Of a stretch of DNA of 35,003 bases, positions 1 through 35,003 are shown one piece after another; position 1 is the first letter of the stretch; every line of letters starts with the position of its first letter. The DNA comes from a virus. The notes beneath the pieces are model-generated. The model saw only the letters and a program-made list of their open reading frames with translations. It was not told the origin of the DNA and ran no database searches. The position numbers were made by a program, and so were the translations under genes. The stretch lies in IMG/VR virus record IMGVR_UViG_3300002483_002005, positions 2,367 through 37,369 of that record. One strand, given 5' to 3'.

Positions 1-50
1 AACATCTTACCGCCTCTAAATGTTGTACCAGCAATTTCAAATTCTGCCAT
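1..50 (-). CDS. Partial hypothetical protein (N-terminus only)
   Basis: An ATG at 50 reads off the left edge, giving MAEFEIAGTTFRGGKM as the first 16 residues. It starts one base after the stop codon of the upstream gene, so the two are probably co-translated. Only the N-terminus is visible and I do not recognise the family. The neighbouring exported or virion-type proteins suggest a late gene, which is inference. Confidence 0.55.
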   Translation of the reverse strand, partial: MAEFEIAGTTFRGGKM

Positions 51-51
51 G

Positions 52-1440
52 TTAGTTTCCTTCGTACTGTTGTCTTACCATTTCTCTATGAGTAGCATCA
101 GAAGCACCGTTAAAGAATCTTGCTGCAGGATTGTCATAGTTCTGTTGTCCTTCATATATTTCTTTTGGTGCATAAAAATCAGCGTCTGCCATCTGCGGTT
201 GTTGGTACTGTGCAAAGTTAGGATTATATCCCATTAGCGCAGCTTGAGCATCTTCGCTATCATCACCAGCAACAGCAGCTGCAACTAAATCTTCTTGTGT
301 TTCCAGTGATTCTTGCTTTGCTTCTTCTTCACTTTCTTCTTGATTTTCTATTTGTTCTGCAATAATATTATCCTCAAGAGAAAGAATATTTGTTAAAGTA
401 TTTTCTATTACGTTAGTCGCTGTTGCAACTTCAAATGTATCAATCGTTATTTCTATATTTATAGACTGCTCTATAATTGATTCGGCAGATATATTACCTG
501 TTTTATCAGGCATTTTCTTAACATCTTCGGATGCTACAACCTCTGGTTCTTCTGGTTCTTCTATCGTTTCAAGTTGTTCTTCGAGTGACATTACTTCTCC
601 AGTCGATTGTATGTAAACCCATTCATCTTCTTGTAGTTGTGGTATTGTTTCATCTGGAGCATTACCTATAAAGTCTTCACAAGTAGGATCTACAACGGGT
701 ACTTGTTTACATGGATCTGGATCATATACAAATGTGCTATAGATTGCAGCACTGCCAAACTCAGGTCCGTACCATCCTGGCCACTCGGCCGCATCTTTTC
801 CTTCTATCTCAAGAGTAATAGTATCAATCTTATCACCAGTAATAAAAGGATCGTACCATTGCATTCCATATTTTGTTTCCCATTGATCAATGTGGTAAGA
901 GTAATCCCATTCTTTTTCGTCTAATACATTACCGGCTTTATCTTTTACAGTAACTGTAACGATAAGAGGATCTTGTCCTTCCACACCATTTGTGTCTTCC
1001 TGATTCGTATCTGCGTTTTTAACTTTCCATTGCCAACGATAACCAACAACAGTTATGCCAGCAACTTTAAGAGCTTGACCAATAGCATCTTGTGTTTGAG
1101 AAATAACTGATGTTTCGTACCCAAACGTGTAAGTATCTTTGTTTGTTGCTGAGTTCGCGCATTGACCACCGGAACCAGGACTATTTTCTCCTCCGCTCCA
1201 TCTTCTAAACCCAAATGTTTCAATACAACCAGTAGTTGCTTCATAGTCTAGATCTTCAATGATCTGATCTATATAAACTTTATCTTCTTCAACACCAGAA
1301 AGATTAGTAGGCGCGAAGTTAAGCACGCTTTGATCAATATCATCTTGAGTTAAGTTACCGTCGTAAGAATATTCTTGACTAGATAGCGAGGAGCAAAGCA
1401 AGAAGAACGCCGCCGATAGTAAGAGCGGTTGTCTTATCAT
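52..1440 (-). CDS. Exported protein of unknown function, 462 aa
   Basis: I chose the ATG at 1440 over the one at 1458 because AGAAAGGAAAAG lies just before it. The protein starts MIRQPLLLSAAFFLLCSSLSS, a signal-peptide-like segment with a possible but imperfect lipobox (LLCS). Residues of about 30 to 230 are rich in Trp, Tyr, Gly and Cys (GFRRWSGGENSPGSGG, WYDPF, WPGWYGPEFG) and look like a secreted beta-rich domain. The C-terminal third is very acidic and Glu/Gln-rich, possibly extended or coiled. The gene overlaps the upstream exported protein by about 60 bp, so the two are probably translationally coupled and late. I do not recognise the family; a virion or cell-envelope role is inference. 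Confidence 0.7.
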   Translation of the reverse strand: MIRQPLLLSAAFFLLCSSLSSQEYSYDGNLTQDDIDQSVLNFAPTNLSGVEEDKVYIDQIIEDLDYEATTGCIETFGFRRWSGGENSPGSGGQCANSATNKDTYTFGYETSVISQTQDAIGQALKVAGITVVGYRWQWKVKNADTNQEDTNGVEGQDPLIVTVTVKDKAGNVLDEKEWDYSYHIDQWETKYGMQWYDPFITGDKIDTITLEIEGKDAAEWPGWYGPEFGSAAIYSTFVYDPDPCKQVPVVDPTCEDFIGNAPDETIPQLQEDEWVYIQSTGEVMSLEEQLETIEEPEEPEVVASEDVKKMPDKTGNISAESIIEQSINIEITIDTFEVATATNVIENTLTNILSLEDNIIAEQIENQEESEEEAKQESLETQEDLVAAAVAGDDSEDAQAALMGYNPNFAQYQQPQMADADFYAPKEIYEGQQNYDNPAARFFNGASDATHREMVRQQYEGN

Positions 1441-2107
1441 TCTTTTCCTTTCTGTCATCTACTGGCTTAGCATCAGGATCGTTATCCCATAAAGCTTGAG
1501 CAACTGTGCCGATGTTTCCTTTGTATGGACAAGGTGTTCCAGCCATTTCCATAGCTTTAAATATAGTTTCTTCTTGACACATAAGTGCTACAGCCGCAAC
1601 CTTCATACCCATGTTATAAAGTGTCTTGGCATTTTTTAACCTTTCACAGTTCATGTCACGAATATGTCCACCACCTGACATACCAAGTATCTGAGTTTGA
1701 ACCGCTGCCGAATATGAGACAGTACATGTATCATTTCCACCTGATTGAATAGATGGTGCAATTGCTGAAGGCGGTGCAGTAATTACTTCTTGAGTAATAT
1801 CACTGGTGTTATTATTATTATTGTTTGCTGTGCTGTTAACTGTAGTATTGTTTGTATTTGTATTTGTACTAGTGCTCGTATTTGTATTATTTGTAGTAAC
1901 ATTAGAAGTAGAGTTAACAGTGCTTGTACTATTAACTGTAGTATTGTTTGTAGTTGTTACATTCGAAGTATTTGTATTGTTAGTGGTGCTGTCAGTTTCC
2001 ACATAACTGGTAGAATCAAATTTGCCGTCTGCATCATCGGTCACATCACCAAAAGCTGCAGAGGTTGCAATCATTACGAAGAACGCACCAAGTAGATGCT
2101 TCTTCAT
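1379..2107 (-). CDS. Exported Asn/Thr-repeat protein, 242 aa
   Basis: Starts at an ATG preceded by GAGAGGATACTC and a TATAAATA late promoter about 30 bp upstream. Residues 1-20 form a clear signal peptide (MKKHLLGAFFVMIATSAAFG). Residues of about 40 to 105 are almost only Asn, Thr, Ser and Val in short repeats (NNTNTS, VNSTST, NNNNNT), encoded by a GTT/ATT-rich microsatellite on the plus strand. A Cys-containing domain follows (DTCTVSYSAAVQ, MNCERLKN, LMCQEE, GTPCPYKG). The last 15 residues (ALTIGGVLLALLLAI) are a hydrophobic tail that could anchor it in a membrane. Its 3' end overlaps the next gene. No family recognised; the domain order suggests a surface or periplasmic protein made late. 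Confidence 0.72.
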   Translation of the reverse strand: MKKHLLGAFFVMIATSAAFGDVTDDADGKFDSTSYVETDSTTNNTNTSNVTTTNNTTVNSTSTVNSTSNVTTNNTNTSTSTNTNTNNTTVNSTANNNNNNTSDITQEVITAPPSAIAPSIQSGGNDTCTVSYSAAVQTQILGMSGGGHIRDMNCERLKNAKTLYNMGMKVAAVALMCQEETIFKAMEMAGTPCPYKGNIGTVAQALWDNDPDAKPVDDRKEKNDKTTALTIGGVLLALLLAI

Positions 2108-2135
2108 TGAGTATCCTCTCTTCTCTGTTCATAAT

Positions 2136-2143
2136 TATTTATA
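2136..2143 (-). promoter_or_regulatory. T4-type late promoter
   Basis: Exact TATAAATA on the minus strand, about 29 bp before the ATG of the Asn/Thr-repeat protein, with a ribosome binding site between. This is the classical T4 late -10 box; a gp55 sigma factor is encoded in the same window. Confidence 0.75.
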
Positions 2144-2164
2144 AACTGTCTTTAAAAATGGTAA

Positions 2165-2205
2165 TGACAATAATTTGTCAATTTTTTACTGTCAAATTTT
2201 TGACA
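2165..2205. repeat. Two adjacent TGTCA inverted repeats
   Basis: TGACAA (2165-2170) faces TTGTCA (2175-2180), and TGTCAAA (2190-2196) faces TTTGACA (2199-2205). They lie between a terminator and a late promoter, in a gene-free stretch. Their form is operator-like, but their function is unknown. Confidence 0.5.
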
Positions 2206-2236
2206 AGCAAAAGGAGGGCTAACCGTGGCCCTCCGC
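2203..2236 (-). terminator. Rho-independent terminator after the lipoprotein/porin-like gene
   Basis: Minus strand: GGAGGGC, an 8-nt loop, then GCCCTCC (7 perfect pairs) followed by TTTTGCTT. It lies about 30 bp after the stop of the 132-aa gene and would insulate the downstream late gene. Confidence 0.75.
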
Positions 2237-2266
2237 GTGCTTATTGAGTAGCAACCCTATACTAGT

Positions 2267-2665
2267 TTAGAATGAGAATGAAATACCTACTTCGATATCG
2301 CTCATTTCTTCAGCTTCTAGATCGTAACCTGTTTCAGCATAGACTTTGGAGTCCAGACCCCACATTGTCATGCCATACTCTGCACCGAAGTCTAGAGTTG
2401 GTAACTCATCATTGTTTAATGTAAATTCATTATCATACAGAATGAAATCCATATCTGCTGAAAAAGCTACACCAGATGAGTGATCATATCCGATACCCGG
2501 TGTTAATGTAGCCACCATTGTTTCGTCATTGATGTTGTAGCGGTTGTCTAATTCAGCACCTATTGAGATGCCAGTTGCTCCGATTTCAGCTGCTTCTGCT
2601 TCAGTCGTTGCCATGCAAGCTGTAAGTAGTAGTGCTGATGTTGCTGCTGCTGCTGCAAGTTTCAT
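2267..2665 (-). CDS. Small outer-membrane beta-barrel-like protein, possible lipoprotein, 132 aa
   Basis: The N-terminus MKLAAAAATSALLLTAC contains a good lipobox (LTAC, Cys17), but a longer signal sequence cut near AEAAE is also possible. The rest alternates polar and hydrophobic residues in short strands (GISIGAEL, MVATLTPGIGYDH, FSADMDFILYD, LDFGAEYGMTMWG, SKVYAETGYD) and ends in GISFSF; a terminal Phe is typical of outer-membrane barrels. Length fits four to six strands. It follows the two-TM gene by 22 bp with AAGGGAAA upstream of its start. Exact family unknown. It may alter the host surface during infection, which is inference. Confidence 0.65.
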   Translation of the reverse strand: MKLAAAAATSALLLTACMATTEAEAAEIGATGISIGAELDNRYNINDETMVATLTPGIGYDHSSGVAFSADMDFILYDNEFTLNNDELPTLDFGAEYGMTMWGLDSKVYAETGYDLEAEEMSDIEVGISFSF

Positions 2666-2687
2666 TTAATTTTTCCCTTATTAAATT

Positions 2688-2921
2688 TTATTTACGATTC
2701 CAGATTTCATACAGAACCCAAACTGAGATCAAACCCATGACGCCTTCAGCGCCGAGTCCAGCTAACATTGCTGTTACATTGTCAACTACACTCATACCTT
2801 CGGGCATGAATGGCATAGCACTTAGTCCTAGTATCTCTAGGATAATCGCTAATGCAGCAACACTAAGTCCTACATCAGCTAAGGCGCCTGCCCATGATTT
2901 CACTTTGTTTAAAGTTTCCAT
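2688..2921 (-). CDS. Small two-TM protein, holin candidate, 77 aa
   Basis: An ATG at 2921 with AAGGAGAC upstream. Two hydrophobic segments, at about residues 14-34 (ADVGLSVAALAIILEILGL) and 50-72 (MLAGLGAEGVMGLISVWVLY), are joined by a short loop, with a basic end (NRK). Size and topology match class II holins, and an endolysin gene lies 1 kb upstream in the same orientation. No sequence family is recognised, so holin is a guess from topology. The gene follows the tmRNA coding piece directly and may be expressed from the same transcript. Confidence 0.65.
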   Translation of the reverse strand: METLNKVKSWAGALADVGLSVAALAIILEILGLSAMPFMPEGMSVVDNVTAMLAGLGAEGVMGLISVWVLYEIWNRK

Positions 2922-2939
2922 AATTGTCTCCTTACTTTA

Positions 2940-3076
2940 TGGTACCACTTTTCTGTTGCTAAGCAAGTGGCCAGCTCCCTGTGATTATGCAGCTAGTGCA
3001 AATCCAGAAGGTGCAAAGTTATCGTTTGCATTTATGTTTTATAGACTCAAATACCAGTCAATCCTATTTCACCCCC
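2940..3076 (-). ncRNA. ssrA: Permuted tmRNA, coding RNA piece (5' tRNA half and proteolysis tag)
   Basis: The RNA begins GGGGGTG (3076-3070), the 5' strand of the acceptor stem. AAATAGGATTGACTGG follows, resembling the conserved start of bacterial tmRNAs. The tag frame runs from GCA at 3029 to TAA at 2985 and encodes ANDNFAPSGFALAA, a canonical ssrA degradation tag ending in ALAA. After the stop, CCACTT and AAGTGG (2970-2965 and 2950-2945) form a hairpin or part of a pseudoknot near the expected 3' end. The partner acceptor piece lies upstream at 3300-3352. The two 7-nt acceptor strands pair fully, with G3-U70, the wobble that AlaRS requires. The exact 3' end near 2940 is estimated. Confidence 0.9.
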
Positions 3077-3087
3077 ACAAAACCACA

Positions 3088-3279
3088 CTACTTGGAATCT
3101 AAAACTTCTTTGCATTTACCTGATGCATAAGTTTCGAACCAACGAGGAACAAAGGCATGTATGAAGCAAGCATATGCTGCTTTTTCCAACTGCCATGAAA
3201 TCCACAAAGCTCGTTTGAAATGTTGCCAGCGTGTCATGCCAGCTTCTTCTACGTGTGATTTACATTTCTTACTAATCAT
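3088..3279 (-). CDS. DUF6356-like protein, 63 aa, inside the tmRNA intervening segment
   Basis: I chose the ATG at 3279 because TAAGGA lies 7-12 bases before it; a longer reading from 3348 would run through the tmRNA T-arm. The protein (MISKKCKSHVEEAG, HFKRALWISWQLEKAAYACFIHAFVPRWF) looks like the DUF6356 family: a short basic start, then an amphipathic or membrane-associated helix containing FIHAF-P. The function is unknown in the family. Its position is remarkable: it lies wholly between the acceptor piece (ends 3300) and the coding piece (starts 3076) of a permuted tmRNA, so its message is probably the excised spacer of the precursor. Confidence 0.7.
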   Translation of the reverse strand: MISKKCKSHVEEAGMTRWQHFKRALWISWQLEKAAYACFIHAFVPRWFETYASGKCKEVLDSK

Positions 3280-3299
3280 GTTTTTCCTTAATGTGTTTT

Positions 3300-3352
3300 T
3301 GGTGGAGGTGCTGGGTTCTGCCCCCAGGTCCTGTATATCCTCTAACATCTAT
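3300..3352 (-). ncRNA. ssrA: Permuted tmRNA, acceptor RNA piece (T-arm, acceptor strand, CCA)
   Basis: Minus strand: T-arm CTGGG-GGCAGAA-CCCAG (3327-3311, 5 perfect pairs), then acceptor strand CACCTCC (3310-3304), discriminator A and an encoded CCA ending at 3300. CACCTCC pairs with GGGGGTG of the coding piece over all 7 positions. The T-loop GGCAGAA lacks the usual TTC. A promoter of the phage early type sits just upstream (3359-3387), predicting a 5' end near 3352 and a piece of about 53 nt. ATAGA and ATAC in this piece can pair with TCTAT and GTAT of the coding piece as a candidate P2 helix. Confidence 0.85.
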
Positions 3353-3358
3353 GAGGTT

Positions 3359-3387
3359 ATTTAACCATATATCCCAGAGAAAGTAAA
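3359..3387 (-). promoter_or_regulatory. Early-type promoter for the split tmRNA
   Basis: TTTACT, 17 nt, TTAAAT on the minus strand. The -10 sits inside the inverted repeat GGTTA-AA-TAACC (3366-3355). The predicted start falls at the acceptor RNA. The -10 is the weakest of the set. Confidence 0.55.
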
Positions 3388-3456
3388 TGGCTTTTCACGA
3401 TATTCCTTGACCGTGATATAATTATCACTATACCATTAACATCGTATACGATGAAT

Positions 3457-3834
3457 TTACTCTTCTTCTTGAGTATCGTGAATGTATAATTGGATAAGGG
3501 CATAATGCAATACCTTCATCAAATCTTTACGAGCATCAGCGTGACTTCCTTTTTTGCCATATCGCTGAGCATACTTAAGAACATTACCGATACAGAAACC
3601 AGTGCCGTGGCCTCCATCAATAATGAATTCAGTTGCTTGAAACTTATCTTTAGCATAGTGCTGTTCATATGTCCCATCAATATAATTCTTAAACTCTTCA
3701 ATTAAATTGCCTTCATTAAATTTATAATCAATCATGTCGTAGTTATTTAAATCCAAGGTAATAGGTCCTATCGTATCAATTTCAATTGTTGAATTTTTAT
3801 TAGCGAATTCGACTACGTTGTCGTCTTTTGCCAT
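3457..3834 (-). CDS. DUF3310-like protein, 125 aa
   Basis: The ATG at 3834 follows GAGGAG; a TTG two codons earlier is less likely. The C-terminal half, GTGFCIGNVLKYAQRYGKKG then ADARKDLMKVLHYALIQLY, has the GN-x-KY-x-R pattern and following DL-K helix of DUF3310, a small domain common in phages. The N-terminal half has no recognisable motif. A perfect palindrome CATCGTATACGATG lies just after the stop (3452-3439) and may help end or stabilise the message. Function is not established. The gene overlaps the DUF1289 gene by 35 bp, so they are probably co-translated. Confidence 0.6.
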   Translation of the reverse strand: MAKDDNVVEFANKNSTIEIDTIGPITLDLNNYDMIDYKFNEGNLIEEFKNYIDGTYEQHYAKDKFQATEFIIDGGHGTGFCIGNVLKYAQRYGKKGSHADARKDLMKVLHYALIQLYIHDTQEEE

Positions 3835-3979
3835 ATCCAAGTCTCCTCATAATTTTCATTCGTTCGTTGTAATGCATTCTCGGCCACTTACTTATTTCTT
3901 CTTGAGTTCTACCACAACCAACACATTCTTTTGTTTTTCTATCAATTCGACATATCTGTACGCATGGTGTTACGTACAT
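3800..3979 (-). CDS. DUF1289 Cys-motif protein, 59 aa
   Basis: The pattern CVQICRIDRKTKECVGCGR followed by QEEISKWPRM and ERMKIMRRL is the DUF1289 signature: four Cys in a C-x3-C-x8-C-x2-C layout, then EI-x-W. The family is found in proteobacteria and is of unknown role; the Cys set suggests metal or Fe-S binding. I start it at the ATG at 3979, which overlaps the endolysin stop (TGATG) and has AGGTGGG upstream; a GTG three codons earlier is possible. The C-terminus is strongly basic (GYGKRRQRSRIR), which would suit nucleic acid contact. Confidence 0.72.
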   Translation of the reverse strand: MYVTPCVQICRIDRKTKECVGCGRTQEEISKWPRMHYNERMKIMRRLGYGKRRQRSRIR

Positions 3980-4464
3980 CAATCCCACCTACCAGTCCAG
4001 ACATAAAAGACATGTAGTCCAATAATCTTACTTACGCTCAAAGATTTTTCTTTATTCCAAAACGGATCTACATAATTAGCGTGATAGAATGTAGCTCCAT
4101 GTGATGGATCTACAGTGTTACCAATTATAACGTCACGTGCTATAACCATAGCTCTATCCCAAGCACGTTTTTCTCGAGGCGTATGGTCCTTTACAAGGAA
4201 CGTCCAACTGAATTGTTTGTACTGATAAACAACATCACATATATTATCAGGAAAATGCGCGTGATTAACACGATTCATAGTTACGTGTGCCACAGCAATT
4301 TGTCCTTCTATCCTTTCGCTTCTTGCTTCATGATAGACGTTCATTGCCAGACAGTTTTGCTGTTTTGGATCTACTTCAGGTAGACCAAGCATAGCGATGC
4401 TAAATAAGCCTGCTGTTATACTCATAGTGATTAACCCACTTGTTATAGAAATAAATCTGTTCAT
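3979..4464 (-). CDS. SleB-type cell-wall hydrolase (endolysin), 161 aa
   Basis: Residues of about 7-27 form one N-terminal TM or signal-anchor segment. The rest is a Hydrolase_2 / SleB domain: NVYHEARSE with the catalytic Glu46, EGQIAVAHVTMNRV, FPDNICDVVYQ, QFSWT, GATFYHANYVDPFW. This family cleaves peptidoglycan glycan strands, and in this context it is the phage lysis enzyme. The N-terminal segment suggests export by Sec or a signal-anchor-release route instead of holin-only release, which is inference. An early-type promoter ends about 40 bp before the start. No clear ribosome binding site precedes the ATG, so its translation may be weak or controlled. Confidence 0.85.
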   Translation of the reverse strand: MNRFISITSGLITMSITAGLFSIAMLGLPEVDPKQQNCLAMNVYHEARSERIEGQIAVAHVTMNRVNHAHFPDNICDVVYQYKQFSWTFLVKDHTPREKRAWDRAMVIARDVIIGNTVDPSHGATFYHANYVDPFWNKEKSLSVSKIIGLHVFYVWTGRWD

Positions 4465-4504
4465 TAGTATTTATTATAGCTCGTATTCCTCTTTTTCATG
4501 TACC

Positions 4505-4533
4505 ATTCTATACTATTCTTTCGCAAATGTAAA
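4505..4533 (-). promoter_or_regulatory. Early-type promoter upstream of the endolysin operon
   Basis: TTTACA, 17 nt, TAGAAT on the minus strand, matching the other copies in the window. It faces away from the plus-strand late promoter at 4573, so this interval is a divergent control region. Confidence 0.75.
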
Positions 4534-4572
4534 GGAAAAAGTTTTGTTTGTTTTCAATAAGATACGTTTTTT

Positions 4573-4580
4573 TATAAATA
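4573..4580 (+). promoter_or_regulatory. T4-type late promoter, plus strand
   Basis: Exact TATAAATA 20 bp before the ATG of the plus-strand gene at 4600, with GAAGGGAAA as ribosome binding site between them. Confidence 0.8.
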
Positions 4581-4599
4581 GTTACGAAGGGAAACTGCT

Positions 4600-5082
4600 A
4601 TGATAGATCCAATAAGCGCGATCGGAATGGCGACAGCCGCGTATAATGGCATTAAAAAAGCTGTTAGTACGGGTAAAGAGTTGCATGATATGGCGGGTAC
4701 GCTGCAGAAATGGGCTACATCTATGTCTGACTTAGATTTTGCTCATAAGCAGGCTCAGAATCCTCCAATGTTTAAAAAAATGTTTGGCGCAAGTCAAATA
4801 GAACAAAACGCATTAGAAGTATGGGGCCATAAGCAAAAGGCTAAAGAAATGCGTGAGGAAATGAAAACACATATTAGTTTTTATTATGGACCATCTGCTT
4901 GGGATGAGATTGTTCGTATAGAAGGTGATATGAGAAAGAAACGTAAAGAAGCTGTGTATGCAGCCGAAGAGCGTAAACAGTTAATATTAGAATGGTTAGT
5001 AGGAATCATTGTAGGTGCGGCTGTTCTTGGCATCATGATTTTAATAATCTGGATTATAGGTTCAACACAAGGGAAATGGTAA
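4600..5082 (+). CDS. Late tail-anchored membrane protein of unknown function, 160 aa
   Basis: One of only two plus-strand genes in the window, behind an exact late promoter and a strong ribosome binding site. Residues of about 1-125 are soluble, helical and charged (KKAVSTGKELHDMAGTLQKW, HKQKAKEMREEMKTHI, MRKKRKEAVYAAEERKQ). Residues of about 130-152 are a strong TM helix (WLVGIIVGAAVLGIMILIIWII) near the C-terminus, leaving a short GSTQGKW tail. Such a tail-anchored, coiled-coil layout could belong to a lysis-control or virion protein, but I do not recognise a family. The next gene starts immediately after its stop (TAAATG), so the two form a unit. Confidence 0.75.
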   Translation: MIDPISAIGMATAAYNGIKKAVSTGKELHDMAGTLQKWATSMSDLDFAHKQAQNPPMFKKMFGASQIEQNALEVWGHKQKAKEMREEMKTHISFYYGPSAWDEIVRIEGDMRKKRKEAVYAAEERKQLILEWLVGIIVGAAVLGIMILIIWIIGSTQGKW

Positions 5083-5262
5083 ATGTGGGTATTGCTATGG
5101 GTACAGTTAATGGCAACACAAAATGTAAATCACTTTCATATTGGTAATTATTCAAAAGAAGTAGACTGCCAGTCGGCTATGAGTGCCGCTGCTGTTTTAG
5201 TTACTAGTAAAAATGAAAGCGTTGCTTGCTTGTACGTAGATATTAATGACATTAGAAATTAG
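5083..5262 (+). CDS. Small late exported protein, 59 aa
   Basis: ATG directly follows the stop of the tail-anchored gene (TAAATG), so it is probably translated by reinitiation. The N-terminus (MWVLLWVQLMATQ) is hydrophobic and looks like a short signal sequence. The remainder has two Cys (VDCQSAM, VACLYVD) that could pair in the periplasm. It ends by overlapping the convergent methyltransferase gene by 4 bp, and no terminator is visible between them. Family unknown. Confidence 0.6.
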   Translation: MWVLLWVQLMATQNVNHFHIGNYSKEVDCQSAMSAAAVLVTSKNESVACLYVDINDIRN

Positions 5263-6446
5263 ATAAAAGCTTCCAAAGTATTAGGAGCCTTTTCAATATT
5301 GTATGATCGAGTCTTGTTATCTTGCAAGACATACTCTGCTTCGATCATTTGCAAGTCACCACCTAAAAATCTTTTTACATTTTCTGCCATGTCCATTGCT
5401 GTCGTAACAGGCACGTTCTGACATATCATATTTAAGTTCTTTAGTCCTCCTTGTAATATAAAGTCTTTTGGCATCTTCATTATATCCAATGCTTCGCGAG
5501 TATTGATATAACGATCTTCATCGGGGTGGCATAAGGTATGAGGGAAGTGACCAACGAAAGCACCAATACGATCTTTTCCTATCTCAGTCATCTTTCTCAT
5601 TATATTTCCACCAGCCGATAACTTATCAAACATATAGTTACACTTCTCAGAAAGCTTCTGGTGACCCCTTTCTGCCATCCAAACGCCCACATCCTTATAA
5701 GATACACCTTTATCTTCAATATAGTGTAAAGGATTAGTTGTCTTTTCAATTAGTTGAAAGAACTCAGGATGAGTAATTCCACCATGCATTTCTTCTAGTA
5801 CGTATTGATAGTAAGGATTGTCCGAAGGTTTCTGTTTGCTATTCACCTGTTCAAACATTGGATCTGGTTCGTTTGTAGCAGATGAACGAATCTGATCTTC
5901 GATCTTAGTGTATGGTCGATTGTAATACGATAAGATTGGTACAGAGTTTCCTTTCCAAAAGAAATAGAATGATCTATCTCTAACCTGGCTTAATCCGTGG
6001 AGGATTGATTTGGTTTTGTAGATGGAGAAGACGTAACCGTTTCTTCTTCCGATTTCTCTAAGTTTTGCCACAACTGGTTCTCCCATTCGACTAGCGAGCC
6101 GTGGAGCATTTTCACCCCAGAACACAGTTGGTTGGATGGATTCGAGCACATACTCGGCAGACTTGACCATCCAATCATTAGTATTACTATCACCGCTGCT
6201 AGTAGGACTAAGTGAAGAAAGCCCCGCACAAGGGCAGACAGTATTGACCACATCCACTCTGCTAGGAGCAGTGTCCCCTTTATCAAGCAGTAGATAAGGA
6301 ATATTATTATTATAATAGTTAAGAAGTTGGCTATCATTTGCTGTAAAATCCGTGTAAGAGAGGATGTATTCGGGTCGTTTCCCGAATACGTTTTCCATTG
6401 CTATTGTTTCACCTCCTATGAGAGGAACAATACTTGCATAATTCAT
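5259..6446 (-). CDS. C5-cytosine DNA methyltransferase, 395 aa
   Basis: Transfers a methyl group from SAM to C5 of cytosine in DNA. The motif order is complete: a degenerate motif I (IVPLIGG near residue 6), motif IV CPCAGLS with the catalytic Cys (PCQGFS in most relatives), motif VI GENAP in place of ENV, motif VIII QVRDRSFYF, and motif IX/X near the end (NTREALDIMKMPKDF, CQNVPVTTAMDMAENV). A start at the ATG at 6446 overlaps the epimerase stop (TAATG) with AAGGTGAA upstream. It is the last gene of the modification operon. The divergent motifs I, IV and VI leave specificity and even activity open, and its role in a phage predicted to carry hydroxymethylcytosine is unclear. Confidence 0.78.
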   Translation of the reverse strand: MNYASIVPLIGGETIAMENVFGKRPEYILSYTDFTANDSQLLNYYNNNIPYLLLDKGDTAPSRVDVVNTVCPCAGLSSLSPTSSGDSNTNDWMVKSAEYVLESIQPTVFWGENAPRLASRMGEPVVAKLREIGRRNGYVFSIYKTKSILHGLSQVRDRSFYFFWKGNSVPILSYYNRPYTKIEDQIRSSATNEPDPMFEQVNSKQKPSDNPYYQYVLEEMHGGITHPEFFQLIEKTTNPLHYIEDKGVSYKDVGVWMAERGHQKLSEKCNYMFDKLSAGGNIMRKMTEIGKDRIGAFVGHFPHTLCHPDEDRYINTREALDIMKMPKDFILQGGLKNLNMICQNVPVTTAMDMAENVKRFLGGDLQMIEAEYVLQDNKTRSYNIEKAPNTLEAFI

Positions 6447-7399
6447 TAATTCACCTTGTAATAATCTTTGTACCAAGTGACAAATTTTTCCACGCCATCA
6501 GCAATAGGTGTTGTTGGATTATAACCTAATTTCTGGAGTTTAGTCGTATCTGACCATGTGGCTGGAGTATCTGCCGGATGTGCTTCACAAGGATTACGTA
6601 TTGCTGTGCGACCAAGGTTCTTTTCAATATGATCTACAAAATCAAGTAACTCTACTTGTTGTCCATATCCGATATTATATATCTCATGATAACTATCACT
6701 ATCTGTGACAACTTTATCTATCACTAGGCTTATGCCATGAACAATATCTTCAACGTAAGTAAAGTCACGTTTCATATCACCAAAGTTATATAAGTCAATT
6801 GGTTTACCTTTTATAATATTATCAGTAAACTTAAACAGCGCCATGTCAGGTCTTCCATAAGGACCATACACAGTAAAGAATCGTAAGCCAGCGGTACGTT
6901 TAATTTTTGAATGACCAAACTGACATTCGTTTACTTTTTTAGACCAGCCATAAGGGTTGTTTTGATTTTCAGGTTTATCAACTTCATTCCAAGGTAACGG
7001 CTGTCCATGCATTACACATGATGATGAAGCATATACTACAGGAATATTGAGTCCTTCGACTTCCAATGCTTCGACGATACGCTGTGTACCAGTAATGTTT
7101 GTGTCAATATAGTGCTGTGGTTCGTCCATAGCGTGACGTGGATTTGCATATGCTGCAAGGTGTAAGACTACGTCCACGTCATCAAATAATTTCTTATCAG
7201 GATGAATGTCTTGAATATCGAGTTGTAACGTATCAACTCCATAGTCTTCTCTTAATATTCTTGCTCTTTCTCTTTTTAGTTCTACATCGTAGTAGTCATT
7301 AAAATTATCTACTCCTACTACTTGGTGTCCTCTTGCTGCATAGTATATTGCAGAGTGGAAGCCTATCATGCCGGCTTGGCCTGTGATAAATATTTTCAT
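6446..7399 (-). CDS. UDP-glucuronate 4-epimerase-like NAD-dependent epimerase, 317 aa
   Basis: An extended short-chain dehydrogenase fold with the NAD motif GQAGMIGFHS (residues 7-16; the usual first Gly-x-x-Gly pattern is kept) and VVGVDNFNDYYDVELKRER, a stretch typical of UDP-glucuronate 4-epimerases. The catalytic set is YASSSCVMHG (Ser) and a YGWSK motif (Tyr, Lys). It would convert UDP-glucuronate to UDP-galacturonate. The matching UDP-glucose dehydrogenase is encoded at 17898-18701, so the phage appears to carry both steps. The start overlaps the glucosyltransferase stop by 4 bp. Whether the product goes to the host surface or to phage DNA is unknown. Confidence 0.82.
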   Translation of the reverse strand: MKIFITGQAGMIGFHSAIYYAARGHQVVGVDNFNDYYDVELKRERARILREDYGVDTLQLDIQDIHPDKKLFDDVDVVLHLAAYANPRHAMDEPQHYIDTNITGTQRIVEALEVEGLNIPVVYASSSCVMHGQPLPWNEVDKPENQNNPYGWSKKVNECQFGHSKIKRTAGLRFFTVYGPYGRPDMALFKFTDNIIKGKPIDLYNFGDMKRDFTYVEDIVHGISLVIDKVVTDSDSYHEIYNIGYGQQVELLDFVDHIEKNLGRTAIRNPCEAHPADTPATWSDTTKLQKLGYNPTTPIADGVEKFVTWYKDYYKVN

Positions 7400-8643
7400 A
7401 CGAAAAATTCCTCGAGTCCTTGTGGTTGGTTGCTAGTAGTGTTCAAAGCGAGATCGATAATTTCTTTCACAACCATTTCTCCATCGGAGTGTTGCTTCCA
7501 AAATTCAAACGCCATCTCTCTCCAATCATCTCTCATCGCAGGATCATTTTTAAGTTTGACCATTTGGTCGCGGCACTCATTAAAGTTAGTATAGTCAACG
7601 CCTAGAGTGCCAGAGTTTTGACATTGACTAATTGGTTTACCTTGTACAGGATGAATTACATTATCACAAAAGTGTTTGTGAAATAACGGTACTGTACCTG
7701 AAGCTATACATTCGGCGTGGCAATTTTCTATATTGTTACCATAGTGTTCTGCTTTTAAAAAGTATAAGTCAGAACCAAATGCTGACCGTGACATACGATC
7801 CATAGCTTCTGAGTTTATATATTGTGGATAAAGGTATGCACCTTTGCCTTCAACTTCTTTGCCATACAAATCAGGTGTAAACTTAACTTCATTAAATTGT
7901 TTCTCAGGTCTGAAATGATTTTCTACAATTCTACGATCTGTAGGATTGTCTGATTTATTATCACGATATAAGACTAAAGGATATTGTATAGAAGCTTCTA
8001 GTCCTTCCAACACAGTGATAAATCCTTGTTCCATCAAAGCATCTTGATGGAAGTCAATCATAACACTTGGTCCTTTCCACATAGCAGTACGGCCAATCCA
8101 TCTTACCATGTTGTGTTGTTGTTCTTCAATAGGACGCCAGTACTTTGCACGGTGTCCATCATAATCAAAGCCAAGTCCCATCTTTGTAAGTGGAGTTTCA
8201 ATCTTGTTTTTTCTCATAAACTTACAGAAATCATTTTCCATACTATGAGTCATAATAACATCTACATTTTCGCATACTTCTTTTAAGTTAGCATTACGTG
8301 CAATGGATGCTGCTTTATGATCTACGTTAATAAACGCTTTACGAATATTAATATGTTTAAGAAACGGAATAAAATTATCCTGGCATTCTTGAGGATGACT
8401 CTTTGAAGGTACTGAATATATGATACACAAATCAAAATATTCATTAATCCAATTGGCATTTATCTCCCATTCATTTGCCATTGAGAATTCTTTTTGCTTT
8501 ATATCTAATCCTTTGGCTCTACCCCATTTTTTATCAGTAGCAGATAAGATATGAGCACCCGTTACTTTTTGCATTTGTATTGCACACTGTGTAACACCGC
8601 AACCTTCAGTGCCGCGACCAAGGACAATTGCAATTCTAGTCAT
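7396..8643 (-). CDS. agt: DNA alpha-glucosyltransferase, T4 AGT homologue, 415 aa
   Basis: Aligned from memory to T4 AGT along the protein: RGTEGCGVTQ near the N-terminus matches RGLEGCGVT, INVDHKAASIARN matches the H-D-H region, and MVRWIGRTAMWKG (residues 179-191) with VLEGLEAS matches the INRWIGRTTTWKG and VMEGLERS segments. Length is near T4's 400. T4 AGT moves glucose from UDP-glucose to 5-hydroxymethylcytosine in DNA, protecting it from nucleases. I start at the ATG at 8643 with TAAGGAATT upstream, 8 bp overlapping the previous gene. A predicted dCMP hydroxymethylase lies 1.5 kb upstream in the same operon, which supports the role. Confidence 0.85.
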   Translation of the reverse strand: MTRIAIVLGRGTEGCGVTQCAIQMQKVTGAHILSATDKKWGRAKGLDIKQKEFSMANEWEINANWINEYFDLCIIYSVPSKSHPQECQDNFIPFLKHINIRKAFINVDHKAASIARNANLKEVCENVDVIMTHSMENDFCKFMRKNKIETPLTKMGLGFDYDGHRAKYWRPIEEQQHNMVRWIGRTAMWKGPSVMIDFHQDALMEQGFITVLEGLEASIQYPLVLYRDNKSDNPTDRRIVENHFRPEKQFNEVKFTPDLYGKEVEGKGAYLYPQYINSEAMDRMSRSAFGSDLYFLKAEHYGNNIENCHAECIASGTVPLFHKHFCDNVIHPVQGKPISQCQNSGTLGVDYTNFNECRDQMVKLKNDPAMRDDWREMAFEFWKQHSDGEMVVKEIIDLALNTTSNQPQGLEEFFV

Positions 8644-9019
8644 TAATAAATTCCTTACATTCAATTAAAACATTATGTACGTATTTATGATCGTTTAACT
8701 TACGATTTCTAGGGGAAGGATGTGGTAAGACAAAGTGATCTTCGAAACCAAGACGTTTCAAATAGCTCGATACCATTGAACCCCATACAACTATCTTATC
8801 ATAGTTTTTAAGACTTGTACATAATAAAGTGTGATCAAAAGTCTTAAATTTAAAATCCCATTCAGGATCAAATGATAAGTTAGTGAAGGAGACATGTGTG
8901 AGGTCCAGTTGATCTAACCAGCTATGAAATCTTTTGTACGCAGATCCCTTTGCCTTACTCACTGCTACCTTTGAAGGATTCATTCCAACAAAGATAATTC
9001 TAGACCGAAACGAATTCAT
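8636..9019 (-). CDS. Uracil-DNA-glycosylase-superfamily protein, 127 aa
   Basis: IIFVGMNPSK near the N-terminus matches the G-x-NP loop of family 4/5-like uracil-DNA glycosylases. IVVWGSMVSSYL and LPHPSPRNRK near residue 107 match the late HPSPRN motif. It is short for an active family 4 enzyme (about 190-210 aa), so it may be a minimal relative. In a base-modification operon it could remove uracil or deaminated modified cytosine, or act as a modified-base binder; this is inference. I start at the ATG at 9019; a TTG start 21 bases upstream is possible. Confidence 0.65.
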   Translation of the reverse strand: MNSFRSRIIFVGMNPSKVAVSKAKGSAYKRFHSWLDQLDLTHVSFTNLSFDPEWDFKFKTFDHTLLCTSLKNYDKIVVWGSMVSSYLKRLGFEDHFVLPHPSPRNRKLNDHKYVHNVLIECKEFIND

Positions 9020-9467
9020 ATTCAATTCCAGCTTCTTCAAACATAGCTGAAGTTAAAGCAAATGATTCAACCCAATGCTCAGGTATTTCCTGATTAGGCA
9101 TAACCACACGTTTAACACCAACTTGAATTACGCCTTTAGCGCAATCAGAACAAACAGGTAAACCCCACACGTATAATGTAGATCCATCAAGTGATACACC
9201 ATTATATGTAGCGTTGTATATTACATTCTGTTCTGCATGAACAACATACCTGTACTTAATTTTCTTGACAGCGTATCTATTCAAATCATCTTTTATACCA
9301 CGAGGAAAGCCATTGTATCCTTGAGCAAGTACCTGCCCTTTCTTTCCTATAGCAACAGCACCAATCTTAGATGACGGGTCCTTTGACCAAGTGCTTACTT
9401 CCTTTGCTAATCCTAGGTATCTTATATCCCATTTATTTGACAAGGTGAAAGTGCCTTTCATATACAT
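9000..9467 (-). CDS. dCMP deaminase, 155 aa
   Basis: A cytidine/deoxycytidylate deaminase fold: VVHAEQN carries the zinc His and the catalytic Glu, and GLPVCSDCAK carries the two zinc Cys. SKDPSSKIGAVAIG and GYNGFPRGI are also typical of dCMP deaminases. It converts dCMP to dUMP, the substrate of the ThyX at 13483. It overlaps the hydroxymethylase gene by 35 bp. Both enzymes draw on dCMP, so together they set the split between modified cytosine and thymine. ATGs at 9467 and 9461 are both possible starts, neither with a strong ribosome binding site. Confidence 0.88.
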   Translation of the reverse strand: MYMKGTFTLSNKWDIRYLGLAKEVSTWSKDPSSKIGAVAIGKKGQVLAQGYNGFPRGIKDDLNRYAVKKIKYRYVVHAEQNVIYNATYNGVSLDGSTLYVWGLPVCSDCAKGVIQVGVKRVVMPNQEIPEHWVESFALTSAMFEEAGIEYEFVSV

Positions 9468-10119
9468 GCAAGTTTTGTACTTGCCACATAATCATACCGG
9501 GTTGAAGTCCTTCATAGCTGTGGGCATGTCGATCAATTCTGTTTATGTTATCACATAGCAATGAGAGTACATGCATTTGCCAGGCATAATCATTCTTATA
9601 ACCAAACACTACATCATTCGAACGCATTTGAACTACAGCGTTAAGTACATCATCACGAATGTAATAGCTCACAGCGTTTGTACATATGAAATCATTCTTT
9701 TCGTTTTCATTGTATTCTAGCCAGACAGAAGGACGATTGTATACCATTGTAGCTCTACGTCCATCAGGATTTTCAATTAACTCATCAAGGACATGACCAT
9801 ACTGTTGGTGGTACTTATCAGACCAGATAAGATGACCATAGTTTGAATTAATTTCACCGTGTTTATTTGCTGCGTATTGCCAAGCTTGTGGAACACTTTC
9901 ACCAATATCATTTACGTTTGTGGATTGACTTTCATACCAATCTAATTCTTCTTGAATATAATCATAGTTTGGCGAACCAAAGATAGCAGGCTCATCAGCA
10001 ACAAACGATGCACCAATCAGTTCAATAGTTTTTTGACCGGTTCTATCGATTGTAAATGCTTCATCATTGAGTTCACCAATAAAGAACTGGCGAATATCAT
10101 GTACACTATGTAGTTTCAT
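9433..10119 (-). CDS. 42: dCMP hydroxymethylase (ThyA family, T4 gp42-like), 228 aa
   Basis: A thymidylate synthase fold: INSNYGHLIW, NPDGRRATMVYNRPS (Arg121-122), FICTNAVSYYIRDD with catalytic Cys146, and QMRSNDVVFGYKNDYAWQ. The key residue is Asp177 in KNDYA, at the place of the Asn that thymidylate synthases use to recognise dUMP. T4 hydroxymethylase has Asp179 there and Cys148, giving dCMP specificity. The predicted reaction is dCMP plus methylenetetrahydrofolate to 5-hydroxymethyl-dCMP. ThyX elsewhere in the window covers dTMP, consistent with this protein not being a thymidylate synthase. It overlaps the DUF1599 gene by 14 bp. Confidence 0.83.
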   Translation of the reverse strand: MKLHSVHDIRQFFIGELNDEAFTIDRTGQKTIELIGASFVADEPAIFGSPNYDYIQEELDWYESQSTNVNDIGESVPQAWQYAANKHGEINSNYGHLIWSDKYHQQYGHVLDELIENPDGRRATMVYNRPSVWLEYNENEKNDFICTNAVSYYIRDDVLNAVVQMRSNDVVFGYKNDYAWQMHVLSLLCDNINRIDRHAHSYEGLQPGMIMWQVQNLHVYERHFHLVK

Positions 10120-10459
10120 TTTTTACTCGCTTTGGACGATTTAGAAAGTCACGATCAGGATCTTGGCCATCAATACCATTATTCATATATGCAGCAAAGA
10201 ATGAAGCATAGTTAATAATATCAATGCATGAATCTTCGAGGCTTTCAAAGTTTGGTTCGTAATTTGGATCAGATTCCATTGCTTCGAGTACTGATTGCAT
10301 GCGTAACACTTTTGCATACATTGTATCAAGAAGAGTTGAACAACCTCTAGGGTAATACATTGCTTGTTGTATTCTAGAGCTTGGGTTCTGGTAATCATTA
10401 CCTTTTCTGTTTTGTACTTCTGCAGCTTTCTGCAAAACTTTAAGTGATTCTTTACTCAT
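10106..10459 (-). CDS. DUF1599 (nucleotide modification associated domain 1) protein, 117 aa
   Basis: KGNDYQNPSSRIQQAMYY, then LLDTMYAKVLRMQSV, then ESLEDSCIDIINYASFFAAY match the DUF1599 / Nmad1 layout: DY near the start, a K-x-x-R helix and a final ES-x-x-D-x-INYA helix. The family was proposed, on the basis of gene neighbourhoods, to act in phage DNA base modification; its chemistry is not known. Here it sits directly next to the predicted dCMP hydroxymethylase, in line with that proposal. It starts at an ATG right after the previous stop (TAAATG). Confidence 0.7.
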   Translation of the reverse strand: MSKESLKVLQKAAEVQNRKGNDYQNPSSRIQQAMYYPRGCSTLLDTMYAKVLRMQSVLEAMESDPNYEPNFESLEDSCIDIINYASFFAAYMNNGIDGQDPDRDFLNRPKRVKNETT

Positions 10460-11029
10460 TTATCTTGTACCTCTACCACGTATTTCACGGTTAACCTTAG
10501 GGCGAAAATGCTTGATGGAAGCACCTTCAATATACTCAGCCATGCCATCAATATTGAATTGACTAGTATTAATATATTTTATAACAATTTCTAAAGATTG
10601 TAAACCATTTTCTGTGAGAAACTCTCTAAATTTTCTACCAGATGATTCACTAATTACACTATCATCTAGAAAACTTCTTAGATGATTACCTTGGCGGCTA
10701 TTGATGCTTGCAGATGGAGCGTCTGTTTTACCAATATAAAGTGTATAAGGTCCTAATGTAACAAACCAACCGTATACACCTTTTGCTTTGCTTGCTGCAA
10801 AAGGAGCCGGTCCTCTTTGACCAGGAATTCTTTCAAGCTTCTTAGGAACTTCTAAAAATTCATAATCAAAATCTACATATGGAAGAGATTTGCCGGCAAA
10901 ATCTGGTAGATCTCTTGGAGGCATATTCTTTTTATGTAAACGTATTTTTCCATAAACTTCAGCCTCATCCCATAATTTTTTAATATCAATCGAACTAAGC
11001 ATTGATGCTAAATTATTTAATATAGACAT
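10460..11029 (-). CDS. GIY-YIG domain protein, 189 aa
   Basis: Begins at the ATG at 11029, which overlaps the previous stop (TAATG); a longer reading frame upstream is only overlap. A GIY-YIG nuclease pattern runs from about residue 80: VYGWFVTLGPYTLYIGKT, an Arg and His further on (NSRQGNHLRSF) and a late Glu in AEYIEGASIKHFRPKVN. The first Tyr-Gly-Trp replaces GIY. It could be a free-standing DNA endonuclease acting on host DNA, or a homing-type relative. No DNA-binding domain is recognisable in the N-terminal 75 residues. Confidence 0.65.
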   Translation of the reverse strand: MSILNNLASMLSSIDIKKLWDEAEVYGKIRLHKKNMPPRDLPDFAGKSLPYVDFDYEFLEVPKKLERIPGQRGPAPFAASKAKGVYGWFVTLGPYTLYIGKTDAPSASINSRQGNHLRSFLDDSVISESSGRKFREFLTENGLQSLEIVIKYINTSQFNIDGMAEYIEGASIKHFRPKVNREIRGRGTR

Positions 11030-11307
11030 TATCTGTAATCCCGAATGTATACGTCCCAATGCGTTGCATTTTCTTTTGGCGTATCTTTTGCCCAACGATG
11101 TAAACGTGGACCACGTGGTCTGCACCATACACCTTGTGTAGGACGATCACGATTAATATCAAAGTATGGGGATTTGCGATAGTTCTTGATGAAGCTGTTG
11201 CGATAAGCAAGTAGTTCTTTAAGTCCAGCAATAGCAGGATCATCAAGAGTTTTAACCGTAAAACGATAATTTTCGGATGTACGATTTTTATAAGTTACAT
11301 AAGCCAT
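11029..11307 (-). CDS. Hypothetical basic protein, 92 aa
   Basis: ATG at 11307 overlaps the previous stop (TAATG), and its own stop overlaps the next start, so it is embedded in a tightly coupled string. The protein is basic and rich in Arg, Tyr and Trp (YRKSPYFDINRDRPTQGVW, CRPRGPRLHRWAKDT, DVYIRDYR) with no TM segment. Family not recognised. The composition would suit nucleic acid binding, which is inference only. Confidence 0.65.
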   Translation of the reverse strand: MAYVTYKNRTSENYRFTVKTLDDPAIAGLKELLAYRNSFIKNYRKSPYFDINRDRPTQGVWCRPRGPRLHRWAKDTPKENATHWDVYIRDYR

Positions 11308-11510
11308 TATGATGCCTCCAGTAACTTTTCAAATTCTATTTCATTTGCTTTTTCTTCACGCTCAACATTCTTTTCAAGATCTTCACAAATATCGAGCAAC
11401 TCAATAATTATTTGAGTACGGGCCATTTGTTGGTTGAATGCTCTACGAGCGAGACTAGACAATTTCTTTTTCATTGTCATTGCGTCTTGTATATCACGAA
11501 CTATAATCAT
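11307..11510 (-). CDS. Hypothetical helical protein, 67 aa
   Basis: First gene behind the early-type promoter at 11536-11564, with a perfect GAAGGAGA ribosome binding site. The sequence is almost all helix with alternating charge (MKKKLSSLARRAF, IIIELLDICEDLEKNVEREEKANEIEFEKLL), probably a coiled coil. Family unknown. As a promoter-proximal small gene it may be an early host-takeover protein, but nothing in the sequence shows that directly. Confidence 0.65.
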   Translation of the reverse strand: MIIVRDIQDAMTMKKKLSSLARRAFNQQMARTQIIIELLDICEDLEKNVEREEKANEIEFEKLLEAS

Positions 11511-11535
11511 AGTATCTCCTTCATTTATAGATACT

Positions 11536-11564
11536 ATTCTACCACAGTTAAAACCAAATGTAAA
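11536..11564 (-). promoter_or_regulatory. Early-type promoter for the DNA-modification operon
   Basis: TTTACA, 17 nt, TAGAAT on the minus strand, about 25 bp before the first gene of the run that continues to 5259. Shares CTGTGGTAGAATA with the promoter at 15958. Confidence 0.8.
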
Positions 11565-11592
11565 CCTTTTTGTTTCGTTTTAAAACAATAAC

Positions 11593-12066
11593 TTAGAATT
11601 TTGTTAAGAATTGTGCTATTCTTCCTACAAATGGTAACAGCATAAGTGCCATCATAAGATTCATACCAGTATGTGCCATAGCTATTCGTAAGGTATCACC
11701 TTTTGGCCAGCCATCAGATACAAAGATACCGGCTAACCATATGGTTCCAGTAGTTCCAATGTTAGCTCCTAACACAGCAGCAACTGCGGCTGGTAGCGGT
11801 AAGGCGCCTGAAGCAACTAACGCAATGATTGCAGTAGTTGATAATGAAGACGATTGCCACAAGAGTGTCATTACTATTCCACCAATAAACATGTATATCG
11901 GATTACCTAAAAAGAATTGTAAGTGGTCCATGTTACCCATTGACTTCATACCACCTGAGAATGTTTTAAGTCCAATGTAAAATATTACTAAGCCAACTAA
12001 AGCAGTTATTACGGGATTTCCTAGATCCATTTTCTTTACCTTCTTCCAAAGTTTTTTATTCGACAT
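11593..12066 (-). CDS. Half-size Na/phosphate cotransporter (NptA-like), 157 aa
   Basis: Inner-membrane protein with about four hydrophobic segments. Residues 71-79, QSSSLSTTA, are the QSSS motif of the PNaS (Na/Pi cotransporter) family, followed by ASGALPLPAAVAAVLGANIGTTGT, which is also typical. Bacterial members usually have two inverted QSSS repeats and over 300 residues; here only one repeat is present. It might act as a dimer or modify the host carrier, which is inference. It follows the MazG-like gene with one base between stop and start and shares its promoter. Phosphate acquisition genes are common cargo of marine phages. Confidence 0.78.
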   Translation of the reverse strand: MSNKKLWKKVKKMDLGNPVITALVGLVIFYIGLKTFSGGMKSMGNMDHLQFFLGNPIYMFIGGIVMTLLWQSSSLSTTAIIALVASGALPLPAAVAAVLGANIGTTGTIWLAGIFVSDGWPKGDTLRIAMAHTGMNLMMALMLLPFVGRIAQFLTKF

Positions 12067-12067
12067 A

Positions 12068-12481
12068 TTACAAACCTTTATCTAATTCCCCATGATTATC
12101 TTCATGGTTCGGTCCTACCCATCCATCAGGCTTCAATAGATCTGGTAGACCAAATGGATTAGGACGTCCTGGTTTTACGCCAACCTGTTTATTCATATTG
12201 GCTTTATATATCTCGTCCCAAGCTTTACTTGCATCAACATTGAATACATCAAGTGTACCGATAGCAAAAACACATAGATCAATCAAGCCATCTACAATTT
12301 CTTCTGAATTACCAGAGTTGGCAGCTTGCATAGTTTCATGTAATTCTTCTTGACACATAAGCAAACGGAACATAAGGTACTTGTTCATAAGTACTTTATC
12401 ATCTTTATTCTTTTCAAACCATTCATTGACACCATACTTCTTATGCATGTCTGCCATGTCTTGTACCCAATTAGTACTCAT
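12068..12481 (-). CDS. MazG-like nucleotide pyrophosphohydrolase, 137 aa
   Basis: An all-alpha NTP pyrophosphatase pattern: EELHE (Glu45, 46, 49) followed by SEEIVDGLIDLCVFAIG, giving the Mg-binding E-E-x-x-E and E-x-x-D set. It would cut a (d)NTP or related nucleotide to the monophosphate and pyrophosphate. T4 dCTPase (gp56) belongs to the same all-alpha superfamily, so in a phage predicted to make hydroxymethyl-dCMP this enzyme could destroy dCTP and supply dCMP; a MazG-type role on ppGpp or non-canonical NTPs is the alternative. It is the first gene after the promoter at 12506. Confidence 0.72.
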   Translation of the reverse strand: MSTNWVQDMADMHKKYGVNEWFEKNKDDKVLMNKYLMFRLLMCQEELHETMQAANSGNSEEIVDGLIDLCVFAIGTLDVFNVDASKAWDEIYKANMNKQVGVKPGRPNPFGLPDLLKPDGWVGPNHEDNHGELDKGL

Positions 12482-12505
12482 ACTTTACCCTTTATTGTTT
12501 TGTAC

Positions 12506-12534
12506 ATTATATCACCTTTTGCATAGTAAGTAAA
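12506..12534 (-). promoter_or_regulatory. Early-type promoter inside the 3' end of the GAPDH gene
   Basis: TTTACT, 17 nt, TATAAT on the minus strand. It overlaps the last codons of GAPDH and reads into the MazG-like and NptA-like genes. It has the best -10 of the set. Confidence 0.8.
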
Positions 12535-13493
12535 CCTTTCATGTAGTTTGCAACATCAGCCATTCTACAACTAAATGCCCATTCGTTATCATACCAGGCT
12601 AATACTCTAACTAAATTATTATTTGATACTCGTGTTTGTTCTGGTGCAAAAATACAACTTTCTTTTGTTGTATTAAAATCACTGCTTACGAGTGGCAATG
12701 GCTCGTAGCCAATAATGCCAGACATATCATTACGTGTGCTTTCATATACATGTTTATTAACAATGCTTTCAGTAACTTGTTCTTTAACTTGTACTGTTAA
12801 ATCAATGCAACTTACATTTGGCGTAGGTACTCTTATTGCTCCGCCCATTATTTTACCATTGACAGGAGGATAAACTTCTCCTAGTGCCTTTGTTGCTCCT
12901 GTGCTTGTTGGAATCATATTGACAGCACCTGCTCTTGCTCTATAAGGATCTTTGTGCCTTTTATCTATAGTGCTTTGGTCTCCGGTGTAACTATGTATTG
13001 TTGTCATTTGTCCTGCTACAATACCACAGGTTTCATCTAATATTTTAACAAGTGGCGCTAAACAGTTTGTTGTACAACTTGCATTGCTAACAACGTGTTC
13101 GTGCTTCTGTATGTCATTATGGTTCACACCATATACTACTGTGCGTTTACATTCTTTAGCAGGCGCACTTATGACAACTTTCTTTGCTCCATTTATTGTA
13201 TGATGCATGCATTCAACACCGTTATTGTAAGCACCCGTACATTCTAATACAACATCAACATTATGCCACTTTAGTTTTTTTATATCTCTTTCTTCTGTCC
13301 ATACCAAAGGTTCATGTATAGGACCTGTGTAACGCCCATGCACACTATCATACTTTAACAAGTGAAGGTTTACTTCTTCTCCACCTGAAGCATTGATTTG
13401 AACTACATTCATATCATTACGTTGGCTCATTATGTGTCTTGCAACACAACGTCCTATACGACCGAAGCCATTGATACCTATATTAAGTTTCAT
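12507..13493 (-). CDS. gap: Glyceraldehyde-3-phosphate dehydrogenase, 328 aa
   Basis: Full-length class I GAPDH. NAD site GINGFGRIGR (residues 6-15), catalytic Cys140 in SNASCTTNC, partner His167 in HSYTGDQ, the phosphate-site stretch STGATKALGEVYP, and WYDNEWAFSCRM near the C-terminus. It interconverts glyceraldehyde 3-phosphate and 1,3-bisphosphoglycerate. The cofactor loop reads INASGGEEVN where NAD enzymes usually have an Asp, so NADP or mixed use is possible. It overlaps ThyX by 11 bp and so belongs to the replication-side transcript. All key residues are intact, so it is probably active. This is an unusual cargo gene for a phage. Confidence 0.9.
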   Translation of the reverse strand: MKLNIGINGFGRIGRCVARHIMSQRNDMNVVQINASGGEEVNLHLLKYDSVHGRYTGPIHEPLVWTEERDIKKLKWHNVDVVLECTGAYNNGVECMHHTINGAKKVVISAPAKECKRTVVYGVNHNDIQKHEHVVSNASCTTNCLAPLVKILDETCGIVAGQMTTIHSYTGDQSTIDKRHKDPYRARAGAVNMIPTSTGATKALGEVYPPVNGKIMGGAIRVPTPNVSCIDLTVQVKEQVTESIVNKHVYESTRNDMSGIIGYEPLPLVSSDFNTTKESCIFAPEQTRVSNNNLVRVLAWYDNEWAFSCRMADVANYMKGLLTMQKVI

Positions 13494-14163
13494 TTATTTT
13501 TGGATATATTGCGCTAATTGCTTTAGCTATTACTGTGGCCAGTTCCATATGTTCTTTTTGTGTCCCGTTTGCAGAACGTAACTCGATATAATGAATCCAG
13601 CTACGAATGGTGCCATTAACATAAAGCTTAGAAACTGTGTTCCCTTCTGGCAAGATTGCTCTTGCCTGTTCTTTTGCGATTCCTCGTTCGAGTGCTTCAT
13701 TGTAGATCCTCTTTACATGTTCGATTACAAACTTTTGTTGAGCATCCCACCAAGCTTCAAGTGCTGGATCGGTTGCTTCAATACTATTCTGACGATTCTT
13801 TTCGTCCTGTAGTCGTGCTTCTCTTAAAACAAAATCATTATTAAGATCATTGATGCTAGCATACCGCTGAGAAAACTCTTGAAATGAAAACGATCTGTGC
13901 CTGAGGAACTGCCTTGCGATGTCTCTTGTCGTTGTGACTTCGACACAGCAGCTTGCCATTTCGAATGGTGACCAGTGCTTGTGCTTGATGAGGTAGTCAA
14001 GTAACTTTCTCGTTGTTTTGGTGTTAGCCTGGTTCGATGGATTGGAGACACGGGCGCAATACGCGATGAGGTCTTGCGTGTTGTCGAGGCCCATGATACC
14101 GAGTTCACCGGAGTGTATGTGCCGAACAGGTTGTGAGTATGAGATGAGACGTGCATGCGTCAA
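13483..14163 (-). CDS. thyX: Flavin-dependent thymidylate synthase ThyX, 226 aa
   Basis: The ThyX signature RHRSFSFQEFSQR spans residues 88-100 (RHR-x7-S-x-R). ILPEGNTVSKLYVNGTIRSWIHYIELR matches the conserved C-terminal helix region. It makes dTMP from dUMP using FAD, NADPH and methylenetetrahydrofolate. It pairs with the dCMP deaminase at 9000. The start is a TTG at 14163 forming TTGA with the previous stop: the residues right after it (ARLISYSQ) match the family's N-terminus, and the next ATG in frame is at codon 24. Its first 300 bases are more GC-rich than the surroundings. Confidence 0.92.
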   Translation of the reverse strand: MTHARLISYSQPVRHIHSGELGIMGLDNTQDLIAYCARVSNPSNQANTKTTRKLLDYLIKHKHWSPFEMASCCVEVTTTRDIARQFLRHRSFSFQEFSQRYASINDLNNDFVLREARLQDEKNRQNSIEATDPALEAWWDAQQKFVIEHVKRIYNEALERGIAKEQARAILPEGNTVSKLYVNGTIRSWIHYIELRSANGTQKEHMELATVIAKAISAIYPKINET

Positions 14164-14396
14164 TGCAGCGAGCCTCCCTCAGCAGACAACGTTTTTACAT
14201 TATCTGAGTTATCTACAATTGCCTGAATCATATCGTTATAGTCGCCTTCAGTTAACATTGTCTTCCACATGGAAAGAGATATTGTATTAAACACTGCAGC
14301 GATAGCGAGTGGTTCATTTTCAAAAAGTAAATCATCTGCGAAGTTCATTACTTTTTTGTATAATTTTTCTACATCTTGTATTTTATCATCTTGCAT
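14160..14396 (-). CDS. Hypothetical acidic helical protein, 78 aa
   Basis: Starts one base after the gp41 stop (TAAAATG) and ends overlapping the ThyX start (TTGA), so it is locked into the operon. The sequence is helical and acidic (DDKIQDVEKLYKKVMNFADDLLF, TISLSMWKTMLTEGDYNDMIQAIVD) and has no TM segment or recognisable motif. Function unknown. Confidence 0.65.
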   Translation of the reverse strand: MQDDKIQDVEKLYKKVMNFADDLLFENEPLAIAAVFNTISLSMWKTMLTEGDYNDMIQAIVDNSDNVKTLSAEGGSLH

Positions 14397-14397
14397 T

Positions 14398-15771
14398 TTA
14401 TTCTACCTTAAAGTCCTTAAATCTTTCATTCATTTTTGTTTTGTCAAAAGTTGGAGTATCATCAACTAATCCATCAGAGCCGCCGTCTGCGTCCTCTAGC
14501 CTCATCTTGGAGCGATCTACTTTTATCGCGAACCGTTTATATTGGGTCGGATCGTTATAACGATTCTTTAATTGTTTCACTAGTATCTGGCCAAGCGAGT
14601 TTAGTTCTTCGTTTGAAATAAGTGCGAACATGAGGTCGGCTGTAGCGGGTAATCCAAAAGACTCGCTCGTGTCTTCAAGCCCAATATCCGAAGAAGAATA
14701 ACCTGCACGAGTCGTCTGTGTTGCAGATACGATCGGTACGTCAAACTCCACCGCGAGACCTCGTATCTCCTCAGCAATTGCTTTAATGTAGGAGTATGAG
14801 TTGATTGCACCGCCCATTCCTTTCATTCTACTAGATGCACAAATATTTAAATAATCAATAAAGATAATGTCAGGTATGAAGTTCTTCTTTAACTTCAATT
14901 CATTTAACAAAGCACGGAAGTGAGATGTGTTTGCTTGGCCAGTAGGATATTCCTTAATGATAAGCTTACCGTTAGTACGAGCAGCAATAGTGGAAACCTT
15001 ATTGGTTAGCATTTCTTTGGAAAGATGTTCTAGCTGATCAATCGGTACGTCAAGTAGATTAGCATCCATACGTTCAGCGATTCTTTCCTCACTCATTTCC
15101 ATAGTTATGTATAGGACATTCTTGCCTTGAGTTAAAGCCGATGCACCAACATGACACATGAATAGAGATTTACCTACACCGGTACCAGCAAGAGCAATGT
15201 TGAGTGTTTTATTTGGAAGACCACCTTTTGTAATCTTATTAAAGAACTCAAGATCAAATGGAATCCTTTCCTCTTGCTCATGATAGAAATCATAACGTTC
15301 ACCGACATTTTCAATATAGTCGTGACCAATGTTAGTATCAAAGGAAACAGCCAAAGCTTTTGATAGAATATCTGGTAAGGCATTCTTTGTAAGAGTCTGG
15401 TGTTTACCATCAATAATTGTAATTGATTGCATGATAGCATTATAGACTGCACGATCTTGACACCACTTTTCTGTAGTATCAACTAACCACTTATCATCAA
15501 TCTGTTCTGTATCAAATATGCCAGGCATAATCTCCACAGCATGACGATACTGTTCATCATTAAATTTATCTGATTGATCTAACTCAATCTTAAATGATTC
15601 TTGAGTTGGCAGTTTATTATACTTCGCAACATACTTAGCAATCTCTTTAAATAGTTGCTGATAAACGCCTTCAAAATAGTCTGGTTGCACAAACGGCATT
15701 ACCTTGCGTGTATACTTCTCGTTAGTGAGAAGGTTACGCAAGATAGTTTGTTCAATGTTAATATTATTCAC
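14398..15771 (-). CDS. 41: Replicative DNA helicase, T4 gp41 (DnaB family), 457 aa
   Basis: A DnaB-type hexameric helicase that unwinds the fork and works with a primase. A helical N-terminal domain (about 1-150) precedes a RecA-like core: Walker A GTGVGKS (196-202), MEMSEERIAERM, Walker B IIFIDYLNICASS, and the TQTTRAG and RSKMRLEDADGG segments. Length is close to T4's 475. Starts at GTG, 8 bp overlapping the small upstream gene. No gp61-type primase is next to it; an AEP-like protein at 22751 is a candidate partner. Confidence 0.92.
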   Translation of the reverse strand: MNNINIEQTILRNLLTNEKYTRKVMPFVQPDYFEGVYQQLFKEIAKYVAKYNKLPTQESFKIELDQSDKFNDEQYRHAVEIMPGIFDTEQIDDKWLVDTTEKWCQDRAVYNAIMQSITIIDGKHQTLTKNALPDILSKALAVSFDTNIGHDYIENVGERYDFYHEQEERIPFDLEFFNKITKGGLPNKTLNIALAGTGVGKSLFMCHVGASALTQGKNVLYITMEMSEERIAERMDANLLDVPIDQLEHLSKEMLTNKVSTIAARTNGKLIIKEYPTGQANTSHFRALLNELKLKKNFIPDIIFIDYLNICASSRMKGMGGAINSYSYIKAIAEEIRGLAVEFDVPIVSATQTTRAGYSSSDIGLEDTSESFGLPATADLMFALISNEELNSLGQILVKQLKNRYNDPTQYKRFAIKVDRSKMRLEDADGGSDGLVDDTPTFDKTKMNERFKDFKVE

Positions 15772-15883
15772 GTTCGGATAGTTCCTTTATACGTTTATAT
15801 GCGTTCTGTAATTGTTCTTGTAAATCTCTTACATTCTTCTTTAATAAATTAATCTCTGCTATCATTTGACCAGCGTTATTCAT
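15764..15883 (-). CDS. Small coiled-coil protein, 39 aa
   Basis: I start it at the ATG at 15883 because GGGAGG sits five bases before it. An upstream in-frame ATG at 15952 would lie almost at the predicted transcription start and has no ribosome binding site. The product, with MIAEINLLKKNVRDLQEQLQ and AYKRIKELSERE, is one continuous coiled coil with a heptad pattern. It overlaps gp41 by 8 bp and may help the helicase to be translated. Family unknown. Confidence 0.6.
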   Translation of the reverse strand: MNNAGQMIAEINLLKKNVRDLQEQLQNAYKRIKELSERE

Positions 15884-15957
15884 AGGAACCTCCCAATATT
15901 CTTTTTGCTCTTTAGTGTGAGCCATTGCGTCAATATCATCTTTACTTATCATAATTT

Positions 15958-15986
15958 ATTCTACCACAGTTTTCATAGAAAGTAAA
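15958..15986 (-). promoter_or_regulatory. Early-type promoter upstream of the gp41 operon
   Basis: TTTACT, 17 nt, TAGAAT on the minus strand. Shares CTGTGGTAGAATA with the promoter at 11536. The predicted start near 15951 leaves a leader of about 65 nt before the ribosome binding site of the small gene. Confidence 0.8.
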
Positions 15987-15989
15987 CCA

Positions 15990-16421
15990 TTATTGATTGT
16001 GTCCTCTACTCGTAGATAATATTTGAATAGAAGTTTCATCTGCCCATCCGTCATCCACTATTGCGGGTCCATGTCCTGTTCCATCAGGAGCAGCTGGTTC
16101 TTCCTCATCTAGCTTTACTTCTATTTGTTTGTCTTCCATGTTTTCATTTAAAGTTGACATCAATATGCTATGTAAGATATGACTAGCTGTTTTATCTAAT
16201 CCAGGATCACCAGCCTTCACCCAATCAATTGGAGTATATTCTAAGCTATAATCAAACTTAAGTTCCATTGTTTGTTCGTTTATCTTAATGCTAGTGTAAC
16301 TAATATGACAACTCGAATAATCGCCTGTAAGTATTTCAATATGCCAGTAATCATCCTTTTCAGGAATTAATCTGTAGTTTCTATTCTCTACCCACTCTTC
16401 AGTTATTTTCGTTTTGACCAT
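15990..16421 (-). CDS. Hypothetical protein, 143 aa, paralogue of its upstream neighbour
   Basis: Overlaps the 105-aa gene by 23 bp. Residues of about 25-95 (WHIEILTGDYSSCHISY, YTPIDWVKAGDPGLDKTASHILHSILMSTL) parallel the neighbour's WEVEFRESKYKGTICAF, QTPISNLSAEDPEFKDYAGIILEDLIKTNL: the same W-x-E/I-E start, TPI, DP and A-x-IL pattern with equal spacing. The C-terminal tail is acidic with a Gly/Pro stretch (EEPAAPDGTGHGPAIVDDG). Function unknown; no enzyme motif seen. Confidence 0.65.
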   Translation of the reverse strand: MVKTKITEEWVENRNYRLIPEKDDYWHIEILTGDYSSCHISYTSIKINEQTMELKFDYSLEYTPIDWVKAGDPGLDKTASHILHSILMSTLNENMEDKQIEVKLDEEEPAAPDGTGHGPAIVDDGWADETSIQILSTSRGHNQ

Positions 16422-16716
16422 AGATCAATGTCCCGTTTGCTAAATTAGTTTTTATTAAATCTTCAAGAATGATTCCAGCGTAGTCTTTAAACTCTGGATC
16501 TTCTGCACTTAAATTACTTATAGGAGTTTGACGGATAGCTAGCGTAAATGCTAACTTATTATTTACACCATCAAACTTTACGTTACCAAAGGCGCATATC
16601 GTACCTTTATATTTACTTTCACGAAACTCAACTTCCCAAGCTTGTGAATTATCAACGCCGTCCATCTTATGCAGGACATAATGAATACCTTCACTTACTT
16701 TATCTAAGTTAATCAT
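16399..16716 (-). CDS. Hypothetical protein, 105 aa, paralogue of its downstream neighbour
   Basis: ATG at 16716 overlaps the stop of the 51-aa gene (ATGA). One small alpha/beta-looking domain (NSQAWEVEFRESKYKGTICAFGNVKFD, LAFTLAIRQTPISNL, AEDPEFKDYAGIILEDLI). It lacks the acidic C-terminal tail that its paralogue carries. Located directly after uvsX and a short gene, it may act in recombination or replication, but that is guessed from position only. Confidence 0.65.
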   Translation of the reverse strand: MINLDKVSEGIHYVLHKMDGVDNSQAWEVEFRESKYKGTICAFGNVKFDGVNNKLAFTLAIRQTPISNLSAEDPEFKDYAGIILEDLIKTNLANGTLIYGQNENN

Positions 16717-16868
16717 TTCGCTAAGCTCTTACGTAATTCAGATCCTTCAAAGTTATTCATGCTTGCATACTTTTTTAGTACTTCGTTTTCAGGATCTAAA
16801 CGCTTCAACTCACGAGCAAGTTGGTCAATCATTTCGTAATCCATTTTTGTTTTAATATGCTTACCCAT
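16713..16868 (-). CDS. Small hypothetical protein, 51 aa
   Basis: ATG at 16868 overlaps the UvsX stop (TAATG), and its TGA overlaps the next start (ATGA), so it is tightly coupled on both sides. The sequence is helical and basic: KTKMDYEMIDQLARELKRL, EVLKKYASMNNF, SELRKSLAK. Family unknown. In T4 a small protein gene (40) also follows uvsX, but I see no clear sequence likeness. Confidence 0.65.
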   Translation of the reverse strand: MGKHIKTKMDYEMIDQLARELKRLDPENEVLKKYASMNNFEGSELRKSLAK

Positions 16869-17914
16869 TATTCTGCCTCAACAATAGTATCTGGATCTAC
16901 CAGTGCTTTATGACCAATTGAATACTGCTTCTTAATAAACTCGCTGAACGCTGTTGTTTCAAAGATAGGATCCCAAAACTCTTTTTCTAGAGTTTGATCA
17001 TATCGTACTTTACCAAACTCTTGGCCATCAGGACCATTAGCTTGTTGATACCAACCAGCCGAAGGTTTAGTAACATATCCACCAGCAAGAGCTACGTCAA
17101 GAAGACCGCTGTAACTTTGAACTCCACCTTCCCAAGATACGGAGATAGGAATCTTTGATTTTTCTTTTACATAACGAGACTTATCAACATTAATTACAAA
17201 GTCATAGCCTGTAATCTCTGTACCCTTTTTATTTTGCCTACGTCCAATGATCCAAATGTTATCGGCTGAGTAGTAGATACCTGTTCCACCACCTACGATA
17301 TCTTTTGGAAATAATCCTATTTCTTTATAAGTATGATTAACTGCTATTAAAGGAATATCCTTCATAGTCAAGTAAGGTGTTACCATACGGAACAAACCTT
17401 TGAGTGCTTTTGCTCTTGACATATCAGCCACAGACTTTTCATTCAATGCATCTTCAAGTTCTTTCTTCGATGCAAGGTTACCAATACTATCAATAACAAT
17501 AACAACTCGATCATTGCGATCAAGTTCTTCGAGTTGACCAACAAGATCAAACTTTAGTTCTTCTACATTTGCAATAGGTGTATGCAATACACGCTGTACA
17601 TCAATATCAAATTGTTCAAAGTAAGATTGTGGTGAACCAAACTCAGAATCATAAAATAGCATGACTGCATCAGGATACTTTTTCATGTATGCGCTAGCCA
17701 TGAGTAAACCAAAAGAAGTCTTAAAGTGTTTTGACGGACCAGCCAATACTGTAAGGCCTGGAGTTAACCCACCGTCAACTGAACCAGATAAAGCAACGTT
17801 TACCATTGGTACATCTGTTGGAACCATATCTTTTTCAGTAAAGAACTTTGATTCGCCAAGAACTTCGGTAGACTTAATCTTCGAGTTCTTTTTTAATTTA
17901 TCCATAATTGACAT
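16868..17914 (-). CDS. uvsX: UvsX RecA-like recombinase, 348 aa
   Basis: The phage RecA homologue that pairs single-stranded DNA with duplex during recombination-dependent replication. Walker A GPSKHFKT (residues 59-66), then LFYDSEFGSPQSYFEQF, Walker B VVIVIDSIGNL, and the L1/L2 region with AVNHTYKEIGLFPKDIVGGGTGIYYSADN, which matches T4-type UvsX more closely than bacterial RecA. Length is near T4's 391, slightly short at the C-terminus. It overlaps the sugar dehydrogenase gene at its start. Confidence 0.92.
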   Translation of the reverse strand: MSIMDKLKKNSKIKSTEVLGESKFFTEKDMVPTDVPMVNVALSGSVDGGLTPGLTVLAGPSKHFKTSFGLLMASAYMKKYPDAVMLFYDSEFGSPQSYFEQFDIDVQRVLHTPIANVEELKFDLVGQLEELDRNDRVVIVIDSIGNLASKKELEDALNEKSVADMSRAKALKGLFRMVTPYLTMKDIPLIAVNHTYKEIGLFPKDIVGGGTGIYYSADNIWIIGRRQNKKGTEITGYDFVINVDKSRYVKEKSKIPISVSWEGGVQSYSGLLDVALAGGYVTKPSAGWYQQANGPDGQEFGKVRYDQTLEKEFWDPIFETTAFSEFIKKQYSIGHKALVDPDTIVEAE

Positions 17915-18701
17915 TTTGTTCTCTTTCTCTATCGTCTAATTCGTAACATTTGCGATACTCATTGTTTATTCTAATACATTTTTCAATAATTGTAAACCCC
18001 TTATCGAAATTTACTAGAGCTGCAGTGTCCTTTGGAAAGCATGCGCCACCATATCCTTGCTTACCATCTGGCCCAGGAACTTTAGTATGCGAATGTCCAA
18101 TACGTGAATCAGTACCAATAGCTTTTACGACCTTATTAAATGTTTGTCCTTGACGAGCAATTGAATCATATAACTGATTGAAGAATGTAACCTTTAATGC
18201 TAAGAAAGAATTTATGCCATACTTTACAAAGCTGGCTTCTTTCGGAGTCATCTTATATACAGGACATGGTGTACATAGGCTATACTCATCATAAATCTTT
18301 TCTAAGAAATTAGTGTTTACTTCGTTTCCACCAAAGACATGAAACTCTGGACGAATAAAATCTTCGTTAGCAGCTTTTTCTGTAAGAAACTCTGGATTGT
18401 AAATGAGATTATATTTTTCAAACTTATCAAAGAAAGTAGGAACGACGGTTGACTTTATTACGATAGGAATATTAGGACCAAGCGCAAGAACAACTTCAGT
18501 TAAAATAGAATCGTCAATAGATCCATCTTCACCAAACGGCGTAGGCACACAAACAAATGCAACACTGTACTTTGTAATATCAAGTTCATGTACACTATTT
18601 CCATACTTTGGATCTACAATATACTTTTGTAACTTAGGATGATTAAATCCATAGTCTACAGCTTTACCAACAAACCCATGGCCTACAATTATCATCTTCA
18701 T
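17898..18701 (-). CDS. Short UDP-glucose/GDP-mannose dehydrogenase, 267 aa
   Basis: I chose the ATG at 18701 because MKMIIVGHGFVGKAV is the NAD-binding start of the family; the reading frame upstream overlaps another gene. NAD motif GHGFVG (7-12), NPEFLTEKAA and the Lys of NSFLALK (164-170) in the active site, catalytic Cys221 in GYGGACFPKD. Usual members have about 390-440 residues with a C-terminal UDP-binding domain; here the protein stops soon after the central domain, so substrate choice and activity are uncertain. The likely reaction is UDP-glucose to UDP-glucuronate, feeding the epimerase at 6446. Confidence 0.85.
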   Translation of the reverse strand: MKMIIVGHGFVGKAVDYGFNHPKLQKYIVDPKYGNSVHELDITKYSVAFVCVPTPFGEDGSIDDSILTEVVLALGPNIPIVIKSTVVPTFFDKFEKYNLIYNPEFLTEKAANEDFIRPEFHVFGGNEVNTNFLEKIYDEYSLCTPCPVYKMTPKEASFVKYGINSFLALKVTFFNQLYDSIARQGQTFNKVVKAIGTDSRIGHSHTKVPGPDGKQGYGGACFPKDTAALVNFDKGFTIIEKCIRINNEYRKCYELDDREREQNVNYG

Positions 18702-18702
18702 A

Positions 18703-19131
18703 TTACGCCCCTTCATTTTGTGCCACTCGTCTACGTAGATCACTACTACTAAATCTATGTTCACGCTTATTAAAATATAAACGAATACCTTTACGACGAC
18801 ATACTTCTTTACCAGTAAAATCTTTGTTCTTGTATTCTTCACCCATGATTTTTACATTTATGTCAAACATTTCTAATATGTCAATCACGTCATTTTCACC
18901 TTGATAACAAACTATCTCATCAACGTATTTTACACCAGCCAATTGAACATAACGTTCTACCAATGTTTGTACTGGTGCATTCTTATCATCTCTGTCAAGA
19001 GAAGGATCTACCTGTAGACCACATATAAGATAATCACAAATAGTTTTAGCTTCACGTAACATTGCTACATGACCAGCATGTAATAAATCAAATGTAGATA
19101 ATGTTAAGCCAATTGTTTTAGTAGATTCCAT
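18703..19131 (-). CDS. Cytidylyltransferase-like nucleotidyltransferase, 142 aa
   Basis: TFDLLHAGHVAML near the N-terminus is the H-x-G-H nucleotide-binding motif of the TagD / RfaE-C family, and HRFSSSDLRRRV near the C-terminus resembles its ISSS-x-IR motif. Length fits glycerol-3-phosphate cytidylyltransferase (about 130-145). It joins a CMP or AMP to a phosphorylated alcohol or sugar; the substrate cannot be told from the sequence. I start at the ATG at 19131, with GGAAG upstream, rather than at 19143. It sits in the sugar cassette between the HAD protein and the dehydrogenase. Confidence 0.78.
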   Translation of the reverse strand: MESTKTIGLTLSTFDLLHAGHVAMLREAKTICDYLICGLQVDPSLDRDDKNAPVQTLVERYVQLAGVKYVDEIVCYQGENDVIDILEMFDINVKIMGEEYKNKDFTGKEVCRRKGIRLYFNKREHRFSSSDLRRRVAQNEGA

Positions 19132-19808
19132 GTTTCTTCCCATGTTTTAACTTGATGTACGCCTTGTCCAGCTGAGGCAAGAGCCCAAGATAGTTTATAG
19201 TCATTGCCACCCGGTTCCATTTTGTCACCAAAGAATTCAATACGATCATTTTCTAAATCAAAGTCACGTGTTATTTGTGACTTGTCACAGCCAGGTAATG
19301 TAATATCGATTCCAGTATCACCTGCAACTTCAAATAATATATGTGGGTATCTTTCTTGCATTGTAGTTGCAATCTGTACGCGTTCACTTTGATGATAATC
19401 CCATTCTTTGTACATAGCTCTTTCTTCAAGCGTATTGTTTCTTCCTAGGATACTAAAGTTTACAAGACCAGGACGTTGATCAAAATGCATACCAGTTTTG
19501 CAGGGAAACTTTGATTTGAGTATATAATCTCTTAGATCAAACTCTACGTCTAAAGGTAGTGCAAAAATTCCAGAATGCAAGTTCTTATCCTGTCGCCAAA
19601 CATCGTTTCCTGAACAATTATAAACCTTTTCACATAGATTGTAAATAGTAGATCCTATTTGTTCTAATGTTTTTTTCCTATCTGAACCAGTAACTAGATA
19701 GCACGTATTGTTCGTAGCAAAATCCTCGAACCATTTTGCAAATACAGAATCTATTTTCATTCTGCTTTCTGTTAAAGTACCATCCACATCAAATATAAAC
19801 TTACGCAT
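19104..19808 (-). CDS. HAD-family protein of the eukaryotic-type phosphomannomutase group, 234 aa
   Basis: FIFDVDGTLT at the start gives the HAD nucleophile Asp7 and Asp9. VTGSDRKKTLEQIG, YNCSGNDVW, FDQRPGLVNFSILGR, and FFGDKMEPGGNDYKL follow the order seen in PMM-type HADs, including the R-x-G-x-x-N-x-S-x-x-GR substrate loop and FFGDK-x-x-PGGND. It may interconvert hexose 6- and 1-phosphates or act as a phosphatase, including the dephosphorylation of KDO-8-phosphate that the KdsA/KdsB route needs. I start at the ATG at 19808, 8 bp overlapping the cupin gene. Confidence 0.78.
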   Translation of the reverse strand: MRKFIFDVDGTLTESRMKIDSVFAKWFEDFATNNTCYLVTGSDRKKTLEQIGSTIYNLCEKVYNCSGNDVWRQDKNLHSGIFALPLDVEFDLRDYILKSKFPCKTGMHFDQRPGLVNFSILGRNNTLEERAMYKEWDYHQSERVQIATTMQERYPHILFEVAGDTGIDITLPGCDKSQITRDFDLENDRIEFFGDKMEPGGNDYKLSWALASAGQGVHQVKTWEETWNLLKQLA

Positions 19809-20142
19809 AACCAACTGTCTCTCTCTGTATATCGTTATGATTAAACTCTGCCCAATACAATTCAAAGGCAACACCATCTTTTAAACATTCAAATTGATGA
19901 TAAACACCGGGCTTGACTTTTGTGTATTCACCTGGTTCTAGTATTGTTTCATCAACCAAGTCATAATCATTTTGCCATACACGAATAAGCATACGACCAG
20001 ACTCAACATAGAATCCATTCCATTTAAACTCGTGTAGATGTTTGGAGCAAACACCACCTTTATTCATTTCAATTCTATGAAACTCAAGAACACCATTCAT
20101 TTCAATCTGTTCTGTAAGTCCCCATACTTTACCTGCTTTCAT
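19801..20142 (-). CDS. Cupin, mannose-6-phosphate isomerase type II-like domain, 113 aa
   Basis: A single small cupin barrel: KVWGLTEQIE, then CSKHLHEFKWNGFYVESGRMLI with the metal-binding His pair, and EPGEYTKVKPGVYHQFE with the second His. This resembles the C-terminal isomerase domain of ManC-type proteins. I start at the ATG at 20142 with AAGGAA just before it; one at 20157 is possible. With the PMM-like protein next to it, it hints at a mannose-phosphate step in the cassette; a non-enzymatic sugar-binding role is possible. Confidence 0.72.
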   Translation of the reverse strand: MKAGKVWGLTEQIEMNGVLEFHRIEMNKGGVCSKHLHEFKWNGFYVESGRMLIRVWQNDYDLVDETILEPGEYTKVKPGVYHQFECLKDGVAFELYWAEFNHNDIQRETVGYA

Positions 20143-20800
20143 GCCATTTCCTTGCATCTTCTGGAGTGTTAATTTCTATTCCATTCCATTCTACACTAGT
20201 TACGCCGATTTGTACACCATTTTTTAACCATCGTAGTTGTTCTAGTTGTTCGATCTCTTCTTCTTTTTCTATTGGAAGTCTTGGATACAACTCTAACATA
20301 TTTCTTTTATAACCATATACACCTAGGTGCCAATCTCCGTATCCTGTTATGCCTCTCCCAAACCAAAGTGCTTGATCTCCAGCTCTAATCATTTTTACTG
20401 AGTGAGGATCATTCTGCTTATCTTTTGGCATAGGTGTCCATACGGTTGTCACCTCATAATTTTTTAAATGCCAATGAACATTGTTTATTATTTCTGGTGT
20501 AACGTCTGGCATGTCACCTTGTACATTTATATATTGATCATAGTCTAGTTTTTCTAAGGCAGCTCCAGCACACCGCTCGGTTCCATTACTGAATTCTCTG
20601 TTGTCATATATCACGTGCTTGAGTGGAACTGCATGTGCAACAGATCTATGATCAGTGAGTACATACGTATCAAATCCAGACTTAACGCAAGCATCGTAAA
20701 CTCTACGAATCATTGTCGTTCCACCAAGATTACATATAGGCTTACCTGGAAATCTACTTGATTCGTATCGAGCAGGAATTAATATCGCTGTGGTCGTCAA
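20129..20800 (-). CDS. kdsB: CMP-KDO synthetase KdsB, 223 aa
   Basis: ILIPARYESSRFPGKP at the N-terminus is the nucleotide-binding signature; SNGTERCAGA, INVQGDMPDV, HLGVYGYKRNML and EIEQLEQLRWLKNG follow in the order seen in E. coli KdsB. It activates KDO with CTP to CMP-KDO, the donor for inner-core LPS or capsule. About 25 residues shorter than E. coli KdsB. It begins at a TTG forming TTGA with the PEPCK stop; the protein homology begins right there and no ATG lies nearby. Confidence 0.88.
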   Translation of the reverse strand: MTTTAILIPARYESSRFPGKPICNLGGTTMIRRVYDACVKSGFDTYVLTDHRSVAHAVPLKHVIYDNREFSNGTERCAGAALEKLDYDQYINVQGDMPDVTPEIINNVHWHLKNYEVTTVWTPMPKDKQNDPHSVKMIRAGDQALWFGRGITGYGDWHLGVYGYKRNMLELYPRLPIEKEEEIEQLEQLRWLKNGVQIGVTSVEWNGIEINTPEDARKWHESR

Positions 20801-21981
20801 ATTAAACTCTCTAAAATTTCTAATACCTGTTTACTATTATCTTCTACACCAATGTCAATAGCACTCTTTACGCATGTTCTTGTAAAATCTAAGCTGAATC
20901 TGTTGCCGTTGCTATCCATCCCTGTGTTTATTAAATATACGTTACATACTTCATTCGTTATTTTATCCATAAGCAAATCACTATAAACTTTAACTGATCT
21001 TGGCATAAACGGTGATCCGTAACAAGGAGAGAATATTTTCTTTATCTCATCGCTGCCAGCTTCTGTTCCAGGCATTTGACTTGTGTAACCAGTTTCAAAG
21101 AAGCGTCTAACCGTATTACCACTTATTTTACTTACAGGTGGAAACCGACCTGTTGCATCCATAGTTAAGAAGAATATATTATCAGGATGACCGAACTGAT
21201 CCTGATCAGTCCAGGCATTGCTAACACAATCTATAGAATAACTTAATCTTGCGTTCGCAGCTCCAGGATTTTCTACTACAAGAGTATCTCGTTTCTTTGC
21301 TTCTTCAACAGCATTAAAAATAGTTGGGTGAGTCTCTTGAGTTAATCCTTCTGATTTAGCATAACAACCGGTTTCTATAATACGAATGCCTTTATCGTTC
21401 CATGACACTTCATCATCAGATATAAGACGAAACTCTGGATCACTACTTAACGTTGTTTTACCTGTGCCGCTTAATCCAAACATAAGGTTTGTTTTATCTT
21501 CATAAGTAAAAGCTGCACAATGCATAGGAAGAATGTTTTGATCTGGTAGTTCAAATCCTAAGATACTAAACACACCTTTTTTAATCTCACCAAGAAACGT
21601 AGTACCACCAATAAGCATTGTCTTTTCATCTAAGTGCACAGCAATAGTAGGTTGGCATTTTATTTCTGTATTATGAATGATAGTCCAGTCTGCGCAATGT
21701 TCGTACGGATTATCTACAACAGTAAACATATTACGTACAAACTGTGCATGTCTATCATCATTTGTTTCTACACGAAAACAAAAACCTGATGTATAGAAAA
21801 CAAGATTATGCTCTGTATCATACTCATTTATATCTTCAAAGAACTCCCAGTAATTGAGATCTTTACCGATCTTGTTATACTTAGGTCGTGTTAGATCTAA
21901 ATGCTTAGTTCTATTTCCAAAGTGTACTTTATTTTCAGGAGAACGACCGGTTGGTTCAGTTGTTATTTCTATATTGGGCAT
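20797..21981 (-). CDS. pckA: Compact ATP-type phosphoenolpyruvate carboxykinase, 394 aa
   Basis: Makes PEP from oxaloacetate and ATP. All main active-site elements of E. coli PckA are present: Arg13 in TGRSP, GEIKKG with Lys134-135, MHC with His154, the P-loop GLSGTGKTT (169-177), ISDDE with Asp189-190, GCYAKS, and Arg245 in NARLS. FLTMDATGRFPPVSKIS and INTGMDSNGNRFSL also match. At 394 residues it is about 130-140 shorter than bacterial PckA, lacking part of both ends. It overlaps KdsA by 26 bp upstream and KdsB by 4 bp downstream, which suggests the PEP is meant for KdsA (inference). Confidence 0.87.
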   Translation of the reverse strand: MPNIEITTEPTGRSPENKVHFGNRTKHLDLTRPKYNKIGKDLNYWEFFEDINEYDTEHNLVFYTSGFCFRVETNDDRHAQFVRNMFTVVDNPYEHCADWTIIHNTEIKCQPTIAVHLDEKTMLIGGTTFLGEIKKGVFSILGFELPDQNILPMHCAAFTYEDKTNLMFGLSGTGKTTLSSDPEFRLISDDEVSWNDKGIRIIETGCYAKSEGLTQETHPTIFNAVEEAKKRDTLVVENPGAANARLSYSIDCVSNAWTDQDQFGHPDNIFFLTMDATGRFPPVSKISGNTVRRFFETGYTSQMPGTEAGSDEIKKIFSPCYGSPFMPRSVKVYSDLLMDKITNEVCNVYLINTGMDSNGNRFSLDFTRTCVKSAIDIGVEDNSKQVLEILESLI

Positions 21982-22750
21982 AACTAAATTCCATTATGTT
22001 TTCTACTAAGTTGTCAAAATCAGAAAGCTTTAACATGTTTGGTCCATCAGATGGTGCACTGTCTGGATCTGCATGCACTTCTATAAAAAAGCTAGAAATG
22101 CCGAGAGCAGCACCAGCCCGAGCAAGATGAGGCACGTACTTGCGATTTCCACCAGTCGAGGTTCCTTGACTACCTGGTGTTTGTACTGAATGAGTAATAT
22201 CGTAAACAAATCTATCACCAAGATCAGCAAGTAAATCATACATGCCAGTGAAATCATTAACAAGACGTCCGTAACCAAAGCTTGTTCCTCTTTCTGTTAT
22301 CCAGACTTCTTCGGCTCTTTTAGTCTTAGATAATATTCCTTTTACGTCCCATGGTGCCATAAACTGGCCTTTTTTAATATTTATGATTTTTTCAGTTTTA
22401 CATGCTTCTACAATCAAATCAGTTTGCCTGCATAGGAAAGCTGGTATCTGTAATACATCAACAGCACTATTACTTCCTTGATAAGCTAAAGATCTAATTT
22501 GATCTACAGTATGAACATCTGTAAGAATCTTTAGACCCGATATCTCATTTTTAAGATCTATAAATGCATGATTAGTTGGATATAAACCCAATCCTCTTTC
22601 ACCATCTATCGATGTTCTATTAGCTTTATCAAAGCTAGCTTTAAAGAAATATTCCACACCATACTTATCGCAAACTTGTTTACAATGTTCTGCTATTTCT
22701 CCTGATCTGCCTATACTCTCATGTTGGCAGGGTCCTGCAATAATTCTCAT
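21956..22750 (-). CDS. kdsA: KDO-8-phosphate synthase KdsA, 264 aa
   Basis: Condenses PEP with arabinose 5-phosphate to KDO-8-phosphate. IAGPCQHES at the N-terminus carries Cys8, the residue found in metal-dependent KdsA types (Asn in the E. coli type). KASFDKANRTS (37-47), ITERGTSFGYGRLVNDF, DITHSVQTPGS and FIEVHADPDSAPSDGPNML complete the family pattern. It is about 20 residues shorter than E. coli KdsA. It begins one base before the previous gene's stop region ends, and overlaps PEPCK. All catalytic residues appear intact. Confidence 0.92.
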   Translation of the reverse strand: MRIIAGPCQHESIGRSGEIAEHCKQVCDKYGVEYFFKASFDKANRTSIDGERGLGLYPTNHAFIDLKNEISGLKILTDVHTVDQIRSLAYQGSNSAVDVLQIPAFLCRQTDLIVEACKTEKIINIKKGQFMAPWDVKGILSKTKRAEEVWITERGTSFGYGRLVNDFTGMYDLLADLGDRFVYDITHSVQTPGSQGTSTGGNRKYVPHLARAGAALGISSFFIEVHADPDSAPSDGPNMLKLSDFDNLVENIMEFSYAQYRNNN

Positions 22751-23683
22751 CTATCCATTCCTATAAACATATTCTAATGCACGATCGGCTTCTACTTCCA
22801 TAGGCCGGTTTTCGTACCAGTTACCAGTTTCACGATCAAACTCTTTACATAGCATAGCAATTTCAGATGTTGTGATAGGATAACTACGTTTGACCGCGTT
22901 ACCTGCAATTGCTACCATGATTTGGTACATCTTACTGTACCATCCAGTGTTACTTATAGTCATATAATCTGACGCTAATTTCTTTGGCCAGAACGGGCAA
23001 TCGTGGTAACTTGACCACACAACATTATGATTATCCATTTGTGATTTACGATGTTCAATTACTTGCTTTGCCCATTCAGGTGGTAATCTATCTATGAAGT
23101 TATTAGAGTGCTTTTTTTCTTCATATGGATACTTAGCCATAAGTTCTTCTGGATCTATAGGATAACCTGTGTGATTACTAAATATGAAATTGTAAGCACC
23201 AATGTAACTACCAGGGATGTAATACATCCGAGACAAGTCCTTAGTCTGTTTATCTCCGATGTCTCCGAGATCTGTGTTAAGCGCGTACCAGAAATGTCGA
23301 ATTCGTACTCCATCAACTGATCCTGTAAGCGGAAAAACAAGACGGAACTTCGGTAGATCACGAGTGGAACTAGCAGTGCTATAACAAATAAATTTATGTT
23401 GGCCAAAACGATCCAGAAGCTCATTCTCTAGATCTCCTTTAAATTCATGATCATCAACGTCAACAGCCGCCCAAGCTCCCCAGCTAAGTACATTTCTGTT
23501 GGCCCGAGTAGTTCCGTCTTCGTACGTAGCCGGCGATATAAGTTGTGCATCTTTCTTTCCTTTTAAAGGTTGTTCCGCTAATTTATATAGGAACTTTTCA
23601 AAGCTTGGCCATTCTTCAAAGTCAAACCTTTTATGAGTCTTGTTGTCAAACTGACTATTAAATACTGTGACAGTATAATACAT
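22751..23683 (-). CDS. AEP-like primase/polymerase candidate, 310 aa
   Basis: ATG overlaps the polymerase stop (TAATG). WAAVDVDDHEF (about 72-82) gives the D-x-D pair of archaeo-eukaryotic primases; ICYSTASSTRDLPKFRLVFPL and KDLSRMYYIPGSYIG follow, as in primase-polymerases of phages and plasmids where a D-x-x-R-x-PG motif comes late. The C-terminal third is helical and may be a PriCT-like domain. A role in priming fits its place next to gp43 and the absence of a T4 gp61 here. The assignment is by motif only; the second catalytic motif is not clear. Confidence 0.5.
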   Translation of the reverse strand: MYYTVTVFNSQFDNKTHKRFDFEEWPSFEKFLYKLAEQPLKGKKDAQLISPATYEDGTTRANRNVLSWGAWAAVDVDDHEFKGDLENELLDRFGQHKFICYSTASSTRDLPKFRLVFPLTGSVDGVRIRHFWYALNTDLGDIGDKQTKDLSRMYYIPGSYIGAYNFIFSNHTGYPIDPEELMAKYPYEEKKHSNNFIDRLPPEWAKQVIEHRKSQMDNHNVVWSSYHDCPFWPKKLASDYMTISNTGWYSKMYQIMVAIAGNAVKRSYPITTSEIAMLCKEFDRETGNWYENRPMEVEADRALEYVYRNG

Positions 23684-26223
23684 TATGCAAAGAAATCCTC
23701 CAAAGTAGCAACCGGCTCAGCTGACCAACCCACAGCATCGAGGATTGGGCGAAGCGGTTCAATAAAAGTCTTATCAAACATTATACCATAGTCTATATAG
23801 CTTTGTAAACCAATTTCTTTCGGTAAAATGCCAGGAAATGAAATAACATTTTCTTTGATAGGATTAGGAGTTTTAAGATAACAAAACTTAATTTTTTCAC
23901 CGTTCTTAATCGTTTCATATTTACGTTCAAGCGAGTTTTGCTTGATAGCATGATTATATAGCAATGAACCACGTACATGTATTGGGCAGCCTTTGCTATA
24001 TATGTTCTTACGGTCTTTCCATTTTGCTATCTCAGTAACTCCACGAGGAAATGAGATGTCTTCTGGTGCGAGTGATGAGAACTCATTACGGAAATTACGG
24101 ATAAATTCTTGTACGTCAGATTGAGAACCTTCAATAATAACTTTGAATATTTCTTTGAATTTATTACGAACAACTTCTGGTGTAGATGACTTGATAGCTT
24201 CAATACCCATCATCTTTAATTTTGGTGTAGCATACTGTACACCTTCGGAGTTATGTACGTTGAGGATATATCGTTTCTTTGCTGTCCATATACCACGATC
24301 GGCAATAACTTCACGAGCCATTTCCATACGAGGAGTGTAGCCATTCATTACATGAAAGAATGCAGAATAAGAATCTTTTAAAACGTTTTCAAAATGATCA
24401 TTACAGATTTTATCAAGGAACTTAACAGGATCTTTAGGATTGAAGTTCTTTACAAATGGACTCATATTGATATAAACTGAATCGGTATCGATTGCAACCA
24501 CATAATCTTTCTTGGTGCCAAGCATCTTATTCATTTCGGAGTTGATTGCTTCTTCGGCCCAGCGGATAACTGTTTGACCAGTAAGTGTAACTGATTCAGC
24601 CAGAGCATTATCAAAGTACTTAAAGTATTTGTTGGCCAATGCACCATACAATGAGTTAAGCAGGATTTTGATTGCCATCTGATTATTTTCAAGCTGGTTA
24701 ATCGTAGATTCCAAAGCTTTGTCTTTTGTTTGCTCATACATCGATTGTGTTTTAAGCATTTTCTTTTTAATAACTGTACGTTCAGAATAGTAGTCAACAA
24801 TCAATTCAGGTATGATACCTTGAGACTTTTTAGTAAATGGTACACCCGAAGCACATACAGCATAGTCTTCGCATACTTGCTTGTGACGATCATGATCCAA
24901 ATAATAATCAGGTCCTTGTGGAAACCTGTATGTGTAGTCTTTATATAGATTTTCTGGAGATATGTTTTGCTGTACAATAATATTAGGATATAGAGAATTC
25001 AAATCAAAAGATACAACCCAATCATGTGCACCAACCTGAGGATCTTTTACATAACCACCAGCAATAGACTTACGTTCATTATCAGGATTACCAAAGACTG
25101 CATATGGTACAGACTTAATTTGATTTACTGGTGAAACAATGTTTTTACTAAGAAGCCTGCGATAGATAATAGATTCCCATATGTTTGTTACACCAAACAC
25201 AGCGTTTAAATTAACGCCACCTTTATATGCCATCGTTAAGGCAAGAGATATAAGCCCCATCTTCTGATCAATACGATCCACAAGCTGAACATCTTTAATA
25301 TTATAGTCAATAAACTTTTGGTGATCTTCTTTATATAACGTATATAAATTACCATGTTCTTCATATGACAACTTACGTTCACCAAGAACTACGTGGCCAA
25401 TATGATCGAGTTTATACGATTCTTGGTTGCCATATGAGTATCCAAACTTTTGAAATAACTCGAGATAATCTGCTGTTTGAATGCCAACTAATTCAAAAGT
25501 CAATAGTTCACGTTGCATTTTTCTGACAGTACGTTCGTTAACCATGTTCCAAGGAGATAACCGACGTGCAGCTTCTTCGGATCCAATCATGCGAATACGA
25601 TTTACGAGATATGGAATATCAAAGAAATCAGAGTTCCAGCCAGTGATAACATCAGGATAGTTCTTTGTCCAATAACCAAGAAACTTGGCGAGCATATCTT
25701 CTTCTGAGTTACAATGGTGATACTGAATCATATCACCTTTCATATCTACCTGTGTTTTTTCATAGTCATAAGTATCGAGTCCCCATACCTGATAGATAGA
25801 GGATTTACTTGATTTCAATGCAATAGAAATGATAGGATACGCAGCTTCTTCCGGTGTAGGGAAGCCATCATCAGATGCAACCTCAATATCGAAGTTAACT
25901 ACGTTGATGTGATTAACATCGAACTTAATGTCATCTGGATATAGATCTGTAATAAATTGGTGAATGTAGTTTGTAGTACCAAAGATCTTAAAGTTCTCGG
26001 TATCTTTATATGTTTCAATAAAATCTTTTGCTTCAGACATTTTGCTGAAGTTGATTTCTTTTAAGTCATGACCTTCAAAGGATTTGTACTTACCTTTTTC
26101 TTTGACGGGTACAAATAACTTAGGAGCAAACTTATGTTTCTTTGAAACTGGTGTACCGTTATCTGTATATCCACGGTACAGGATAGAATTGCCATAACGA
26201 TTGATAGACGTATAGAATGCCAA
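23683..26223 (-). CDS. 43: DNA polymerase, T4 gp43 (family B), 846 aa
   Basis: Replicative polymerase with proofreading. Exonuclease motifs: NFDIEVAS near residue 110 (Exo I), [16 protein letters not shown] (Exo II), [13 protein letters not shown] (Exo III). Polymerase motifs: [12 protein letters not shown] (A), [15 protein letters not shown] (B), [10 protein letters not shown] (C). The C-terminus TLEDFFA resembles the clamp-binding tail of T4 polymerase. Length is slightly under T4's 898. The start is a TTG at 26223 with GGAGG about 11 bases upstream; the N-terminus [13 protein letters not shown] aligns with the T4 start, and no ATG lies close. Confidence 0.95.
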
Positions 26224-26249
26224 AAAATAAAACCTCCATTGTTGATGCT

Positions 26250-26278
26250 ATTCTATCATAAAAAAAGGGGATTGTAAA
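26250..26278 (-). promoter_or_regulatory. Early-type promoter for gp43
   Basis: TTTACA, 17 nt, TAGAAT on the minus strand. The -35 hexamer lies in the loop of the terminator at 26260-26283. Confidence 0.8.
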
Positions 26279-26283
26279 CCCCC
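26260..26283 (-). terminator. Rho-independent terminator after pseudoazurin
   Basis: Minus strand: GGGG, a loop containing TTTACA, CCCC, then seven T. It lies just after the pseudoazurin stop at 26296. The loop doubles as the -35 box of the gp43 promoter. Confidence 0.75.
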
Positions 26284-26295
26284 TAAATTTATTTT

Positions 26296-26727
26296 TTATA
26301 GTTCACTCAACAATGTTTTAAGTTTCTTTTTGCTTTTGCCTCTGACTTTTGCTTTGCTAACATCGTTCATTGGCACTTCACCGCCTTCAGCTACCATCAC
26401 TACTCCAAGCATACCCATTGTTGCGTGCGGTGTACAAACATACACATACACACCTGGTACATCGAAGGTAATGCTAACTTCTTTGTTGTTCTTACTTTTT
26501 CTTGGAATGTCCCATCCATCTGGTCCTGCAACAAATTCTACGTTGTGTCCTTTAGATGTTGGTACCCACGTGATTGTGTCACCTACGTCAATAGCGACAA
26601 CATCTTCGCTGTACACCATCTTAGCACCATCGTCACGTTTATTTAACATTTCGATTGTTACGTCTGCCGCGAATGCTGGAACAGACAATGAAGCCATAAC
26701 GGCTACTGTAGATAAAAGTTTCTTCAT
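26296..26727 (-). CDS. Pseudoazurin (periplasmic type 1 copper protein), 143 aa
   Basis: Signal peptide MKKLLSTVAVMASLSVPAFA (1-20), then a cupredoxin fold. Copper ligands are all present: His61 in SKGHNVEF, Cys98, His101 and Met106 in CTPHATMGM, the exact spacing of pseudoazurins. The start of the mature protein (MLNKRDDGAKMVYSEDVV) and the basic C-terminus (KAKVRGKSKKKL) also match. In alphaproteobacteria pseudoazurin carries electrons to copper nitrite reductase and N2O reductase, among other partners. It has its own terminator and a GGGGAATT ribosome binding site. Probably an auxiliary metabolic gene supporting periplasmic electron flow in the infected host. Confidence 0.92.
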   Translation of the reverse strand: MKKLLSTVAVMASLSVPAFAADVTIEMLNKRDDGAKMVYSEDVVAIDVGDTITWVPTSKGHNVEFVAGPDGWDIPRKSKNNKEVSITFDVPGVYVYVCTPHATMGMLGVVMVAEGGEVPMNDVSKAKVRGKSKKKLKTLLSEL

Positions 26728-26750
26728 TATGAATTCCCCTGTGTTGTTTT

Positions 26751-26774
26751 GAAAGGGGCCATTACAGCCCCTTC
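26751..26774 (-). terminator. GC-rich hairpin upstream of pseudoazurin
   Basis: Minus strand AAGGGGC, loop, GCCCCTT (7 pairs), lying between the small open reading frames and pseudoazurin. No T run follows on the minus strand, while TTTTT follows on the plus strand. It may be a weak terminator or an RNA-stabilising hairpin. Confidence 0.45.
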
Positions 26775-26779
26775 AGTTT

Positions 26780-26842
26780 TTATTTACCACCCTTCTTCTT
26801 TTCGATAGGGTTTCTTAGATATGTATGATCTGGATCAATCAT
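26780..26842 (-). CDS. Possible 20-aa peptide
   Basis: ATG overlaps the end of the 57-aa frame (ATGATTGA). It encodes MIDPDHTYLRNPIEKKKGGK, with an AAAGAGA stretch upstream. Too short to judge by composition; listed because it fills the gap in a coupled manner. Confidence 0.3.
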   Translation of the reverse strand: MIDPDHTYLRNPIEKKKGGK

Positions 26843-27008
26843 TGTTTATCTCTTTTATTTGTAACATACAACGCTTAGACTCCTCGTGATACCCAAGTCG
26901 CGTTAGTTCTGCCGCTGCCCGTGAGTACCCTATCACCTTCGTAGTACGGTCTAATGAAGACCACAATGCCGATAAGGGCGAGTATATACAAGACATTACT
27001 GTTGACAT
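26835..27008 (-). CDS. Possible small helical protein, 57 aa
   Basis: ATG follows the DUF1127 stop directly (TGAATG). The C-terminal half (GYSRAAAELTRLGYHEESK, RCMLQIKEIN) reads like a real amphipathic helix protein and resembles small companions of DUF1127 genes. The interval is GC-richer than its surroundings. It overlaps a second open frame (26875-27012), and only one of them may be used. No function known. Confidence 0.45.
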   Translation of the reverse strand: MSTVMSCIYSPLSALWSSLDRTTKVIGYSRAAAELTRLGYHEESKRCMLQIKEINND

Positions 27009-27012
27009 TCAT
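26875..27012 (-). CDS. Possible single-TM protein, 45 aa, overlapping frame
   Basis: ATG overlaps the DUF1127 stop (ATGA). The product has one TM helix (VLYILALIGIVVFI) followed by a polar tail (PYYEGDRVLTGSGRTNATW). It is in a different frame from the 57-aa open reading frame over almost all of its length, and both look protein-like. The ATGA junction resembles others used in this genome. Confidence 0.4.
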   Translation of the reverse strand: MNVNSNVLYILALIGIVVFIRPYYEGDRVLTGSGRTNATWVSRGV

Positions 27013-27212
27013 ACCCATCCTTTTAGGTTATCGTTATAGTCTTTGACTAATCGATAAGATGGGTCGCCCATAGCTACTCTTTTAATGTCTCCTCGACCAA
27101 TACCAATATCATTTAATTCATGATCTGTAAGTCTCGAAAGTTCATTATATGTGTTTCTATAAGTTTGTCTGTTACGTAGTTTCTGTAAGAAGTTGTTTAC
27201 TAGATTTGTCAT
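27009..27212 (-). CDS. DUF1127 (YjiS-like) protein, 67 aa
   Basis: RNRQTYRNTYNELSRLTDHELNDIGIGRGDIKRVA is the DUF1127 domain almost complete: an aromatic helix, the L-s-x-L-sD-x-x-L-x-DIG core and the R-x-DI end. Small DUF1127 proteins are frequent in alphaproteobacteria, where they have been linked to RNA turnover and to phosphate or carbon metabolism. The gene overlaps Hsp20 by 41 bp with GAGGTAAA as its ribosome binding site, so it is co-expressed with the chaperone. Likely acquired from a host. Confidence 0.88.
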   Translation of the reverse strand: MTNLVNNFLQKLRNRQTYRNTYNELSRLTDHELNDIGIGRGDIKRVAMGDPSYRLVKDYNDNLKGWV

Positions 27213-27636
27213 GGTTTACCTCGTTTTGACCAATGTTGATTTTACGAGGACGCTTCTCTTCAGGTAGGATGACTTCTAAACTGACTGTCAAAATCCCATC
27301 CATCATGTCTGCTCCAGTGACTTCTGTGTATTCGCTTAACCGATATGACTTCTTAAACTTTCGAGCACTTATACCTTTATGAACGTAACTATTTTGATCA
27401 CGCCTTTGTGGTCTATCACCAGTGATAGTAAGCACGTGGTCTTTGATTTCAATATCAATATGATCTTTATTAAAACCTGCTACTGCAAGCTCAATCTCAT
27501 ATTTCATACTGTCGTGTTTGATTACGTTATGTGGGGGATAAGTATCCTTCGCGTGGCTGTGTATTGATTCCAGCTGATCGAAGATGTGGTCGAAACCTAA
27601 GAATGCGTTTCGGGGATATACGAAATTACCTGTCAT
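27172..27636 (-). CDS. hsp20: Small heat-shock protein Hsp20, 154 aa
   Basis: An alpha-crystallin domain: VIKHDSMKYEIELAVAGFNKDHIDIEIKDHVLTITGDR, the GISARKFKKSYRLSEYTEVTGADMMDGILTVSL core with the G-x-L motif, and PRKINI near the end. IbpA-type length. It binds unfolding proteins as oligomers without ATP. Hsp20 genes are common in marine T4-like phages and may aid capsid or scaffold folding. An early-type and a late promoter overlap about 60 bp upstream, which predicts expression throughout infection. Strong ribosome binding site (AGGAGGAAA). Confidence 0.93.
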   Translation of the reverse strand: MTGNFVYPRNAFLGFDHIFDQLESIHSHAKDTYPPHNVIKHDSMKYEIELAVAGFNKDHIDIEIKDHVLTITGDRPQRRDQNSYVHKGISARKFKKSYRLSEYTEVTGADMMDGILTVSLEVILPEEKRPRKINIGQNEVNHDKSSKQLLTETT

Positions 27637-27692
27637 TTTTTCCTCCTATGACTAGCAAGGTTATATTGGGCCCGATCATTCGGCACCCATAT

Positions 27693-27700
27693 TATTTATA
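27693..27700 (-). promoter_or_regulatory. T4-type late promoter for hsp20
   Basis: Exact TATAAATA on the minus strand, overlapping the -10 of the early-type promoter at 27697-27725. The leader before hsp20 would be about 50 nt. Confidence 0.7.
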
Positions 27701-27725
27701 TAGTTATTGCTATTACAAATGTAAA
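27697..27725 (-). promoter_or_regulatory. Early-type promoter for hsp20
   Basis: TTTACA, 17 nt, TATATA on the minus strand, directly before the hsp20 leader and overlapping the late promoter. Confidence 0.65.
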
Positions 27726-27735
27726 TAGCTGGTAT

Positions 27736-28143
27736 TCATTTATTTCCAATATTATATTTTGGACACAGTTCCCACTGGTCCTTTTCTTTATAAGAAATTA
27801 TTTTAATCTGCCGCAGTGGAGCAACGTTGAGTTCTTCTTTACGAACAAAGTCAATAAGACCCCAATCGCTCAACAATGTAGCAATAGTATTCCTACGTGC
27901 AATATCGTTTTCTTCTAGATTAGCTTTCTTCCCATCTAGCATAAACAGCTCTTTAAAGTGTACAATAAAGTACCGGCCTTGTTTATGTAAGATGTGGCAT
28001 GATTGAAACAACTTACGATCTTTGCGTGATGCTACGCCGATACGAGTAAGTGTTTCACGAACCTTTAAAAAGTCATCTGGTTCGTTTAGTGTAATCTCCA
28101 ACATAGTAGTTGGTGACCATTCAATTACATTATTTTCTTCCAC
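27736..28143 (-). CDS. regA: RegA translational repressor, 135 aa (122 aa from the internal ATG)
   Basis: From MLEITLNEPDDFLKVRETLTRIG onward it matches T4 RegA along its full length, including KLFQSCHILHKQGRYFIVHFKELFMLDG, RRNTIATLLSDWGLI and the WELCPKYNIGN end. RegA binds mRNA start regions of early genes and blocks their translation. The T4 start corresponds to the ATG at 28104, but no ribosome binding site precedes it. A GTG at 28143, 14 bp inside gp62 with AAGGTGAG before it, adds 13 residues. I give the longer form but am unsure. Confidence 0.92.
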   Translation of the reverse strand: MEENNVIEWSPTTMLEITLNEPDDFLKVRETLTRIGVASRKDRKLFQSCHILHKQGRYFIVHFKELFMLDGKKANLEENDIARRNTIATLLSDWGLIDFVRKEELNVAPLRQIKIISYKEKDQWELCPKYNIGNK

Positions 28144-28507
28144 CTTTACTCACCTTCTTTTCTAATTCTTTAATTTGCTCAGGTGATAGAAGTGAAAGAG
28201 CTTGTTTAGCTTTATCATTGCTATAGCCATAATACTCTTTTACCACTTCAATATCACTTACTAAGTCAGGTTTGTTCCATTTTGAAAAACGTTTCCGCTT
28301 CCTGACAATATTTATAAGAAAATGAAATTGAAGCTTTTTATCGAGGTGAGCATATTGATTCATCTCGTTTGCTATAGCTACAGTGTCTGAGAAATAAGAT
28401 AGACCACGATTCACCATGAAAGCGTTATATTGCTTTTCAGTTATATCGTCAATCATTATATCTTGTTTAGTAAAATTAATTGCGTTCAAATATTCAAAAG
28501 GACTCAT
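28130..28507 (-). CDS. 62: Clamp loader small subunit, T4 gp62, 125 aa
   Basis: SPFEYLNAINFTKQDIMID at the start, NRGLSYFSDTVAIANEMN and LQFHFLINIVRKRKRFSKW match the conserved part of gp62, which with four gp44 subunits loads the clamp. It is shorter than T4's 187 residues and lacks much of the C-terminal half, as in other marine relatives. It sits directly upstream of regA as in T4, but is parted from gp44 by a virion-like gene and dexA. ATG overlaps the previous stop (ATGA). Confidence 0.85.
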   Translation of the reverse strand: MSPFEYLNAINFTKQDIMIDDITEKQYNAFMVNRGLSYFSDTVAIANEMNQYAHLDKKLQFHFLINIVRKRKRFSKWNKPDLVSDIEVVKEYYGYSNDKAKQALSLLSPEQIKELEKKVSKGGRK

Positions 28508-29058
28508 GATGATTCATTATAATTAAGAAAAATTAATCCAGAATGACTGGATGTTTGAAGAGAGCCACTACTATGTGTAATGGCAAATGTTAAGTTATCA
28601 CCTGCTACAAAACTTTCAGGTGTAATAGCAGTGTGATTGCCGCGTGATCCAGTAGATGTACAATCCACAACTACTGTCTTAGCTGTAGCGCTACTATTTT
28701 TAAATAGCGTGACAGTAGTGTTACCAGATCCTGAAAGAGTATTTAATTGCATAGAAATATTTTTAACAGTGCCGCTGAAAGGCATACGATAACCGCTGTT
28801 CGTACCAGTAAGTACATGATTAGTTACACCAGTAAGACTTTGAGAATTTTCTAAATCATCATCAACTGAAATAAAGGCGTTTGGAGGAACTCCATGTAGT
28901 TGTGTAACACTCGATAGATTAAAGTGTTGTCCGTCAGTAATAAAATCACCTGATTCAGCAGAATCTAGATTACCAATAAAAATTGGATTGACAAGAACAA
29001 ACCTGTCGTTTGCACTATCTCTGAATCCAGCAGCTTGATATGGTATTTCTTGTGGCAT
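28504..29058 (-). CDS. Virion-like beta-rich protein, 184 aa
   Basis: I start at the ATG at 29058 with GAGGATATA upstream rather than at an upstream TTG. The protein is rich in Ser, Thr, Gly and Asn with beta pattern (GYRMPFSGTVKNISMQLNTL, NTTVTLFKNSSATAKTVVVDC, GDNLTFAITHSSGSLQTSS) and resembles the jelly-roll C-terminal domains of phage tail fibres or decoration proteins. An exact late promoter lies 25 bp upstream, which fits a structural role. It is set within the early replication genes, between dexA and gp62. Precise family not recognised. Confidence 0.7.
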   Translation of the reverse strand: MPQEIPYQAAGFRDSANDRFVLVNPIFIGNLDSAESGDFITDGQHFNLSSVTQLHGVPPNAFISVDDDLENSQSLTGVTNHVLTGTNSGYRMPFSGTVKNISMQLNTLSGSGNTTVTLFKNSSATAKTVVVDCTSTGSRGNHTAITPESFVAGDNLTFAITHSSGSLQTSSHSGLIFLNYNESS

Positions 29059-29082
29059 TATATCCTCATACAATTATAACAC

Positions 29083-29090
29083 TATTTATA
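29083..29090 (-). promoter_or_regulatory. T4-type late promoter overlapping the dexA stop
   Basis: Exact TATAAATA on the minus strand; the dexA TAA stop falls within it. It reads into the virion-like gene. Confidence 0.75.
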
Positions 29091-29670
29091 GTGCACGTAC
29101 AACAGTTTGCATCCGCATGACATCCAATGAAATATCATGACGAGGATCATGGTGAATAAAAGATTGTGCACAACCATCTGGCATAAACTTGTCGTCAATG
29201 TCTGATCCCCATAACAATCCATCAAGGAAAGATCGAGTATCTCTTACGTTCCACCAAGGATATGGTATTCCCTTATCGCATGAATATAAAAGTTTTTCCA
29301 TAAGAACTGGATCAAACATATTGCCGCGTGTGTATACGCGCCGTATATCCATTCCTTGTGTATATTCTGTGATAAAGTTCCAAAGGTTAGAAATAGATAC
29401 ATCACTCGGTGAAGGCTTGAGTTGCTGTTGAGCCTGCTCTGATTGCTTTCCCCACCATTCTAAGGTAGATTTATCTATTTTTCTGCCAAACTTCTTTACC
29501 TGTTCCTCTACATCAAATTTAATAAAAGCTGTGTCTTCTACTAGGTTATCGTAGTTATAAGGATCTAAAGCATAGTTACTTTCATTGAAACGAAGAATAG
29601 CAAGAGATACTGCAACTCCAGTATATTGATTTCCTAACGTTTCAAAATCGTATATGATACAATCGTCCAT
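29086..29670 (-). CDS. dexA: DexA-type 3'-5' exonuclease, 194 aa
   Basis: IIYDFETLGNQ at the N-terminus gives Asp8 and Glu10 of the DEDD exonuclease set; GNMFDPVLMEKLL carries the second Asp and HDPRHDISLDVMRMQTVV the final H/D pair. T4 DexA (227 aa) removes nucleotides from single-stranded 3' ends and is dispensable. The start overlaps the gp44 stop (TAATG). Its position directly after gp44 differs from T4, where the gene lies elsewhere. Confidence 0.85.
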   Translation of the reverse strand: MDDCIIYDFETLGNQYTGVAVSLAILRFNESNYALDPYNYDNLVEDTAFIKFDVEEQVKKFGRKIDKSTLEWWGKQSEQAQQQLKPSPSDVSISNLWNFITEYTQGMDIRRVYTRGNMFDPVLMEKLLYSCDKGIPYPWWNVRDTRSFLDGLLWGSDIDDKFMPDGCAQSFIHHDPRHDISLDVMRMQTVVRAL

Positions 29671-30608
29671 TATTTAAAATCCACGTTTGCCATGATTTCT
29701 GTCATACATGCTACAACATTTAATTCATGGTCTGCCACAAAGGCATCTTTGTATTGATAGTCTGCAAGGATAAGAACTAATTGTGGAATAGATCGAGGTT
29801 CTATAAATTCATTCATATTATCATATAAGCCACGAAAGATTCCTACAGTATCTTGGTCCATATTGTTTACGACCCAAGACCTCATCTTCTTGAAATTCTT
29901 TTCTTTTAAACTGGTAGAAAGCTCAGCAAACCCAGCTCCGCTAGGATTAATATCACTGCCATCAATACTACTCCCACCAATACTGCTTCGTTGTCCTTCA
30001 TTTATTACTCTCCTCCAGTCCGGTGCGTATTTCATAATTAGATCAGCTACAGCTTTCGAATCATAAGATACGTTTTCTTGGTCTAATATATATACGAAAC
30101 GTTTATAAAATTGAGCTGCAATATCAGCTAGTGCTTTCTTTGACGTATTAAATTCATATACGCCACACCGAGAATGTAGGGGTTCAATAACACGATTCTT
30201 AAAGTTACATGTTAAAATGAAACGGCAATTATTTGCAAACTCTTCCATGAAACCACGAAGAGCTGGCTGTGTTGATTGTGGATTAAGATAGTCAGCCTCA
30301 TCGAGAATGATAACTTTATATCCACCTTGTAAAGATACAGACGAAGCAAATTGTTTTATCTTGCCACGTAGTGTATCGATGTTGCCTTCTTCAGATCCAT
30401 TGATTACTATATAATCGAGATCGAGCTCGTTACACATAGCACGAGCAATTGTAGTCTTACCAAGACCAGCGGTACCAGTAAACAGCATGTTAGGCATGTC
30501 ACCAGTATCAACTATTTTTTGAAATGTATTCTTTAAGTCTGCGGGTAAGATTGTATCGGCCACTTTCCGCGGCCGGTACTTTTCAACCCATAAGAAATCT
30601 TTACTCAT
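29670..30608 (-). CDS. 44: Clamp loader ATPase subunit, T4 gp44, 312 aa
   Basis: An AAA+ protein: KYRPRKVADTILP (start box), Walker A GTAGLGKT (45-52), Walker B ILDEAD (101-106), sensor FILTCNFKNRVIEPLHSRC with the SRC arginine finger. Loads the gp45 clamp on DNA together with gp62. Length is near T4's 319. It has its own early-type promoter in the gap before the small 65-aa gene. Confidence 0.95.
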   Translation of the reverse strand: MSKDFLWVEKYRPRKVADTILPADLKNTFQKIVDTGDMPNMLFTGTAGLGKTTIARAMCNELDLDYIVINGSEEGNIDTLRGKIKQFASSVSLQGGYKVIILDEADYLNPQSTQPALRGFMEEFANNCRFILTCNFKNRVIEPLHSRCGVYEFNTSKKALADIAAQFYKRFVYILDQENVSYDSKAVADLIMKYAPDWRRVINEGQRSSIGGSSIDGSDINPSGAGFAELSTSLKEKNFKKMRSWVVNNMDQDTVGIFRGLYDNMNEFIEPRSIPQLVLILADYQYKDAFVADHELNVVACMTEIMANVDFK

Positions 30609-30635
30609 CTGCTCTCCTCATAATGTAATAATAAT

Positions 30636-30664
30636 ATTTTAAACCAATTTTGAGCAAATGTAAA
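30636..30664 (-). promoter_or_regulatory. Early-type promoter for gp44
   Basis: TTTACA, 17 nt, TAAAAT on the minus strand in the 56-bp gap between the small gene and gp44. Confidence 0.72.
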
Positions 30665-30862
30665 CTATTCAGATTCCGCAGCCTCTTCTTCATCGCGTTG
30701 TTCTACGATTTGTATAAGCTGAATACACTGGTCTCGTAGTGTACCAATAGTACTAAGCTCTTCGCCTTTGAATCCACCACGCTGCGTAATAGCATCAATA
30801 ACTGCTACCGCTGAACGGCTAACTCGGTTACATAGATCATAAACCTGTTCGTGATCTGACAT
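30665..30862 (-). CDS. Small acidic protein, 65 aa
   Basis: AGGAGATTATT precedes its ATG, 12 bp after gp45. The sequence is a helical pair (VYDLCNRVSRSAVAVIDAIT, LSTIGTLRDQCIQLIQIVEQ) with an acidic tail (RDEEEAAESE). No TM segment and no family recognised. Being between gp45 and gp44, it is in the same transcript as the clamp and may interact with it; this is only positional. Confidence 0.7.
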   Translation of the reverse strand: MSDHEQVYDLCNRVSRSAVAVIDAITQRGGFKGEELSTIGTLRDQCIQLIQIVEQRDEEEAAESE

Positions 30863-30874
30863 AATAATCTCCTA

Positions 30875-31555
30875 TTAATCTTTGTAGGTTGAGGACTTTT
30901 CGAGGGCTACCCAATACTTTAAGTCCATATCATCTGAAGTACTGGTGAACTGTGATATAAGCTTCGATGATATTTCCACTTTATAATCAGATGGAATCAT
31001 ACGAAGGTTACTAATATTTAAAATGAATTTAAAGTCTTCTGACTTGTATTCTCCATCAACATCAATAGAGTATGTATTCGATGTACTGTTAGTTGTATCT
31101 ACAACTGTAAGTGTAACTACACCATTTGAACCAGTAATCGATACCTCGCTGTGGCCAAGTGCCGAAGCAGCACGTTTCAGGTTGGCAAGTGTTGTTTGAT
31201 CCAAAGTAAAAGTAACTTCGGGATCTGGCATATTAATTGGTTTACTTGGAGACGTAAGCATTTCTGTATCTGAAAAGAAATACTTAATCTTTGCTCTACC
31301 TGACGTATCACCAATTGTAGCAAATTGATCGTCAAGTTTTAGGTTAGCGGCATCAAATAAATTTACAACCGATAAGAATTCTGGTAGATCGTATATGCCA
31401 AACGTACGATCAAATTCTTCCGGCACAGTTGCCTGAGCAAGAATATTCTTAGCTTCAGACATAGTCATAACAGACTTCCCTGGATGAATCACTAAGTTAG
31501 GATTAATCGAAGAGAAGTTCTTCAAAGTTTGCATAGTAAAGCTGGATAGTTCCAT
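30875..31555 (-). CDS. 45: Sliding clamp, T4 gp45, 226 aa
   Basis: MELSSFTMQTLKNFSSINPNLVIHPG at the start and LPEFLSVVNLFDAANLKLDD match T4 gp45, the trimeric ring that holds gp43 on DNA and that also activates late transcription together with gp55. Length equals T4's 228 almost exactly. I start at the ATG at 31555 with AAAAGGGAA upstream, just after the gp46 stop. The presence of both gp45 and gp55 fits the TATAAATA late promoters seen here. Confidence 0.93.
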   Translation of the reverse strand: MELSSFTMQTLKNFSSINPNLVIHPGKSVMTMSEAKNILAQATVPEEFDRTFGIYDLPEFLSVVNLFDAANLKLDDQFATIGDTSGRAKIKYFFSDTEMLTSPSKPINMPDPEVTFTLDQTTLANLKRAASALGHSEVSITGSNGVVTLTVVDTTNSTSNTYSIDVDGEYKSEDFKFILNISNLRMIPSDYKVEISSKLISQFTSTSDDMDLKYWVALEKSSTYKD

Positions 31556-31557
31556 AA

Positions 31558-33279
31558 TCAATTCCCTTTTAGTTTACTAAAATTTTTCTCTTTGTGAAAC
31601 TCGAGTTTGTTTTCGAACTTCCCTTCAAGAATATCACCTTTATGAGAAATAACAAACACGTTAGTATCGTCATCTAATGTGTGTATTATCTTCATAAGAT
31701 TGTCAACACCTTCATAATCTAAAGATGAATCGAATGTTTCATCCAAAATAAGCAGGTTAGTTGCAACCGAGTTCTTCATCTTGGCTATCATGCGCCAAGT
31801 AAAGAGTAACGCCAGATCGATACGCTGTTTCTCACCCTCGGAAAACGAGTCGTAAGTAAAGGCGTCGCGATGTCTGGATCGAATAGTTTCTGAGAATGCT
31901 TCGTCCAGGTGAAAGGATACGAAGAAATCTAGAACCTGTAAGTATTGATTTACGAGTTTATTTATAACCGGTAAATACTGTTTAATAATTTTTGTTTTAA
32001 TTCCTGTGTCTTTGAGCATTTCTAGTATAACACTATTATAACTCAAAGATTCGTTTAAGTACAATCTTTTTTCAAATAAATCGTCTTTTTTTCCTTTTAA
32101 TAGTTCAAGGTCAGTTTTAGACTTGGCCACATCACCATCGTTGCCGCGTATCTTTGTTATTGCATCATTGATATTTTGTATCTGGCCTTGAAGCCTCACG
32201 ATTTCTCGATTGTTAGAAGATATAGATGCTGTTTTATTTCGTATGTCTTCTGAGGTATTTGTAAGTTGACTTAAAGCATCTTCCACAACAGTTGACTGAT
32301 CACCTACATCGTCTAAAGCTTTTTGTATTTCTGCTGCTTTTGTCTTAGCAGTAGTAAGTTTTGTTGATCGTAGTTCTGAATCAATATCTTGAGAACATGT
32401 TGGACATGTATCATTTTCCTCGTAAAACTTTGTTTCTTTAACGAGTGTAGAAATCTTCTGATTGAACTCAGCTTTGTATTGTAACAATGCTTGTTTCTTA
32501 TCATGATTCTTTTTAAGGTCTTCTTGTAAGCCAATAGAGCTTTGATCAATCTCATCTGACAAAGTAGCATTACTTGTTTGCAATGTTTGTATCTCGTCAT
32601 TGACATCTTTTATTTCAAGTTCTTTACTTTCAATCTGGTCGTTACTAAGACTTTCAACCTCTTTAATATATTTTGATTGTAAGTCAATCTTTTCTTTTGC
32701 GAGTTCTAAATCATATTCTGTAGACTTTATATCTTCTTTGAGTAAACCATTCTTTTCTTTTAGAATAGTATTCATCTTAGAGAATACATTAATATCCAGA
32801 AGATCCTCGATAACATCACGCCTAGCGCCGGCTGCAAGTTGCATGAAGGGAATGAAGGAGGAACTGCCGAGCACGACGATCTGGTGAAAGCTTTTATGAT
32901 TAAGCTTAATGATGTTTTGCTCGAGGATCTTCTGGTACTCTTTGGAATGAGAGGACTGATTTATCATAGTCCCGTCTTTCCAAATCTCGAATATGTTTGG
33001 CCTGATACCACGAACTATTTTATAGTTCGAACCAGACACGTTGAATTGAACTTCAACTAGACAATTCTTATTATTAATCGAATTAAGAAGTTGAGGCTTA
33101 CTAATATTTCTATGTGCTTTACCGAATAACGCAAATGCCAAAGCATCAAGCATGGTCGATTTGCCTGCACCATTGTGGCCTACAACCAATGTAGTTTTTG
33201 AGTCAGTAAAGTCTACTGTGGTAAAAGAGTTTCCTGTAGAAAGGAAATTCTTCCACTTTAAGGTGGTAAATTTAATCAT
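31558..33279 (-). CDS. 46: Recombination nuclease subunit, T4 gp46 (Rad50/SbcC type), 573 aa
   Basis: An SMC-like ATPase: Walker A GHNGAGKST at about residues 34-42, a long coiled coil broken by a zinc hook CPTC near the middle, the ABC signature FSEGEKQRIDLALLF and Walker B NLLILDETFDSSLD, then a His switch (FVISHKG). With gp47 it processes DNA ends for recombination-dependent replication. Length is near T4's 560. ATG overlaps the gp47 stop (ATGA). Confidence 0.95.
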   Translation of the reverse strand: MIKFTTLKWKNFLSTGNSFTTVDFTDSKTTLVVGHNGAGKSTMLDALAFALFGKAHRNISKPQLLNSINNKNCLVEVQFNVSGSNYKIVRGIRPNIFEIWKDGTMINQSSHSKEYQKILEQNIIKLNHKSFHQIVVLGSSSFIPFMQLAAGARRDVIEDLLDINVFSKMNTILKEKNGLLKEDIKSTEYDLELAKEKIDLQSKYIKEVESLSNDQIESKELEIKDVNDEIQTLQTSNATLSDEIDQSSIGLQEDLKKNHDKKQALLQYKAEFNQKISTLVKETKFYEENDTCPTCSQDIDSELRSTKLTTAKTKAAEIQKALDDVGDQSTVVEDALSQLTNTSEDIRNKTASISSNNREIVRLQGQIQNINDAITKIRGNDGDVAKSKTDLELLKGKKDDLFEKRLYLNESLSYNSVILEMLKDTGIKTKIIKQYLPVINKLVNQYLQVLDFFVSFHLDEAFSETIRSRHRDAFTYDSFSEGEKQRIDLALLFTWRMIAKMKNSVATNLLILDETFDSSLDYEGVDNLMKIIHTLDDDTNVFVISHKGDILEGKFENKLEFHKEKNFSKLKGN

Positions 33280-34337
33280 GCTATTTCGAGTGTCTGTGCT
33301 TCCACATATAGATCGTTCATTTCTTTTTTGATACGATCTTTATCCAACTCTGTCTCCACGTTATCAATGTATGTATTAACGAGAGATGTTGTATCTTCAA
33401 GAGATACGTTTTCATCTTCTACGTTACTTCCAATAAATTCTGAAAAATTATCTTGAATTTTGAGTTCATATATTTTCCTATTCTGTATTCTATCAACAAA
33501 TCGGTCGAATGTAAATAGGTCATTTTTATTAATTACTACAATTTTTACAAATTTATTGTCTAGTGATGTAACGTCATAATCTCCGAAATCAGCCACCACA
33601 TCGTCGTAATAGATCCGATGGAACAAAGTATGAGGGTTATGGATAGGAGTAAGGTCACGTGTTGATGTATCCAAGATGTGAAAGTATTTTTTGTCGTGGG
33701 CGTCATTCCAGAAAAACTCCATTTGTGATCCAAGGTAATGGATATTACCTTTATTTGATTTTGTATGATAGTGTCCTGATAACACCATCTCGAATCTATC
33801 GAAGATAGAAGGGTCCATGCCATGCGTGCTTTCAATACCCTTCATCATTTCAAAACCGTCAAGTTCTAAATGAGCACCGAGGATTGGAGCATCACATTTT
33901 TTAATAAATTCTATGTATTCTTTTTCATTCTCAGGATTAATCCATGGAACCATTGCAATCTTAAGTTCATCATATTCTAAGACTGTAGGATTATTTACGA
34001 TATGTACCTCATTCATATAATGTCCAAGTAACTCTTTTAATGAGTTCAAGTCATTTGTATTCTTATAGTACGTATCATGGTTACCACATATAATATCCAT
34101 AGTGATACCATACTCACGTAACTTATGAAGGAACATCTTACGATTACGTGTAAGTGCTTTGAAGTTAATAAACTTACGATTGTCATAGTAATCACCGAGG
34201 TGAAGAATATGTTTTATATTATTTTTTAAGAGATAGGGGAAAAATACTTCATTATAAAATTTGTCTGCATTATCTAAAAAAATATCAGAAGAATTGCGAA
34301 CACCACAATGGGTGTCATTCAATATAGCTATTTTCAT
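33276..34337 (-). CDS. 47: Recombination nuclease subunit, T4 gp47 (Mre11/SbcD type), 353 aa
   Basis: Metallophosphoesterase motifs in order: LNDTHCG (I), HLGDYYDNR (II), CGNHDTY (III), LGAHLELDG (IV) and LSGHYHTK (V). It is the nuclease partner of gp46. Length is nearly that of T4 (339). ATG overlaps the gp55 stop (ATGA), so gp55, gp47 and gp46 are a coupled string behind the promoter at 34955. Confidence 0.95.
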   Translation of the reverse strand: MKIAILNDTHCGVRNSSDIFLDNADKFYNEVFFPYLLKNNIKHILHLGDYYDNRKFINFKALTRNRKMFLHKLREYGITMDIICGNHDTYYKNTNDLNSLKELLGHYMNEVHIVNNPTVLEYDELKIAMVPWINPENEKEYIEFIKKCDAPILGAHLELDGFEMMKGIESTHGMDPSIFDRFEMVLSGHYHTKSNKGNIHYLGSQMEFFWNDAHDKKYFHILDTSTRDLTPIHNPHTLFHRIYYDDVVADFGDYDVTSLDNKFVKIVVINKNDLFTFDRFVDRIQNRKIYELKIQDNFSEFIGSNVEDENVSLEDTTSLVNTYIDNVETELDKDRIKKEMNDLYVEAQTLEIA

Positions 34338-34930
34338 TCATCATCCATAAATGTTTGTAGGTCAGAATCAACACGCATAACTCGTTTCTTACGTGTCTTT
34401 TCTTCTTGTACATATTGACGAAACTCTGTATCACGTTCTTTTACTTTATCAATACGATCTTTGAGTTGATCGACAAATACCTGTACAGCATTATTAGCAG
34501 CTTTATCTTCAACGTCTCCGAACACGTACTGTTCAATACCAGACTGTGATAAGTACTTGAGTTTAATGTCTTGTTGTTTCTTTTCTTTTGCGATACGACG
34601 TAGGAATGCGTACCAAGAAATTTGAGTGAAATACGCGAATGCGTTTGGGTTACCTGATCGTGTAGCAGCTTCAATGTTATAGTTTTCAATAGCCTTTAGA
34701 CAATTCTCAACTGCGTCCATCACCATCTCTTCACGATAAGTGTAACGTATGAAATTAGATTTATGTGATAAGCCTTCGGCAATTTTAAGAAAGCACTGCG
34801 CGATGTAATTAGGAACAACTGGAAGCGTGGATTCTTTTTCTTTTGCTTCCTTCACTACTGTACAATAATCAACAACTGCCTGTGAAAATTCTTTGTTATT
34901 TACGTAGTGAATGCTTTTCTTCTTGGCCAT
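34334..34930 (-). CDS. 55: Late sigma factor, T4 gp55, 198 aa
   Basis: IHYVNNKEFSQAVVDYCT at the start matches the YVNNKEL start of T4 gp55; IAEGLSHKSNFIRYTYREEMVMDAVENCLKAIENYN and NAFAYFTQISWYAFLRRIAKEKK match sigma region 2, which recognises TATAAATA. Directs host RNA polymerase to late promoters together with the clamp. Slightly longer than T4's 185. First gene behind the promoter at the right edge, with GAGGATAT as ribosome binding site. Confidence 0.92.
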   Translation of the reverse strand: MAKKKSIHYVNNKEFSQAVVDYCTVVKEAKEKESTLPVVPNYIAQCFLKIAEGLSHKSNFIRYTYREEMVMDAVENCLKAIENYNIEAATRSGNPNAFAYFTQISWYAFLRRIAKEKKQQDIKLKYLSQSGIEQYVFGDVEDKAANNAVQVFVDQLKDRIDKVKERDTEFRQYVQEEKTRKKRVMRVDSDLQTFMDDE

Positions 34931-34954
34931 AATATATCCTCATTCAATATTTCT

Positions 34955-34983
34955 ATTCTATACTATATTTCAATAAAAGTAAA
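34955..34983 (-). promoter_or_regulatory. Early-type promoter for the gp55-gp47-gp46-gp45 run
   Basis: TTTACT, 17 nt, TAGAAT on the minus strand; the spacer is AT-rich. Lies 25 bp before gp55. Confidence 0.8.
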
Positions 34984-35003
34984 CTAAAAAAATAATTTTT
35001 TTT

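Follow-up and report, generated by a model that had tools for sequence, protein, structure and literature searches.

Small protein genes nested in the intervening sequence of permuted tmRNAs of marine T4-like phages

What occupies the 223-nucleotide (nt) intervening sequence (IVS) that separates the two pieces of a circularly permuted tmRNA gene in a marine phage, a stretch of RNA presumed to be discarded? The locus lies on the minus strand of the window, by which we mean the whole 35,003-nt stretch of DNA that was analyzed (positions 2,367 to 37,369 of IMG/VR record IMGVR_UViG_3300002483_002005); all coordinates below are window positions unless another sequence is named. The source record is a 37,369-base virus contig from a marine virus of bacteria. 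T4-type replication genes are present in the window (family B polymerase, clamp, clamp loader, and a gp46/47-like pair resembling SbcC/SbcD), together with genes for a UvsX-like recombinase, a DnaB-like helicase, and a primase. No smpB gene was found in the 37-kb contig, so use of host SmpB is presumed. A search of the contig for gp32, performed without a positive control, was also negative. Two-piece tmRNAs have been reported in phages (53 in 18,146 genomes, 50 of them aquatic) (PMC9004378), and one is annotated in pelagiphage Mosig; a phage-encoded permuted tmRNA as such is therefore known. The question concerns what lies between the pieces.

The window encodes a permuted tmRNA of the alphaproteobacterial type

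Infernal searches with two Rfam models recognized the locus on the minus strand. RF04321 (tmRNA_permuted) matched positions 2985 to 3352 with 77.3 bits (E = 2.4e-13; cut-off, 47) and RF01849 (alpha_tmRNA) matched 2941 to 3391 with 67.2 bits (E = 1.9e-16; cut-off, 50), so that the covariance-model check proposed in an earlier, sequence-only reading was passed with both curated cut-offs exceeded. ARAGORN, run on the window, did not detect the tmRNA at 2941 to 3391, one of several of these viral tmRNA genes that it overlooks.

The precursor, expected to yield two pieces when mature, spans 2941 to 3391. The CCA-bearing piece lies upstream of the coding piece and contains the 5′ strand of P2, the long inter-piece helix (3331 to 3352, AUAGA...AUAC.CAG), which the RF04321 alignment pairs with its 3′ strand in the coding piece (3041 to 3057). 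The T-arm follows at 3311 to 3327 (stem CTGGG/CCCAG, loop GGCAGAA; from sequence and covariance model) and then, at 3300 to 3310, the acceptor 3′ strand CACCTCC (3310 to 3304) with an encoded ACCA (3303 to 3300). The acceptor 5′ strand GGGGGTG (3076 to 3070) pairs with CACCTCC at 7/7 positions, including G3-U70; an RNase P site is expected before it, cleavage being inferred from known tmRNA maturation. The coding piece further contains a D-loop-like GGATTGAC (3057 to 3064, from sequence) and a reading frame at 3029 to 2985 that encodes ANDNFAPSGFALAA; with its hydrophobic C terminus and TAA stop, this frame, recognized in both the sequence and the covariance model, met the criterion for a tag. 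Downstream, the RF01849 alignment places a conserved GCAACAGAA motif and a CCACTT/AAGTGG stem in the post-tag region (2941 to 2983), where a pseudoknot is expected from inspection by eye only. Rereading of the minus strand bore out all positions that the sequence-only reading had assigned. Its central proposal, a phage-encoded permuted tmRNA of the alpha type, is backed by both covariance models, by the tag and the pairing of the acceptor strands, and by the phage genes around the locus. The identity of 2941 to 3391 is thus confirmed on sequence evidence; processing and protein tagging are inferred. The locus shares with the alphaproteobacterial permuted tmRNAs (RF01849/RF04321) the gene order, the G3-U70 acceptor stem, T-arm, P2, tag, and post-tag motif. 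It differs from them in its longer span and in an IVS that encodes a conserved protein.

A DUF6356 gene lies within the IVS

The IVS (3077 to 3299), flanked by CCA and GGGGGTG, holds a protein-coding gene. This gene, the genuinely unusual feature of the locus, was missed when the locus was originally read as a two-piece tmRNA, a description that is otherwise right except for its remark on the T-loop. The frame starts with ATG, runs from 3279 to 3088, and encodes 63 amino acids (MISKKCKSHVEEAG...VLDSK); it is preceded by its own ribosome-binding site, AAGGA (3289 to 3285). Residues 7 to 59 matched Pfam family DUF6356 (PF19883) with E = 2.5e-12 and 47.2 bits (gathering cut-off, 24.4). To our knowledge, DUF6356 has no known function. 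The predicted structure of the protein is a three-helix model (pLDDT 81, pTM 0.49), and H9, H20, H41, and P45 are invariant across 27 relatives.

A protein search of viral contigs with the nested gene returned 52 loci. In L002, L003, L004, L006, L007, L009, and L014, the DUF6356 gene lies within the tmRNA at the same position; it is within the tmRNA also in L019 and L020, in a longer IVS, and L258 carries a more distant DUF6356 gene inside its own IVS (Pfam E = 4.8e-8). The L005 contig terminates ahead of the second tmRNA piece, and six other records have a short tmRNA spacer and DUF6356 located elsewhere. No homologs of the nested gene were found among cultured phages. Copies in the IVS had a median dN/dS of 0.09, and sequence comparison shows the nested gene to be under purifying selection.

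Most long viral spacers are coding; the few bacterial ones scored differ

Viral tmRNAs were collected with an acceptor-arm pattern that is blind to the length of the spacer and to whether it is coding, yielding 80 with both pieces. Sixteen of these had an IVS of at least 140 nt, and 14/16 were open over at least 80% of their length in one sense frame. Length-directed scans (matches in 73 and 40 viral contigs) and the loci fetched with the DUF6356 protein enlarged the set of distinct viral IVSs of this length to 100, of which 93 were open by the same measure versus 6.6 expected from Markov shuffles. Among the seven that were not, L019 and L020 contain two tandem genes, L232, L278, and L390 have an open reading frame (ORF) that covers the IVS only in part, and only L315 (207 nt) and L330 (193 nt) look noncoding. 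An initial ORF scan had demanded stop codons inside the IVS and detected no gene in 27 of 93 IVSs that were 180 nt or longer. The resulting estimate that about a third of long IVSs are geneless was rejected: once frames were allowed into the coding piece, most proved coding, many of them ending at a conserved UAG. ARAGORN detected no tRNA genes within the long IVSs. The tmRNAs of eighteen representatives with cargo, and that of Melnitz, a cultured phage, exceeded the Rfam cut-offs. The contigs are fragments whose viral status was assigned by IMG/VR. Because near-copies are frequent among the rows, the counts overstate independence. T4-type gp32 was present in 14/50 cargo-bearing contigs, spread over most cargo families, the remaining contigs being mostly fragments; the T4 portal, positive in only 1/50 fragments, was dropped as a phage marker in favor of gp32.

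Permuted tmRNA matches occurred in 273/289 alphaproteobacterial genomes. Among the 150 best-scoring matches, spans were 184 to 351 nt, with two above 300 nt, versus 368 nt in the window; a list of best-scoring matches may lean toward short spacers. A pattern for 200- to 230-nt spacers matched 11 records among 84,980 prokaryote genomes, of which the Acetobacter and Rhizobiales matches were discarded as spurious, short-spacer genes having been spanned by accident. Four bacterial IVSs that reach 140 nt were scored, and none had a frame open over 80%. Separately, a Rhizobiales genome (L403; G058 contig C69, 331060 to 331683) showed two tandem permuted tmRNA matches, of 143.7 and 77.8 bits.

The closest cultured relatives in tmRNA type are also T4-like marine phages: the OM43 phage Melnitz and the pelagiphages Mosig and HTVC008M (PMC9004378). 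Mosig and the window have the motif AAACACATTA of the IVS stem in common, and comparable stems occur in HTVC008M and Melnitz. Unlike that of the window, the IVSs of Mosig (44 nt) and HTVC008M (49 nt) are geneless hairpins and little else. Melnitz (L418) has a 142-nt IVS (positions 1786 to 1927 of that locus) with an unannotated, unproven ORF, MFKWLSKTRLVVITRDYF....

One RNA gene inside a permuted tmRNA spacer has been described, a tRNA-Ala in a nominally archaeal genome, GCA-2688965, reported as unique to one sequence (PMC11915505). This tmRNA likewise has a gene inside its spacer, but an RNA gene, and the part of that paper accessible to us makes no mention of a protein gene in a tmRNA IVS. 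Nor did we find a report of a protein-coding tmRNA IVS elsewhere in the literature searched, which left out most subscription papers. What is new is the protein-coding IVS, widespread in marine T4-like phages. A tmRNA piece presumed discarded is, in many of these phages, a protein-coding slot in which the RNA fold is kept and the genes are exchanged. Such a slot could account for the persistence of the permuted form in phages. The work also provides a catalogue of small phage proteins, overlooked by annotation because they are located inside an RNA gene.

A probable slot for small protein genes

There are no transcript, processing, or protein data for this locus. We nevertheless consider it likely that the window encodes a working phage permuted tmRNA and that its IVS serves as a cassette slot for genes of small proteins, the 63-amino-acid DUF6356 protein in this case. 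A single transcript would be produced across the locus, and an IVS helix stacked on the acceptor stem would bring the two strands of that stem together. The IVS would then be excised by RNase P and 3′ tRNA-processing nucleases of the host, leaving a two-piece tmRNA joined by the acceptor stem and P2, which with host SmpB and alanyl-tRNA synthetase could rescue ribosomes during infection. The nested gene would be translated from the precursor or from the excised piece, a small mRNA that processing may release. The locus is a testable case of one RNA giving rise to both a rescue RNA and an mRNA.

The cargo is diverse, with about a dozen unrelated families. BLAST clustering of 110 frames gave 29 groups, about a dozen of them multimember and some short singletons doubtful. 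Apart from the DUF6356 genes, a match to PGDYG/phrog_419 was obtained for one cargo gene. Families with at least three distinct copies had median dN/dS values of 0.05 to 0.20. The 442-nt IVS of L019 and L020 contains a DUF6356 gene followed by one of the NEFEL family. The NEFEL, WSICAD, KATKK, KEKCRI, and HWISW families had no homologs among cultured phages; of the families searched, only MEVIW matched one, with a relative in Melnitz that is directly upstream of the tmRNA and not inside it. As a separate observation, IVS genes of the KEKCRI family (L308, L309, L312, L329, L348, and L354) have a good Shine-Dalgarno (SD) sequence and no ATG, GTG, or TTG, and their start codon seems to be AUA (or AUU).

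Cargo also turns over. Mapped on a tree built from 155 tmRNA cores, cargo labels require 56 changes for 19 states, and gene presence or absence requires 34. The tree was built by a quick method, many of its branches are weak, gain and loss cannot be distinguished, and its labels predate the extended frame scan, so that some rows marked geneless do carry a gene. Starred groups differed in cargo (L171/L377, L316/L378, and L009/L014 with L201). The cores of L009, which carries DUF6356, and L201, which has a 78-nt IVS, are identical at 179/193 positions, and those of L318 and L335, with different genes, at 173/195. Cargo is swapped between nearly identical tmRNA cores. The exchange probably relies on homologous recombination within the conserved tmRNA sequence on either side, which is inferred as the simplest route.

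Cargo that comes and goes, in a slot neutral for the mature RNA, could also be expected of selfish insertions that are tolerated because the spacer is excised, comparable to S23p in a 23S rRNA IVS or to homing endonucleases in group I introns. There is precedent in Coxiella, where a 23S rRNA IVS encodes S23p, so that here too a spacer removed from the precursor of a structural RNA carries a protein gene (PMC4990558, of which only part was available); that case involves a different RNA and, as far as that part goes, a single selfish element versus the many cargo families of phage tmRNAs. We regard selfish insertion as unlikely. The families are about a dozen and unrelated, Pfam and PHROGs searches of the cargo tested revealed no mobility, nuclease, or recombinase domain, DUF6356 occurs also elsewhere in related phage genomes, and the slot is rare in bacteria.

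Signs of selection on the tmRNA and on its cargo

Alternatively, the tmRNA itself might be degenerate and perform no tagging, its halves acting as processing or stability signals that free a small mRNA. The window offers some support for this. The distance from acceptor to tag is 47 nt, versus a viral median of 81 nt and 83 to 97 nt in six bacterial rows, and with a region of only 47 nt pseudoknot PK1 seems to be missing. The absence of PK1, which would be shared with other phage clades, is only probable, being inferred from the length of the region without a pseudoknot prediction. Two places are off consensus. The sequence-only reading had called the T-loop unusual for lacking TTC; that absence is normal in the family (GGC... 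without TTC in 136/169 viral tmRNAs; RF01849 consensus, GGCgGUA), and what is rare in GGCAGAA is its A (5/169). The D-loop-like GGATTGAC is rare as well (4/169; its T is the off-consensus residue), the consensus GGATCGAC being found in 140/169 viral relatives. The short pre-tag region and these two places could mean weaker tmRNA function, though entire clades have the short form. Against degeneration, 131/142 viral tags read have the LAA ending (the tag ANDNFAPSGFALAA itself is present in 7/142), the acceptor strands show compensation at variable positions, and the post-tag motif is conserved. These features suggest selection on the entire tmRNA, and we think a degenerate RNA quite improbable. 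Distances of 46 to 48 nt from acceptor to resume codon were seen also in L062, L303, L361, L384, L307, and L327, and PK1 seems to be absent from several phage clades.

That this is an ordinary phage permuted tmRNA with an incidental frame in its spacer is scarcely tenable, for although a spacer is always present in permuted tmRNAs and the window ORF is in itself unremarkable in length (63 amino acids are attained in 1.8% of Markov-shuffled versions of its IVS), the Pfam match, the median dN/dS, a position and ribosome-binding site fixed in relatives, and the coding of 93/100 long viral IVSs all speak against it.

The ends of the IVS form a helix around the gene

In viral IVSs the two ends pair, with a mean duplex energy of -13.1 kcal/mol versus -6.7 when shuffled and -7.6 across loci. 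Scored in a fixed register over 77 distinct rows, 9.27/10 positions formed standard pairs versus 6.57 ± 0.13 when 3′ strands were permuted among rows (maximum in 500 permutations, 6.92), and several pair types occur at each helix position. This is strong but not formal evidence of covariation, because the register was the best of four for each row and permutation leaves relatedness in place. The helix consensus is CCA-UAAACACAU...AUGUGUUUAUGAU-GGGG. In the window, the 5′ strand AAAACACATTA (3289 to 3299) is directly 3′ of CCA and pairs in the minimum-energy fold with the 3′ strand TAGTGTGGTTTTGT (3077 to 3090); the fold recovers CACAUUA/UAGUGUG (z = -3.2), including the UAG at which the nested gene terminates. 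The IVS ends thus constitute a covarying helix with the gene in its loop.

The placement of translation signals relative to this helix differs among classes. In one class, of which the MEVIW family is an example, the helix has UAAGGACAUU as its 5′ strand and includes the SD sequence, which pairs with the final codons of the gene; a UGAU linker supplies the UGA stop. In other classes the frame crosses the acceptor strand and ends at the conserved UAG of GGGGNNGAAAUAG. In the class of the window, the SD sequence (3285 to 3289) is at the helix top, predicted to be partly paired with UUCC in the Ser62 codon. For most members of the SD-in-helix class, the predicted probability that the SD sequence is unpaired was 0.00 to 0.06 versus 0.3 to 0.7 without the 3′ strand; for the window it was 0.22 in the full precursor versus 0.56 without the 3′ strand, consistent with partial hiding. 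The remaining classes showed no consistent predicted effect, and in some families it was opposite. The notion that the helix always hides the SD sequence was consequently rejected: it holds for the SD-in-helix class and is not general.

Translation of the nested gene would open the helix, and folding of the helix would hide or crowd the ribosome-binding site. If so, both products would draw on a single RNA and be in partial competition for it; coupling of IVS gene translation to tmRNA maturation is inferred. A fuller form of this idea, which we put forward only tentatively and judge possible rather than probable, is a spacer slot whose maturation helix doubles as a translational operator, with the SD sequence in the 5′ strand, the last codons in the 3′ strand, and the UGA or UAG of the tmRNA as stop, so that tmRNA maturation and a small infection protein regulate each other.

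Neighboring genes in the window

Directly downstream of the tmRNA, a 77-amino-acid hydrophobic ORF (2688 to 2921, minus strand) has its own AAGGAG and no Pfam match; it may be on the same transcript as the tmRNA. Farther along the window, C5-cytosine methylase-like and alpha-glucosyltransferase-like genes lie close together (5259 to 6476 and 7396 to 8664), a pairing that suggests modified phage DNA.

Follow-up and report, generated by a model that had tools for sequence, protein, structure and literature searches.

Carbon metabolism genes of phages are known mainly from cyanophages, where they act on the pentose phosphate pathway, as in the case of the auxiliary metabolic genes (AMGs) talC, zwf, gnd and cp12. 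For ocean viruses, AMGs of the PRPP pathway are described in the accessible part of PMC11360552, and like the cyanophage genes these channel carbon of the host towards pentose phosphate and nucleotides. Compared to these AMGs, the genes reported here differ in their point of entry, which would be the TCA side (oxaloacetate), and in their gluconeogenic direction via phosphoenolpyruvate carboxykinase (PEPCK) and glyceraldehyde-3-phosphate dehydrogenase (GAPDH). The same pair of enzymes is encoded by pckA and gapB of B. subtilis; according to the available text of PMC7936320, both genes are repressed by CcpN, and the removal of CcpN increased riboflavin 1.5-fold. While the phage GAPDH also contains the INAS motif, it is closer to alphaproteobacterial type I GAPDH, and the two genes are linked in the phage genomes. 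Viral pckA itself is already in print, since a KEGG-based annotation of viruses from trench sediment lists it (PMC12448302), although the accessible text of that paper describes neither a compact phage family nor a gene module. The giant viruses Catovirus and Klosneuvirus encode PEPCKs as well, but these comprise 480 and 788 aa. The PEPCK-GAPDH module was not found in the accessible text of the literature searched.

The stretch analysed here (the window) comprises 35,003 nt, corresponding to positions 2,367 to 37,369 of the IMG/VR record IMGVR_UViG_3300002483_002005, and is a fragment of a marine T4-like phage. The following features are considered:

11593..12066, (-) strand, Na/Pi symporter-like protein, half-length, close to GAPDH (PF02690; NF037997 51.8 bits, cut-off 50)
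12507..13493, (-) strand, type I GAPDH with NADP/GapB-like coenzyme motifs, 328 aa (TIGR01534)
17898..18842, (-) strand, UDP-glucose dehydrogenase-like (UGD; PF00984/PF03721, phrog_9148)
18703..19143, (-) strand, HldE-C-like nucleotidyltransferase (PF01467, phrog_7878)
19104..19877, (-) strand, HAD-IIB/phosphomannomutase-like phosphatase (PF03332, phrog_29277)
19801..20157, (-) strand, cupin with WbuC-like fold (PF07883)
20129..20800, (-) strand, KdsB-like CMP-sugar cytidylyltransferase (PF02348)
20797..21981, (-) strand, compact ATP-type PEPCK (pckA-like), 394 aa, ATG start (PF01293)
21956..22750, (-) strand, KdsA-like 3-deoxy-8-phosphooctulonate synthase, a PEP consumer (NF003543)

The PEPCK gene is located among phage genes, with a T4-like primase/DNA polymerase on one side and UvsX on the other. 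By this genomic context it is a phage AMG, which would presumably be expressed and useful in infection. Together with UGD, an AGT-like glucosyltransferase and an epimerase of the window are sugar genes that might serve DNA glycosylation.

The compact PEPCK

The 394-aa open reading frame was matched by the PF01293 PEPCK_ATP profile with 299.3 bits (E 6e-89, cut-off 26.5), which places it in this superfamily, and it also matched ATP-PEPCKs of the PDB. Since its 266.4 bits fall short of the cut-off of 590 for TIGR00224 (PckA equivalog), it is a divergent compact branch of the ATP-PEPCK superfamily outside this equivalog. The scores were likewise below all PRK09344 cut-offs. Among the named phages of INPHARED, no relative of more than 35% identity was found, and the 7 matches were mostly bacterial or unannotated records.

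Bacterial ATP-PEPCK (PckA, PF01293; E. coli Pck) has the same fold and most of the catalytic residues of the phage enzyme, while the phage form is trimmed at both termini. Compared to E. coli PckA (540 aa, 34% identity), it lacks about 50 residues at the N-terminus and about 57 at the C-terminus as well as several loops. The initial annotation had correctly described the enzyme as shorter than bacterial PckA, but its 130-140 residues were slightly low compared to the determined difference of 146 aa. Its statement that the active-site residues are intact applies to 21 of 24 compared positions, which are identical in 13 phages and E. coli, but not to Tyr207 of E. coli PckA, which is Phe in all 13 phages. 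Furthermore, G208 is replaced by L or M and I450 by F, Y or H. The P-loop, the DD motif, the metal ligands Lys/His/Asp and the Arg65/Arg333-type arginines are invariant, and we take these sites to have the catalytic roles assigned in ATP-PEPCK (metal ligands, substrate arginines). Tyr207 is an active-site residue near the substrate site and not strictly defining for ATP-PEPCK; a literature search on its role yielded no result.

The structure prediction suggested by the initial annotation resulted in an ATP-PEPCK fold (AF2, pLDDT 87), for which Foldseek determined a TM-score of 0.86 (query length) to E. coli PCK. Since the compact PEPCK is encoded at 65 viral loci and its dN/dS of 0.03-0.12 indicates strong purifying selection, its occurrence reflects more than chance. 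The short length, the low TIGR00224 score and the exchanges at positions 207 and 450 could also mean that the protein is no longer an active PEPCK and instead serves as a different P-loop kinase, or that it regulates the host enzyme or functions as its decoy. This is regarded as very improbable, since the compared metal, phosphate and substrate ligands are retained except Y207, the E. coli structure 6at3 is by its title a Y207F mutant with oxaloacetate bound, and five alphaproteobacterial genomes contain the compact form as the sole PEPCK detected. Judged from the sequence and the model, the compact PEPCK is apparently intact as an enzyme.

Linkage of PEPCK to KdsA and GAPDH

The position of PEPCK between kdsA and kdsB, as initially annotated, was confirmed by the coordinates and the junction sequences, with overlaps of 26 nt (kdsA/PEPCK) and 4 nt (PEPCK/kdsB). 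KdsA exceeded the cut-off of NF003543 (313 vs 242 bits), while it was slightly below that of TIGR01362 (300.5 vs 314) and also missed that of PRK12457. The other neighbour is named KdsB-like only, its scores being below every NCBIfam kdsB cut-off (163.6 vs 193 at best, 105.6 vs 155.2). In the close relatives L001 and L003, no kdsB is located between PEPCK and the cupin, for which the junction sequence was inspected in L001. A kdsA beside kdsB as in the window is also present in Synechococcus phage S-SCSM2R, whose KdsA is 38% identical to that of the window, but no PEPCK match was found in its record.

According to the initial annotation, PEP is made for KDO synthesis, so that PEPCK would be dedicated to feeding KdsA, leading to CMP-KDO for the envelope or for sugars of DNA or virion. 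PEP is indeed a substrate of KdsA, the two genes overlap in the window, and at 17 of the 65 viral loci besides the window kdsA adjoins PEPCK or is separated from it by kdsB only, in several gene orders. Thus, the pair is not unique to one genome, and its recurrence stands. A search of whole contigs, which took 50 of the then 65 PEPCK loci, found kdsA in 15 of them compared to 1 of 21 control contigs chosen by RegA. However, kdsA was not found in the other 35, four of which comprise 147-178 kb, and among 26 long contigs with KdsA that do not belong to the PEPCK set, PEPCK was present in only one. When near-copies were merged, the enrichment was weak (8/27 PEPCK lineages vs 1/21 controls, p 0.058). 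Moreover, no homologue of KdsD (A5P isomerase) or KdsC was found among the phages searched with the E. coli proteins. The whole-contig search and the control contigs weaken a reading restricted to KDO, and a purpose of this kind is too narrow and considered unlikely.

The GAPDH of the same window was absent from the initial annotation. With 376.2 bits compared to a cut-off of 367.2 for TIGR01534, it is assigned to type I GAPDH, and the catalytic Cys and His motifs (SNASCTTNC and HSYTGDQ) are present in the alignment. The closest type overall is the alphaproteobacterial type I (Brucella 3doc). At the Asp32 site an Ala is found within the INAS motif, which is common to B. subtilis GapB and is also seen in the GapB structures 8wwz/4dib. 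Two basic residues occupy the 187-188 site, which is Ala-Ser in NADP-engineered mutants, and the top structural match was such an engineered mutant (1dbv). For PRK07729 (NF005830), which we take to be the GapB model, the score was 352 compared to a cut-off of 546, and the protein is therefore not filed as GapB. By its motif the phage GAPDH is GapB-like and probably uses NADPH.

Among the 41 PEPCK contigs searched for GAPDH (of 66 loci, window counted), 13 carry this gene. Since no GAPDH was found in the other 28, three of them of 147-178 kb, PEPCK also travels without GAPDH. Vice versa, 17 of 42 GAPDH contigs carry PEPCK, which was not found in the other 25, many of them fragments. In 47 marine T4-like control contigs, selected by RegA (21) or KdsA (26), GAPDH was found in none and PEPCK in one; the GAPDH search of the controls was repeated alongside a family that does match in these genomes. 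With near-copies merged, GAPDH occurred in 9/23 PEPCK lineages vs 0/42 controls (Fisher p 2.6e-5). Both genes are present in 18 contigs, corresponding to 13 lineages (95% clusters combined with the gene-order table), and in all of them on the same strand. The distance between the two is at most 2.4 kb in 9 of the 13 lineages, with several gene orders; gap and pckA are at most 8 nt apart in three lineages, and prs-gap-pckA are consecutive in two. In the window, GAPDH and PEPCK are 7.3 kb apart, and prs was not found in the flank search, which for prs and GAPDH reached at most about 10 kb per side, so that absences there are no proof. A comparison of 31 E. coli central-metabolism proteins with these phages showed matches only for pck, GAPDH (via epd), prs, kdsA and ugd, and none for FBPase or another upper-gluconeogenesis gene. 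Altogether, the link of GAPDH to PEPCK is stronger than that of kdsA, and the genes, their conservation, their co-occurrence and their order form the observed part of the case for a module.

Since the PEPCK reaction is reversible, the enzyme could also operate from PEP, CO2 and ADP to oxaloacetate and ATP, serving anaplerosis, the supply of aspartate and pyrimidines, or ATP. Phages need pyrimidines, and a TS-like protein, ThyX and dCMP deaminase are encoded in the window. Nevertheless, the neighbours GAPDH, prs and KdsA belong to the PEP-consuming, gluconeogenic side, and the GapB-like coenzyme motif suits the uphill direction, which makes the reverse direction improbable.

Cellular relatives and direction of transfer

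The suggestion of the initial annotation that the compact form is specific to phages was rejected by a genome scan, which detected no other PEPCK than the compact one in five alphaproteobacterial single-cell genomes, four of which have it at a conserved chromosomal place. Among 385 sampled genomes of the class, it was found in one, namely the query genome itself. In the free tree the cellular clade is nested within the phages, beside L061 and L059 (support 100/99 and 98/93). The tree comprised 10 of 40 full-length PEPCK sequences as outgroup and did not include L006 and L062 (both partial), L364 (a duplicate) or rows identical to others, among them one of the five single-cell rows; L007, L063, L064 and L067 are missing due to a PEPCK open frame below 240 aa. 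The branch leading to the full-length outgroups is very long. A transfer from phage to host is favoured by the free tree (starred branches), but the opposite is not rejected by the AU test, in which phages as a single clade apart from the cellular sequences reached a p of 0.331.

This test and the conserved place in the four genomes would also agree with an ordinary host enzyme of one alphaproteobacterial lineage, which phages acquired once and shuffle together with other cargo, its neighbours being without functional meaning. We consider this quite unlikely in view of the nesting in the free tree, the rarity of the compact form in the class and the association with GAPDH above controls.

Proposed route and significance

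From these observations we infer the enzyme activities, the flux direction, the coenzyme and the benefit to the phage. It is fairly probable that marine T4-like phages have a gluconeogenic module, formed by a working compact ATP-PEPCK in the gluconeogenic direction together with the phage GAPDH. PEPCK would convert oxaloacetate and ATP to PEP and CO2, and GAPDH, probably with NADPH, would be the second step. The host would contribute the reversible part of the pathway (enolase to PGK, aldolase, transketolase), while the phage would supply the two control points that a cell has to drive uphill during growth on organic acids. The outputs would be PEP itself, for KdsA where present, as well as triose and pentose phosphates, the latter being converted to PRPP for nucleotides in phages with prs. 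Since this route from oxaloacetate via PEP and pentose phosphate to PRPP includes both substrates of KdsA, namely PEP and arabinose-5-phosphate, itself a pentose phosphate, KdsA fits as a branch and would be a further PEP consumer. The recurrence of PEPCK beside an enzyme for sugars, nucleotide precursors or cell-surface sugars suggests that host carbon is pushed uphill into building blocks in the course of infection.

A further-reaching reading, which is possible but rather doubtful, combines a dedicated gluconeogenesis-to-PRPP module (densest in prs-gap-pckA) based on a PEPCK of phage lineage with the exchange of the full-length PEPCK for the phage enzyme at the hprK-rapZ place in a streamlined marine alphaproteobacterial lineage. 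If true, a viral gene now runs the gluconeogenesis of a host. As the sole PEPCK detected in some marine bacteria, the compact form is a test case for the replacement of host core enzymes by viral genes, and its 394 residues define a reduced core of a classic enzyme. Due to the gene row prs-gap-pckA, the idea of a gluconeogenic module can be tested directly. If confirmed, phages of heterotrophs would start from the other end than cyanophages to obtain ribose for their nucleotides, driving TCA acids into gluconeogenesis by means of two direction-setting enzymes.

The compact PEPCK and its pairing with kdsA

The window covers bases 2367-37369 of an IMG/VR record with a total length of 37,369 bases. 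Its minus strand carries a T4-like block comprising genes for DNA polymerase, a primase/helicase-like protein, KdsA, PEP carboxykinase (PEPCK), KdsB-like, cupin, HAD/PMM-like, HldE-C-like and UGD-like proteins, and UvsX. Among named phage records, the closest polymerase was that of Phage C48C1 (Kyanoviridae; 54.5% identity). The PEPCK gene shares 26 nt with kdsA and 4 nt with the kdsB-like ORF.

20797-21981, minus strand: compact PEPCK, 394 aa, PF01293 with 299 bits

Two IMG/VR scans yielded 65 compact PEPCK loci. In 17 of these 65 viral loci pckA was adjacent to kdsA or separated from it by kdsB alone (orders kdsA-pckA, pckA-kdsA and kdsA-kdsB-pckA), so that the pairing described in the initial annotation is real and recurrent. 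A whole-contig search detected KdsA in 15 of 50 PEPCK contigs, and none in four PEPCK contigs of 147-178 kb. With near-copies merged, KdsA was present in 8/27 PEPCK lineages compared to 1/21 marine T4-like contigs chosen by RegA (p 0.058). In other loci pckA is found amid replication genes; in L044, for instance, its neighbours are ORFs that we read as clamp- and clamp-loader-like.

The kdsB-like gene between pckA and the cupin gene (20129-20800) is also present in L011 and L012 and missing in the close relatives L001 and L003, which is a recent gain or loss among otherwise very similar phages. Further observations concern the rest of the window. One block (5259-10119) combines C5-methylase-like, NAD-dependent epimerase, AGT-like DNA glucosyltransferase, UDG-like, dCMP deaminase and thymidylate-synthase/dCMP-hydroxymethylase-like proteins, suggesting a possible glycosylated cytosine in the phage DNA. 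A thymidylate-synthase-type protein (9433-10119) and ThyX (13483-14163) occur together in this phage, which also encodes a plastocyanin/azurin-like copper protein whose start resembles a signal peptide (26296-26727).

Conservation and cellular copies of the enzyme

Thirteen phage PEPCKs were aligned with E. coli Pck and compared at 24 active-site positions. Twenty-one positions were identical to E. coli in all 13 phages; R65, K212, K213, H232, the P-loop (248-255), D268/D269, Y286, K288, R333, R449 and T455 were invariant. The changed positions were Y207 (F in 13/13), G208 (L or M) and I450 (F, Y or H). The AlphaFold2 model of the window enzyme (pLDDT 87.2, pTM 0.88) had E. coli PCK as its top structural match (TM-score 0.86 by query length), and the match list includes the E. 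coli Y207F structure 6at3, with oxaloacetate bound according to its title. Across nine pairs of phage copies, dN/dS was 0.03-0.12. According to the alignment, the compact form lacks about 50 N-terminal residues, about 57 C-terminal residues and several loops of E. coli Pck, and its TIGR00224 score of 266 lies far under the cut-off of 590.

Scanning a species-genome collection with the phage alignment yielded seven cellular loci. In two cases the MAG concerned has a full-length PEPCK as well (open frames of 549 and 551 aa), and the contig with the compact form looks like phage DNA to us. The other five come from alphaproteobacterial genomes 1.5-2.2 Mb in size, of single-cell or similar origin (titled as isolates in four cases, as a MAG in one), in which the compact form was the only PEPCK detected. 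In four of them (L338, L339, L340, L343) the gene is divergent beside hprK-rapZ with etfAB upstream, in a conserved, Pfam-supported order; the fifth contig starts at the PEPCK gene and has its other flank in common with the four. Since hprK lies within 1.5 kb of full-length PEPCK in 4 of 19 alphaproteobacterial loci examined (L370, L372, L373, L378), this is probably a usual place for the gene. PEPCK was found in 118/120 genomes of the query genome's family and in 162 of 385 sampled genomes of the class; the compact form occurred in the query genome only, for the class among the matches listed. In the tree, the cellular clade stands next to phage L061, nested inside the phages (support 100/99 and 98/93), but in an AU test a phage clade apart from the cellular copies was not rejected (p 0.331).

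L061, whose PEPCK is the phage enzyme closest to the cellular copies, also encodes a B12-type ribonucleotide reductase (2865-5087). L337, a contig of 335 kb in a Neomarinimicrobiota bin, carries the compact PEPCK together with ORFs that we read as alternative-oxidase-like and 5-aminolevulinate-synthase-like; it may be a large phage inside the bin.

Association with GAPDH and prs

A family search for glyceraldehyde-3-phosphate dehydrogenase (GAPDH) gave matches in 13/41 PEPCK contigs, including the window.

12507-13493: GAPDH, type I, over the TIGR01534 cut-off, catalytic Cys and His motifs present

Its coenzyme site reads INAS, as in B. subtilis GapB (8wwz) and the Bacillus homologue 4dib; NAD-type enzymes carry Asp32 at this site. 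A basic pair stands where an NADP-engineered B. stearothermophilus mutant has Ala-Ser, and the top structural match of the GAPDH model was the mutant 1dbv (Asp32 to Gly). Since the PRK07729 score is under the cut-off (352 vs 546), the protein is called GapB-like by motif only.

With ten phage GAPDHs as queries, 42 viral GAPDH loci were found, and 17 of these 42 contigs also have PEPCK. Counting the window, both enzymes occur together in 18 contigs (13 lineages), always with gap and pckA on the same strand. Their distance is within 2.4 kb in 9/13 lineages and at most 8 nt in three (L024/L025, L242, L037-L039); wide spacings are 7.3 kb in the window and about 42 kb in contig G023. A contiguous prs-gap-pckA row is found in L024/L025 and L242, the L024 identities being backed by Pfam, and prs was detected in 10 of the 18 contigs within the available flanks (up to about 10 kb each side). 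Gene content, conservation and gene order are direct observations.

The controls were 47 contigs (19-183 kb) selected through RegA (21) or KdsA (26); one of them had PEPCK and none had GAPDH. After merging near-copies, GAPDH occurred in 9/23 PEPCK lineages vs 0/42 controls (Fisher p 2.6e-5) and PEPCK in 12/32 GAPDH lineages vs 1/42 controls (p 9e-5), values which, like the one given above for KdsA, assume an independence of lineages that is not full. A search of the phages with 31 E. coli central-metabolism proteins matched only pck, GAPDH (through epd), prs, kdsA and ugd, and gave no matches for aldolase, PGK, TIM, enolase, FBPase, transketolase, transaldolase, PEP synthase, malate dehydrogenase or TCA enzymes.

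Two viral contigs (L225, L226) show cupin-GAPDH-kdsA-kdsB, without PEPCK on the stretch examined; GAPDH is thus also paired with KDO genes. More distant viral GAPDHs (L251-L256; 38-46% identity, contigs of 5-181 kb) occur without compact PEPCK. Phosphate transporter-like genes, of the Na/Pi symporter half type or PHO4-like (under cut-off), recur near PEPCK or GAPDH (window 11593-12066, L024 65-895, L021, L040).

A proposed gluconeogenic role

PEPCK and an NADPH-type GAPDH are the two commitment enzymes of gluconeogenesis below the hexose level, and the steps between them are reversible and supplied by the host. Phage pckA and gap, in several lineages together with prs, would pull oxaloacetate via PEP and triose phosphate to pentose phosphate and PRPP. 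KdsA would be a natural side branch of this route, since its substrates are PEP and a pentose phosphate. Catalysis, direction of flux, coenzyme and benefit to the phage are what we infer here. Passages of PMC7936320 describe one repressor, CcpN, controlling both gapB and pckA in Geobacillus, as earlier reported for Bacillus, and a 1.51-fold increase of riboflavin, which needs ribulose-5-phosphate and GTP, upon ccpN deletion.

Giant-virus PEPCKs are already known. PMC12448302 lists pckA among putative viral AMGs of trench sediments and devotes one sentence to gluconeogenesis. PMC11360552 reports a complete PRPP pathway among ocean-virus AMGs, its main text naming neither gluconeogenesis nor carboxykinase. 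In the accessible text of PMC6359870, PMC11959909 and PMC12724203, the sole mention of pckA concerns lambda cI repression of the host gene, and the corresponding parts of PMC4022391 and PMC11981692, on phage effects on nucleotide supply, do not name these enzymes. In literature mostly outside subscription journals and preprints, we found neither an account of the compact phage PEPCK nor one of a gene row gap-pckA or prs-gap-pckA.

The initial annotation had proposed that the phage makes PEP from oxaloacetate for KDO synthesis via KdsA, a reading that is correct in part. As the sole purpose of PEPCK, KDO synthesis is less well supported; the better supported reading is a wider gluconeogenic module, with KdsA as one of its clients.
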